From: Acorus gramineus
Lineage: Eukaryota; Streptophyta; Magnoliopsida; Acorales; Acoraceae
Assembly (NCBI GenBank): GCA_030737835.1
Contig: CM060855.1
Coordinates: 5,822,478-5,886,477, forward strand
Direction: 5' to 3'
DNA length: 64,000 nt
Of the stretch, positions 1 through 64,000 are shown in pieces. A program made the translations under genes and the position numbers. The notes below the pieces were generated by a model, which was given only the letters and a program-made list of their open reading frames with translations, was not told the DNA's origin and made no database searches. Numbering within the stretch: the first letter of the stretch is position 1; the number at the start of each line of letters is the position of its first letter.

Positions 1-889
1 AACAATCTATTTTCTTATTCTTTGAAATGTAAAGATTTGGAGGTTGAGTGAATTAGTCGGCTGATTTTATATGTCTAGTTAGTTATATTTAGTAGTGATT
101 TTGTATTCATATCTTTCATATATACATGACTACTACATTGATGTTTCTATTTATGCTGGTGGCTGGAGTTTGTTTAGTTTCACCATGTTTTTGCATTCAA
201 AGGGTAGGTTTCTATTACATGTGGTTCTTATTTCTGGATCTATGTGCAGTTCCATGTTGCCAATGAGGCATGTATTTGACAGATGAAACATGTAATTTTT
301 TTAAAAAAAAATTTAGTGTATTGTTGGAGTTTTCTCTATCCGGTGTACCCACATCGGACAAACATGATGAAGTCATTAGGATTGACACCTAGTTGATTAG
401 ATTAGTTAAGATTTTATCTTAATTAAATTTATTGTGAATCCCCTAAAATATTGTAGGAAAGATTAGTTTGTTATTGAGATTATTTGAGAAAGAAGTTAAG
501 AGATGTCTTTTTATAAATACAATGAAATTTTATGGTAAGATAATAATGTAAAGATCAAAAAGAGATGTTGAGAAGAGCTAAGGGAAACTTCATTGGAGAT
601 TTGTGAGTCTCAGGTTTATATCTCATGTTTAGATGTTCTTGGATTTTGTTTGATCTTGAATTCGTCTGAAGCTTTTGTGATATTATGCAACATGTAAATA
701 ATTCATTGCAACATAGTTACAGCAAACTAAAACTAAACAAGATGAGAAGTCCATCATTTCTCTCATTAAATGTTACTTATAAACCAGATAAGAAGCTCGT
801 CACTTCTCTTGTTAAAAACCAATCAATAATTGTCATAGCTACTAAATAAAAATCTAAACTTCTGTACATGTTGCCCTCAAGTCTCTCAA

Positions 890-3800
890 TCAATCGATCA
901 CGATGACATTCTTTTGAGATTTGGAGATTTTTATAAAATACTTCTGAGCGTGGCTTGCGATTTGGGATGGAGTCCTTGACTTTACACAATGTCTACTTAT
1001 GCTCCTCCAATCTCCCTTTCCATATAGCTCTAGCCCTTTAAGAAATCCCCTGGTTGTATAACAATCATCAAAATATTTAAAATAAAAAAATTGATGCATT
1101 ATCCTATGGAGCTTGTATGATCAAAACTGGGTGGCAAAAACAATGAATATGTGGTACACTATAAACTAAATATAATTAGATGTTTATGGTTTATTGGATT
1201 GCTCATCAAATACAAGTAATCAATATATTGGTATATTGAATTCAATAATTTATTTTAAAAAAATAAAATCCTTATATATAACATAATGTTTTCATGCAAC
1301 TTGTATTTTTATGATTGATAATAATATAAAAATGTATATTAAATTTGATATAAAAAAAAAAGATTACTTACTTATGCTCATCTGGCGTCCAACGGCGAGG
1401 TTTTCTCTGCACCCTACGACCATTCGCTCTTGTCACAGAAGGCATAACCACCTCTTGCCACCATAGTTCCTTCTCCATCTTCATCTCTTCCTCTCCATTA
1501 TTTTCAACACCCACAACTTCATCATTGTTGGTGGTGTTGTTGGAGATGACAAATTGTTCCTCCTCCATCTCTTTCTCCCCTCCATTTTCGACACCCACAT
1601 TATTTTCAACACCCACAACTTCATCATTGTTGGTGGTGTTGTTGGAGATGACAAATTGTTCCTCCTCCATCTCTTTCTCTCCTCCATTTTCGACACCCAC
1701 ATTATTTTCAACACCCACAACTTCATCATTGTTGGTGGTGTTGTTGGAGATGACAAATTGTTCCTCCTCCATCTCTTTCTCTCCTCCATTTTCGACACCC
1801 ACAACTTTATCGTTGTTGGGGAAGAAAGTTTGAATGTGATCTTTCATACATCGATCAAATTCATCTAAAACATCTTCACCATTTTCTAGTTCTCCAATAA
1901 ACGAGGATGAAGATGATGAGACATGTTTGAGACCCACGTCTTGATTGATTTCCTCAGCATTCACGGCTTCATCATCGTTTAAGAATTGATTCCAATCCTC
2001 CATTCCACATAGCCCCGGCCCTTTAAGAAATTCTCTGGTTGTATAACAATTACCATATAATTTTAGATGTATATATAGTATAAAAATACATGTAAAAACT
2101 TTAATGTAAGGCAACGATGATGATTATAATTAGTTTTTTTTTTTAATTATAAAAGTTGTAATAAATTATCCAAACAAAATATGTATATGGGATAAGGTAA
2201 TCAAAGTTACTTTTTAAACATTAGAGCACGTACCTATGTATGGCATAACTAAATTTGTCTGAGGTTTTTCATTATTAGAATAAATTAAATGGATGTTTTA
2301 AAACAAAATACTTTGTTACAAACATGCATGAACTTCTTGGAACTTGTATTGCCAACATGGATTGAGAGGCATAAAACAAATACATGATACACTATAAACT
2401 AAATAATTTTATGTTTATGTTTTACATGAATGCTCATCAAATACAGGAAACAGTATATCCACTTCAACAGTTTATATTTAAAAAAAATCAAATTTTAGGC
2501 TAACGTTCTAGATTGTTCATTGTTCCTTGTATATGCTTATATATGTTAAATTCATTACATACACTGTACAGTGTACTTATTATAATTTAAATAATGGGTT
2601 TTTGCATATATACCATAAAAAAATATGGTATTTATTTTTATATCACCACAAATAACGTATTTATTTATACCATTAGAATTTTTCTTAATATAAAAATGTG
2701 CCCCTCTTTTATCATTTTTAACTAAAATGAACCTTAACTATAATTAGTTTCTTAACCAAAAAGTAAAAATGACAAAAATAATTTGAACATAAAATATTTG
2801 TCATAATGTAAATAATTAAAAAATAATAACCTAAATAATTTCATGATCTTTCCAAATCAATCGTGAGCCATTCAACCTTACCCCTATTTCATTTTCTTCC
2901 AACCAAGATCTAATTTTAAAAAAAAAATTGCCATTTTGTAATATATATGATTAATGGTTCTCAGAATAATTTTATTTCATTTTTACTAATATAGTTATTA
3001 ATAATTGTTATTTCTTTGCTAATAAACAGTTGTATGATTAATTTTTATGTTTTTGAATTTTAGATGAGATTTATCATTTTTCATGTTCAAATTAATATTT
3101 TTTATTTTTATAAATATTGTATTTGGTAAGGTAAAATATGCCAAAAAATAATAATAAGGGTAATTTGGCCTTTTCTCAAAGACTTTAACTGTTTTAATGG
3201 AAATTTGGATGGAAGTTAACTAGGATGGTACATATGCATAAGTTCTATATATTTCAATAGTATAAAAATAAATATGTTATTTTGGAGTGGTATAAAATTA
3301 AATAGGATGTGTTTGGATGATATACATGCCAAAAACCCTTAAATGAACCTCTTTTATATAAGTATATGTATTCCTTATATATAACACAATCATTCACTGT
3401 GCATTACCATATATACAATCTAAATATCTCTTATTAGATAATAGTTGTATCTTTTAACTAATTTTTTATCTTAAAATTGAATTTAAATAAACTCATAAAA
3501 ATAAAATCATACATTGAACGTTTTTGTAAAATAAAAGTATAGATAAATTTTATGGCTTATATGATTGATAACAATATTAAAACTTATATTAAACCAGGTA
3601 AAAGGAAAGAAAAAGAAAGGAAAAGATTACTTACGCATGCTCTTCTGGCGTCCAACATTGCGGCTGCATCTCTTCCTCCACAACATGTTCAACACCTAAA
3701 ATTTCCTCATTGTTGGTGTCGATTTTCTCTCCTGCATTTTCGATACCCACAGCTTTCTCGTCGTTGGTGTCATTGTCGGGTACGACGATGTGAGTGTTGT

Positions 3801-3969
3801 ACCACTTTTCAATATCATCTACAATTTGTTGACCAATATTGCGCAGTGTTTCATCAATAGAGAGCGACGAAGACGACGGGACATGCATAACACCCATATT
3901 TTGATTGGTGTTCTCAGCATTCACGACTTCTTCGTCGTTTAAGAACTGTTCCCAATCAAAATCATTCAT
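890..3969 (-). CDS. SHAQKYF-type single-repeat MYB transcription factor, copy 1
   Basis: Predicted nuclear DNA-binding protein of the plant 1R-MYB (DIVARICATA/MYBS-like) class, 385 aa. Exons inferred: 3969-3635, 2034-1372, 1049-890; all borders are GT-AG and phases agree. Exon 1 is acidic and ends in WTPEEHA. Exon 2 opens with a decayed half MYB repeat ([14 protein letters not shown]), restarts an exon-1-like acidic region, carries three 34-aa repeats and ends in RRWTPDEHK. Exon 3 completes the only intact MYB repeat, residues about 325-373, with GDWRSIS and SHAQKYF. Introns 1 and 2 share sequence (tacactataaactaaat near 1157 and 2388). Another reading is two genes, one starting at MEDW in exon 2, with exon 1 orphaned. 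The DNA target is not deducible; family members bind TATCCA/GATAA-type boxes. The function of the doubled acidic region is unknown. Confidence 0.75.
1501..1805 (-). repeat. In-frame 102-bp coding minisatellite in MYB copy 1
   Basis: Three head-to-tail units start at about 1501, 1603 and 1705, almost identical in DNA. Each encodes 34 residues containing [20 protein letters not shown] and VVGVEN. The length is a multiple of three, so repeat number changes the protein length without breaking frame. Copies 2 and 3 have two units of about 84 bp in the same place. Confidence 0.9.
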
Positions 3970-4234
3970 CTCGTATTATATATTTTTTTTCAAGGTATTT
4001 TTTTTCAATGTTGTTTGACGATTATTTATAATGGTTTCATATGTTCAAATTTGTAAACATAATTTGTTGAATTAATTTTTGCTGTATTTTCTTATTAACT
4101 TTGGCTGTCATATTTTATAGTTTTTTTTATAGGAAGTTTTTGTTACTATTGTATTGAAGATATACATGTTTAATTCCTCTTATGGGCTAAATGATTCTAA
4201 ATTCGTTTATTTTAGAGTTTATTGAATGGATGGT

Positions 4235-5295
4235 TAGATCAGATCATTGTGGCATGATTGTAATTAAAAAAAATTAAAACAAAATTATGACATTTTTGGA
4301 AAACCATTTTGTTCTTCTTTAATTGAAATTAAACTAGTTTTAACTTCTCATTTCTATATATTGAAAATTTAAGATTTCAAATCATAAAATATATTTAGTT
4401 TAAGATTTGATATAGATGAACAATATTTATATATCTAAATTTTAATAATTTAAAATCAAAGACATCTATTAAATTTTTCTCAAGTGGATTTTATAAAAAT
4501 TTGTCATGTTATTTTTAGTATAATATAATATATGTGTATATACATATTACATGACATACAAATTTATTATTAATGAGTTTTTTTTGTATGATTTAATATT
4601 TTGTTTGTTCATACCAAAATAATAGTTATCTACCAACATTTATGTCAATTGGATTCTAAACATTTGTAATGTTAATTTTTGGTATAACATAGTATACATG
4701 TAACCATTTCAGTCAAAAAAACATTGTATATATGTATATATGTTGCATGATGTATAAATTTATCAATAATGATTTTTTCTTTGTATGATTTAATCTATGA
4801 TGGCACGATCATTGTGGCACGATTGTAATTAAAAAAATTAAAACAAAATTATGACATTTTTGGAAAACCATTAATTTCTTCAGCCTTAACTGAAATTAAA
4901 CTAGTTTTATTTACTCATTTCTATATATTAAAAATTTAAGATTTCAAATTATTAAATATATTTAGTTTAAGATTCGATTTAGATGAAAAATATTTATATA
5001 TCTAAATTTTAATAATTTAAAATCAAAGATACTCTACTAAATTTATCTCAATTGGATTTTATAAGGATTTGTCATGTTATTTTTAGTATAATATAATATA
5101 TGTGTATATATACTTATTATATGACATGCAAATTTATTATGAATGAGTTTTGTTTGTTCATACCAAAATAATAGTTATATGTCAATTGGATTCTAAACAT
5201 TTGTAACGTTATTTTTTGTATAACATAATATATGTTGTTTGTATTACATGACATACAAATTTATCAATAATGAATTTGTTTTGTATGGTTTAATC
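4235..5295. repeat. Tandem duplication of about 560 bp upstream of MYB copy 1
   Basis: Sequence from about 4235 (gatcattgtggcatgattg, attatgacatttttggaaaa, atatatttagtttaagat) repeats from about 4800 (gatcattgtggcacgattg and the same following motifs) to about 5295. Copies 2 and 3 have only one such segment. The DNA is AT-rich, with no coding potential seen. Confidence 0.8.
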
Positions 5296-6042
5296 TATAC
5301 TTCTATATACTTCTTCTATAAAGCGCGAGCAGAATGGGTGTACCGGGGGTATTTCTGTAATTTCATTGGGGTATTTGTCAGATAGAACCCCCAGTTTTAT
5401 AAGTTTCACAAAACGACCCCTATATGTGATATAAACAAGTCCCTGACAAAAACTGGCTAATTTTGTGTTTTCGTGGGCTTTCTGCAGATCCACCCTCAGG
5501 TTCTACCAGCTTCACAACTACACCCTATCTGTGTCACAAACAGGTCCCTAATTCAGATTTCAAGATTTATAAGCTGGTTCCCAATCTCAAAACATGACTC
5601 CTAGACCTCAAATTTCATTCAATGATTTTCCATACCATTAAGATATCAATAAAATTATAAAATATAAGTATTTTAGTCACATAATAAATACAAAAATTAC
5701 AAATAGAATCGGATTTATTTGATCCCATAAATTATTGATGGATGTCTTGCTTTTGAATTTAAAATTTATTCTGCTTCTTTTTTTTTTTTGATTTTGGATC
5801 TATATGTATTACTTTTTCTTTAGATGTGAAAATAAGTGCATTTATAGTTTTTTCAGGGCAGTGTTTTTTTAATTGATTAGATTATTTTTAGGGGGTTCGG
5901 TAATCGTTTATTTAATGGGTTGTTGTAAAAAATTAAATTATGTGGTTGATTGTGCATATTCTCATCGAACGTAATAGTGGATTTTTTTTATGGTATTAGT
6001 CTTGGTTGGTAAAATTATTGAGTCTAAAACTTTCTAAAAATT
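5296..6042. other. Intergenic, no gene seen
   Basis: Positions 5,300-5,640 are of more even base composition and include ggggtatttctgtaatttca, a wording common in plant repeat DNA. No open frame with protein character was found. The remainder is AT-rich. Confidence 0.4.
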
Positions 6043-6108
6043 AATTTCCCTGAAAGAGATGGAATAAATAAATTAAAAAAACATTTATTCCATCTCTTCA
6101 AGGGAAAT
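6043..6108. repeat. Short hairpin
   Basis: An arm of about 25 bp (atttccctgaaagagatgga, about 6044-6067) faces its near-perfect reverse complement (about 6084-6108) across an AT-rich loop of about 15 bases. It directly abuts the inverted-repeat element at 6119, so it may be part of a composite element or a separate small MITE. Confidence 0.6.
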
Positions 6109-6118
6109 CCCAAAAGAA

Positions 6119-6350
6119 TGGATTTTTAGTTTTAAGACCCCACAAACCATCATATTTAGTGATCAATCCCTCCCTTCTTCATATTTAGGTTTTAGTTCCC
6201 CGATTTAAAGGATAATTTATGGATAGGTCCCTCACAGGGACTAAAAAGGAATTATCATTTAAATTTGGGGACTAAAACCTAAATACAAAGAAGGGAGGGA
6301 TCAATCACTAAATATGATGATTAGTGGGGACTTAAAATTAAAAATCCCTT
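6119..6350. mobile_element. MITE with long terminal inverted repeats
   Basis: The segment is almost entirely an inverted repeat. The left arm contains gatttttagttttaaga, catatttagtgatcaatccc and tcccttcttc; the right arm contains gaagggagggatcaatcac, atatgatga and cttaaaattaaaaatccc. The sequence aaaagaat occurs at both outer edges (about 6112 and 6351) and may be a target-site duplication. There is no coding capacity, which is typical of a non-autonomous DNA transposon. Confidence 0.7.
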
Positions 6351-6629
6351 AAAAGAATTACTTATAATAATATGGACTCTTGTTTATCTTCCTATTATAA
6401 TATAAAGTAGCTTATATAATTCAATTCATACTGAGTATAGCTTGTTTATCCTTGTTCAATCCACAAGTCGCAGCCCTAATCGAGTCATGTTGTATGCATC
6501 CAAAACTTGTTTTATGAATTTCTTTCTACCTTGTTCAAATGACTATGCTTTCCCTCTCATTAATATTCAATAAAATGCAACGAACCAATGGATGATTCTG
6601 TGATGTTTGTTTGATTTTTAACATGAAAC

Positions 6630-6775
6630 TTTAGGCCTTCTTGATCGTCCTTTCCTTTCGGAGGACAGCAAAGATTGGAGAAATAAAGAGCTACCAAAGG
6701 ATCTCTTGCAGATATATTTATATTCATCCACAACCAAGTAATGAAGTAATGTATGCTTCTTTATTATTTTGTGTT
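6630..6775. repeat. Segment repeated at 10,745-10,890
   Basis: Positions about 6630-6775 and 10,745-10,890 share gaaactttaggccttct, aaagagct, aaaggatctctt and ttcatccacaaccaagtaat. The second copy sits directly against the left edge of MYB unit 2, so the repeat is probably a boundary remnant of the duplications that built the array. No function was recognised. Confidence 0.75.
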
Positions 6776-7104
6776 GAAAAAAAGATAAGATAATCATCTG
6801 CTTGGTTTGCTTCACACACCTGAACACAAATAAAAATAATAATAATTGTCCCATGTCGAGTGACAGTAAATCTAAATTTCAACATAAACATAGGAACAAC
6901 TACACATATATGTTTATGAACTCAATAATATCCAAATCAATGATTGTGTTCATTTACAAACTCTAAATGAACATATCAACAACTAATAAATAAAAATCAC
7001 ATGATATATCTTCATAAGCCTAATAAAAGATTCAAATCAGTGAGTGAGTCTATTTGCAAACTAAATTCAAGTACTCTTAACAAGCCATATCAGAAGGAGA
7101 TTCC

Positions 7105-7949
7105 TTAATTGTTGTTGGTCTTTCCATCTCCGGTGACCGAGTTTCGCTTGCATGACGGACACACACTCAGCGCCGCCGCCGCCGCCTTTGAGAGGTGCTC
7201 GTGGTAAGGCCAGCCGCTGGGCTTGATTGAATAGAGTTTTTGCACCTCTCTCTTCAATCGACGGTTCTCCTCGCTCAGGCTCTTGAAACACTCCTTCAAG
7301 AACTCGTAGTGCACCTCCTTTTGCTTCAGTTTGGTTCTAAAATCACAATAAATTAAGATTTTGATGCATAAACATAACACAGATTTACGTGGTTCATCAA
7401 TTTATGAACGTTCATGGGTGAGGAGAGAGTCGATTATTTAGAATTACTAAGACAATCTCAAAGCAAATCTTACGACAATCGCTTAAGTAAACATAATCTC
7501 TCTTAATCCTAAACAAAAGAGGATAAAAAAAACAAGACAAAAACGCTCTTATGCCATAATACAAGACATACCTCGCTCTTCGATTTTGAAACCAAACTTC
7601 CACTTGTCGCGGGCGTAGATTCAACTGTTCGGCCAATTCTTGCTTTTGGTTCTGCAAATCATCCACATGGATCAATATATATTTCAAAAGAAGGGATGGT
7701 GTTGATGTGATTTACCAAAGTGAGAGCGTTGCGTTCTCTGAATCTTTCTTCGAGAAGGCTTGTCTGTTCTCTGCTGAGTCTAAATTCCTTCTTCGCAACT
7801 TCTTCATCTTCATTGCTCTTCGACTCCAATGGAAACAACAGTTGAAGTTGCGGCTTTCGTTCATTGTTCTTCCTCCTTTGCACGGACAACTCCTCTGACT
7901 GGCAACCTAAGCCAAGTCCAAGCCATGTATGGCATATTTGTTCTTCCAT
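7105..7949 (-). CDS. HD-Zip class II homeodomain-leucine zipper transcription factor
   Basis: Nuclear transcription factor of the HAT/ATHB class II group, 181 aa. Exons: 7949-7716, 7651-7572, 7336-7105. The AR|TK codon is split across intron 2. The homeodomain spans about residues 52-108 and holds the helix-3 core VWFQNRRAR (97-105). The zipper follows directly, with leucines at 118, 125, 132 and 139. The class II mark CPSC is at 164-167, followed by K instead of the usual E. An N-terminal LGLGLG (residues 10-15) fits the LxLxL EAR repression motif. The ATG at 7949 was chosen because it starts just before that motif and lies about 40 bp downstream of a TATA-like box. Class II proteins generally repress transcription in shade, auxin and leaf-polarity responses. 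At 181 aa it is short for the class, mainly in the N-terminal region. Confidence 0.9.
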
Positions 7950-7988
7950 TTCAATCGAATGAGTAGAGAATTGAAGGAGGTGTTGACA

Positions 7989-7997
7989 CATATATAG
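7989..7997 (-). promoter_or_regulatory. TATA-like box of the HD-Zip gene
   Basis: CTATATATG on the minus strand, 40-48 bp upstream of the inferred ATG. If used, the 5' leader would be very short (10-20 nt). Confidence 0.4.
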
Positions 7998-8420
7998 GGT
8001 TGGGAAGCTTAATGTTAATATGGTATAGTTAAAAAGGGAAGTTTGATTTTGATATAATTAAATGGTGGGTAAAGTATATCTTATAAAAATAGTAAATACA
8101 TTTATAATGACACTAAGATCTACTAAAATAAAATTAACTTAATCAAAATCTTATAAAAATCTATATATGATCTTACAAATCCTAAATTCAAATTTCCCTA
8201 AAAAAAGGTGAATTAAGAATTGTCAATTATAACAAATTCTGATAAACCACATTTTTAGGATTTATTTGAAATCAAATATTCTACAATTTTTTTTTTTATA
8301 TCTGTCCTACATCAGTGGAAACATAAACTCAATTACGAGTATACTAAAAATAGTGAATACGAAAATATAATTACAATAATTTACATATATTAAAATAAAA
8401 ATAATTTAATTAAAATATTA

Positions 8421-8880
8421 AAGATCCCAAAAATCCTAAATTCGAATTTCACAATTAGAAAGTGATTATTATGATTTTAAATATTGATAATTGTTGATAT
8501 AGTGAATTATTCATATATAACAAATTCTCTTAAAATTGTAATTTTAGACTGATTTGAAATCAAATATTCTATATTATTTTTCCTTCAAATCTATCCTACA
8601 CCTTTGGAAACATATGTTTGTTCAAGTATTCTACAATAATTTTTTTTCAAATCTCTAATGCATCAAAATAATTTGGGATTTTAAGGATGTCTGATCTTGT
8701 TAAAGGTCCTAAAAATCCTACACTCAAATTTCACAACTAAAGAGTGATTATTACGATTTTAAATATTGATAATTGTTGATATAGTCAAACAAATTTTCTT
8801 AAAATTGTATCCTATAATTTGTTTCCTTCAAATCTATACTACACCTTAGGAAACACAAACTCCCAATTCCAATACGTATG
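8421..8880. repeat. Diverged direct repeat upstream of the HD-Zip gene
   Basis: The block at about 8421 (cccaaaaatcctaaattcga, gtgattattatgattttaaa, attgttgatatagt) recurs at about 8701 with a few changes, a period of about 280 bp. A weaker related segment is at 8,120-8,280. AT-rich, with no coding potential. It lies 470-930 bp upstream of the HD-Zip start and so within its promoter region. Confidence 0.6.
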
Positions 8881-8989
8881 TTTGACCATTAATGTTTGGG
8901 TGAGGTTTAATTTATGGTCACGTTGGTTTTTTTATTTCAATTGTATGTCATGACATGTATGGTATAATTATATCTATACCCTTCCCTAT

Positions 8990-9530
8990 CTAGGTCATTG
9001 TTGTTTGACCAATATTTATAATGTTTTTATATGTTCATATTTGTTAACACAATGTTAAATTAGTTTTTGCTATATATTTTTTATTAACTTTGGCTGCCAT
9101 ATTTTGAAAAAAAATTTGAAAGTTTTTGTTACTATATATGTCTTGTCTCAAAAATAGATATGTCTAGCTAATTCCTATTATGGGTTAAATGATCCTAATT
9201 TTCTTATATTAGAGTGCATCGAATGAACGGATAGATCTACCTCACATCTTTGTGACATGATCATAATTAAAAAAATCAAAACAAAATCATGACATTTTTT
9301 AAAGACCATTTCTTCCCCTCTAATTGAAATTATATCAGTTTTAATTATTCATTTCTATTTATTGAAAATTTGAAATTTCAAATCATAAAATATATAGAGT
9401 TTAAGATTTGACATAAATAAACCAGATTTATAGATCTCAATTTGAATAATTTAAAATTAAAGATATCTACTAAAAAAAATTTCAATTAGATTTTATGTTA
9501 TTTTTAGTATAATATTATATATGTGTGTGT
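8990..9530. repeat. Orphan copy of the MYB upstream region
   Basis: From gttgtttgaccaatatttat onward the sequence follows the DNA upstream of the MYB genes (about 4010-4520, 14,560-15,050 and 19,260-19,800): taactttggctgccatattt, gtttttgttactat, gggttaaatgatc, catcgaatgaacgg, aaatcatgacattttt. No MYB exon lies beside it, so it is a truncated fourth unit. It ends near a (TG)n run at 9522-9538. Confidence 0.8.
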
Positions 9531-9539
9531 GTGTGTGTA

Positions 9540-10300
9540 TCAAAATTTTTCCCTCCCACATCCAATTTTTCCTCTCATATCCAAATTTTTTTATTAAATC
9601 AACATTTTTTTTTACATGTATTTCTTATAATTTAATTTTTATTTACAATATCAATCCACTATAATGAAAGACATAAAATTTCAGCATCTGCTTTATAAAC
9701 AAAATTATCTTATTGCTCACACTCCACCTGAACAAATAATGAATAATGGTCTTTTCTTTAAGGTGTTTGCTTGCTTTGAAATACTTATACACGATTTGTC
9801 ACAAATTTTGTTTATTTACATTCCTAGCAGAGAGAATTTTAATAAACTCATGCCACTTTTTTCATTTCCCTACAAACTAAAAGGTAAAAAGAATGCATTC
9901 TATCGGTTAAAATATTTTTTTTACATTTAAATTGAGATATTAAGGTAGAGTGTGGGGCCGAGATAGGAGGTCTACCAGGCCCCCATCAACAGCTGACCCC
10001 TCTACTTCCCTGTTTACATTGCTAATTTGCCATCATAAAAGCTTATCTCCCTCGTACCCACACAATATTTCCCCCAATCTAAAACTCCCAAATATTCTCC
10101 GTATATGGCCTTTGTCCTTGAAATGTCACCTGGTTGCACGTCATCCATGTCGCCAAAACCAATGTGGTACCAAGATCTATCCCCTCTGTGCCGCAACCGT
10201 TTGCCCGCCAGCCACATACCATCATGGAAATCCACCACTAGCCCTGTCGCCTCCTTCAGCCTCTCCAATGGATACATTAACTAACAAAGGCCCATGTCCT
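9540..10300 (-). other. Unassigned region with one protein-like open frame
   Basis: The minus-strand frame 10277-10014 (87 aa) reads more like real protein than its surroundings (LVVDFHDGMWLAGKRL, then SWYHIGFGDMDDVQPGD) and lies in a locally GC-richer patch. The HDGMWLAG...GFGDMDDVQPGDI spacing is loosely reminiscent of an Agenet/Tudor-like fold, but I do not recognise it with confidence. No partner exon was found. It may be a captured or decayed gene fragment. Confidence 0.25.
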
Positions 10301-11039
10301 TAAGTGGAAGTGGAAGCAGTTGAAGTCCATCATGTGTACATAGTACTTTGGTTTAAGCCTTAATCATCATACGAACCGCATATTGCCACAATTCTTGGCA
10401 AACTTATGCAAGTGAAATTCAACAAAGAATTAACAAAATAATATTCAAATATGTTCAATATCTTCTACTTGGGAGAGGAATGGCTGTATATATATCTACC
10501 AGCATTCCAATCGTTCACCAATCTACTCATAGTAACATTTAGAAAATTTCTATTTCGTTAAATTATGTGATTGGCTTCTTGGTTGGCTCTTCACCCCATC
10601 ATATTGCCCGTATGAATTCTTGGAAAGTTTTTATACCTTGGTCTAACTAATCCAAATTCTGAACAATGAATTCTGCGCAACTTTTCATGATATTTGAGAT
10701 TGTGTTTGCATGTGTTGAAAATGATTTTTCCATGTTCATTTATAACAGGAAACTTTAGGCCTTCTCAATCGTCGTCTGTTTTTTCGGAGGATAGCAAAGA
10801 TCAGAGAACTAAAGAGCTGTCAAAGGATCTCTTATAGAAGTATATATATTCATCCACAACCAAGTAATGAAGTAATGTATTCTTGTTTATTATTCGTCTC
10901 ATGAGTGATGACCATTTAATTTACCTTTATTTATTGAAATGTAAAAGATTTGGAGATTGAGTGAATTAGTCGGCCGATTGAGTGAATTATTATTCATCTC
11001 ATGAGTGATAAACATGTTATTTTTGTATTCATATCTTTC

Positions 11040-11072
<33 letters not shown>

Positions 11073-11082
11073 ATTAGACATC

Positions 11083-11335
11083 GACAACAAGCTGGGCAGA
11101 TTCAGGCGGTGAAAAGCAGGCCCAAGCATGCACGGCTTGTGGCCCATCCGTGGGCTTGGGTATCAACGCTCATTTGAAAAACCAAATGGATGCATCTGCC
11201 CCCAGTTTTGCCAGACTTATGGGCTGGGCTCGTTTGAGCTGATTGTGGGTCGAGTCAAGCCTCGGAGTGAAGCTCAGGCTGACCCTACGGGCCAACTTGA
11301 GTGAGTCGAGCTTCGAGCTAAATGATGAAACTTAA
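11083..11335. mobile_element. GC-rich hAT-like insertion in MYB unit 2 (internally deleted)
   Basis: A GC-rich block (gggctgggctcgtttgag, gtgggtcgagtcaag) interrupts sequence that is continuous in unit 1 (about 125-145). Unit 3 has the same block at the same site. Copy 2 lacks about 273 internal bp that copy 3 keeps. Repeated gggc/gcccg words near both ends and a possible duplicated aactaca at the edges suggest a non-autonomous hAT, but exact ends are not certain. Confidence 0.55.
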
Positions 11336-12199
11336 ACTACATTGATGTTTTATTTGAGATTGTTATGTTTCACCGTGTGATTGAAGTCAAAGGACATATT
11401 GATGTTACATGTGGTTCTTATAACTAGCTATGCGTGCAATTTCATGTCAAGTATGAAGTATATATTTTGATACATGAAAACACGTACTTTTTATATATAA
11501 AAAAATTAGTGTACTATTGGGGTTACGATCTCTACATGTTGTATTAACATCGGACGGTTATAATGAAGTCATTTAGTGTGGGAATTTAGTTGACTATATT
11601 AGTTAAGATGTTACCTTAGTTAATATTTAATGTGGGTCCATAAAATATGTAAGAAGGATTTGTTTGTGAGGATATTATTTAAGAAAGAAGTTAGAGATTT
11701 GTTTCTATAAATACAATGAAATTTCATGGTTAGATTGATAAATAATGTAAAGATTCAAAAAGAGAAGTTGAGAAGAGCAAGGGAAACTTCATTTGAGTTT
11801 TATGAGTCTCTCATGAGTTTATATCTCATCTTTTTATATTATGGATGTTTTTGGATTTTCTCCTGTGGATATATAAAAGCTTAGGCCGTGTGTGTTCTTC
11901 TGTTATTTTATTCTTGTTTGATGTTGGATTTGGTGCAAACTTCCATGTTGTTACACATCATGCATATAATTCATTGGAATATAGTAATAGAAAACATAAT
12001 GATACTAAGAGAATGAAAAAACTGCATTACCAGAAATTAAAACTAAACAAGATAAGGAGTTTATCACTTCTCTCATTAAATACTACTTATAAACAAGCTA
12101 AGAACTCCATCACTTCTCTTATTAAAAACCAGTGAATAATTGTCATAACTACTAAATAAAAATCTAAACCTCTATACATGTGGCCCTCAATTCTCTCCA

Positions 12200-14520
12200 T
12201 CAATCGATCAAGATGACATCCTTTTGAGATTGGGAGTCATTGTTGGATTTGAAGATCTTTATAAAATACTTCTGAGCGTGGCTTGCGATTTGGGATGGAG
12301 TCCTTGACTTTACACAATTTTTACTAATGCTCCTCCAATCTCCCCTTCCATACTTCTTTAGCCCTTCAAGAAAACCCCTGTTGTACAACAATCATCAAAA
12401 TATTTAAAATAAAAAAATGAATGCATTATCCTATGGAGCTTGTATAATCAAACTGGGTGGAAAAAAAATGAATACATGGTACACTATAAATTAAAATATA
12501 ATTGGATGTTTATGGTTTACTGGATTGCTCATCAAATACAAGTAATCAGTATATTGGTATATCCACTTCAATCGTTTATTTAAAAAAAAATAAAATCCTT
12601 ATATATATATCACAATGTTTTCATGCAACTTGTATTTTTTTTATAAAATAAAAATATATATATAAATTTTATATCTTATATTATTGATAACAACATTAAG
12701 TACTTAAATCAAATTATATAAAAGAAAAAAAAAAGGATACTTACTCATGCTCTTTTAGCGTCCAACGTTGAGGGTTTCTTTGTACCCTCCGACCATTCGT
12801 TCTTGTCATAAAAGGCATATCCATCCGTTGCAACAATGGTTCTTCCCCCATCTCTTCCTCTCCAGCATTTTCAACACCCACAACTTCATTGTTGTTGGTG
12901 TTGTTGTTGGAGATAACAAGTTGTTCCTCCTCCATCTCTTTCTCTTCACCATTTTCGACACCCACAACTTCATCGTTGTTGGTGTTGTTGTTGGAGATAA
13001 CAAGTTGTTCCTCCTCCATCTCTTTCTCTTCACCATTTTTGACACCCACAACTTGACCGTTATTAGTGTCCTTGTTGGGGAAGAAGGTTTGAATGTAGTC
13101 TTTCATACATCGATCAAATTCATCTAAAACATCTTGACCATTTTCTAGTTCTCCAATAAAAAACGATGAAGATGATGAGACATGTTTGAGACCCACGTCT
13201 TGATTGATGTCCTCAGCATTCACGGCTTCTTCATTGTTTAAGAATTGTTTCCAATCCTCCATTCCACATAGCTCTGGCTCTTTATGAAATTCCCTGGTTG
13301 TATAGTAATCACTGTAAGATTTTAGATGTAGTATGAAAATAAATGTAAAAACTTTAACGTAAAGCGGCAATGATGATTATAATTAGCTTTTTAATTATAA
13401 AATTTGTAATAAATTATCCAAACTAAAATATGTATATGGACTAAGGTAATAATAAGCAGTCCAATAAACCAATCAGAGTTATTTTTTTAACATTAGAGCA
13501 TGCAACTATGTATGACATAATTAACTAAATTTGTCTAAGGCATTTCATTATTAGAATAAAACGTAATACTCTGTTACAAACATGCATGAGCTTCTTAGAA
13601 CTTGTATTTTTGGAGAGGAATAAAACAAACACATTATACATGGTACACTATAAACTAAATAATTTGATATTTATGTTTTACTGGAATGCTCCAACAAATA
13701 CAAGGAAACAGTATATCCACTTCAATAGTTTATTTTAAAAATTCCATATTTAGGCTAACATTTTAGATTGGTTATTATATTGTTCCTTGTATATGCTTAT
13801 ATACGTTAAATTCATTATACACACACACACTCTTATGTACAGTGTACTTATTATAATTTAAATAAACCTCTATTATATAAGTATACGTATTCCTTATATA
13901 TAACACCATCATTCATTGTCCATTACCATATTTACAGTCTAATTATCTAAATATACCTTATTAGATAATAGGTGTATCTTTTAACCGATTTTTTTATCTT
14001 AAAAATAAATTTGAATAAATATATAAAAATAAAATCGTTCAATGAATGCTTTCATTCAATTTGTAATTTTTTTTTTTTTTTGTAAAATAAAAGTATAGAT
14101 AAATTTTATGGTTTACATGATTGATAACGATATTAAAACTTATATTAAACCCAATAAAAGAAAAGAAAAGGAAGAAAAGATTTCTTACGCATGCTCCTCT
14201 GGTGTCCAACATTGAGGCTTCATCTCTTCCTCTACAGAATTTTCAACACCCATAACTTTCTCGTTGTTGGTGTCATTGTCTTCTCGAGTATTTTCAACAC
14301 TCATAACTTCTTCATTGTTGGTGTCATTATCGGGGACGACGATTTGAGTGTTGTACCATTTATCAAAATCATCTACAACTTGTTCACCAATATTGCGCAG
14401 TGCTTCACCAATAGAGAACCACGAAGACGACGGGACATGCATGACACCCACATTTTGATCGGCGTCCTCCGTATTCACGATTTCTCCATCAAAGAATTGT
14501 TTCAAATCAGAATCATCCAT
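12200..14520 (-). CDS. SHAQKYF-type single-repeat MYB transcription factor, copy 2
   Basis: Exons inferred: 14520-14189, 13293-12745, 12377-12200, all GT-AG with matching phase; 352 aa. Same architecture as copy 1: acidic exon 1 ending WTPEEHA; hybrid exon 2 opening with the half repeat [14 protein letters not shown], then an acidic region with two 28-aa repeats ([18 protein letters not shown]), ending [16 protein letters not shown]; exon 3 with the MYB core [20 protein letters not shown] and SHAQKYFIK. The C-terminal tail is six residues longer than in copies 1 and 3 (includes FKSNNDSQ). No disabling mutation was seen, so it may be functional. Frame conservation between copies 2 and 3 suggests recent duplication, constraint, or both. 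Confidence 0.75.
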
Positions 14521-15503
14521 CTGGTCTTAGATTTTTTTCTTTCAAAGTATATTATTTTCAATGTAGTTTGATCAACCATTATTTATAATGTTTTCATATG
14601 TTCATATTTGTAAACACAATTTGTTGATTTATTGTTTGCTATATTTTTTTTAATTAACTTTGGTTGCCATATTTTGTAATTTTTTTATTGGAAGTTTTTA
14701 TTACCATTTCTTGTCTTCCAAGATAGGCATGTCTACTTAATTCCTATTATGGGCTAAATGATCTATTTTCTTATATTAGAGTCCATCGAATGAACGGTTA
14801 GATCCACACCACATCATTGTGGCATGATTATAATAAAAAAATTAAAACAAATTATGCCATTTTTGAAATGCAATTTCTTCTCCTTTAATTCAAACTAAAC
14901 CGATTTTAATTGCACATTTCCATTTTTTTTAAATTTAAGATTTCATATCATAATAATTCAAAATTGAAGATATCTATTAAATTTATCTTAATTGGATTAT
15001 ATAAAAATTGGTCAGTTTATTTTTAGTGTAATATATATGCCTGTATACATTTATTACATGACATACCAATATTATGAATGACATTTTTTTATGTTTTAAT
15101 ATTGTAAATATTTTATTTGTTCATATCAAATAATAGTTATCTACCAAGATTTATGTCAATTGGTTTCTATAAACATATCACATATGTAATGTTATTTTTA
15201 GTAAAATACACATATATTATATAACATACAAATTTTATCATGAATGAATTTTTTTTTTTTTGTATGATTTAAAATTCTGTAAATATAATAATTTTGTACA
15301 TTTGCATCAAGATACAATAGTAGTATGTACATAACGTAATGTATTCTTGTTTATTATTCGTCTCATGAGTTATGACCATGTTATTTACCTTTATTTATTG
15401 AAATGTAAAAGATTTGGAGATTGAGTGAATTAGTCGGCCGATTGTGTGAATTATTATTCATCTCATGAGTGATGACCAAGTTATTTTTGTATTCATATCT
15501 TTC

Positions 15504-15536
<33 letters not shown>

Positions 15537-15540
15537 ACTA

Positions 15541-16100
15541 CAATTAGGCATCGGCAACGAGCTGGGCTGATCCAGGCCGTGAAAAACAGGCTCAAGCATG
15601 CACAGCTTGTGGGCCATCCGTGGGCTTGGGCTTGAGCTTGAACAGGCCCTACTGGGCCGGGCTTGGGTTTCAAGCCTGCAGGCGGGTCTGTCATAAAAGA
15701 AAATTGAAAACTAAATAAAGGGGCGGGCACTCTTTCTCTACACTTAATGGGGGGCATGACCTGGCCCTGGCCGGGGCATGAACAGACCCTCTCTCTACAC
15801 ACAATCCACACCGTTTAAAATAATAATAATAATAATATTTTTCTATTGAAATATGAAATAAAATATATACTAATATATACTAGAATATTTTTTTCGCATA
15901 AGTGTATCAACGCTCTTTTGAAAAACCAAATGGAGGCATCTGCCCCCAGTTTTGCCATACCCACGGGCTGGGCCCGTTCGAGCTGATCGTGGGTCGAGTC
16001 CGGGCCTCAGAGTGAAGCTCAGGCTGACCCTATGTCTTAACGGCCAGTGCCAGGTTTTGGCCTTACGGGCCGACTTGAGCGAGTCGGGCTTCGAGCCAAA
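15541..16100. mobile_element. GC-rich hAT-like insertion in MYB unit 3 (fuller copy)
   Basis: Starts near taggcatcggcaacgagctg and ends near gggcttcgagccaaatgatg. It has GC-rich subterminal words (ggcccaagc, gggccgggcttggg) and an AT-rich middle (15,820-15,900). It lies at the same site as the shorter block in unit 2; unit 1 is empty there. No transposase frame, so non-autonomous. Confidence 0.55.
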
Positions 16101-16953
16101 TGATGAAACTTAAACTTAATTGATGTTTTATTTGAGATTGTAATGTTTCACTGTGTCATTGAAGGCAAAGGACATATTGATGTTACATGCGGTTCTTGCA
16201 ATTTCATGTCACCTATGAAGTATATATTTTGATATATGGAAACATGTACTTTTTATATATAAAAAAATTAGTGTACTATTGGGGTTACGATCTCTACATG
16301 TTGTATTAACATCGGACGGTTATAATGAAGTCATTTAGTGTGGGAATCTAGTTGACTATATTAGTTAAGATGTTACCTTAGTTAATATTTAATGTGGGTC
16401 CATAAAATATGTAAGAAGGATTTGTTTGTGAGGATATTATTTAAGAAAGAAGTTAGAGATTTGTTTCTATAAATACAATGAAATTTCATGGTTAGATCGA
16501 TAAATAATGTAAAGATTCAAAAAGAGATGTTGAGAAGAGCAAGGGAAACTTCATTTGAGTTTTATGAGTCTCTCATGAGTTTATATCTCATCTTTTTATA
16601 TTATGGATGTTTTTGGATTTTCTCCTCTGGATAAAAGTTTAGGCCATGTGTGTTCTTCTGTTATTTTATTCTTGTTTGATGTTGGATTTGGTGCAAACTT
16701 CCATGTTGTTACACATCATGCATATAATTCATTGGAATATAGTAATAGAAAACATAATGATACTAAGAGAATGAAAAAACTACATTACCACAAATTAAAA
16801 CTAAACAAGATAAAGAGTTTATCACTTCTCTCATTAAAACTACTTATAAACAAGCTAAGAACTCCATCACTTCTCTTATTAAAAAGTGAATAATTGTCAT
16901 AACTACTAAATAAAAATCTAAACCTCTATACATGTGGCCCTCAATTCTCTCCA

Positions 16954-19227
16954 TCAATCGATCAAGATGACATCCTTTTGAGATTGGGAGATCTTTATAA
17001 AATACTTCTGAGCGTGACTTGCGATTTGGGATGGAGTCCTTGACTTTACACAATTTTTACTAATGCTCCTCCAATCTCCCCTTCCATACTTCTCTATCCC
17101 TTCAAGAAAACTCCTGTTGTACAACAATCATCAAAATATTTAAAATAAAAAAATGAATGCATTATCCTATGGAGCTTGTATAATCAAATTGGGTGGAAAA
17201 AAAATGAATACATGGTACACTATAAATTAAAATATAATTGGATGTTTATGGTTTACTGGATTGCTCATCAAATACAAGTAATCAGTATATATATATATCC
17301 ACTTCAATCGTTTATTTAAAAAAAATAAAATCCCTATATATATAACACAATGTTTTCATGCAACTTGTATTTTTTTTATAAAATAGAAATATATATAAAT
17401 TTTATATCTTATATGATTGATAACAACATTAATTACTTAAATCAAATTATATAAAAGAAAAAAAAGATACTTACTCATGCTCTTTTAGCGTCCAACGTTG
17501 AGGCTTTCTTTGCACCCTCCGACCATTCGCTCTTGTCACAAAAGACATATCCACCCGTTGCAACCATGGTTCCTCCCCCATCTCTTCCTCTTCAACATTT
17601 TCAACACCCATAACTTCATCGTTGTTGGTGTTGTTGTTGGAGATAACAAGTTGTTCCTTCTCCATCTCTTTCTCTTCACCATTTTCGACACCCACAACTT
17701 CATCGTTGTTGGTGTTGTTGTTGGAGATAACAAGTTGTTCCTCCTCCATCTCTTTCTCTTCACCATTTTTGACACCAACAACTTGATCGTTATTAGTGTC
17801 CTTGTTGGGGAAGAAGGTTTGAATGTAGTCTTTCATATATCGATCAAATTCATCTAAAACATCTTGACCATTTTCTAGTTCCCCAATAAAAAACGATGAA
17901 GATGATGAGACATGTTTGAGACCCACGTCTTGATTGATGTCCTCAGCATTCACGGCTTCTTCATTGTTTAAGAATTGTTTCCAATCCTCCATTCCACATA
18001 GCTCTGACTCTTTATGAAATTCCCTGGTTGTATAGTAATCACTGTAAGATTTTAGACGTAGTATGAAAATAAATGTAAAAACTTTAACGTAAAGCAGCAA
18101 TAATGATTATAATTAGCTTTTTAATTATAAAATTTGTAATAAATTATCCAAACTAAAATATGTATATGGACTAAGGTAATAATAAGCAGTCGGATAAACA
18201 TTAGAGCATGTAACTATGTATGACATAATTAACTAAATTTGTCTGAGGCATTTCATTATTAGAATAAAACGCAATACTTTGTTACAAACATGCATGAGCT
18301 TCTTAGAACTTGTATTTTTTGAGAGGAATAAAACAAACACATTATACATGGTACACTATAAACCAAATAATTTGATATTTATGTTTTACTGGAATGCTCC
18401 AACAAATAGAAGGAAACAGTATATCCACTTCAATAGTTTATTTTAAAAAATCCATATTTAGGCTAACATTTTAGATTGGTTATTATATTGTTCCTTGTAT
18501 ATGCTTATATACGTTAAATTCATTATACACACACACACTCTTATGTACAGTGTACTTATTATAATTTAAATAAACCTCTATTATATAAGTATACGTATTC
18601 CTTATATATAACACCATCATTCACTGTCCATTACCATATTTACAGTCTAATTATCTAAATATACCTTATTAGATAATAGGTGTATCTTTTAACCGATTTT
18701 TTTATCTTAAAAATAAATTTGAATAAATATATAAAAATAAAATCGTTCAATGAATGCTTTCATTCAATTTGTAATTTTTTTTTTTTTGTAAAATAAAAGT
18801 ATAGATAAATTTTATGGTTTACATGATTGATAACGATATTAATACTTATATTAAACCCAATAAAAAAAAAAAAAAAGGAAGAAAAGATTTCTTACGCATG
18901 CTCTTCTGGTGTCCAATATTGAGGCTTCATCTCTTCCTCTACAGAATTTTCAACACCCATAACTTTCTCGTTGTTGGTGTCATTGTCTTCTCGAGTATTT
19001 TCAACACTCATAACTTTTTCATCGTTGGTGTCATTATCGGGGACGACGATTTGAGTGTTGTACCATTTATCAAAATCATCTACAACTTGTTCACCAATAT
19101 TGCGCAGTGCTTCACCAATAGAGAACCACGAAGACGACGGGGCATACATGACACCCACATTTTGATCGGTGTCCTCCGTATTCACGACTTCTCCATCAAA
19201 GAATTGTTTCAAATCAGAATCATCCAT
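16954..19227 (-). CDS. SHAQKYF-type single-repeat MYB transcription factor, copy 3
   Basis: Exons inferred: 19227-18896, 18023-17475, 17113-16954; GT-AG, phases consistent; 346 aa. Nearly the same protein as copy 2. Differences include [11 protein letters not shown]-region changes in exon 2, [14 protein letters not shown] in place of [14 protein letters not shown] in exon 3, and loss of 18 bp just after [10 protein letters not shown], giving the tail [11 protein letters not shown]. Exon 3 is short and easily missed by open-frame searches, but the acceptor (acaacag) and frame are intact. All three MYB-core landmarks (WTLKEHE, GDWRSIS, SHAQKYF) are present. Predicted nuclear regulator; targets unknown. 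Confidence 0.75.
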
Positions 19228-20159
19228 CTGGTCTTAGATTTTTTTTCTTTCAAAGTATATTATTTTCAATGTAGTTTGATCAACCATTATTTATAATGTT
19301 TTCATGTGTTCATATTTGTAAACACAATTTGTTGATTTATTATTTGCTATATTTTTTTTAATTAACTTTGGTTGCCATATTTTATAATTTTTTTATTGGA
19401 AGTTTTTGTTACCATTTCTTGTCTTCCCAGATAGACATGTCTACTTAATTCCTATTATGGGCGAAATGATCTATTTTCTTATATTAGAGTCCATCGAATG
19501 AACGGTTAGATCCACACCACATCATATTGGCATGATTATAATAAAAAAATTAAAACAAATTATGCCATTTTTGAGAGGCAATTTCTTCTCCTTTAATTCA
19601 AACTAAACCGGTTTTAATTGCACATTTCTATTTTTTTAAAATTTAAGATCTCAGATCATAAAATATATATAGTCTAAGATTTGATATAAATAAATCATAT
19701 TTATAGATCCAAATTTTAATAATTCAAAATTAAAGATATCTATTAAATTTATCTTAATTGGATTATATAAAAATTGGTCAGTTTATTTTTAGTGTAATAT
19801 ATATGCCTGTATACATTTATTACATGACATACCAATATTATGAATGACTTTTTTTTATGTTTTAATATTGTAAATATTTTATTTGTTCATATCAAATAAT
19901 AGTTATCTACCAAGATTTATGTCAATTGGTTTCTATAAACATATCACATATGTAATGTTATTTTTAGTAAAATACACATATATTATATAACATACAAATT
20001 TTATCATGAATGAATTTTTTTTTTTGTATGATTTAAAATTCTGTAAATATAATAATTTTGTACATTTGCATCAAGATACAATAGTAGTATGTACATAAAG
20101 TTAGCATTTATATTTAAATTATAAAAAATAAGCAAAGCTGTTCATTTTCGTCACCCTCT

Positions 20160-23100
20160 CTCAAATTAGGGTTTTTTTAGGGTTTCGAAATGGAGGCACC
20201 CGCCATTTATCGGATCCCATGACCGCCACCTTGGATCCCCATTGCCGCCACCATCGTTCGACAAACGCAGCCGCCTCGCCATCCCAAGCCGGAGACGCAG
20301 TTAGGGTTTCGTGGAGATGGAGGACTCCCGCAGATCAGCCGCGGCGGCGGCGGCGACCCCCGTGGGCCGAAGAAGTCTCGCTTCCTCTCCGATACGGCGG
20401 CGCCACCTCCGCCGTCGAATGGAAGCGTGTTCCCCGTCTTCTCGTCGTCGGCCGGTAACCGGAACCCCCCTTTCCGGCAGAGGGAGGTTCAGCAACAGAA
20501 AGAGCTGTTGGAGCAGTATAAGACGGCGTTGGCGGAGCTGACGTTCAATTCGAAGCCCATCATTACTAACCTCACGATCATCGCCGGAGAGAACACACAG
20601 GATGCTAAGGGGATTGCCTATACCATCTGCTCTAACATTCTCGAGGTGAATTTCCACGAAAAGATGCTAACTTTGTGTTTCTTTTAAAAAGAAAATTGAG
20701 GAATTGTAAGATTTAGAGTGGAGAAGAAGAAATGACAAATGGGTTCTGTTTTGTACAATGATTTGTATTGAATGAAATGGGTATAGACACTGGGTTGTAT
20801 TAGATTTTTTATGTCAATATGTCATACTGTATCAGTGTGAGAAATAAATAAATAAAAGCTTCAGTTTTCATTGATTCAACTGAAGAAAATCCCATTGAAT
20901 GGTTTCTTAGGACGAAGACAATGGAAATCACTCTACACTTGATTACATATCTGGGAGTTTGAGTTACTTATTTCTTAATAGGAATTTCATCACCATTTCC
21001 AGCAATTTGTGCGTGTTAGTGGATATACGACAATTTGAAGCTTTTATTTGTCGAAGCTGAGGTTTTGTAGGTTTGTCTCTTTGTCTCTTTAAGGCATTTC
21101 TGTTAAAATGAATGGGAATAGAGATGTCTGGCTAATTCTTTTTTTCAGGTGAAAAGGTTGGATGTCAATGAATTCTAATGAGTTGGTAGACATCATAAAG
21201 TAGAAATACAGTGTCTTTCTAATAACAAGTAAATAAAAAAACGACAATAAAAAAGATACATTCAATCCCCATGCATGGAAAGATCCATCCTATTCAAGCT
21301 TATCGCACTACCTTATAATTTGCATGTTCTCTATGCCCTTCAGTTCTGAAGAATGCTCTCCCAAGATCTTTGTATATCCTAGAGAATGGTGTTCTTGATA
21401 GGCCAGAATATTGCTTTCCTGGAATTGAAATGTTTCTGTATGTATAAGAAGAAGGCTCAGGAAGAATTGTGTATGGGTTAATCCGCTCCTTTCACCATTC
21501 TTTTTTCCGATCTTCAAAAAAGATTGTGTTTCTTCAAAGTTTTGTCACAAGAAGATAGTCCGGAATACCCGAACTATTTTAAAACACCATGTGGGGGTGA
21601 GGTTTGTTGCCTTCAGGGGTGGGAGACTTGTAAATTGTAATCCAGGGGTAGTCATGTTTTGGTGTTGATTTGGCTTGGATACACCCTAAGTCGATCTTTC
21701 CTCTACAGAGGGTGTGCCGATCATTGTGTTTTTGTTTTTTCATATGTGTTTCCCATTGGGCTCTTTCTCTTATTAATGTAAGTGCTTCAGCTGATCAGCC
21801 TACCATTTTCTTTCAAAAAAAAAAAAGTGAAAGCTGAAGACCTGAAATACATTACATGACTTGGCTAGTTCACTGTTATAGTAAGATTATCTTTGAAGCA
21901 CAGATATTGGAGGGAACCATGTAAAAACAATATCATATTGTTTTTACAGCACAGATATGGGCCCTGCTGAACTGAATTATGGACTTGTCATACAGCATCT
22001 CATGTAAAATATCATATTCTATTGATTGAAGTAACTAAAAATGAATGCTGCTTACGTTATGTATTTTTTTCCCATCCTCTTTGTACAAAAGTGTGGGTGG
22101 CTGATGGTGGAGACCTAGCTGGACACTCAAACCATGGTTTCCTTGTTATTGGAAATTTTGGATGAACTATGATCTATCCAAAAAGAAAGTGATGGGAGAT
22201 TTATCAGAAAGGACAACAGCGGGAGACTGCCAATATCGCTGTACATGTTCCTCCGTTGCCAACCACCATTGTTAGATTCACCCTTTGTCATTATTGTCTG
22301 ATGTTTATGTAAGAGATTATGTAATCTCTGTTCTCTGCTCAGGATGATCATTAGACTTAGATTGGTTTCTGTCTGAAAATATGATGTCTTTTAATGAGAC
22401 TTTGAATGATGTGTTTTATCTGATCTTACAGTTAATGTGCAGGTCCCTAGTGAGCAAAAGCTGCCATCTCTCTATCTTCTAGATAGTATTGTTAAGAACA
22501 TTGGAAAAGATTACATCAAATATTTTGCTGCCAGACTACCTGAGGTTAGAACATCTGATCAACTTTTTACATTGTCGTTTATGATCACTTCATCCACATT
22601 GATCTTTCTGTCATATTTGTTTTTGAATGTAAGCTCGTGGTCTTACTACTTGCAGGTATTCAGCAAGGCATATAAACAGGTTGATCCTTTGATACATCCG
22701 GGTATGAGGCATCTTTTCGGAACTTGGAAGGGGGTTTTTCCCGCAGCTCCTCTTCAGGTCATTGAGAGAGAACTAGGTTTTGCAGACATCTCAAATGGTT
22801 CATCATCTGGAACCACAGCATCCAGGCCTCAAACACAACTGCCAGCACACAGCATACATGTAAATCCCAAATATTTTGAAGCTAGGCAGCGCCTTCAACA
22901 GTCAAATAGGGTATGTCATATTATTTTCTATTATATGCAATGGGGATGGTGCTGTATCTAGTTAAAGTTAACTCCAACTTTCCTATGGAAAAATGCTTTT
23001 TTTTTATATATTAATTTTAGAATAAATAGAAATAAATTTGTGATCTAGACATCCAATGGGATTTTATACACCAATAATCAAATTTTCCCATATACTTTTG

Positions 23101-26100
23101 GTGTATAATTAATGGACCACATAATAAATACTGAAATTTAAAGCACTGATATTGTTGGCATTCTTCCTAAAGTTTGTAATTGCACTTCTTATATTCAACT
23201 TTTTGGAAAACACCTCATCCTCATATATCTGATCTTTTTTAATTTTCCTTTATTTATTTGATAAGGTGAAAGATATTAGTGGTGACAGTACTGGGAGTAT
23301 GAAAACCTCTGTGGATGATTCAGAAAGACCTGACAAGACAGCTGCTACTGCGAGTACTGGACAATGGACAGAACCGCCTCCTAAAATTCAGGCAAGCAAG
23401 TTATACCTAAATGATTACTTCCCTGGACTTTACAACTACTTCTGTTTTATTATAATATAATATATACATATATAAAAAAAAACAAATACCGCTACTACTT
23501 TATCCAAAGTAGTGAGGGAGGTTGACACATCCATATAGCCTGATCATATCTGTCTATTGTTCTCTGCAGACTATTCAGCGTTATCAGAAGGATGTATCTG
23601 ATGAACCTGTTCGTGGTAAAGACTCTCTTTCTGTGTATGGAGATCATGATTCGTCTTCTGATATTCCCCCTAGTGCAGACTTGAGAGCAAGAATATCCAG
23701 TGAGAAGATTGCTGATCGAGGACCCGAGAAACTTTGGAGTGGACCTGGTAGGGATGCTTCAGATATTGTTGTCAACATGAGAAATGGTTTGGATGCCAAT
23801 CATGCATATGGAAATTACCATACATTCAGATCTTCAGAAGCTTCTGTTCAGCCACCACCAACCAAAGGCATAACCAGTAGGGGTAAAGTGACATCTGGAA
23901 GTTGGAAGAACTCTGAGGAAGAGGAGTACACGTGGGACGATATGAGTTCCAGATTTACGGATCATGGAGGGATTGATAGCTCATTGAAAGTCAATCGGGG
24001 TCATGATGGTGTGAAAAAGACTCTAAGCTCGCAAAGAGACAAATGTATTCCTTTGGGGGCTGAGGCTTCCAATGCTAAACACAATGTAGACACCTTTTCC
24101 ACAATGAGGACATCCGGAGGGGAAGCCAGAATCCCATCATTAAGAGTATTCTTCTTCTTTATTTTTGTTTGGTTTATTGAGTTTTAGTAGAAGATGTTTG
24201 TATACATTGCCTTAAATGGCCAAACAAGAGTCATCACCCATTGTAGTCCCATGTATGCTACAGTGCTCTCTCTTTTTTTTTTTTTTTTTGGGGGGGGGGG
24301 GGGGGGAGTTGGGTGGGGGGAAAGTGATTGGATATGGTCCTAACTTTTTTCTTTTTTTTACATAAAGTTGCCGCTCTCCGGACTCAAACCAAAGACTCTC
24401 TCCTGTTAGCCAACCCCTTTCCACCATAAATACATGCCCATAGCTGTATCTGGACATCTCTTGCAGGTTCTTGTGTTGAGTGTTTGTAGGATTGTATTGA
24501 CTTTCATTTGTATAAATTAACTTAAAGTTATGAATTAGATGACAACCAGTTGGTATATATAATTCGTAAAAATTTAAATTCTTTGGGTGTATCATTTGTT
24601 TGCTCTGTAGACTGCTTTGTCATGGACACGGCTGTCAAACTTTTCTGCCTTACTGATGTAAATTCTCCGTGTACAGGGGGTTGATGAGCGGTTCTCTCAT
24701 ACTCATGGACAAAAAGATGTCGGATCAAGGTTTCAAGGGGAGAACTTGCCAGATTCATTATCCACAGGTCAATCTGCATTAGCTCGTCGAGGATCATCAC
24801 TGTGGTCATCACAGGAGTCACAACCTTTATCTAATCGTCTGGACATGGCTTCAAGAAGTTCAGGTCAATCAGAGGGTCATTTGGCTGCACTTGGTGGGGG
24901 TTTATCAACCAACACCAGTTCATCTTCAAAGAAGACAGGACTGAATCAAACTGGGATTTCTGTAGGTGCCATTGCATCACGATTAGGGTCTCTGGTGAAT
25001 ACAACACATTGTTCAGCTGACAATGACCATCTACAAAATCTATCTTTGCCGCGAAGAAGTCAAATACCATACCTTCCCACTGTTTCCCAAAATTTCCAGC
25101 AGCCGCACATGCTGCAGAATTTGCATCCACCCTTGCCACAGTCCTCTCAACACACACAAAGATCATCACAGAATCATCCACCTCAATCTTCAGTCTTCGG
25201 TATCCCCCACTCTTCTGGGTATTCTTCAGGTCCTCCTGCAGAACCAAGTAATGTGTTAGCTGCTCTCATGAAGAGTGGACTCATTGGAAGTGCCACAACA
25301 ACAGGTGCCTTTCAACCCCCTTTACCAAGTGGACCTCCTCCTGCTCATTTGGTGACAACATCCTCCATGTCAATGCCACGCATTTCTGTATTAGCCCCAA
25401 GTTCTAATGTTAATGCATTGTCTTTCACTGGCACATTGCCTCCTCTTCCACCCGGCCCTCCACCTCCTCCAGCCCTTCTGAGCACCTCATCACAGACACT
25501 TAACACAGCTTCTGTCCCAAACCCACTTTCCGCTCTCTTGGACAATTTAGCCTCAAAGGGCTTGATAACCTCATCTTCTCTAGAGGTCCCAAAGGTAACT
25601 GCACCTCCTGTGCCTCATCGCCTCCATCATGAAGATGTTGAGATTCCTCCTGCTGTGATATCAATACCAGTTGAATCCAGCTCAGCTCCAACAAGTGCCC
25701 CTCCATCTTCTACACTTCTTCCAGCTTTGAAAGTGGAGACAAGAGGCTCGGTGGGCACTGAGTTTCGTCCTCAACACATAAGGGAGTTTCATCCAGAAGT
25801 GATCCATGAATTGTTTGATGATCAACCACATCAGTGCAGCACATGCGGCTTCCGATTCAAACTTCCAGAACAGCTTAGTGGACACATGGAGTGGCATGAA
25901 TCAAGGAAGTCTGAACTCGACACTGATGACCAAATTTCACGGAATTGGTATTCTGGGTTGGAAGATTGGATTATTGGAAGGGTGGGGCCACCGTTTGGAC
26001 CAGTGTCTTCCATTTCCATCAAAGACACAATATCTTCAGTGGAAGAAAATGAACATATGGTTCCTGCTGATGAGAGCCAAAGTATATGCGCATTGTGTGG

Positions 26101-27840
26101 AGAAATATTTGAGGATGCTTACAGCATTGAAAGAGATGAATGGATGTACAAGGGAACAGTATACATGACAATACGGTCTGTGGAAGGCAATATAGGAAAA
26201 GTGGATGAAGATGCTGAACATGGCCCTATCGTTCATGCAATGTGTGTATCAAGAAGTTCCCTTCCTGAGTTGAAAGAAGATGAGGAATAATTGGTATGCT
26301 TTCTACGTATCTGGCATTTTTCAACAAATACTCAGGTCTTTTTTCATTTTTTTTATAATTCCCTAGCAACAGAGCTCAATAGGTTCAGTAAAGGAAACCT
26401 AAATAGGGAGAGCGACAAAGTCAACTTTTAGGTTGCGAATCTTAGTTCGAAGTTATGGGGGGTTGGACTTATAGCTCAATTGCTGACAATAAAATTTGCA
26501 ACCATGAGATCTTGGGTTCAAGTCCCACAGCTTATCTATAAAAAAAAAATGTTTGAAGTTAGGTCATTTATTGACCTTCAATATCTTTTGCGCTTTTATC
26601 TATTGTCTACTGCTTTTCTTCAAAATCTTCTACTGTTTTTCTTAAATCTCATGTAATAATCAAGGTTGTTGGTTGGATGTATCTCATATGGGGGGAACAA
26701 AATATATATCTCTTTCTTCCTAGTTCTCGTAATTATAATCTAAAGCCAAATTTGATCAAAGTAAGCCTCTTGATCATCAGAGGGTCTGGCTTCCAGGATG
26801 GCACCATTTGCTAGTCTTTTACTTTTGTGAAATGAAAGTTCTGAACACGACATTTTACCCGTTGATAGTTTTATATTTTTGTTTTCTTTTTCTTTTTCCA
26901 GGATCAAACGAATGATTGAATGCTGGATGTTGGTGCAAATCCACTATCAACACTAAAAGTGCAGGGAGCGTGATGCTCTGCATTGAGGTACGTTTGCCCT
27001 AACCAGACTCGCAAGCGCATATTCGGTGGAGCTTATTTTTCTTGTGCCACAGTGAATTATGGAACAAATCTTTTGAATCTTTCTTCATTTTTTCATTGTA
27101 TCTTCATATCATGAAAGAAATAGAAAACTAGAAATAAACCAGAAGCAGATCATTGTAAATGACTAACAGGAATTTGCATGACTATCATGTTTTTTTTGAG
27201 CTGTGACATTTTAACATGGGAGACTAATTATGTTATGTGTTCTATCTTAAATGTTTTGATGTAGTTTTTCAATGATATTTAGAGATGATTGAGGTAACTT
27301 AATTTGTGGATTTCCATCGAGGAATGTATATTTTTTCATGTTTCCACGGGTAATTCATTATGAAACAAGGTTTAATGGTTTATGAATAATAATTATTTTG
27401 TGGTTGATCAATTATGAACTATTTATATTTATTGTTTGGATAATATATGCTTCTGCTAAATCCCCAGGTCACTCACTATTGCTTGCATGGCTGCAATGGA
27501 AAATGAGATCTTGAGTCAGATTGAGAGCTCTGCAGCTTGATAAAAAAAACATTCGTCTCCGGTGAAGGATTGTTTTGTGAAGTTTCACATCTCGTAAGCT
27601 TTGTATGAATGCACTGGGTAGATATATTTCCTTGGGAACATTGGGTTCATATAAAAAGCAGAGTTATGTGGAATGCAGAGGTGGTCATGCCATGGGTCAG
27701 GCTTCCTCCAGGCTTGGTGGCTACAGTCATTTCTACAATCACTTTTGCTGTCCTAAGATGTTTTGATTTTTTTTTCCTTTTTTTTCCCTGTATGTTTTGA
27801 AATTTTTTTGAAGGTATAAACCTTCCTTTATAAAAATGAA
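20160..27840 (+). CDS. PCFS4: Pcf11/PCFS4-like pre-mRNA cleavage and polyadenylation factor
   Basis: Nuclear subunit of mRNA 3'-end processing; the family binds the RNA polymerase II C-terminal domain through an N-terminal CID, and Arabidopsis PCFS4 affects FCA poly(A) site choice and flowering. Coding exons: about 20317-20645, 22443-22544, 22656-22910, 23266-23391, 23570-24145, 24677-26290, all phase 0, giving roughly 1000 aa. The CID spans exons 1-3 ([48 protein letters not shown]). Exon 6 is Pro/Ser-rich and ends with a C2H2-type finger (CSTCGFRF...HMEWH) and a CALC...HAMC zinc motif. The CID frame has no ATG; the likely start at 20317 is in another frame, so one base appears missing near the CCCCC at about 20356-20361. 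Intron 4 has a GC donor. Untranslated exons follow the stop. Arabidopsis PCFS4 is about 800 aa. Confidence 0.88.
20168..20187 (+). promoter_or_regulatory. Telo-box motifs in the PCFS4-like 5' region
   Basis: Two TTAGGG/TAGGGTTT motifs (attagggttt and ttagggtttcg) lie just before the first ATG at 20190. Telo-boxes (AAACCCTAA and its complement) are common near plant housekeeping gene start sites. The ATG at 20190 opens a ten-codon frame ending at 20222, a possible uORF. Confidence 0.45.
20700..22440 (+). other. Large first intron of the PCFS4-like gene
   Basis: From the gtgaat donor at 20646 to the tgcag acceptor at 22442, about 1.8 kb. No open frame of protein character on either strand. A first intron of this size is common in plant housekeeping genes. 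Confidence 0.6.
24240..24460 (-). mobile_element. tRNA-derived SINE-like insertion in intron 5
   Basis: On the minus strand, ggggttggctaacagg fits a pol III A box and ggtttgagtcc, about 30 bp on, fits a B box. A T17 run directly followed by a G17 run (24,273-24,306 on the plus strand) lies at the distal side. Orientation is antisense to the host gene. Target-site duplications were not defined. Confidence 0.5.
26291..27840 (+). other. Spliced 3' untranslated region of the PCFS4-like gene
   Basis: Three bases after the TAA (26288-26290) lies a donor (attg|gtatgc). A likely noncoding exon runs 26902-26987 (tttttccag acceptor, ttgag|gtacgt donor). A last exon begins at 27468 (tccccag acceptor). 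The second exon-exon junction would lie about 89 nt after the stop. The last exon contains a short open frame ending in [17 protein letters not shown], not connected in frame to the main protein by this splicing. Confidence 0.5.
26440..26549 (+). mobile_element. tRNA-derived SINE-like element
   Basis: tagctcaattg matches a tRNA A box and ggttcaagtcc matches a B box about 45 bp downstream, followed by a short stretch and an A-run (about 26,540-26,549). It cannot fold as a complete tRNA with the flanking sequence. It sits in the first 3' UTR intron of the PCFS4-like gene. Confidence 0.55.
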
Positions 27841-29700
27841 GTATATACTCGAATCAATTGGATGTATATCTTTTTGTATTTTTTCAAAGGGCATTGTTAT
27901 TAGTACGCAGGGGCAGTCTACAAAATGTATGCTTTTAATCCGATTGAGTATATATGTTGTTATAAAGTATGTACCTATTAAAAATATATGTAAAATTTTA
28001 TAAAGGCAGTAGACAACCAAAATCATATTTTAAGATGTAAGTCAGTGGGACAAGGAACAAAAATATTGTAGATTAGGAACGGATATATTTGCAGATTAGG
28101 ATGAAAGAAAAACAAGTACGAAAAAACAAAGCATTCAACTGCTGGAAAATTGTGCTTCACCATCCACTTATGACTCAGGATTCATTGAAATGTCATCTAG
28201 CCTTACTACATGGATCATATGAAGATTATATCATATATAATAATATAACAATATATTACAGAGAGTTTCAGAAGACTCTTTAGGAAACATTTCCTAGATA
28301 ATTGTCCAACTCAAACACTACAGTGAACCCAAAAAAAAATGGCACCAAATAAACCCAACATGACCAAGTAGTCCAAAAAAAAAACTGTGGTTGTTGAAGG
28401 GATGTCTGGTTGAATGTGTATTCAGTTGAGAACATCACACCTTCTCATTGAATTAAATAATTGAAGATTGTTTAGGGACAACAACATATATAAAAACATG
28501 GAAATCCATTGTGACCGACATCATAAGAGATGGGAAAGAAATGCAGGCTGAGTGTGTTGAGTCTGAGTCTTTCTCAACACTCTAAATGTCCTCCCATTAG
28601 CCAACAAAGTTTGTTACTTAAATCAAGTTTATAAGAATCCTTTGGTTTCATCATCATTATTAATTGTGAAAAATCTATTCTATATATGATATTAAACATG
28701 AGTGTTTTCAACTTTGTAACACTTTTGTTATTTTGATTGTTCAAATATTTATTTTGTTTTTACCCTTAAAGAAGTGCATAAAACTAGTTTTACTCTTAAA
28801 TATATATATGTTTTGCAGATGACAAGATGTGGTCAGAATTATTGAAAACTTAGGGCTATTTTAATAATTTTGTTGCAGAATAAGATCAATAGAATTTTGT
28901 TTAAATCGCTTAAGAATGGACTGACTGATTCCAAATCTAATTTACCTAGGTTCTCAAGTTCTTACACTTGATCAGTATAACTAAATAGTCCCCTCTCATC
29001 AACTTTGATATAGTCCACAATAATAAGATCTAAAAATCAAGGAACATATTCCCAAATCTACAAGAATAAGATAATAAAAAAAATTTATAGATAGTAAACT
29101 CAAAACCCCAAATCAAGAAAATGAATTAAAAAAAAACACATGAAGAAAGACTTTGTTCTCTATAATCTTTTTCGAATCTCTATTGACTTAATTGCAAAAG
29201 TATTTGTCTTGCGAGTGTGATCCATTACATCACACCATATCATCTGAAGTAACTATTTTAGTTTCGCATGATTGTCCTTAAAAGTGTATCAAATGACATG
29301 AAGTTAGATCATCCAACTCTAATGTAGCATCTGAAAAACAACTTCAGAAAGAGTTTTTCACTTGAAAGCTATTTTTCACTTAAAGCTGTTTTCACTGCTT
29401 ATATCTAAAAGCCATATTTCTACTTTTTCAAAAGTTGCGACTTAGGAAACACACTTGGATTAAGCATGATTCTTGCAAAAGCAGATTCATTTAAACATGA
29501 TTACAAACACTACCTAAAAATTATCCAAATCAAATGCAAGACAAACACAAGAGAGGGGCTTAAATTGCAGTTTCATTCATAATAACCCATTTTAAGCACT
29601 ACAGAGTACATACAGAAAACACTGATCGATTTGTAACCACATAAAGGCTTAAAATCAGTTGTAACAAAGTGAGACCATCATCATGTGCTCTTCACTCAAC
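27841..29700. other. Intergenic, no gene seen
   Basis: AT-rich spacer. Only short chance frames are present. A small dyad (gtgttgagtctgagtctttc followed by tcaacac) occurs near 28,555-28,582. No splice-supported coding sequence or RNA gene recognised. Confidence 0.5.
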
Positions 29701-29719
29701 CTTTCCCTTTCATCATTCT

Positions 29720-30190
29720 TCATGGATTCTGTTGCTGAGTGTATATATAATCCAAGTGAGCCTCAGAAAGCAATCTCTCCTTGAGGCATTCATCCACCCC
29801 ATTGTGATCACAGTCGTCCAATACCATCATCTGAGATATGCAATAGCAACCACAAACAATAAGACCAAACACAATATAATAAGAAAACCATATTGTAGTG
29901 AAAAAACAAAATGTTTTTTTCAGAGACAATCAGCCTTACAAATGAGTCTTCTTCTTCTTGCACCTCTTTTGAATGACCCATTTGAGGTGATCTTTCAGTG
30001 TTAGTATTACCTGTTGGAGAAGACAAAACATTGGTGTTATATGTCACTTCAAAATATCAAAACACAAACTACTGATTGGCTTACCATCTTTTATTAGTCC
30101 CATATGATATCTGGCTGTTGTGGTGTGGGTGAATAGGAGGATGACCAAAAAGAAGAAGAGAAGGCCATGAAAGTGAAAGCTTTGCTTCAT
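29720..30190 (-). CDS. PSK: Phytosulfokine (PSK) precursor
   Basis: Secreted precursor of the sulfated pentapeptide hormone phytosulfokine, which acts through a leucine-rich-repeat receptor kinase to promote cell growth and tune defence. Exons: 30190-30085, 30010-29940, 29830-29720; all GT-AG, phases fit; 95 aa, a normal family length. Residues 1-26 form a signal peptide with a hydrophobic core (LLFFFLVILLF). The variable acidic middle is followed by the conserved C-terminus C-x7-ECL and AHLDYIYTQ, with the hormone YIYTQ at 87-91 and the Asp just before it needed for tyrosine sulfation. Odd points: the usual basic pair after ECL is weak here (LKERLL), and the hormone is followed by QQNP. The ATG at 30190 is the first in frame ahead of the signal peptide. 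A GA/CT-rich run lies in the likely leader (about 30,211-30,236). Confidence 0.92.
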
Positions 30191-30239
30191 TGTTATCTAA
30201 ACAGTTTCAATTGAGAGAGAGCGAGAGAGAGAGAGTCAA

Positions 30240-32620
30240 CACAAAAAGAAGTGGTGGGGATGTGAAGGCTGGAGATATAAATGCATGCAATGTGAGGAGG
30301 GAAAAAAATTAAAAATAAAAATTGAGAACTTGAGCAGGTTAAATGAATTCCCCAAAACAGACAGAACCACCTCACTTTTTGTGGGGAACCTTTTATGTGT
30401 CCCCAACACTTAGTCATGTAATATTTATGTGTGTTTTTTTTCTCATTCACACATATAGAGATAGAGAGAGGGAGTCAACTGTTGGACCATGTGACATTGG
30501 GAGAACAACTGCCTTTAAAGTGGTTGTGGTGGTCTTGATTAGTTCCACCACAGTCAAAGACACTTATTGGACTTCCCAACACTTGTGTTTGATTTGTGGG
30601 TGTAAATGAATTAATTGACTTCATGATCAAAGCAAAGGTATACAATAAGCATGCCCATTTAATCTGATGTCAAGTTAGGAAAAAAGATCCAACAATCATA
30701 ACTATGAGCCACTTAGTAACTTGATCTCATGTAGACTAATAATAAAATGATAATTAACTCTTAAAAATGATAGGATGATGTATCTTCTATTACTAGTTCA
30801 AAATCAATTTATACTAAATTGATCGAATTTTGGGTCATTGGACACAGACTCACCCCAAGCGTGTCAGCGGAAAAGATAAATTAAAAGAAGTCATGAATGC
30901 CCTTTGTACAATGATAATGACTTGATTATGTTTTGACAGCTAAGAGTGCATAATATAAATTAAGTCTGCATGGAATCCATTGTGAGGTTAGGTATGTGCT
31001 GGTTGATGTTATCAGCCCAAGTTCACAATGTTCTTCCCACTAAAACCACTAAACAATCCCAAGAGACACTTGTTTATGACTAAATTAACTTGAGTTGTGT
31101 GATTATAGTAATACCAAAGTATCTAAACAACTTTGAAATTACAAACTTAATTCTCAGATTTAGCTAATCCAGTGTGAATATATATCTGCTTAAGATTTTG
31201 TAATAATATGATTTATTTTTCTAATTAAATTTTATCCTATCAACAAAAGTAAGACTTGAAGTTTGACAGGAGATTGTTATGAATAAGCATTCATATAAAA
31301 TATTTATTTAATTATTTCAATAAGTGACCAAGTGTTTCTGACAACATTCCATGCTGTGTATAATTGAGGCCTCACTTGGTGTAGGGTCCTAAAAAGAAAA
31401 AAAGAATATATGGATGGGAATCATCTGGACTCCATTTCTATGATTTATATTGTCTTCTTCCCTTTGAAGAATCAACTTGAAGATATGGCTATATTTCTTA
31501 TGCATAGAGTAGATTTTGGATTTTCTGATAGGTCCCAAGACCTAGATGTTCACAAATTAAAGTCTCCATAAGTCAAAAAATAATTCGTTTCTATCCATCT
31601 AACTTTGTGAAATTCATGTAGGCATTATTCACAAATTGTCCCCTACAGTTCATGTACTATATATCCAACAGTCATAGATTTTAGAGAGGCTGATTGGGAG
31701 TTAGAGATCAAATTATTGCAGTTGTGTGGGTGTGTGCAATAGATACCCTCATAGCAACATTGCATACTTCTTTATTGGGTAAAATGCATGGAGCAGGGAG
31801 ATTTAATTACTCAATTGAAGAAAGCTTAGCATTCAAAAGGTACTCAACATGAGGAGGAACCAATAGAGTGATTAAGTTTCACTTGTTAAAGTGGAACTTT
31901 ACAAAAAATGAGAACAATTCATGATCGGGCCAACGAGAAATGGGATCCGGTCAAGGTAGATGTGGTCAGTCTCCCATAAAAAAACTGATTTGTATTAAAA
32001 ACTATCAAAATCTCACATTCCACATGTCAGTCTTCTATTAGAAACTCAGTGCTTATTCGATCAATAAGGTTATGAAATATGGCTCAATGCTCTTCTATTT
32101 TTTCTAATGACTTTATACCCCAACTAAATCCCAAACACATAAAATCACTTATAAACAATGGTAACATGAGAAATATAAATTAGAGAAACCCATGTCTAAC
32201 TTTGTGTGGATTACTCTAATATGTTTCATAAGAAGAAAAAAATTGGCATTGACACTTGCAATTGGTGTGCAAGATGCCATTGCAAAAATGGTTGAATGAT
32301 TGAACTTTGAGAAAGAGCAATGAATAAGAGTGTTTAAAGCTTTGAAGAGATGATGGAGCATCAATGTCCTGGTGAGTGGAGGCAATGTGGGAGGAACAGG
32401 TGCCTCCTCTCTTCAATAATGCTTTATTTTTATAAAAGCTATCAAGAGGCCTCGTTATGGGTGACCATGAGCATCTCGAGGGAGGAAAGAAAGCACTTTC
32501 TGTGTTTTGCCTCTCTTTTTTTTTCTACTAAAAAAGTGCTTGCTAGTGCTTTTGCTTTTCCCATTCACTCTCTCATGCATGCACAAACACATCTCGATCA
32601 GTATAAACAAAACATATGAA
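30240..32620. other. Intergenic, upstream of PSK; no gene seen
   Basis: Positions 30,250-30,700 are the probable PSK promoter region; no certain TATA box was identified. The rest is AT-rich with short frames only (for example 32,149-32,385 minus), none of which resembles a known family or shows coding-like composition. Confidence 0.45.
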
Positions 32621-32978
32621 GGGCATTTGATTCGGTGGATTGTTGATTTTAAATGTTGATTTATAAGTACAGATAATATAAATACTGATATTTGAAATGA
32701 AAAATTGTTTGATTCGACAAGAAAAATAAATTCTTATTTGTAGTGCTTATAGAAGGGTATTTATATTCATTTTATGAAATTTTTTTATTGATATTTGGTT
32801 TATCACTTTTTTTTTTAAATAGAAAGATGGGACAGAATAGTCTTTAACAATCAATAAGTAAACTATTTTTTTAAAAAAAATTTAAACATTTAAAACAAAC
32901 GCCCAAATAAGAAATAAATGTTTATTTTAAGTGATAAATCAAATAAGTGTTTATTTTTCGATGAATCAAACGTTAGTT
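32621..32978. mobile_element. Possible MITE
   Basis: gggcatttgattc at the left faces gaatcaaacgttag at the right, with further inverted matches (tgatttataagt / acttattt...). The interior is AT-rich and noncoding. The ends and a target-site duplication are not clear. Confidence 0.4.
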
Positions 32979-33549
32979 ATATAAAAATTCAATCTTGATC
33001 TGAGTTGATTTTGCATAATCATAAAAACACATGACATCTTGTCAAGTTAAAAAGAGGTGGTTCAATGTTGAATTCATACAGCTGACTATAACAATACTTT
33101 TTTATTTGAACTATTGCATGAAATAAAATACTATTATTTTTATTTCTTTGGTCAAAAATCAAAAGATTTTTTTGTTTTTTGGTATTACAAAAATCAAAAG
33201 ATGATTAATCACCTCTCAAAACATATCTTCTAATTCAAGTATATTATCTCCTCCCCAAAACACCCCAAACCGGAACCTCCAATACAAGTATGCTTAATTG
33301 ATATATACGTACTAGGAAGCAATACTGACAACAGACAAATAAATGATATTCCACATTATAATCCACATTATATTGTTTGATTGATATTTGTGATCAAGTA
33401 AGCTTTAAACCTTGGATTTGTTTCCCTCCCACAAAGATGGTTGTATGTGAGTGTGTGAGAAACTATACACAAGTCACCAACTCTAATTAAACCAACCCGG
33501 GAACAAATTATATTCATTAAAATCTTTAGGGCTTGTATATATATATACA

Positions 33550-34720
33550 CTCTTGTTAAATCTTGATTTTGTCAAAATACCCCCACTTAAATGATCCATC
33601 GAAAAAAAACTTCTAAAATTTCGTGAGTTGTACATTCATACCCCTCCATCAGACGATGTTAACGTCCTGTACCCAACCCTGATTAATTAGTTAACCATGA
33701 AGCGTGCAATTATAAAACTATCATTTTTTAACCTTCTAAACCCACCAAACACTAACCCTAACATTCTTTCTCTCTTCAATTAAGCCTGTCAATTATTCAA
33801 AAAAATATCCGTATCCAATCCAAATCTGTATCCGAAAATACAGAAAATATCCGATATCTGAATATCCGTATCCATATCCGAACCAAATTATCCGTATCCG
33901 AAAATTTTCGGATCGGATCGGATATAGCCTATATCCGTATCTGAACTGTTATTTTATTTATATATGTTAGAATTAATTTCAACCCTTGGATATTTAATCA
34001 TGTTGGATACTTGTTTAACTATATTAGGATTTATGTATTTATGTCTTTGGTGGATACCTATTTAACTATGTTAGGACTTAAGATTTTATAATTTTTTATC
34101 TGGTTCGGATATTTCGGATATTATCTGAATCCTTATTTAGATTTTCAGATCGGATATAAATATGTGTTTTAGATTATCCGTCGGATATCGAATACAGATA
34201 TTTTTTTGGATATCCAATTCGTATACAGATACAGATATGGGCCTATCCGATCTATATCCGTCCGATTGACAGACCTATCTTCAATCCGTCCGCAGGAAAC
34301 CCTAACCCTTCCCAAACCCTAACCCTCTTCAATCGTCTGCGAAAACTCAAATCAGCCATCTTCTTCTCCTCTTTCAACCTGTGAAATTGCAAATCCCTAA
34401 CCTTAGAGAGGCGCTCTTGGTAGTTGAAGAGCATTGGTAAAACCAAACAGAATGGAGTTCGAGCAAAGAAGATTGGGTGGGAGGTTAAAGAAGAAGCAGA
34501 AATAGATTTGGGATAGAGAAAGTTTGGAGATGAAAACATGGTTAGTTTGGTCTTTTGACCGGTTTTTAATGGTGCTAACGACCTTTTAGTGTTGAAAATT
34601 AACCTTAGCTTACGCCTGTTGGCCACAAGGGTATAGATGCACAACTTATGAATTTTACAAGAATATTTTTAGACAAACATTTTAAGTAGAGTATTTTGAC
34701 AAAATCAAGATTTAACAGAG
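33550..34720. mobile_element. Inverted-repeat (MULE-like) non-autonomous element
   Basis: Arms of about 95 bp face each other. The left arm, 33,550-33,645, includes gttaaatcttgattttgtca, gagttgtacattcatac. The right arm, 34,625-34,720, includes on the other strand gttaaatcttgattttgtca, taagttgtgcatctatac. The interior contains telomere-like aaaccctaaccc words but no real gene. The long arms suggest a Mutator-like element; no clean target-site duplication was found. A hAT MITE sits inside it. Confidence 0.65.
33781..34277. mobile_element. hAT MITE nested in the 33.5-34.7 kb element
   Basis: 497 bp flanked by a perfect 8-bp direct repeat TCTTCAAT (33,773-33,780 and 34,278-34,285). The terminal inverted repeats are TAAGCCTGTCAAT and, on the other strand, TAGGTCTGTCAAT. 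Subterminal regions are packed with atccgtatccg-type words in both orientations, as in hAT elements. No coding capacity. Confidence 0.88.
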
Positions 34721-35025
34721 GATATACAAAAAACCCAAATCTTTATCTACATCATTGCAAGTGGTGGACCTCAACAACCCATCCTTTGCCATAGGTCTCG
34801 AGCTGGATTTTGTCAAATAATATGTTGTAGTTCTAATAAAAAAAAAACAAATCATCCTTCTCACGTTTAAAAACTAATGAAGTAGGACAAACCTTCTCCA
34901 CCACCTTTAGATTACCTTGAAAGTTCAGTCAAGTCATAGACAAACAATGGGTTATAAAGATCTCTCAATCAGGCGATGATTGTATCTTTTGAGAACAAAA
35001 ATATATAACTCAATTATATTGGCAT

Positions 35026-36098
35026 CAGTGGTGGCTCCATGATTTTTTTGTTTTATAGATGAGGTCATTTAAAAACTAAATACTATAAAATTTTTAAAAA
35101 ATTCATACTTATTATATATTTATCAAAAATATAAAAAAAAATTTTAAAAATATAACAACTTACAATAAAAAAAATTATCAAAGAAATGAGATCAATGATT
35201 TCCAATATATAAACTTTTACAGTTGCCCTCGAAATTTCGTATTTGCAAGGTCAGTGATGATAGCATTAGTAGTTTCAATTGTCCTTTTGAATTGCGGTTG
35301 TATTTAGATGTTCTTTTGAATATCATGGTAACATAGCTTGTTATTTGTTGGAGTATTTTACAACACAATTTTATTGATAGATTCATTATGATCAGTCAAA
35401 AATTGAAGAAACTCTAAAAAATTCTCTTTATTAGTTGACTCATCAAATTCATCATGACCACGAAAAGCTAACCCTTGATATAAAAGGAATCTTACGCAAT
35501 CAACTAAAGTATTTAAACGAGTCTGATATTGAATCTTCATTTGTTCTGGTTGTTTAAAAAAATCAAATCCCAATTCCCCTCTTGCATGCTTTGATAGAAA
35601 ATTAACAAAGCATGTACTCACATTAATGAGGTATATGCGCTAACAAATTTTTGTAACATTTTCTATAAATACACCAATGCAATTTATTGTACCATATGCT
35701 TCATTTCTTATTAAAGTATGTACCTCATTAGATGAGGGATACTATTTTTGAAAAATTCAAAACACATGTAGATTGTAATTGGGACTGAAAATAGAGTTGT
35801 ACGTAACATAATCCTTTTAGTTTTTGATTAATGTGGGATAACCGGATAAATTTGTTTAAAAAATATTGATGGACCCTCACAACATATTATATATATGTCA
35901 CCCACTAGGCCATATTATATATGGCCTTTTATATCAAGGCCACGTTGTTTTTTTTTTTTTTAGTAGGGTTTTGAATGTGGTAATGATTTTTATTTTTATT
36001 CTGATGGAGTTAACATAAAATAATGTTTGATGTTATTTAGAATTTGGACGGGGTCAATTAATTTACCCCCCACAAATAATAATGTAGGGCCGCCCCTG
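35026..36098 (-). mobile_element. hAT transposon remnant with decayed TTF/DUF4371-type transposase
   Basis: 1073 bp bounded by a perfect 8-bp duplication ATTGGCAT (35,018-35,025 and 36,099-36,106). Ends are CAGTGGTGGCTCC and, on the other strand, CAGGGGCGGCCCT. A minus-strand frame (35,621-35,358) encodes LVDCVRFLLYQGLAFRGHDE and NFLEFLQFLTDHNESI, typical of plant zinc-finger MYM/TTF-type hAT transposases. A downstream fragment (35,386-35,192) continues in a broken frame. The catalytic core and dimerisation region are missing, so it is inactive by itself. Confidence 0.88.
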
Positions 36099-36106
36099 AT
36101 TGGCAT

Positions 36107-39100
36107 CCCCAAAACTGAGCTATAAAAATGAAGTGGATGCTCTCATTTCAGGATTGACATGTTTATTAATCCTAAATGAGCTTTCAAAGTCAAACAATGG
36201 AGATCGATCAGCCCATTTCATTCAATGTCTTATAAACCTGCTCTTTCTAGGTGCACCTAATCTCTTCAAATAAATTGAAGGTTTCCATTTAATATAGAAG
36301 TAGATAAACGTTATAAATAAGTTTTATAAATCATGGGCCATGCATACATAAGGCTGACCTAATTGTGCCTGGCCCAATCCATTGACAGGCCAAGAACTTA
36401 TAATAGAGCATTCATTTGCAGTCCAGAAACTATCCCTCAACCGTGTCCATACACATTACACAATAATAATGCAGAATACATTGCGCTAACATATTTTAAA
36501 AAAAATTTAAAAAATCATTTTTTAAAGAAAAAATATACTAATATATTTTAATATATTTTTTGCATTTTATAATGGTACCTACTTCAATAACAAGTGTATA
36601 TTTTAAAAAAATGGATAAAAACTACGGATGGGATTGCATACTGGACTGGACATATCATTTTCCATTTAATATGAAGCTTGATAGTGATTCGAAGAATCCA
36701 CTTAATCATATAATAGACCAATAATTTACCTAAGCCAAATTAAATGTGGCTAATAATAATAAATGGTTTAATCATATAGCTGTGGAGGATGATCACCACC
36801 CCTAGAAATAGTGAGAGGAAGAGCTCGCTCTACACAAGGCTTGGAAGTCACATGTCAGACACCACTTTGTTTTGGATTGAAGGAACAAATTGAAAAGTGA
36901 GAGTGTTTTAATTTTCCCATCTAGCTTGCCTCATTAGATTGCTTGTCCTTTTTATAAATAGTTGTAGAAACAGAGGCAAATGCATTGGATGCTTGTATTT
37001 GATGTTTAAAACAGACGCAATTACCTAATCAGACCTTGATTAAAATTAAAAAACATGTTTGTAATTGCGGTTGATTGTGGTATTTAATTTGCTTTATCTT
37101 CACATTGCAATGCTTCCAAATCATCAATTAACAAAGCCAATGAAATCTTCAATGAATCGTGGTAGTAACGTCTACCTATTTTTTTTTAAAAAAAAAAAGA
37201 CAATTAACAAAGCCAAATCAACAATTAATTTTTGTCACTTTCTTTCGTTGAACAAGTTATGCCACGGAATGTGGACGCGCTTTTTTTTCCTTCATTTTTT
37301 TTGGTGCTTGTTTTTCTTTTGTCATTTTTTTTTAAGATACATGTCAATATACTTTAGATAAAAATTTAAATAACCCATTGTAAACTGTCAGAAATCCATA
37401 TAACCCCTTTATTTTTCTTGAAGTTTATATAATCCCTTTAAAACACCTATGTAAATTCAAATACTCCTCTTAGTTAAACTTCTTTTGACAGAGGATGAAT
37501 ATTATGCGAATATTCTGTTTGATTATCTTGAATGAAAACACAGTACACCAAAAACTCTTTACAATGTGTTAACGATGTACTAATATAATTGGGTGGGGGC
37601 ATTTATGGCGTTTTTGAACAGCATCCGGTTAGAGGAATCTAAAGATAATTTTTCACCGTTTTTGAAAACCTAAAAAAAATTAAGAATCTAAAAATAGTAA
37701 ATGAGTGACTACAGAGACCTCTAATTAATTTTTTCAAAATTCTTTGTTGAATGTGAATGCAACATCGACGATTCATATTATCTTTTTTTTTTAATTATGA
37801 ATATGCGACGAATCATGTAAACTAAATAAACAATAGATACTAAATGTATTAAATTCACAGTTTGATGAATAAAAAAGTACGTACATCCCTCAAGTATGGG
37901 AGATACAGCCAATCAGAATAATTTTTTGAAAATTCAAAAAAATTTCATAGTACTTTATTATTATTGATAATATTAAAACTCAAAAAAAGAGATTTGGAGA
38001 ATCCAAAACTTTTCAATTTCCACATTCCATTAATAAGATAGTTCTTATCCTCATTCGTTATTACTCTTATTTTTTTTCTAAGTTCAGTGAGTCTCATCCA
38101 TCAGATCTTCACTTTCCATTTTAATTCAAGCATATCTATATATTATATATGGGCACTCTATCCTCATCTTGTAATTGGGGCCTTGTTTGCATAAAACTGT
38201 CCTTGATTAGCATGTTTGATGCAATGTAAGAAAAAAAAATCTTCTATTGTACAATTGTAACCATGACAAGTAATCACACTTCAAAGCCAGTTAAACCCAA
38301 AATAATTTTTTCATAAAACTACTTTTAAATAACCATTTCACTAATGATATTTTGTTCATTTTTAACAAATAAAAACCAAAATCCAAAACCAATTATATGA
38401 AAACAATTTTAGAAAAGTTTGTCAATTGATTTCAAAAGAGTACCTAACATACAATTTAATTTGCAGTGTTTCATTGTCTACAACTCAGAACATGTGAGAA
38501 ATGTTCCATTGTTGACATAAACCATTTTTAATTAAAAATGCTTTCATACTAATCTTAAATAAAACCAGATGTTAAATTCAAATAATATTGTACATGTACC
38601 CATCCAAGTATCCAACCCTCATTGACCCACACAAAATAGGTTTTGAATACATGTGATGTCATCACATGGTACTCATATCATTTTTGTGGTATTAAAATCT
38701 CCAGCAGAACAAATATTCTTTTAGACGCGTATATAAAATGCATCCATCCAATTCAAATATACATTTTGTTTACGGGGAAATCAATTTCAGGTCCTCTATA
38801 AACTTTTGAATTAATTTTAAATCCCTGTAACATTTAAACTTATTTTTAGATCTCTAAATTAATTGGGTATTATTTTTTTATCTTTTTTTTTTTTTTTTTG
38901 AAGAACCTAAAAATAATATACAAAAACATCTGGAGACCTAAAAATAAATTCAGAATCTAAAATAATTCAGGGTTTTTTTTCTCTCGAAGGTCCCAGAAAT
39001 AATTATACCTATATTTCATACATACACCTACCAACAAAAACCACCAAACCACATCTTCTTCCCACCAACCCCCCCTCTTCTTCTTCTTCTTCTTCTTCCT

Positions 39101-39310
39101 CCCCTCTTCCATTCCATTTTATCAGTCAGTCAAACACATCCATCATCAAATAATCATCAATCAATTATTCATATATTCTTTTTAAAATTTTAAAAAAATA
39201 AAAATACATTCAATTCCAAACAATTCAACCCTTCCTTCATAGCCAACACCAACAATTATAACAACAATTCCCCCTTCATCAATCCAAGAAAGAAAAAAAA
39301 AAGTGGAAAG
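36107..39310. other. Intergenic, no gene seen
   Basis: AT-rich spacer with short frames only. Around 38,785-38,985 there is a weak inverted repeat (ggtcctctataaact... / aggtctcc...), possibly an old MITE. A CTT microsatellite is at about 39,075-39,099, just downstream of the arogenate dehydratase gene. Confidence 0.45.
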
Positions 39311-39322
39311 AAATTGTGTCAA

Positions 39323-40609
39323 TCAATCACACCGAGACGGCGCCCACGGCGTCATGTCCATCGGGTAACTCCCGAGCACCCTCAAAAACGAAGTGAACTC
39401 CTGAATCTCGGAAAGCGCGTTCTGCGCCCGCACCTCCGCCATGGACGCCTCGAAATCGACGTAAAACATGTACTCGAAGTGCTTCGCGGTGCCCACATTC
39501 GCGTCATCGACGAGCCTGATCGGACGGTTGCGGTGCGGCCTGGACTCGATCTTGGTGAGGCTGATGTTCCTGAACGCGAAAGCCGAAAGCACCTTGAAAA
39601 GCACCGACGTCCCCTCCCGATCGTGCGCGAATACGATGCTGGTCTTGAACGGCCTGTCCGTGCGCGGAATGATCGGCTCCCTCGCGAGCATCACGAACCG
39701 CGTCACGTTCGACGAGTCGTCCTGGATCCCGTCCGCCAGCACCTGCATCCCGTACAGATCCGCCGCACGCGCCGACGCGATCGCGGCCGTGTCGCGGAGG
39801 TTGTTCGCAGCGACGAACTCGGCGGCGCCGGCGGTGTCGTCGACGGCCTCGCGGGCCACGTTGAGGCCGAGCTTGGTGAGCGTGAGCTCGCACTGGGCGA
39901 GCGCCTGGGGGTGGCTGATGACGCGGGTGAGGTGTTCCTTGCGGACGCCGGGGAGGGCGAGGAGGCAGTGGTGGACGGGGAGCTGGACCTCGCCGACGAT
40001 GTGGAGGCGGTGGCGGAGGAGGAGGTCGTAGTTGCGGTGGATGGACCCGCCGAGGGAGTTCTCCACGGGGAGGACGGCGCGGTCGGCGATCCAGAGCTCC
40101 ACCGCCTGGAACGCCACCTCGAACTGGTCGCAGGGGATCGCTTCGCAGTTCGGGTAGGCTTTGCCGGCAGCGGCCTCGCTGTACGCGCCGGGGACGCCTT
40201 GGTAGGCGACGCGGAGGCAGGACCCGTGCATCGGCGCCGGGGAGAGATCGGCGATCGTCAGCGGCTTCGGGAGGAGGCTCTGGTCCGGGACCGGGACCGG
40301 GACCAGATCGAGCGACACATGGCCGTTGACGGCGGCAGCAGCGGCGGCGGAGGACGCCGATGAGGAGTCACCGGCGCTGTCGGAGGAGGAGGAGGAGGAG
40401 TCCTGTTGCTGCTGTGAGAGGAAGACCTTGCTGGAGAGGATGGCGCAGGAGCTCCGGAAGTCGGAGCGGCAGTTGCCGATGCCGCCGGCGAGGGAGGGGC
40501 GGAGGTCGGAGAGGACGCGGAGGGAGTAATTGCGGCAGCGGCGGCGGTGGTGGTGAGAGGGATCTGCGGTGGTTAGGGTTTTGAAAGAGGGATTGGAGAT
40601 CGATTGCAT
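39323..40609 (-). CDS. ADT: Arogenate/prephenate dehydratase, plastid, intronless
   Basis: Last step of plastid phenylalanine synthesis: removes water and CO2 from arogenate (or prephenate), feeding protein and phenylpropanoid/lignin pathways. 428 aa in one exon. Residues 1 to about 95 are a Ser/Arg-rich, Ala-rich leader fitting a chloroplast transit peptide. The dehydratase domain starts at about 133 ([14 protein letters not shown]) and includes ENSLGGSI (183-190), HPQALAQC (233-240) and the substrate motif NVTRF (301-305). The ACT regulatory domain, about 322-415, has the phenylalanine-binding ESRP (355-358). The ATG at 40609 is used; the frame extends eight codons upstream but without an ATG. 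The absence of introns matches the ADT3/4/5/6-type group in Arabidopsis, as opposed to intron-bearing ADT1/2. It is much more GC-rich than its surroundings. Confidence 0.95.
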
Positions 40610-40716
40610 CTTCGGTTCTGATTGTAAAAACAAAAAATGTTTTTTTTTTTTTTAATAATTTGAAGATCCGAAGTTCTGATTGGGAACCTGAAAATGAAAA
40701 AAAGGGGATTATGAGG

Positions 40717-40726
40717 GTTTATATAC
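40717..40726 (-). promoter_or_regulatory. TATA box of the arogenate dehydratase gene
   Basis: GTATATAAAC on the minus strand, about 110 bp upstream of the ATG, a normal distance for a leader of about 80 nt. Confidence 0.55.
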
Positions 40727-40984
40727 GGTAATGTTGGGGTAGATGGTTTTGGTTTGGTCAATGTCACACCTAACCCTAACTCTGATTGGGTTTATTTTTT
40801 TAATTATTTTTTAATATGTATATAATATAAAATAAAATAGGGGTCGTGGAGAAAAAGCGGGGAAATGATGAGAGGGGGACGCCGTCCTGGACTGACAGTG
40901 AGCGATTGAATCGGAGAGGATTTGATCTTGACCGTTGGATTTTGATCTGACGGTTTTGAGGGATTGAGTGTGTTTGTTTGGGGG

Positions 40985-40991
40985 GGTAGGT
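40985..40991 (-). promoter_or_regulatory. AC-element candidate (ACCTACC) upstream of ADT
   Basis: ACCTACC on the minus strand, about 380 bp upstream of the ATG. AC elements are R2R3-MYB targets in lignin and phenylpropanoid promoters. One short match could arise by chance. Confidence 0.35.
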
Positions 40992-41049
40992 GTGTTTTGT
41001 GCCGGACTTTGCAGACACGTGTGAGGTTATAGGGGTTTGTTTGTCCTTT

Positions 41050-43590
41050 TATTATTTTTTTGGGTTATTTTAGATGGAGACCCTCTGAGTATTACTTGGT
41101 TTCATATATGTCCTACTCAAAATATTATTGGTGAACGTACCCCTGAAAAATATAACGCATGTCCTACTCAAGAAGTTTGGCGGTTTCTCTTTTATTCCTG
41201 ATAATTTAGGTGAAATTGGTTCTATTTTTGTAAAATTAATTTTCAAATAATCGATTTTTAATTGTATTTATGGTTAAAAATGAACAGATATGAAAAATTG
41301 AATCGGAATAATTTTTTATGGAAAAAGTTATTGTGAGTAATGTTTATGAAAAAATATTTTTTGAAAATTATTTTCAAATGGGGTAGTTGAATAAGGCTTA
41401 TGCAAAAAATAATTATTTGATGGTCTAGAATAGGTAGACTGGATAGATCCAAGTTAAAACATAATAACAAACTCGATAAATATGTTGGGAAAGTACAATT
41501 AAAATTATTCAACTTAAACTAAGATAGGTCGATCTCTATAGGATGATAAAATTTGCCTCTTATTCTTTTTATTTTATTTTCTAGTCAATTAAAAAATCTA
41601 TAAAATCAAAATATTTATTCCTCATGATAAATTGACAACGATCCACGTAGAAGATATATAAAATAAATATATGTAATGCATTACCATTGTAGTGTATTCT
41701 ATTCAATGCACTACCTGAACATGGACTAAAATTTAGCACTCAAAGTCAATCGAATATAATTTTAAACACATATATGAAATATTGAGCTAATTTTCTATTT
41801 ATTTTTTTATTATGGAAGTATTTAATATATCTCGTATTTAAAAAAAAAAAAAAAACTCTACACAAAAGAAATTGAGGAGTTGTCCGCAACAAATTAGATT
41901 TTAGGAGGACATATTCGAAGATAAGAGGCGCCAGAAGGGTGTATGAGTAAAAAACAATAGCACTACTGAATGAATTAATGAAAATGACGAGATAGACCCT
42001 CTTTAATTGGAGGACCATCGATTCGATTTGGACGGCCATGATTTGATAAGATGGAGGGATTGGAATCAGTGAATGGACGGTGGGGACCTCGCTCGAAATA
42101 ACGCCGACAAAAAAGTGACTAGGAGAAAGTAACAATTGAGTAGACATGAAATTATGTAATATAATAGAAAAATGATTGAGAAAGCTCGGATTCACAAGTC
42201 CCATGTAAGTTTCACATGGTATGATTTAAATTTATGTTGATGCTCTTTAATTAATTTTTATAATTTTTTAAAAGAAATTACTGTAGACGGTTAATAATGC
42301 TTTTTTTGAAACCGCGCGTGAGGGATATTTAATTGTGATTTTTTTTTCCTTTTTTGACTATATCACATTTGAACGCTCATAATTGAATCAACAGCTTCAT
42401 TTTTGTGGTAAATTTTCAAAAAAAAAAATTGTGATTGTAATTAGATTTTATTTTTTGGACGACTTTTTTAAGCGTCTAATCTAATCGAAAAAAAAATAGA
42501 ATAGTTTGGCTACCATTGAAATGTCTGCCGATTCAGATGTGATGTTTGTTTTATTGTATGTTTTTCAATTGTTTTATTTTTTTCTATTTTTTAATGTTAA
42601 TTCTAGTTGTTTCTGGGGTCAAATGTGGCCTTCAATACTGCATATTCGTTGTTTGACATTTGAATGTCAGTTACATATGCATACCCCATGTGACAGAGAA
42701 TGTAACTAACTATTATATGGATGTTTGTATTGAATTTTGTAACTAACTTCATGGATTTGTGAATGTAACTAACTTATTATATGAATTCTGTATTTTAACC
42801 CAAGTTACATTCTTAAATTTTTTCTTGAATCTGTTATTTGATATTAAATATGACAGCCTTTGATCTGGCTCTTGTTTACAATTTTTTCTTTGAATTTGGT
42901 GTTTCGATGTTAAATATGTTTTTTGGAGGTTGGAGGATTTTATAGTGTTTTGATGTTATATTGGCATATGGTTGTGTTACATTTTCTAACTAATATGAAA
43001 CTTTATGCATTATATTTTTTAAGCCAGTTATATTTGTGAAATATAACTGATATTTTCATGTCTTAAATAATAAAAGTCTGTTAACTGAACTATTTGTGTA
43101 ATATATTTTAAAACTAAGTTACATTCATAAAATGTAACTTAGTTTTTATATAATCTTAGTGTTTCGTTAAAAGTCAGTTACATTCATAAAAAAATGGATA
43201 TGAAGGTCGAAAAAGGTGAAATCCGGAGGAGAATTGAAAAGGTAGTTGAACCACCTCTTATATGATAGAGAGTGACGAAAGGAATCCAGTAGTGGTGACG
43301 CTGTTCGTCAAAGATGAGCGGGTCGGCCGAAATGATTTTTTTAAGTTGCTAATTTTTTTAAAAAAAATTGTTAGATTTTTTTGGGATGTGTTTAGAGAGG
43401 AGAAACCGTAAAAAAAAAAAAAGAGGTAATTTTGTATTTTATTTTTTTGCCCTTTGTTTAGGTCAACTAGGCAGCTAATAAAAATTTGACACCTCATGGG
43501 GCCTATGAGTGGGGCTTATATAATGAGCCTGTGTAATAAAACTCAATATAATATTAACTGAATCACTGATAAGAGCTTTGTCTCATCTCA
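41050..43590. other. Intergenic, no gene seen
   Basis: AT-rich spacer. Phrases such as gtcctactcaa repeated near 41,110 and 41,160 suggest old repeat DNA. Open frames on both strands are short and low-complexity. No RNA gene was recognised. Confidence 0.45.
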
Positions 43591-43599
43591 TCTATCCAA

Positions 43600-44320
43600 A
43601 ATATTTAAATAGATGCACCCAATTCCAATTTTAGGTAACTATAGCGCCCAAAAATAAGTACATCAACCATACTCCACATACAATCTGCCCGTGACCCAAT
43701 AAGAGAGGGCCCACGGCCCAGATCATCTGCCATTCGTAGGTCCGGCCCGTAAGCCCACCAACATCCAACAACACGACATCCATCCAAGTCAGTAAATCCA
43801 AAATTCTATTTTTAACATTAGGGATGATCAATTACTAATTAGATAAAATCTAATGGATATTCTGAATCTAGAGCCTTCATGATGTTGATCCTCTAAAATC
43901 CCAATAATATATCCTGGATTTGAGAATAATCACCAATAGATTCAAAAAATCCCAACACTTCATGTAAATCCCCTAATTCAGATAAAACCCGCTCCTATAA
44001 TCATATATTCGATCTGATCCGTCCAATAGGGGGAGGTAATCTTTATATGATTCTAGGGTTTCCCTAAAGCACTATAAATAGGGAGTGAGTTAGGTATAAA
44101 AAAAAATCATTTTAACAAAAATCCTATTTTGTGCATTCTATTGACTTGAGTGCGTCGGAGGGTCTTCCGCAAGTGACCGTCAGGACGACGGATCCACAAC
44201 CCTGTGTTCGACGACGTTCAAAGAGGAGGAGCATAGGTGGCCGTCAAGAAGCTTTCGGGAGGAGCGAAACGACGGATCTTGACGACCTGAACCCGGTTAG
44301 TTAGTTTTTGTCCCTCCAAT
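43600..44320 (+). mobile_element. Possible solo LTR or LTR remnant
   Basis: A promoter-like core (cactataaatagggagtgag at about 44,070) is followed by attctattgacttgagtgcg and a GC-richer tail, an arrangement typical of the R-U5 part of plant LTRs. No gag or pol frame flanks it, and the TG...CA ends and 5-bp duplication were not fixed. Confidence 0.45.
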
Positions 44321-45026
44321 AACTTTTAAGCCCCGTTTATGACTATTCTAGCATAAATAAGGATAAAGTGATTTTTTATTTAGTTGTGTTTTGAATTGTT
44401 TTTGTTGAGAACGTAATAATAAAGTTTTTGTTGTTTAAATAAAATGTAAATAAGGTGTGGATAAAGATTTATAAAATGTGAAAAATAATGACTATTGATT
44501 TGACAGTTAATTTATAAAAGATTATGACCTTATAAAAGATTTACCAATAGTTTTTTGTGTTTCAAATTAGTTTTTATTTATTTATTAATTTATTATTCAA
44601 AATGAAAATAAGATTCCACATGAAATTAAATGTTTTTTTTCACATAACAAAATACAAGCATCTATATTGGAATATATACCTTAATTTTTAGTGTTTCATT
44701 ACATGAAATATACTTTATCAGAAAAATAAAATCAGGTGAAGAAGGAAGTTATTGCCTCATAAATTTTTCAAATAAATACTGTTACAGTGTTACAGCACGA
44801 TTTTATATTTTTCAGTCCTCACATGCATTTGATTTTACATTTCCTAAAATAAAAATATAAATTTATAAAAATTAAACTATACTCTAATAAAAAAAATAAA
44901 AATCACATGTTTCATCTAAAAAAATCTAACTCATTAATATTATGAAGAGCATGTAAAACATAAATTCAAATGTGCATAAAGCAAGACTTGGTCTTCTACG
45001 CGTAAAGTCAAGGCTGCTGTGCATAC

Positions 45027-45613
45027 TAGGGGTGCAACTCGGGCGGGTTGGGTCGGGTTCGGGTCGGGTTCGACTTTAACCCACATTGCACAGAGCCCAA
45101 CCCGAACCCGAGCCCGAACCCGGTCTCAACCCGAAGGGTTCAACCCGAACCCGAACCCGACCTCAACCCGCGGGTTCGGGTCGGGTTCGGGTTGAATTCG
45201 GGCTCGGGTCGGGCTCGGGTTGGGCTCGGGTCGGGCTCGGGTTTAATACTTAAAAGATCATAAAAATTATTTAATAAACAACACAATAAACTCTAATTAA
45301 TTAAATGTATATTCACCACAAAAAAAACTTACAAAATCCAAATAGTTTATGAATACATATTCTAAATTTTAATTAAGCTAAACATAACTTCATCGCTTTT
45401 CAACAAAAATATAAAAAAAACATTTACCAATTCGGGTTCGGGTTGAGCCCGCATAACCTGACCCCCCAACCCAAACCCGACCCGAATTGGGTTCGGGTTA
45501 GTTCGGGTTCAGGTCGGGTTGAACCCAGCAGAGAAAAACCTCAACCCAAACCCGCCCATGAACCAGGTTGGGTCGGGTTGGGTTGGGTTCAACCGGCCCA
45601 AGTTGCACCCCTA
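45027..45613. mobile_element. hAT MITE with perfect ends
   Basis: 587 bp with perfect 12-bp terminal inverted repeats TAGGGGTGCAAC and a perfect 8-bp target-site duplication GTGCATAC (45,019-45,026 and 45,614-45,621). Both subterminal regions are dense arrays of gggttcgggt / acccgaaccc words around an AT-rich middle of about 190 bp. Open frames in the GC-rich arms are repeat translations, not genes. The intact ends suggest fairly recent insertion. Confidence 0.93.
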
Positions 45614-45621
45614 GTGCATAC

Positions 45622-46640
45622 AACTACGTGAAGAGATCCACCAAATCTAATTAGGTGGACGTGCATTAGTCAAATTTTGAACACTTTGACTGCTTTTTTT
45701 TCTGGCTGCATAGTGTATTGACATGAATTTTCCACGTGATAATTACACACAATGAAAATGCTTAGCATGCAGTCAACTTATACGCCTCTTTTGGTTCAAG
45801 AATAGTACCGGAATAATTGAAAATTAATCCTCACAATAAGTACTTAAAATATTAAAATAAATAAAAAATTATATATCAGAATTAATTGATATAAAATAAT
45901 ATATGAAATCCAATCAATTTTTTAAATTAAGTTATTTTAAGTTATTTAACTCTAAAAATATATAGGTCCACAATTAAATCAATTGTCATTATTTTTTTAT
46001 TTTTTATAATTTTTTATCCACAACTTATTCACGTGTTATCCAAACAAAAAAAAACTTTATTATTACGTTTATCAATAAAAACAATTCAAACTACAATCAA
46101 ACAAAAAAATCACATTATCCTTCTTTATACTAAAATAATCATAAACCTTATAATAACTTATCCAAACGGTGGCATAAAGTTGACATGTAAAAATAAAAAT
46201 AATAATTTGCTCTTTTCACTCTTCTTTTTTTTAAAAAAAAAAAAAACGGTAGGAGATTGCTCCCAAATTTTATAAATAAGATAGAATGCCCAAAAAGAAA
46301 ATTTTCACTAAATTTTGTTAAATTTAATGAGCAATAATAAACAACAGAATATAATGACAAGCTAAGTGGTTGATAAGCAACATCATGGAGAGTATGGAAC
46401 GAAAATTTTCATATTGGTTTCTTATTTGTTAATTTCTCTTACAAACCATAGGATATTATTAAAATCTATTATCTTTATTGAAGATGTGTGGAATCCCAAT
46501 GAGACAAACCAAGTGGCAATTATGTCACTCTTGAGATGTAACATTTTACATGAGCGCGTGCCTATCCTCACCAAACATTTCCCTTAAATCAATGTTTGAC
46601 TGTTTCCATCAATTCAGATCGACCAAACTTGATCGTCATT
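45622..46640. other. Intergenic, no gene seen
   Basis: AT-rich, with poly-A/T runs. The frames found are low-complexity. It may contain decayed MITE sequence near 45,790-46,170, but no clear ends were seen. Confidence 0.4.
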
Positions 46641-46654
46641 TTAATCTAATTTAA

Positions 46655-47140
46655 CATGGAGATAAAGGGTTGAGATAAGAAAAAAATTTGATTAAATCAC
46701 TTGTTATCCCATATGACATAAAAAAGGGGAATAAAGTATGGACAATTGTCCACATTTTGATATAAAAAATGAAAATAGTTTGTTCTGAGTAAAAAGTGAA
46801 ACAGACTTTGTCTCAATTTTTTATCTTTATTTTGTAAAATTAAGATAACATTGATGACTACATTTCCCAAAAAAAAAAAAACCAAAACCAAAAAAATAAA
46901 AGAATGTGTTCCACTAAACAACATTAATACCCCTATTAATAGAAAGGATAGATTTGGTATTTTTTAAAAAAAATTTAAGTTATCTCATATTTGATCCAAA
47001 TGCAAGATTGAGGATAAGAACACAAAAAATGAGGATAATAAAAAACATTAACAAATGCAAATCTGGATAAAAATAGTGAATTTTTTATCCTCATAAATTA
47101 GACTAACTTATCCTAAAAACTTATCCCTTTACCAAACTAG
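46655..47140. mobile_element. MITE family member A
   Basis: Positions 46,655-47,000 match the reverse complement of 58,040-58,382 by eye (taaatcacttgttat, tgacat...aaaa, tagtttgttctg, gataga..tggtatttttt). The right end, taccaaactaggcct at about 47,130-47,144, matches the end of the other copy (ataccaaactaggccct). The left end looks diverged. Confidence 0.6.
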
Positions 47141-47146
47141 GCCTTT

Positions 47147-47815
47147 ACGTTTTGGACGATCGAACTTGGTCATCATTTCAGATTTAGGACGACCAAACTT
47201 GATCGCTATTTCAGGTTTTTAACGACCGAAATTGATCGAACAGGGTTCAGAACTATATCTATCTATTCTTTGTAAACAAACTAATTTTTAGGTTAATCCA
47301 TCATATTCTAAGTTTATTCTTTTATCCAAACAACAACTAAAGGTTTGAAAAAAAATATAAATAGGTATACTTTCACTTAATTCAATTTTTTATAGAAAAT
47401 ATCTTATTAAACAAATATATATCACTTTTAAACTTCGTTTAAATTTGTGATTAAGAGGATTCTTTGTTTTAAAAAAAAAAACTACCAGTTGATCCAAACA
47501 CATTTTATATCTGACTTTTAAAAATTTATCCCCCACTTATATAAAAAAATTATTCCTATGTTTTACATTTAAGAATAATGATTAATTCTCCTTATATTAC
47601 AACTCAAACTTGGATAGATATAAAAGATCCAAAGAGGATACACGTCATGGGTTTAAGTTTCCAAGAAAAAATTTATTAATTTTATCACAAACCCTGTTCG
47701 ACCAAGTTTAGTCGCCCAAAGCCTGAAATGACGACCAAGTTAGGTTGTCCAAAACATAAAACAACGACCAAATCCGATCACCTAAAACTTAAATTGACGA
47801 CCAAATCTGGTCGAA
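47147..47815. repeat. Fold-back repeat of gaccaaacttggtc-type units
   Basis: The left arm (about 47,147-47,247) has three units of roughly 33 bp of the form ggacgaccaaacttgatcg...atttcaggttt. The right arm (about 47,690-47,815) holds at least four such units in inverse orientation (acgaccaagttaggttgtcc). Both arms meet the central 440 bp at the same word, cgaacagggtt (inverted). The units are themselves partly palindromic (gaccaaacttggtc). A related word is at 46,620. Confidence 0.7.
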
Positions 47816-47849
47816 CTAGCAGGATTGGTGGGAATAGAAAAAACACCAT

Positions 47850-48635
47850 TTTTTTTTTTTCGATTAGTAGGTTAAGGGAAATGATTGGTGGAGATAGACA
47901 CGCCCTTTATATTATCCCATCTAGTTTTCAATCTTTTATTTGCTGCTGGGATTGTCTGTAGCTGCCAATGTGCACTTTCATGTGCCCACCTAATGTTCCT
48001 GGAGGACTCACATGCAATTTTATAAAAGTGGAAATAGTGGTGTGTTACAATTACTCTAATCTATAATTTGCTGACATAAGCACCTAATAATGTCCAGGTA
48101 ACCCCAGTTGGTTTTCCCTGACAATGAAGCCACTCTTAGCATTATATAAAACAAAATTTTCAACCACACAATAGTCAGTTGGAAAACCTACCATTAAAAG
48201 AACTTATACAAAACAATAAAATTCAAAGGTGCTGCTCTTTTACATTATGTACAGTGAACTGGAAAATAAAAAGGCTGTCTAGTGACAATCACAGCACAAT
48301 AACAATCAGCAAAACTATTACCTGGAGAGAAGATGCGCAACCACTTCTTGAAACCCTTGAAACAACACAGGCTGCAAAAGAAAAAGAAAAATTGTGCAAT
48401 TGATATGACCAAAAAAAGGCTAAATACAATGTTTCATGACTTAGAATTATAGATAGTAACGAAAAAGAAAGATGAAACAGAACAAAAATAAAATAAAATA
48501 AACTAAACTGCAAACCCATCTCCGGCCAGCTCTCAGTCATTTATGATTACAATGCACAGGAGATCCCTTCCAAGGAACAATATCAGCCAAGAATGATTGT
48601 AGAAATGGATGCGATGAGACAGACCCTCTTGGGCA
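47850..48635. other. 3' flank and probable 3' UTR of the NAT12-like gene
   Basis: The stop codon of the transporter is at 48,636-48,638 (minus strand), so about 48,200-48,635 is its likely 3' UTR. No other gene was recognised. Confidence 0.4.
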
Positions 48636-51600
48636 TTATAGGCCAACCCATTTCACCCATCTGAAAGCCCGGCCCACCCGGAAAGGCAGTCCGTAATCCT
48701 TGGCAACCGCGGGATCTCTCCTTGCCGCCTCTGTCTCAGACCAGACATAAACCCCCCGCTCTTGCTGACTCCCGGGGACTGTGTTGTCAAGTACTACTGC
48801 GACGAGGAAAGCAATGACCATGTGGAAAGACAGCAATGTATTCATCACGTAGTTTACCTGCACGTGGAAGAGACATCTAACTTAAAAAGTGAATTTGCAA
48901 GAGAACACTGATGTTTATCTTTAGGTGTGTCAACCAAAAAATATTCACATTACAGGCATCATTATGTCCTATAATAAAAGAAGCCAGTTCAGTATGTTGG
49001 CTAATTCAGAATAAATCCTAAACAAGTGACCCAAGTTTCATCCAACCACGTATATCAGATATTTGGCCACATTTATGCTAAAATTAACAGTCCAAACAAA
49101 GAACACCTATTGCCATATTGAACCTCATTACCCATAACACTAGTTTCATCCAACCACGTATATCAGATATTTGGCCACATTTATGCTAAAATTAACAGTC
49201 CAAACAAATTACACCAATTGCCATATTGAACCTCGTTACCCATAAATCATCCTACTCCTCTTCCTGACCCCCTATACATGGCAGAATTTTAATTGGGGCC
49301 ACATTTGTAGCATCTACTCTTTCATCAGGCTTATTCTCTCATTCTCTTTGCTTCCAGTCACATTACTGTCATTTCACACTGCACAAATCTAGCATAATAT
49401 GAGAAGAGAAACATATTTGCGATCAATTTCTCTCATGCACTTTTTTCATGATATGACAGGAAATTTAAATAGCTACGATCTTTTATTCCCAAGTTTCAAA
49501 GTCACTTGTCTGCCTGTTCTTTTATAGAGAGACTTGAAAATAAGAATTTACATAATTTGGTGAATTTTCTATCAGAACTTGTCGTTCCCACTTATTATAG
49601 GACATTATATTTTGAACTGGGCAAATGAGTTCTTTATCTTGAAAAACTTGTGCCAATGCAAAGGGATCATTCGCTGGCCGTAGCTTATAAAGCAATTAAG
49701 GAAAGGTCATCTACAATAATTAAGTAGATCTTTCTTGACATGTTGTTCTCTGTGTAAAATTTGATTATTGTTATAGATCAATCTTCATGTGCATGTTGTA
49801 ATTCAGAACTCAAAAAAATCCTCCTATCTTGGTTAGAAAAGCAAAGTGCAAAATTTCAAAAAAAAAAAAAAACATGGAAATACCATCCCCAGACAATTTT
49901 AAGTGGTCTCTCAAGCACCAAAATGAGGATTACAAAATATAATTTTGACATGAAATGAGCATCAACAAAAAAACAGATACATACCCCACCAAACTGGCTG
50001 CGAAAAGGTCCATGGGATGCAACTATATATGGCTGGAAATAACTTGGCACGGATGAATTTGCATTAGGAGTAATGCCATATTGCTGGAAATATGCAGGCA
50101 CCGATAATGATAAGAATAGAGCGAGCCCAACTATGATAATATTTCTGGAGCTTCCTGCTTCACTGTAGCGAAGGTTTGATAAGCCCAGTGCAGCCAGCAT
50201 GGCCCACATAAAACAAAGCAAAGCAGCAACCATAACTTCAGGTATTGAAGCAATGAAGCCCCCAACTTTACCTGTATGGAACAAAAAGACAGCAGTACCA
50301 ACGTGGTCAATTATATACCTTTAGCATAAAATTAGAGACATGTTGAGGAGAAACAAAAGATACAAAAGAGCAGAGTAAAAAAGAAGAATGAATCTATATC
50401 TTTATAGATTATCTATATCTTTATAGATAATTACGCTACAACCTTTCAAACAAGACTTGGACAATTAGAAAAAAAACAAATAAATAAAACTCACCTATAA
50501 GAGAGAGGAGAATCAGAAAGCAGGCACCAAACTCAACAGATCTCCGACTTCCCATTTTGGTGACTGCAATGGTGTGGACATTCTCAGTTAGAGTTGTAGA
50601 CCCTGTTCCAGTTCCCCAAAGACCAGCCAAGACACTTGAAACACCTTCCAAACCAATTCCTCGGCTAAGTACACCAGGTGTGGGAGGTCTGGAAGCCACC
50701 AACAAGGATGATGCATGGTATGATCCAACCTAAAACAATAATTCCACATAAAACTATGAGGAACAACAGTAAAGTATCTTTACTTTTCTTAAAATGTCAG
50801 AAATAGCACCTCTTCAGCAATTTCTGAAAGGAAATATAGTCCAAGAACTTTTTTCGAAATAAAGATTGGAGCAATATATTAAACATGTTGCCCTCAAACA
50901 AAGGAGATCAAGAACTTCCAAAAAGAAAAGGTAATAATCCATTATGCTCAGTGGTGTATCCCCTCCAAGGAGAGCCATAATCCAAGCTCGGAGCTAGGCC
51001 AAAATTGCTGCCCAAGTATTTTCCACATTATATCTCTTCCATTGGAAATGACCACATGCTTATGTGCAAGTTCACTATTATTAATACATAAACCAATGTG
51101 ATGCATGCGTATGTATCCATGTAAGTTTAGTTAACTGTTGAGGGCAATTGCCTACCGTTCAGTCAAAAAAGAGTTTAGTTAACTGTTGTATATAAACTTG
51201 TAGAATATTCCAGCATTGTGGAGCTTACAGTTTTTAACTATCTCTAAGCACAGATCATCTTCCCCGACTAGACGACGTGGGACTAAACTTACGGTGCAAG
51301 AACTCACATCATCCTCACGTGATCACCTTACATAGGGATCTTTTTGGATTGTTGGGGCTACTGGCTATCCCAACCCACCACCACCCTAATGGATCACACG
51401 TCCATGCATAGGGTACCAAATGTAATGCGGATAACACCCCAGGTCTACACAACAAGATTCATCTTATTTGTCATTTAAAGGGCTCACGGCTCTAAAACAC
51501 GACTTAGTATGTAAAGGTTGTGCTCATATATCAGCACATATTATCCTCCCCCTGCAGGCGATGTATGACTAATCATGATGTGACGCATGGGCCATTAAGA

Positions 51601-54600
51601 GGGGCATTTGTAACGTCAGGCTCATTAGGGGGGGGGGGGGTGGCGGGCTAGACTAACCAAGATCCCAATAGGCCCATGTACGGTGAGAGGTGAGGTGAAC
51701 CCATGAACATTTCATGTCCTAATCAATCCAAAATCCAATTTACAGCTAACTTCAGTAATGGATGCTAAATGTGAGGACAACCTAAAAATATTTTTTCCCT
51801 AACGAAGGGAGTCAGCACGACACTTTTATATTTCAACAAAACCAAATGAAAGTTCCTATGAGGGACATAAAATTCAGTATACAGTTTAGGAGGTTATGTA
51901 ATACCAATTATGAATCAGATGAAAAAGAAATTATTGACCATTTATTAAGAATGCATAAATGTGAAAAAAAAATTGTACAGGAATCAACTTATACTGGATC
52001 TAACTAGAACAACATTTAAACAGGGCTTGCTCAAACTTTAAAGAATGTTACGCCATAGAAAATCATATCAGTACAGCAACTCTTTGAAATGCATTAAATT
52101 GGAACACATATCAATATGAAAGGAAAATAAGGATAGCTCCATATCACAAAAAAAAATTGAAAAATAGAATTCTGCACATGCAGAGGGAGAGAAAGATAAA
52201 AGGAAACTCACGGAGTCAACTGATGCAATAATAGAAACCACACACATAACCAGAGCCATTTTCCAGTGGAAGACAGGTGTACCCCACTGTAACGGATATG
52301 GAAATCTGAACCAGGGGGAAGCCTTAATTGCACGAGAAGTATCAACACGGCAGTGCTTCATTCTCTCAACATGTTTTCGGCAGTAGTCAGATACAGTATT
52401 TGAGGCAGGAACATTTATATCGCAGCCATTATAGCTATAGACATTAGTTTCGGTAAGAAGAAAAGCACAAGCCCACGTGATCCCCAGCGCCAGTGGAACC
52501 TGCAACATATTCCATAAGAAATGACATCTTCGCTGAGAGGGGATTTAAACAACAAGTTTTAAGTAAATATTGTGGTGTCTTACCGCATAAATTAGAAATA
52601 TGCGATGACCGAATATTGAAATCTTGCGAAGATACTGCAAACAATGACCAGGTATCACAAATAAGGTTGATAATTCTAAGCAATGAACAATCAGTGAACA
52701 GATGCATTTGATTTTCTATTTTTGTTGAATAAACAAATGCATTTGATTAGTATTAAGGGATTGATGATTATGTTGTAGCTCAAAGAGCATAAAATTAAAA
52801 CAAAAAAGAATTGGACAAAGGTACCACGCACTCACAAGGGAAAACATAATGACCAACAATATTTGTACAACACCAATTTCCAGGCAGGTACCAACTCTTG
52901 GAAAACCATAACTAAAAAATGAAAGCCCAACAGCTGCTATAGTCGGCGATACAACCACTGGATTAATAAACCTGAAACAAACTATTATTAGAGAAGTTGT
53001 GAAAGCTACAAAAAACAGATTGTAGCCAAGAGGTTGAAGAAAGCAAACCTTAAAATCAGCGACATAATTCCAGTATATCCCATTACTGCTTGAAATGCAG
53101 AAGATATTATTATAGCTCCTTGTAGCTCCTTCATGATGTGCTTAAAGTTCTGGCAAAAAAAAAAATCAGTTTACCTTTGTGTATGGCGAATTAATTTGAT
53201 CGTTGCCAAAATACTGAATATATAGTATTGATAAGCATGCGTTAAGACAGACAAAAATGAATTACTTCCACATATTGTGACGCAAGTATAACTTCAAAAT
53301 ATTCTTCAGATCAGTGATAAAGTTATTGTGATGGCTGTTTTCAAACAACCCAAGAAATTTTTTTAACCTTTTTTTTTTAATCCAGCTGATCAAGTTATTT
53401 CACCCAAATTCAGTACTAGTTCAGGAGAATATATCAACATATTGAAGGGAATTAATATCATGGTATCAAGGTTTGGATAAACAAGGCAAGGGCAAAAGGA
53501 GGGAAAAAACAATAATGGAAGCATATCTGGTTAAGCAAATGTAAATAGTTTTGCGAATTAATGGACATATTTTAAAAATATGAAAACGAAAACACTGATT
53601 TGCAATAAAAGTTATTGCTTGCAGAAAAGACCATCAAGAGGATGCACACTACCGAACCAAACCACTCTGCGGTTCATGGTATTAAATCCATTCCAATATC
53701 AAAATTAATGTTGCCCAGCAGAAATGGAAATCTAGGGAGTACGGTAAGCCATTCCCTCAAAAAGCAATAAAAAGAAAAGAAAACTATAAGAATGAAAACC
53801 TAATATCTATTAGAGGTTTACTGATTATCATATATCAATAAGAAGTAATTTTTTGATGGATGATGTTTATCAACAAAACAAAAAAATCAAATCTATGTGG
53901 TAACAGTACAAGAAAGTGTGAACCTTTTGGGAATTAAAAACTTGATGAGTTCTAATTTGTGATGGAATAATCAAAGAGAAAATTTGAACTTTTCTATGTT
54001 ATGTATTAAGGATGCCTCTCATATCCTCTGAAAATTGCATACATTTTTCCAATACACAACACACTGGAGTGAATTGTCAAAAAGCCTCGAGTGAACGAAA
54101 CATGCACTTAGAAGTACACAAGCAATTATGTTTTATGCAATCACTTCATAAGTAAAACCCAAAAAAGTGAAAGGGAAGACAATTATGAAATTTTGTTTCG
54201 ACACATCAAAGTATGATTTGCTTCATGTGTGATTAAAATCAAAAAGAAAAATGTCCCCAGGTATTTTAGATGTCCAGATGTTCTCAACTATCGATGTGAC
54301 AGTGTATTTTAGTGGGTAGATACACACCAATTGGACCCAAAAAATGGCAATTCATCCTCTGTAACTTTTCATGGAAAACACAGGGCGAATTTACCACCAC
54401 TATCTAGAAATGTAATGAGAAACCAAGAGATCAAACAACCAAATGAAACCTAAGTCATAACTCCTGGCCAATGCTTCACTTCCACTGACTCCAACTTCTA
54501 TCCTATGCATATGATGATTATCTTAATAAAAACAATGACCATAAAATGCTTGAATTAACTTCCAAAAATATTCCACTGATACACTGTAAATTCATGGATA

Positions 54601-55820
54601 TGGTCATCCATGGAAGGCTTCATGTGCATTCTAGCAGTCACCTATTTAGTAATCGACTCATTTATTCAATGTAAGTCTTAGGGAAGCTAAATGCAAGAAA
54701 CCCTATTATTCAACAGATCAAAAGCATCAAACAATATCCAAGTATTGAAATTGATTTAAAAAATTGAAACAGATCACTGCAATAACATGATAGCATAATA
54801 AAATGTCACAAAGACATACATTCCCATTCAATCCCTGAAACTCAGGAGAATTGATGATTGCCAATGCCGGGGCTAGATAAACAAACGATGGCCCCTGCAC
54901 CAACGGCAGCCTCGACCCAAAGAAGGTGTGGAGTAGCGTCGTTATCCCTGACACAAATAACACTGTCGACACCACCATTGAAGTTTCTTCCTGCAATTCA
55001 ATGCCCCCACTCAATCAATCCATCTACATTTTTCAAACAAAGAAGAATCGCACAAAAAATAAAGGAGAGCTTTTTATGCTTACATAAGAACCACCCATTG
55101 CCGGAACAATGACCAGAGGGATTAATATCAAAGAACCCAGAATAGAAAGGTAATGCTGGAATCCATAAAACGCAATTGGAACTGCAGATCAAAAAAACGA
55201 CCAACAAAATCATTAAGTGAGCAGAAAAAACTTCCAAGTTCACATTTTTATGAAAATTTAAGCCTCTCACCGAGTCCTGGCGTGTCTCGGAGTTCGTACT
55301 TGATGTGAGGGACTCTACCCACAAATCCATCATCGTCCACTATCTCCTCCTCCCGCATCTGCCTCGGCCTCGACACAGGCGGATCCGTGCGGGCCGGCCC
55401 GTTCGGCCCGGCGCCCGCGCCGCTCTTCCCCGCACCTACACCGCCATCTCCTCCACCGTCCGATTCTCTCCTCTTCTTCTGATCTCCCGCCTCGCCATTC
55501 GCGGGGGCGGCGACGGCTGCGGTGGAAGCGGAGGGCGGAGGGACGGGCTGGGGCCGGCCCATCTCCAGATCCGGCTTGACCTCGGTCTCTCTGGCGGGCC
55601 GAGGCGGAGGCGGAGGCGCAGGTATCAGTCCGATCTGGCCCGAGTCGCTCGCGTTCGTCTCCCCCGACACCCTCCCCTTGAAGCCCGTCCTCCTCGCCCA
55701 GGACGGCGGCGGAGGGGGGTCGGGTGCCGGTGGCCACGGCCCCGGACGGTGGCGTCTCGAGGCGTCGCCGCCGCCTCCGGAGGCGGCGGCCTGGTTGTTG
55801 GCGGCGGTTGAGCTCGCCAT
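48636..55820 (-). CDS. NAT12: Nucleobase-ascorbate transporter, NAT12-type
   Basis: Integral membrane transporter of the NAT/NCS2 family (purine, uracil or ascorbate transport in relatives; plant NAT12 substrates are poorly known). Ten exons: 55820-55271, 55181-55084, 54990-54820, 53149-53049, 52971-52836, 52634-52584, 52499-52212, 50729-50495, 50271-49985, 48857-48636. All borders are GT-AG, phases close exactly, and the total is 712 aa, matching the long Arabidopsis NAT12. Residues 1 to about 180 form a GC-rich-encoded Pro/Gly/Ala-rich cytosolic extension, the feature that sets NAT12 apart from shorter NATs. The membrane core includes the QH motif (GFQHYLSILGS, Q192-H193) and the NAT signature ENVHTIAVTK (514-523), where family members bind substrate. 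The ATG at 55820 was chosen because the frame above it lacks one. No broken exon was seen. Confidence 0.95.
49034..49247. repeat. 108-bp tandem duplication in the last NAT12 intron
   Basis: agtttcatccaaccacgtat starts at 49,034 and again at 49,142, and the following sequence (ggccacatttatgctaaaat, tgccatattgaacctc) repeats nearly unchanged. Few differences, so recent. Fully intronic. Confidence 0.93.
51240..51730. mobile_element. Repeat-like island in NAT12 intron 7
   Basis: More GC-rich than the rest of the intron, with gacgacgtgggactaaac (a phrase common in plant retroelement and SINE DNA), several cac/gtg-rich stretches and a G13 run (51,628-51,640). No ends, inverted repeats or coding frame found, so the class is unknown. 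Confidence 0.35.
53160..54819. other. Long intron 3 of the NAT12-like gene
   Basis: About 1.7 kb, AT-rich, between the gtatgt donor at 54,819 and the gccag acceptor at 53,150 (minus strand). No open frame or recognisable element. Confidence 0.5.
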
Positions 55821-56139
55821 CTCTCTCAATGCATGGTCGGATCGATCTGGAGTTGTAGAGTTAGGGTTTTGCGATGAAAGATAATGTTAGGGATTTGTTT
55901 TTGAAGGGTCGATCTGTTGAGGGTTCTTTTGTGATTTTTTTTTTTTTTTGGCTGAGCTGCTTGAGCTTACTGAGAAAAGAAATGAAGGACTAGATATGAA
56001 AATAAAAATAATAATAGTTATTATGAGTGATGAGAGCGAGTGAGAGTGAGAGTGTGTTTTGGTTTCAAAACAGCGACAACTATGGTTTTCGCTAATCCGC
56101 GACCATTCCATCAACTCGGTAGTACCGAGAGTCATGTGC

Positions 56140-57290
56140 TTATTGTATTATAAAAGTTAATAATATAATATAAATTTTTTCAAAATCTAGTTTATCACTG
56201 TGATAAAATAAAATATCGAGAAATAAAAAAAAAATGCTGATCAAATTCAAAATCCGTTAAAATGTAAAAAGATCTTTTAAATTTCATATAAATTTAAATT
56301 AATTGTTTTCAAATATTTCAAATTTCATATAAATTTAAATTAATTGTTTTCAAATATTTCTATCAAAAAAATTGATTGATAGGTTTAATAAATTTCATCT
56401 CCGCTTATATTTGAATTATTTATCAATCATATATAAATATCTTTTTACGAAAATATTGAAAAATGAATTCATTATCTTTTTTGAAACAACTTCAATTGAT
56501 ATGCTAATATTACAAGATTTTCATATAGCGGATCAAATTACATGTATTTATATTTTTATTCTAACATTATATATCTTACCAATATATTTTTTAAATTGTT
56601 GTTAAAAAAAGGGTATAGTTGTTAAATAAATTAGATGGGTAGGAAATCATGCATTATAATTTTAAAATTTATAAACTATTGAAAATAAATAGTTAATATA
56701 CAAGACTCATCCTCCATTTCAAAACATGATTTATTTTTTTTATTTTGTAATACTCATGTCTGGCATCCACTTTCATGTAAAATGATTACAGTGGACCATA
56801 TTTGTCATATGCAGTCCAAAATTAATGAAGTGGGCATCCCATAGAAGTATATCTCATCTAAGATTGGTTGATTTTTCAAGCATTCTTTTATTAATCTCAT
56901 CATCTTCACATTTAATGGATTTTTCTGTGAATGGGGTGGCATGGAATGGAATTGACAGTGCTGACGACTGGGTGCACTCGAGCGTATCAAATGAACGCGT
57001 TTTCGTTGTCGCTTGAACTGGGTTTCGCTATTAATTGAATGTCCAGTGAAAAGACTTTAATACCCTTCAACTGTGTGGAGTTTAAGAAAGTGTTGACGGG
57101 GACTGATTAGTCATTTGTTGATTAATTGAATGAACAGACTACGCGGTCTCCAACGGAGAGGACTTATCGAAAAACAGAACGGTGTGGGTCCCACACGCGG
57201 AAACGTGTTGTGGGTGTTGATGGAAACTGCTGATCATAGCCGTCTGATTTGGGTCCCTTTTTATTCGGGGGCTGATGTTAACACCCCGTT
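56140..57290. other. Intergenic upstream of NAT12; 41-bp tandem duplication
   Basis: A perfect 41-bp unit (starting aaatttcatataaattt) occurs twice, at 56,279-56,319 and 56,320-56,360. The remainder is AT-rich with no gene seen. The likely NAT12 promoter and leader, with GA-rich runs, lie at about 55,830-56,130. Confidence 0.7.
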
Positions 57291-57294
57291 AGTT

Positions 57295-58060
57295 TTGAAT
57301 CCACCCACTAAAAATAATAAAATTATATTTTAAAAAAAATAGAAATCCACCCAACCGTCCATTTCACCCGACGATGACGACGACGATGGTGATGACAATA
57401 AGAGATGATGTGATGGAGAGCGTGGGAGGAGGCGCCGACAACCCGGGTGATTCGCGGCGGACTGTAGTGGACCCATGGAAACTCTGGTCATATTCATGAC
57501 TGTTATTGACTGCGATGGTGATCGATGACCGTTGAAGTCGTTATAGATCCCGATGAAGACTCAACCATGCTCTTCTAATATCACAACGTGGACACGGTCC
57601 TCCCCGGCTTTCCCCTCCGCCCACTGCAATGAATTGCAGCCGTCGATCATGTCGGAGACGTCAACAACAACAGCGGCCTCAATTTGGGTGGGGGAACTGG
57701 ACAGAGGACGTCTTGGTTGGGGCGACGATGGAGTTCTAACTTCAGTGGATTCTATTGATGATGATCTTCTTGAGGCCTTTCAAGATAGAGAGCCTTCGCA
57801 AAGTTGCGCCACCGGAAAAGAAGCTGAGGCAGAAGGGGAGATCCACGACGGACCGGAGAAAATTCATGGGTTGTTGTTTTCGAGAGGGTCGGAGCCGGAG
57901 GGGAAGCAGGGGACGGGTGGAGGGGGATCGAGGAGAAGGAGTCAAAGTAGGCGGAGGAGGTCAAAGGACATCGTCGTCGTTGGGTGGAATGGATAGGTGG
58001 GTGGGTTTTTAATTTGTTTTCAAAAATAATTTTATTTTATTTTAGTTTGGATCAATGAGA
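57295..58060. mobile_element. MULE-like non-autonomous element with GC-rich interior
   Basis: Inverted arms of about 85 bp. The left arm includes ccacccaaccgtccatttca and gacgatgacgacg (to about 57,385). The right arm, from about 57,965, reads on the other strand cccacccacctatccattcc, acgacgacga. AT-rich outer parts also match. The interior is GC-rich with open frames on both strands (such as 57,553-57,996 plus, Ser/Arg-rich C-terminus), possibly captured gene sequence, but no family was recognised. Confidence 0.5.
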
Positions 58061-58382
58061 TAACTTTAATTTTTTAAAAAAAATACCAGATCTATCCTTC
58101 TTATTAATGGAGTATTAATATTGTTTGACGGAACACGTTTTTTTTTTTTTAAGGGTAGTTATAAATGTTATTCCAACTTTATAAAATATGGATAAAAAAT
58201 TAAAATAAAGTTTGTTCCACCTTTTATCCAGAACAAACTATCACTATTTTTTATCTCAAAATATGGACAATTAATTCATGCTTTGTCCATTTTTTTTAAT
58301 GTCATGTGGAATAACAAGTGATTTAACTCAATTTTTTTTCTTGTGCCAACCCTCTTATTCACATACCAAACTAGGCCCTAAT
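58040..58382. mobile_element. MITE family member B (inverted relative to member A)
   Basis: Reverse complement matches 46,655-47,000. The right end, ataccaaactaggccct, resembles the end of member A. Its other end runs into the arm of the element at 57,295-58,060, so one element may have inserted into or beside the other. Confidence 0.6.
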
Positions 58383-58389
58383 CTATCAT

Positions 58390-59540
58390 GGAAAGTGTTA
58401 CATTGAATCCTTTTAACAATTTGAAACACAGTCCACTTTTGTTTCAATCATACGCTTCACTTAAAATTTATATTTTTATAAAATATAAAATATGTAATAT
58501 AATGAATTAAATTATATCATTTATAAAAAAAAATATAAAGAATTTCTAACAAAATATATAATCCATTACAGTGGATAGATCTACGAGATTGCATTTGGAA
58601 CTATAGAAATGATAGTGTAACATCACGCACCTTAGGCTAAATCGAAAGCTTCACAACTTTTGAAACTTGATAAAAGAGTGTCATTACACAATCATTTTTT
58701 CAATCCCGTTTTCAGTCTCGTGTATATATATATTTGATTTTTTTAATATAAAAATATGTATCTCATTAGATGAGGTATATTACTTTTTAAAATCAAAACA
58801 CATGTGAACTAAATTTTTTGAAGAAAAAAGTATTGTATCTCACATTTTTCCAAAAACACCCAAAATGAAAAATAAAAGAGTTTTATTACACTCAATTATT
58901 TTTCAAATACAAAATGCTGTCTTATATACCTCATTGGCATTATCGAGATATATACTCCATTAATTTTTTTTCATATTTTATATAAATGACACTAGTTCAT
59001 TAAACTATATACATTTTATTTTATAAAAGTACATACCTCATTAAATATTAGCTGCGGTATATTATTTAAAAAATAAATATAGCGTGGTTTGCAATTGTAA
59101 AATAAAACGTTTTAAAGCTTGATCTATTGAACCAATTAAGCATTCCCCTGCTTTGAATTCCGGTTCAATTTATCATTAAAACTCAATTATATAAATAATT
59201 GGTAAAGCCGAATCATCCCATCGATTGAACCAATGTTTTTTTGCAAACCGACACTGCTTGATTAAACCGATCGATTATTTATTCATATAAATTGTAATTA
59301 ATTATTTATAAATATAAAATCTAATAAAAAAGTTTAGATTTCATATATTAAATCATGTGTAATTTTTTTATAAAATATTTCATGTTTTTTTATTTAGTGT
59401 TGATAATTAATATATTCATTATATTATAATTTTAATCACGATTAATTAGATTGATCTAACGATTGAATCAGTGATCTTTAATCTAATGATTTTTCCGTTT
59501 TATTGAACAGTTTTTAAAACATTAACTATGCTTAACTTTT
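58390..59540. other. Intergenic, no gene seen
   Basis: AT-rich spacer. Phrases such as tgtatctcattagatgaggt near 58,760 resemble 35,715-35,740 (acctcattagatgaggga), suggesting dispersed repeat DNA. No coding frame. Confidence 0.4.
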
Positions 59541-59559
59541 CCAAAATGTAAAGGCGCGA

Positions 59560-59594
59560 GCGCGAAATAAATCCGGGCGGGGAATGGCGGGAAA
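59560..59594 (+). promoter_or_regulatory. Two E2F-type sites in a gene promoter
   Basis: GCGCGAAA (59,560-59,567) and GCGGGAAA (59,587-59,594) both fit the E2F consensus TTTSSCGC read on the minus strand. They lie just upstream of a CT-rich leader (59,625-59,650) with a telo-box (ttttagggtttcg at about 59,654). This combination is typical of S-phase and proliferation genes in plants. Confidence 0.6.
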
Positions 59595-59599
59595 ACACA

Positions 59600-62500
59600 A
59601 AATCCAAAAACGCTCGAGGAACCCCCTCTCCCCTCTCTCTCTCTCTCTCCGCTTTTTAGGGTTTCGATTCAGATCTCGGTATCTTCTCCTCTCCAATTCT
59701 TTCAAACCATAAATCATTTTTTTCCCTTTCTTTTTGTGATCTATTAGTGGAGCTTCCGTTTCATGTGTGTTCTTGATGATCCTCGATCGCTGTTTTTATC
59801 TGAGACGAAGTAGTATCCGATCTGGATGGGTTGATTTTGTCAAGCGATTGATTTTTTTTTTAAAAGCCTAGGTATTGTTTCACGCTCTCACCCAACCTCA
59901 CTTTTTTGGTTATTATTGTTTGATAGTGGGATTGGTCATTAATTATTTTGCTTGCTTTTTTTTTTTTAAAGATGTTAACAATATCTGATTTGGTTGGGTT
60001 ATTTGTATCATTTTTGTTTACACATGTTAATTATTCGGTGGATTATTTTCTTTATGTGTTTTGTGGTTTTTGAGTGTGGTTGCACATTGCGGACTTTGAG
60101 TGGTGAAAAAAGAAAGTAATAGCTATGTGTTTGGATATACGTTTGAAACGATGAGATTCTTAGAATCTTGTGTTTCACACTCAACTTTTGAAAAGTGTTG
60201 TGTTACTAGTTTTTCAATCACAAGATTTTTTGGTTTAAAAAACAAGATGGTGGTTTGAAAATCTAAATGCTAAAAATGTGTTTGATTATGTATTTGGGAG
60301 TTTTTTGCTTTTCAAACGCAGAATCTATCAAAAACACAAATCCAAATGGGGCCTAAATTGTTGATCCACAAGTTTTAATTGTTTCATTCTTTGTTGTTGT
60401 GTGTGTGTGGGGTGTGGGAGGGTTATTTTTGGTTTGATAGCATGGTGCACATGTGGATATGAGTGTCTGGGATGTTAATTTTTGACCTTTTTTTTGTTAC
60501 TAGAGATGTAATAGTATCTGATTTTGATCCTTTTATTTATCAAGAATTTCTAGAGTGATGTCTTGAAAAAATATCTTTATTTTATGCTTAAGTAACTGAT
60601 AGCGGTAATGATTTGGAGGGTATGGATGAGGAGAATGTGGAAAATGAAAAGAAGAGCAAAATTAGAGTCATTCATTGCCCAAATGCATCAAATTCAGGGT
60701 ATTCAAATTCAGGGTTTTAATCTCCACTGCTTGTTTATGATTGGTGTTTATATTGTTCCAATATACTGCCTTCTGATTCTCCATTAAGACAAGATTTGTA
60801 ATATTATAGTCTCACAAAATTACTTAGCCTAATAGAATATATTCACATATAACAACAAGGAGCACACCGTCTAATAATAAATGGTATGATAGGAATAGAC
60901 AAAATATGTAAGTGTTAGATTTGCAATGTGAAATTACTAACCCTCTGATTTTTAGACAGAGAGAGAACATACCATGTTCTACACTTAAGATAACACACTA
61001 GTGGTGCTTCCAGGATATTAATTAATTTCAATATTTTCCCTCAATCTATACCCACTTGTTACCGTCTCTCTCTCTCAAAAAAAAAGAAAAGAATGTAATG
61101 TGTGGGATTCTAACGCACCGACTTCATGCATAGCATCAATATGATGAAACCCTGAATAGAGAATGTGTGAGATTTTTTTGTTCAATAAGAGCAATTGACA
61201 AATGAACAGTTCCTGGTATGGAAAATATCTATATACAGAACAGAAACTTAGAAGGGAAATATATTTCAAAGAGAAGTAGCACATATATTGTGTTGGAGCT
61301 TTAAAAAGTTTCCTACAGACAGGTCAATAGACAAGTGATGTATCTCAGTTTCATTCAAGTTCTCTCTATTGGATCAAGGTGAATTTTACATTTGTATCAT
61401 GTAACAAATTCATTCAATTGGAGAAGAATAATTCAAAGACATAAATTCAGAATGCTTATATAAATATCTATTCTTACATGTATACATATAAGGTAGGTTA
61501 TGACTTCTTTCAGGTCAACAGGCTAAACCACAGAAAGTGTATTCTTCTACAAAGGTAAATATATAGAAAAAACTGTGAAGCAGATCCATACGCCTTTGCA
61601 TAAATATATAATTTAGTAGGTTGTACGTTGAAAGATTTTATGTTGTAGACTAGAAACTACTTAAAATACAACTTTCATCTAGAGATCTACAATGCCAACA
61701 GGCTGCTGGAACTTGTGAAACGCATGAAGGATAACATATGGAACATTAGAATTTATTTTGCATCACTAAAAGTAAATGATGTTAGCAATAGCAGATACCT
61801 GTAATGTGCTTTCCACTTCATCAAGCCCACATTAATGCTTTTATTCTGTTGCCTGCAGGGCACACAACATTTTCACCATGAAATGATCTGTTGTTGACTC
61901 GGTGGTGTCTTTCTTACACTCCTCTCAGCAAATTATATTGGATAATCAACGGTATCATTCAGTACATGCAATTTTCTCTCAAATGTCTCATAATAGCAAA
62001 TATCTGACACGTACTAGATGACTTCAATGGACCAGCAACCACAGGTCTTGTTTTATCATAACTGCATATGACAAAGTTGTTTAGTTATATTCTATTAGTA
62101 AGTTGCTTATCATTTTGCAGTGGCTTATATTGGGAGATCACTTTTCTCCTTTTTTTGGGGGCATTTTTTGATTAATAAGATTGCTCCTGTATTTCCCTAA
62201 AAAAACCCTAACCCTCCCAGTTATTTTTCATGATAAAAAAATAGTTTTAAAACTTTTCACTGTAAATAGCTCATTAAAGAATATGTGGTACACTACTTGG
62301 TTGACCTTGCAACCATTGTAATGATATCCTCTGTGGTCCCGTCTTAACATATTCTTCTAAGTTTATATGGGTGTCACAGGTCATATTGTAGGTTTGTTAA
62401 TTTTTCATGTTCAGCCTGCCAATTGTTTCATTTATATCTGAAGTTGTCATGAATGGTTGAAGAAATTAGGAGAGTATACATCAACATGGCGTACTTTGGT

Positions 62501-64000
62501 ATGAGCACTTCCAGAATTGTTCTTTTTTTTTCTTTTTTCTTTTTTTCATTCTTGCTGAATAACTTGTCATCTTATATCTTATGGGTAGAATTAAACAAAT
62601 TTTCTGCATCAAACTGAAGCAATGGGAATACATACTGCAGTCGAAAAATTCATTGCATGATTCTGGAGGGTTACAGTCATCAGTTTTAAGTAACAACTGA
62701 AGTGATCTTTGTATGACATAATTTATCATAAGTGCTTTTTTGAGTGTCTCACTCTCTGTTTATGAAGAATGGCTCCCACTCACCAAAGGAGGGGGGGGAG
62801 GGGATTAAAAAAAGAGAGAGCAACGGCTCACTTCCAAGCATCCAATGGAATATGGATGCGTTTATACTGCACAGACTACAAACTTGGCTAATTACAAGGG
62901 ATCTTATAAATTATTATCTAAATTAAAAGAAACTCCTCTCTGGCCCGCCTTTGTTGCTAAATGATCCATCCTTCAAATCCTGGTCAGATAATAAGTCATC
63001 TATCTACCCTTCCTTTGCCATTGCCCTTTTATCCCTGGTCACCTTGCTTGCAGGGAAATGTAGTCTGGCAACTAGAGGGCGAGGTGCTCTTGTCTTTTGA
63101 TCAAATCCTCGTACACAAACAAACCCTGCAAATTTCCAAGAAACTTAATGAAGAACTGAAATATGCACTTCTATAGTCAAACATGACATGCCATTGAAGT
63201 TCTTTAAATTTGATTGACAACTTTAGGACATGATCTGGTTCACCTCCCATGAACATTAGTTAACTTTATCTATTGAGATAAGAGAATGTTTTCATAAACT
63301 GAGGCATGGTCCTTGTGGGTAGCAGTATTGCATCTTGAAAATGGAGTGTCCCAATTGCATATTTGACCTAGATAAAGAATTAATTCCCAGATGCCATAAT
63401 TGCATGGATGTTCATTTGGTTTTAGGAAGCAATCACCAGTGTCAATTATAAAAAGAATCATGATTGTCAGGTATATAGAAAAGAGTTTGATGACCCTTTT
63501 TTTGGTGGTTGGAAAGAAGTTTAAGAAAAACCATAAAAGACAGTTTTGGATATTGAATACCATCAATAATTAGTTTAAATGCAGCTGCAGAGGTGTTGGA
63601 CAGGACTCATGAAGCTCATCTCTTTTTTAAGGTAAAGGATGTAAAAGTGGTTCCATGTATGTGAAAAAGAGTCGGATTGTGGGGGAGGAAATGGGCATAG
63701 ATACTCTGATAGTATAACACCTTAAAGATCCAAGATAACATGAAGTTTTTATTTGCATATAACCTTCTGAAGAATCTTTTATATAAAAAACCCAGTTTAA
63801 AAAACAGTGTGAAAATCTTAAGGAATAACCCACATGGGGTTGGCATTTTGGATAGAACCATGAGTTTGCTCCTCATAGGTCTTGAGTTCAAATCCAACTT
63901 GTCTTACATGATGCGTAGGGCTTGTGGGTGATTATGTGCATCCAGGGTCCCTTATCACCAAAACAAAATCCTATGAAATACAAAACTTGGGAGTTTCTCA
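59600..64000 (+). CDS. 5' end of an unidentified gene, running off the window
   Basis: A probable noncoding first exon starts at about 59,600-59,640 (CT-rich leader, agggtttcgattcagatctc) and ends near 59,681 at a possible tcg|gtatct donor. A second exon, 61,859 to about 62,044, has an acceptor (gttgcctgcag) and a coding start encoding MTSMDQQPQ before a cacag|gtcttg donor. No further exon could be placed securely up to 64,000; a possible acceptor at 63,053 opens only a short frame. The protein is not recognised. The E2F-type promoter hints at a cell-cycle or replication role, which is inference only. Confidence 0.4.
63828..63960 (+). mobile_element. SINE-like element (weak)
   Basis: ggggttggcattttgg could be a degraded A box and gagttcaaatcc a B box about 45 bp further on, followed by gtgattatgtgcatcc. 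The start resembles the minus-strand element at 24,240-24,460 (ggggttggctaacagg). Ends not defined. Confidence 0.35.

Follow-up and report, generated by a model that had tools for sequence, protein, structure and literature searches.

The locus and its gene copies

The window, that is, the whole stretch of 64,000 nucleotides of Acorus gramineus DNA analysed here, contains on its minus strand a three-exon gene (positions 3969-890, exons A, B and C; the gene model was made by reading of the sequence), together with two further copies of identical layout at 14520-12200 and 19227-16954, which we call copies 2 and 3 (Table 1). When exons A, B and C were compared with the 64-kb window by tblastn, each of them was found three times, and among these matches there was neither an A-C gene without B nor any unfused parent gene. 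In the three copies exon A has its start codon and a GTAAG donor, all splice sites have GTAAG donors and CAG acceptors, a TATAAAT lies 61–68 nt upstream of the exon A ATG, and the A-B-C frame is open from end to end (385, 352 and 346 amino acids in copies 1, 2 and 3), as is the frame that joins A directly to C (164, 169 and 163 amino acids). A misreading confined to one copy is ruled out by the concordance of the three.

Copies 2 and 3 are situated in direct blocks of 4.2 kb (11160-15337 and 15904-20101) with an identity of 93.3%; copy 1 has diverged further from them than they have from each other, and an HD-ZIP gene lies between copies 1 and 2. The promoter-only remnant listed in Table 1, whose match stops 36–39 nt short of the start codon of the copies, and in which no exon was found either by tblastn with the three exons or by comparison of the window with itself, looks like a truncated further copy.

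Exon B carries in-frame tandem repeats, three units of 102 nt in copy 1 (1496-1803, 99% matches) and units of 84 nt in copies 2 (12832-13078) and 3 (17569-17808), the unit length not being equal across the copies.

Table 1. Position of the exons, introns, junction and related features of the gene copies in the window
Feature	Position	Strand	Remarks
Copy 1 exon A	3635..3969	-	335 nt; ATG at 3969; ends in WTPEEH and a phase 2 donor, GTAAGT
Copy 1 intron 1	2035..3634	-	1600 nt; homologous to intron 2 in collinear blocks
Copy 1 hybrid exon B	1372..2034	-	663 nt; phase 2-2
C-like left part of exon B, copy 1	1998..2034	-	second piece of the half MYB repeat; 34/43 including GATTGG
In-frame ATG (MEDW...) at the exon B junction, copy 1	2001..2003	-	in three copies; candidate B-C start
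Junction GATTGG (Asp-Trp), copy 1	1992..1997	-	shared, within copy 1, with exon A (3957-3952) and with exon C (1012-1007)
A-like right part of exon B, copy 1	1372..1991	-	holds the 102-nt repeats and the basic linker before WTPDEH
Copy 1 intron 2	1050..1371	-	322 nt
Copy 1 exon C	890..1049	-	160 nt; remainder of the SHAQKYF MYB repeat, then stop
Copy 2 exon A	14189..14520	-	tblastn and reading
Copy 2 hybrid exon B	12745..13293	-	549 nt; junction GATTGG 13256-13251
Copy 2 exon C	12200..12377	-	tblastn and reading
Copy 3 exon A	18896..19227	-	tblastn and reading
Copy 3 hybrid exon B	17475..18023	-	549 nt; junction GATTGG 17986-17981
Copy 3 exon C	16954..17113	-	tblastn and reading
Promoter-only remnant, apparently of a further copy	8995..9526	-	similar to the sequence upstream of copies 1-3; TATAAAT present

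The hybrid exon and its junction

A preliminary description of copy 1 had held that the middle exon begins like the last exon and then, at a shared GATTGG, changes to sequence like that of the first, and this is what is found: the strings that it quoted lie where it had placed them, exon B of copy 1 agrees with exon C through GATTGG in 34 of 43 bases and with exon A from GATTGG onward in 54 of 66 (ungapped), and in each copy the best switch point falls at GATTGG within a few bases. The switch from C to A scores within 1 of its maximum at offsets 35–46 in copy 1 and 35–45 in copies 2 and 3, with GATTGG occupying 37–43; the six bases stand at offset 37 in both exon B and exon C of all three copies, and in exon A at offset 12 in copy 1 only, copies 2 and 3 having GATTTG there. 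The agreement with exon C through GATTGG is 29/43 in copy 2 and 28/43 in copy 3, and that with exon A is 32/66 in both, a low ungapped figure behind which lies a 3-nt gap in the alignment past GATTGG. Across the 60 bases beyond GATTGG exon B matches exon C at 16, 18 and 17 (copies 1, 2 and 3), and across the 12 bases ahead of it exon B matches exon A at 0, 1 and 1.

The control consisted of 200 dinucleotide shuffles per comparison. In none of the three copies did a shuffle reach the score obtained for the right part of exon B with exon A, and none reached that of the left part with exon C in copy 1; in copies 2 and 3 this last score was reached by 16 and 32 shuffles, so that the DNA match is not significant there, though length and phase agree. 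The cross controls remained at shuffle level, both for the right part against exon C (102, 93 and 80 of 200) and for the left part against exon A (74, 146 and 124 of 200). Chance similarity as the source of the hybrid pattern is thus ruled out, except for the left part against exon C in copies 2 and 3. Moreover, an identity of at least six bases occurs at random A × C junctions in only 0.17% of 44100 positions, and therefore the GATTGG common to A and C is probably not idle.

The ATG at the junction is in frame in the three copies, with GGA before it and G after it. If a gap of 6 nt is allowed, the start of exon A, its ATG included, can be aligned by eye with this ATG at about 10 of 12 bases; the exon B ATG may descend from the start codon of exon A, in which case the join would shift a few bases upstream.

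The two introns

Whether introns 1 and 2 align significantly had been named beforehand as one of the points at which the preliminary description could fail, and they do: their alignment scores are 106, 127 and 119 in copies 1, 2 and 3 against shuffle maxima of 50, 55 and 45, none of the 200 shuffles reaching the score in any copy, and the introns are thus homologous. In BLAST the two introns of each copy align in two collinear blocks; in copy 2 intron 1 exceeds intron 2 by about 280 nt between the blocks, with extra sequence also near its 3′ end. In copy 1 the two introns share their final 14 bases, and each has the donor GTAAGTAA, so that the choice of splice site may be loose. A comparison of the window with itself (at least 100 bp, E ≤1e-10) gave no match of intron 1 to sequence preceding exon A or following exon C.

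Intron 1 of copy 1 alone contains an insert of 743 bp (2596-3338), without which copies 2 and 3 align; it has imperfect inverted ends (GGGTTTTTG...) and an ATTTAA near either side, and we take it to be MITE-like.

The encoded proteins

The predicted proteins would belong to the SHAQKYF class of MYB proteins, as indicated by TIGR01557 and PF00249. The literal SHAQKYF motif is present in all three copies, and the A-B-C form of copy 1 scores 63.2 bits with TIGR01557 (cut-off 29.3) and 60.8 bits with PF00249 (cut-off 24.4), the latter being a whole-protein score that sums two stretches and includes the half repeat described below. The shorter forms are above the cut-offs as well: 53.4, 55.9 and 56.8 bits with TIGR01557 for A-C in copies 1, 2 and 3, 54.0, 52.2 and 55.0 bits for B-C, and 44.2–51.2 bits with PF00249 for both forms of the three copies. 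The intact repeat is made up of the end of B and of C, and its core tryptophans are 20 residues apart in each copy (W327-W347 in the A-B-C form of copy 1, W288-W308 in copies 2 and 3). When the A-C protein of copy 1 is compared with the sequences of solved structures, the best match is 6nvz, a SHAQKYF-family protein (E 3.8e-10).

The other peculiarities that had been ascribed to the protein, a doubled acidic region and a half MYB repeat preceding the single intact one, also hold. The net charge is −23, −22 and −21 in A and −36, −26 and −26 in B (copies 1, 2 and 3). In the half repeat of copy 1 two tryptophans, W106-W126, have the spacing of the intact repeat; with PF00249 it reaches 15.0–17.1 bits, below the cut-off, over profile positions 2-24 of 46, and with TIGR01557 12.8 bits in copy 1, likewise below the cut-off, with no match in copies 2 and 3. 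Because this first repeat stops at position 24 of the profile, a complete second MYB repeat is ruled out, and the at least two complete repeats of a multi-repeat MYB (R2R3 or R1R2-type) are not present. The third helix of the MYB repeat is the one that reads DNA, and as the sequence of the half repeat stops past the second core tryptophan, it probably cannot bind DNA. Exon B further contains a basic linker, NGRRVQR(K/N)P(R/Q)R, ahead of WT; exon A has none, and an A-C protein would thus lack it.

Order of events

A tree built from the A-like part (about 210 nt) separates the three A sequences from the three B sequences with 100% bootstrap, and the hybrid exon therefore arose once, before the array. 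The event that had been described as the birth of copy 1 by fusion is thereby placed in an ancestor of the three copies and not in copy 1. The introns also divide into intron 1 and intron 2 across the copies (94% bootstrap); however, in the intron block the distance from intron 1 of copy 1 to intron 1 of copies 2 and 3 is 0.246 and 0.254 and to the introns 2 it is 0.211–0.256, and since these values overlap the order that the introns give is weak.

Synonymous divergence (dS) and dN/dS were calculated by NG86, codons with gaps being omitted and counts being rounded for Fisher's test. Between A and B, dS is 0.42–0.50, about 0.46; from copy 1 to either copy 2 or copy 3 it is about 0.24, with 0.34–0.37 for A and 0.22–0.27 for the right part of B (two alignments); between copies 2 and 3 it is 0.016–0.042 over A, the right part of B and C, about 0.03.

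Coding constraint

When copy 1 is compared with copies 2 and 3, dN/dS is 0.49 and 0.48 for the whole gene (p 0.0007 and 0.0003), 0.45 and 0.47 for exon A (p 0.016 in both) and 0.47 and 0.41 for the right part of exon B (p 0.013 and 0.004), and judged by this constraint exons A and B look coding. For exon C the values, 0.71 and 0.70, are not significant (p 0.51 and 0.75), nor are those obtained when A is compared with B inside copy 1 (0.62, p 0.11) and inside copy 2 (0.60, p 0.097); the left part of exon B, of 14 codons, has no power, its frame staying open in 1553 of 2000 neutral runs. The gaps between copies 1 and 2 are multiples of three in 6 of 6 cases in the exons as against 3 of 25 in the introns (0/8 in intron 2, and 3/17 in intron 1 once the insert is set aside). 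Of 2000 runs with neutral substitution at 13% (copy 1 versus copy 2), 9 left the full frame open; for B alone, at 11.5%, 206 of 2000 did so, and for A alone, at 17.5%, 267 of 2000.

Copies 2 and 3 are separated by 24 replacement and 6 silent changes (dN/dS 0.97, p 1), as neutral sequence would, and their open frames are uninformative, being retained in 571 of 2000 neutral runs at 2.9%. One or both of these copies may be decaying, since the differences between them look unconstrained.

Origin of the hybrid exon and alternative explanations

The locus is probably best explained as a small SHAQKYF-class single-repeat MYB gene of plant type with an old, in-frame internal duplication, most simply produced in one step and followed by copying of the gene. 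The ancestor would have been a two-exon gene, with A running from the acidic region to WTxEEH and C containing the remainder of the MYB repeat; a tandem duplication with its ends in the GATTGG of exon A (Asp-Trp, near the start) and in that of exon C (GDW) would have given the series A, intron, C-start/A, copy of the intron, C; and the whole A-B-C gene would then have been duplicated at least twice. The segment is indeed repeated, the introns are homologous and there is a short identity at the join, all as an intragenic tandem duplication would leave them, although the two-gene route predicts the same.

That second route, proposed in the preliminary description, supposes that two tandem A-C genes were fused by a deletion from the GATTGG of the first C to the GATTGG of the second A. 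Its hybrid exon, its switch at GATTGG and its homologous introns are borne out, but the fusion of two genes as such is not established, given that a single duplication from the GATTGG of A to that of C predicts the same DNA. The two accounts differ in origin alone and the confidence placed in the one overlaps with that placed in the other; we prefer the one-step duplication because it needs one event in place of two, the support for it being parsimony only. Against the fusion it can further be said that no A-C gene devoid of B is among the tblastn matches in the window, and that intron 1, as seen in the comparison of the window with itself, does not match what lies before exon A or after exon C. 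Nevertheless, the whole-gene duplications and the promoter-only remnant keep it a serious if minority candidate: with three full tandem copies in place, an ancestry from tandem A-C genes is plausible, and truncation of copies does occur at this locus.

Two further alternatives concern what the array now does, and both seem unlikely. There could be nested genes sharing exon C, in which B-C would have its own start (ATG GAG GAT TGG), A-C would be a second transcript and the C-like stretch an untranslated relic. The junction ATG in frame in the three copies would suit this, as would the possibility of aligning it with the start of exon A; the B-C reading frame gives a complete MYB protein that includes the basic linker (263, 231 and 225 amino acids), both B-C and A-C pass TIGR01557 in every copy, and the constraint on A and B fits equally well as it does for an A-B-C gene. 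However, the acceptor of exon B (TATACAACCAG) and its phase are kept in the three copies, as would befit a splice site in use; ahead of exon A there is a conserved TATAAAT, and ahead of exon B, by eye, TATATATA in copy 1 only; and intron 1 resembles intron 2 and no promoter. It is about equally improbable that the hybrid protein has no function and that the copies are drifting in a decaying array, as could be read from the neutral dN/dS between copies 2 and 3 (0.97), the scores of the half repeat under the cut-offs, the transposon-like insert found in the first intron of copy 1 and the truncated remnant in the window. What speaks against decay is the constraint seen when copy 1 is set against copies 2 and 3, the exon gaps in frame in 6 of 6 cases versus 3 of 25 in the introns, and the 9 of 2000 neutral runs that keep the frame open, evidence that covers the past and not necessarily the present.

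Possible transcripts

If the gene with the internal duplication is used as its structure suggests, the promoter of exon A, with its conserved TATAAAT, would drive a transcript spliced A-B-C, whose product of 346–385 residues would contain two acidic regions, a half MYB repeat and one intact repeat, and would bind DNA through the latter. The intron phase is 2 at both positions and the length of the hybrid exon is a multiple of three, and hence the exon is symmetric and preserves the frame; without it, too, the SHAQKYF MYB is complete, and some transcripts could omit B and give a protein of 163–169 residues with the same DNA-reading half and no basic linker. The junction ATG, for its part, may start a B-C form.

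Since the exon is symmetric and the splice sites that flank it are near copies of each other, it is conceivable, though rather doubtful, that exon B has been kept as a splicing switch, one promoter giving rise to A-C, to A-B-C and perhaps to B-C; as all these forms would have the same DNA-reading half, the long and the short ones would compete. Were this so, a partial MYB repeat in a multi-copy lineage would represent a halfway stage of repeat gain.

Comparison with known systems

Tandem MYB genes, intragenic duplication and chimeric MYB transcripts are known kinds of thing. The closest known system that we found is the CPL4 (TCL2)-ETC2 pair of Arabidopsis, tandem single-repeat MYB genes for which inter-genic chimeric transcripts are described (PMC3317723); in one of these, Chimera 2-1, exons 1 and 2 of CPL4 are spliced to exon 3 of ETC2, and at least two chimeras, CPL4-alpha and CPL4-beta, should according to the authors yield complete MYB proteins. 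The likeness lies in the head-to-tail arrangement of single-repeat MYBs, in the joining of their exons and in a complete MYB protein, such as an A-C form would be here. In contrast, the Arabidopsis genes are of the R3 CPC type, are separate in the DNA, 2590 bp apart, and are joined by splicing only, whereas in Acorus the join is in the DNA, within an exon, and the class is SHAQKYF. With the SHAQKYF class (TIGR01557) the genes share one complete repeat above the cut-off in all three copies, and the A-B-C form differs by the second acidic region and the half repeat placed in front.

The ‘gain’ model derives multi-repeat MYBs from intragenic duplication (PMC3462118), which likewise would put MYB sequence ahead of the repeat; unlike in that model, no multi-repeat domain has resulted here, because only half a repeat was added. 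In animals, domain gain has been attributed to gene fusion that joins exons of adjacent genes (PMC2926785), and there too adjacent exonic sequence is joined or recombined after duplication, but the gains are of new domains, chiefly at the ends of proteins, whereas in the Acorus gene the join is within an exon and no complete new domain was formed. Among the matches listed from the open-access literature there was no SHAQKYF MYB with a hybrid exon, nor this gene, which as evidence is weak.

In this locus we have a clear and datable instance of two exons from one type of gene combined into a single exon at an identity of six bases, with both parent exons and both copies of the intron still legible within the same gene. 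The scar of the duplication, present in three neighbouring genes, is old, in frame and still translatable, and the gene documents a half MYB repeat that was carried and not lost. If it is spliced both ways, it would show how a transcription factor can gain, at a single step and by duplication, an optional, frame-neutral exon.

Other genes in the window

The HD-ZIP gene between copies 1 and 2 (7105-7711) has a homeodomain and a HALZ leucine zipper above the cut-off, and the open reading frame next upstream of it (7659-8057) matched no Pfam family. Five open reading frames that were scanned elsewhere indicate three further neighbours, given here with provisional limits, which together with the HD-ZIP gene suggest that the window is plant-like DNA: a PCFS4-type zinc finger gene with a CID-like stretch (22410-26290; CID below the cut-off), a prephenate dehydratase gene in a single long exon (39326-40651) and a gene of the xanthine/uracil-permease family (49859-52544).
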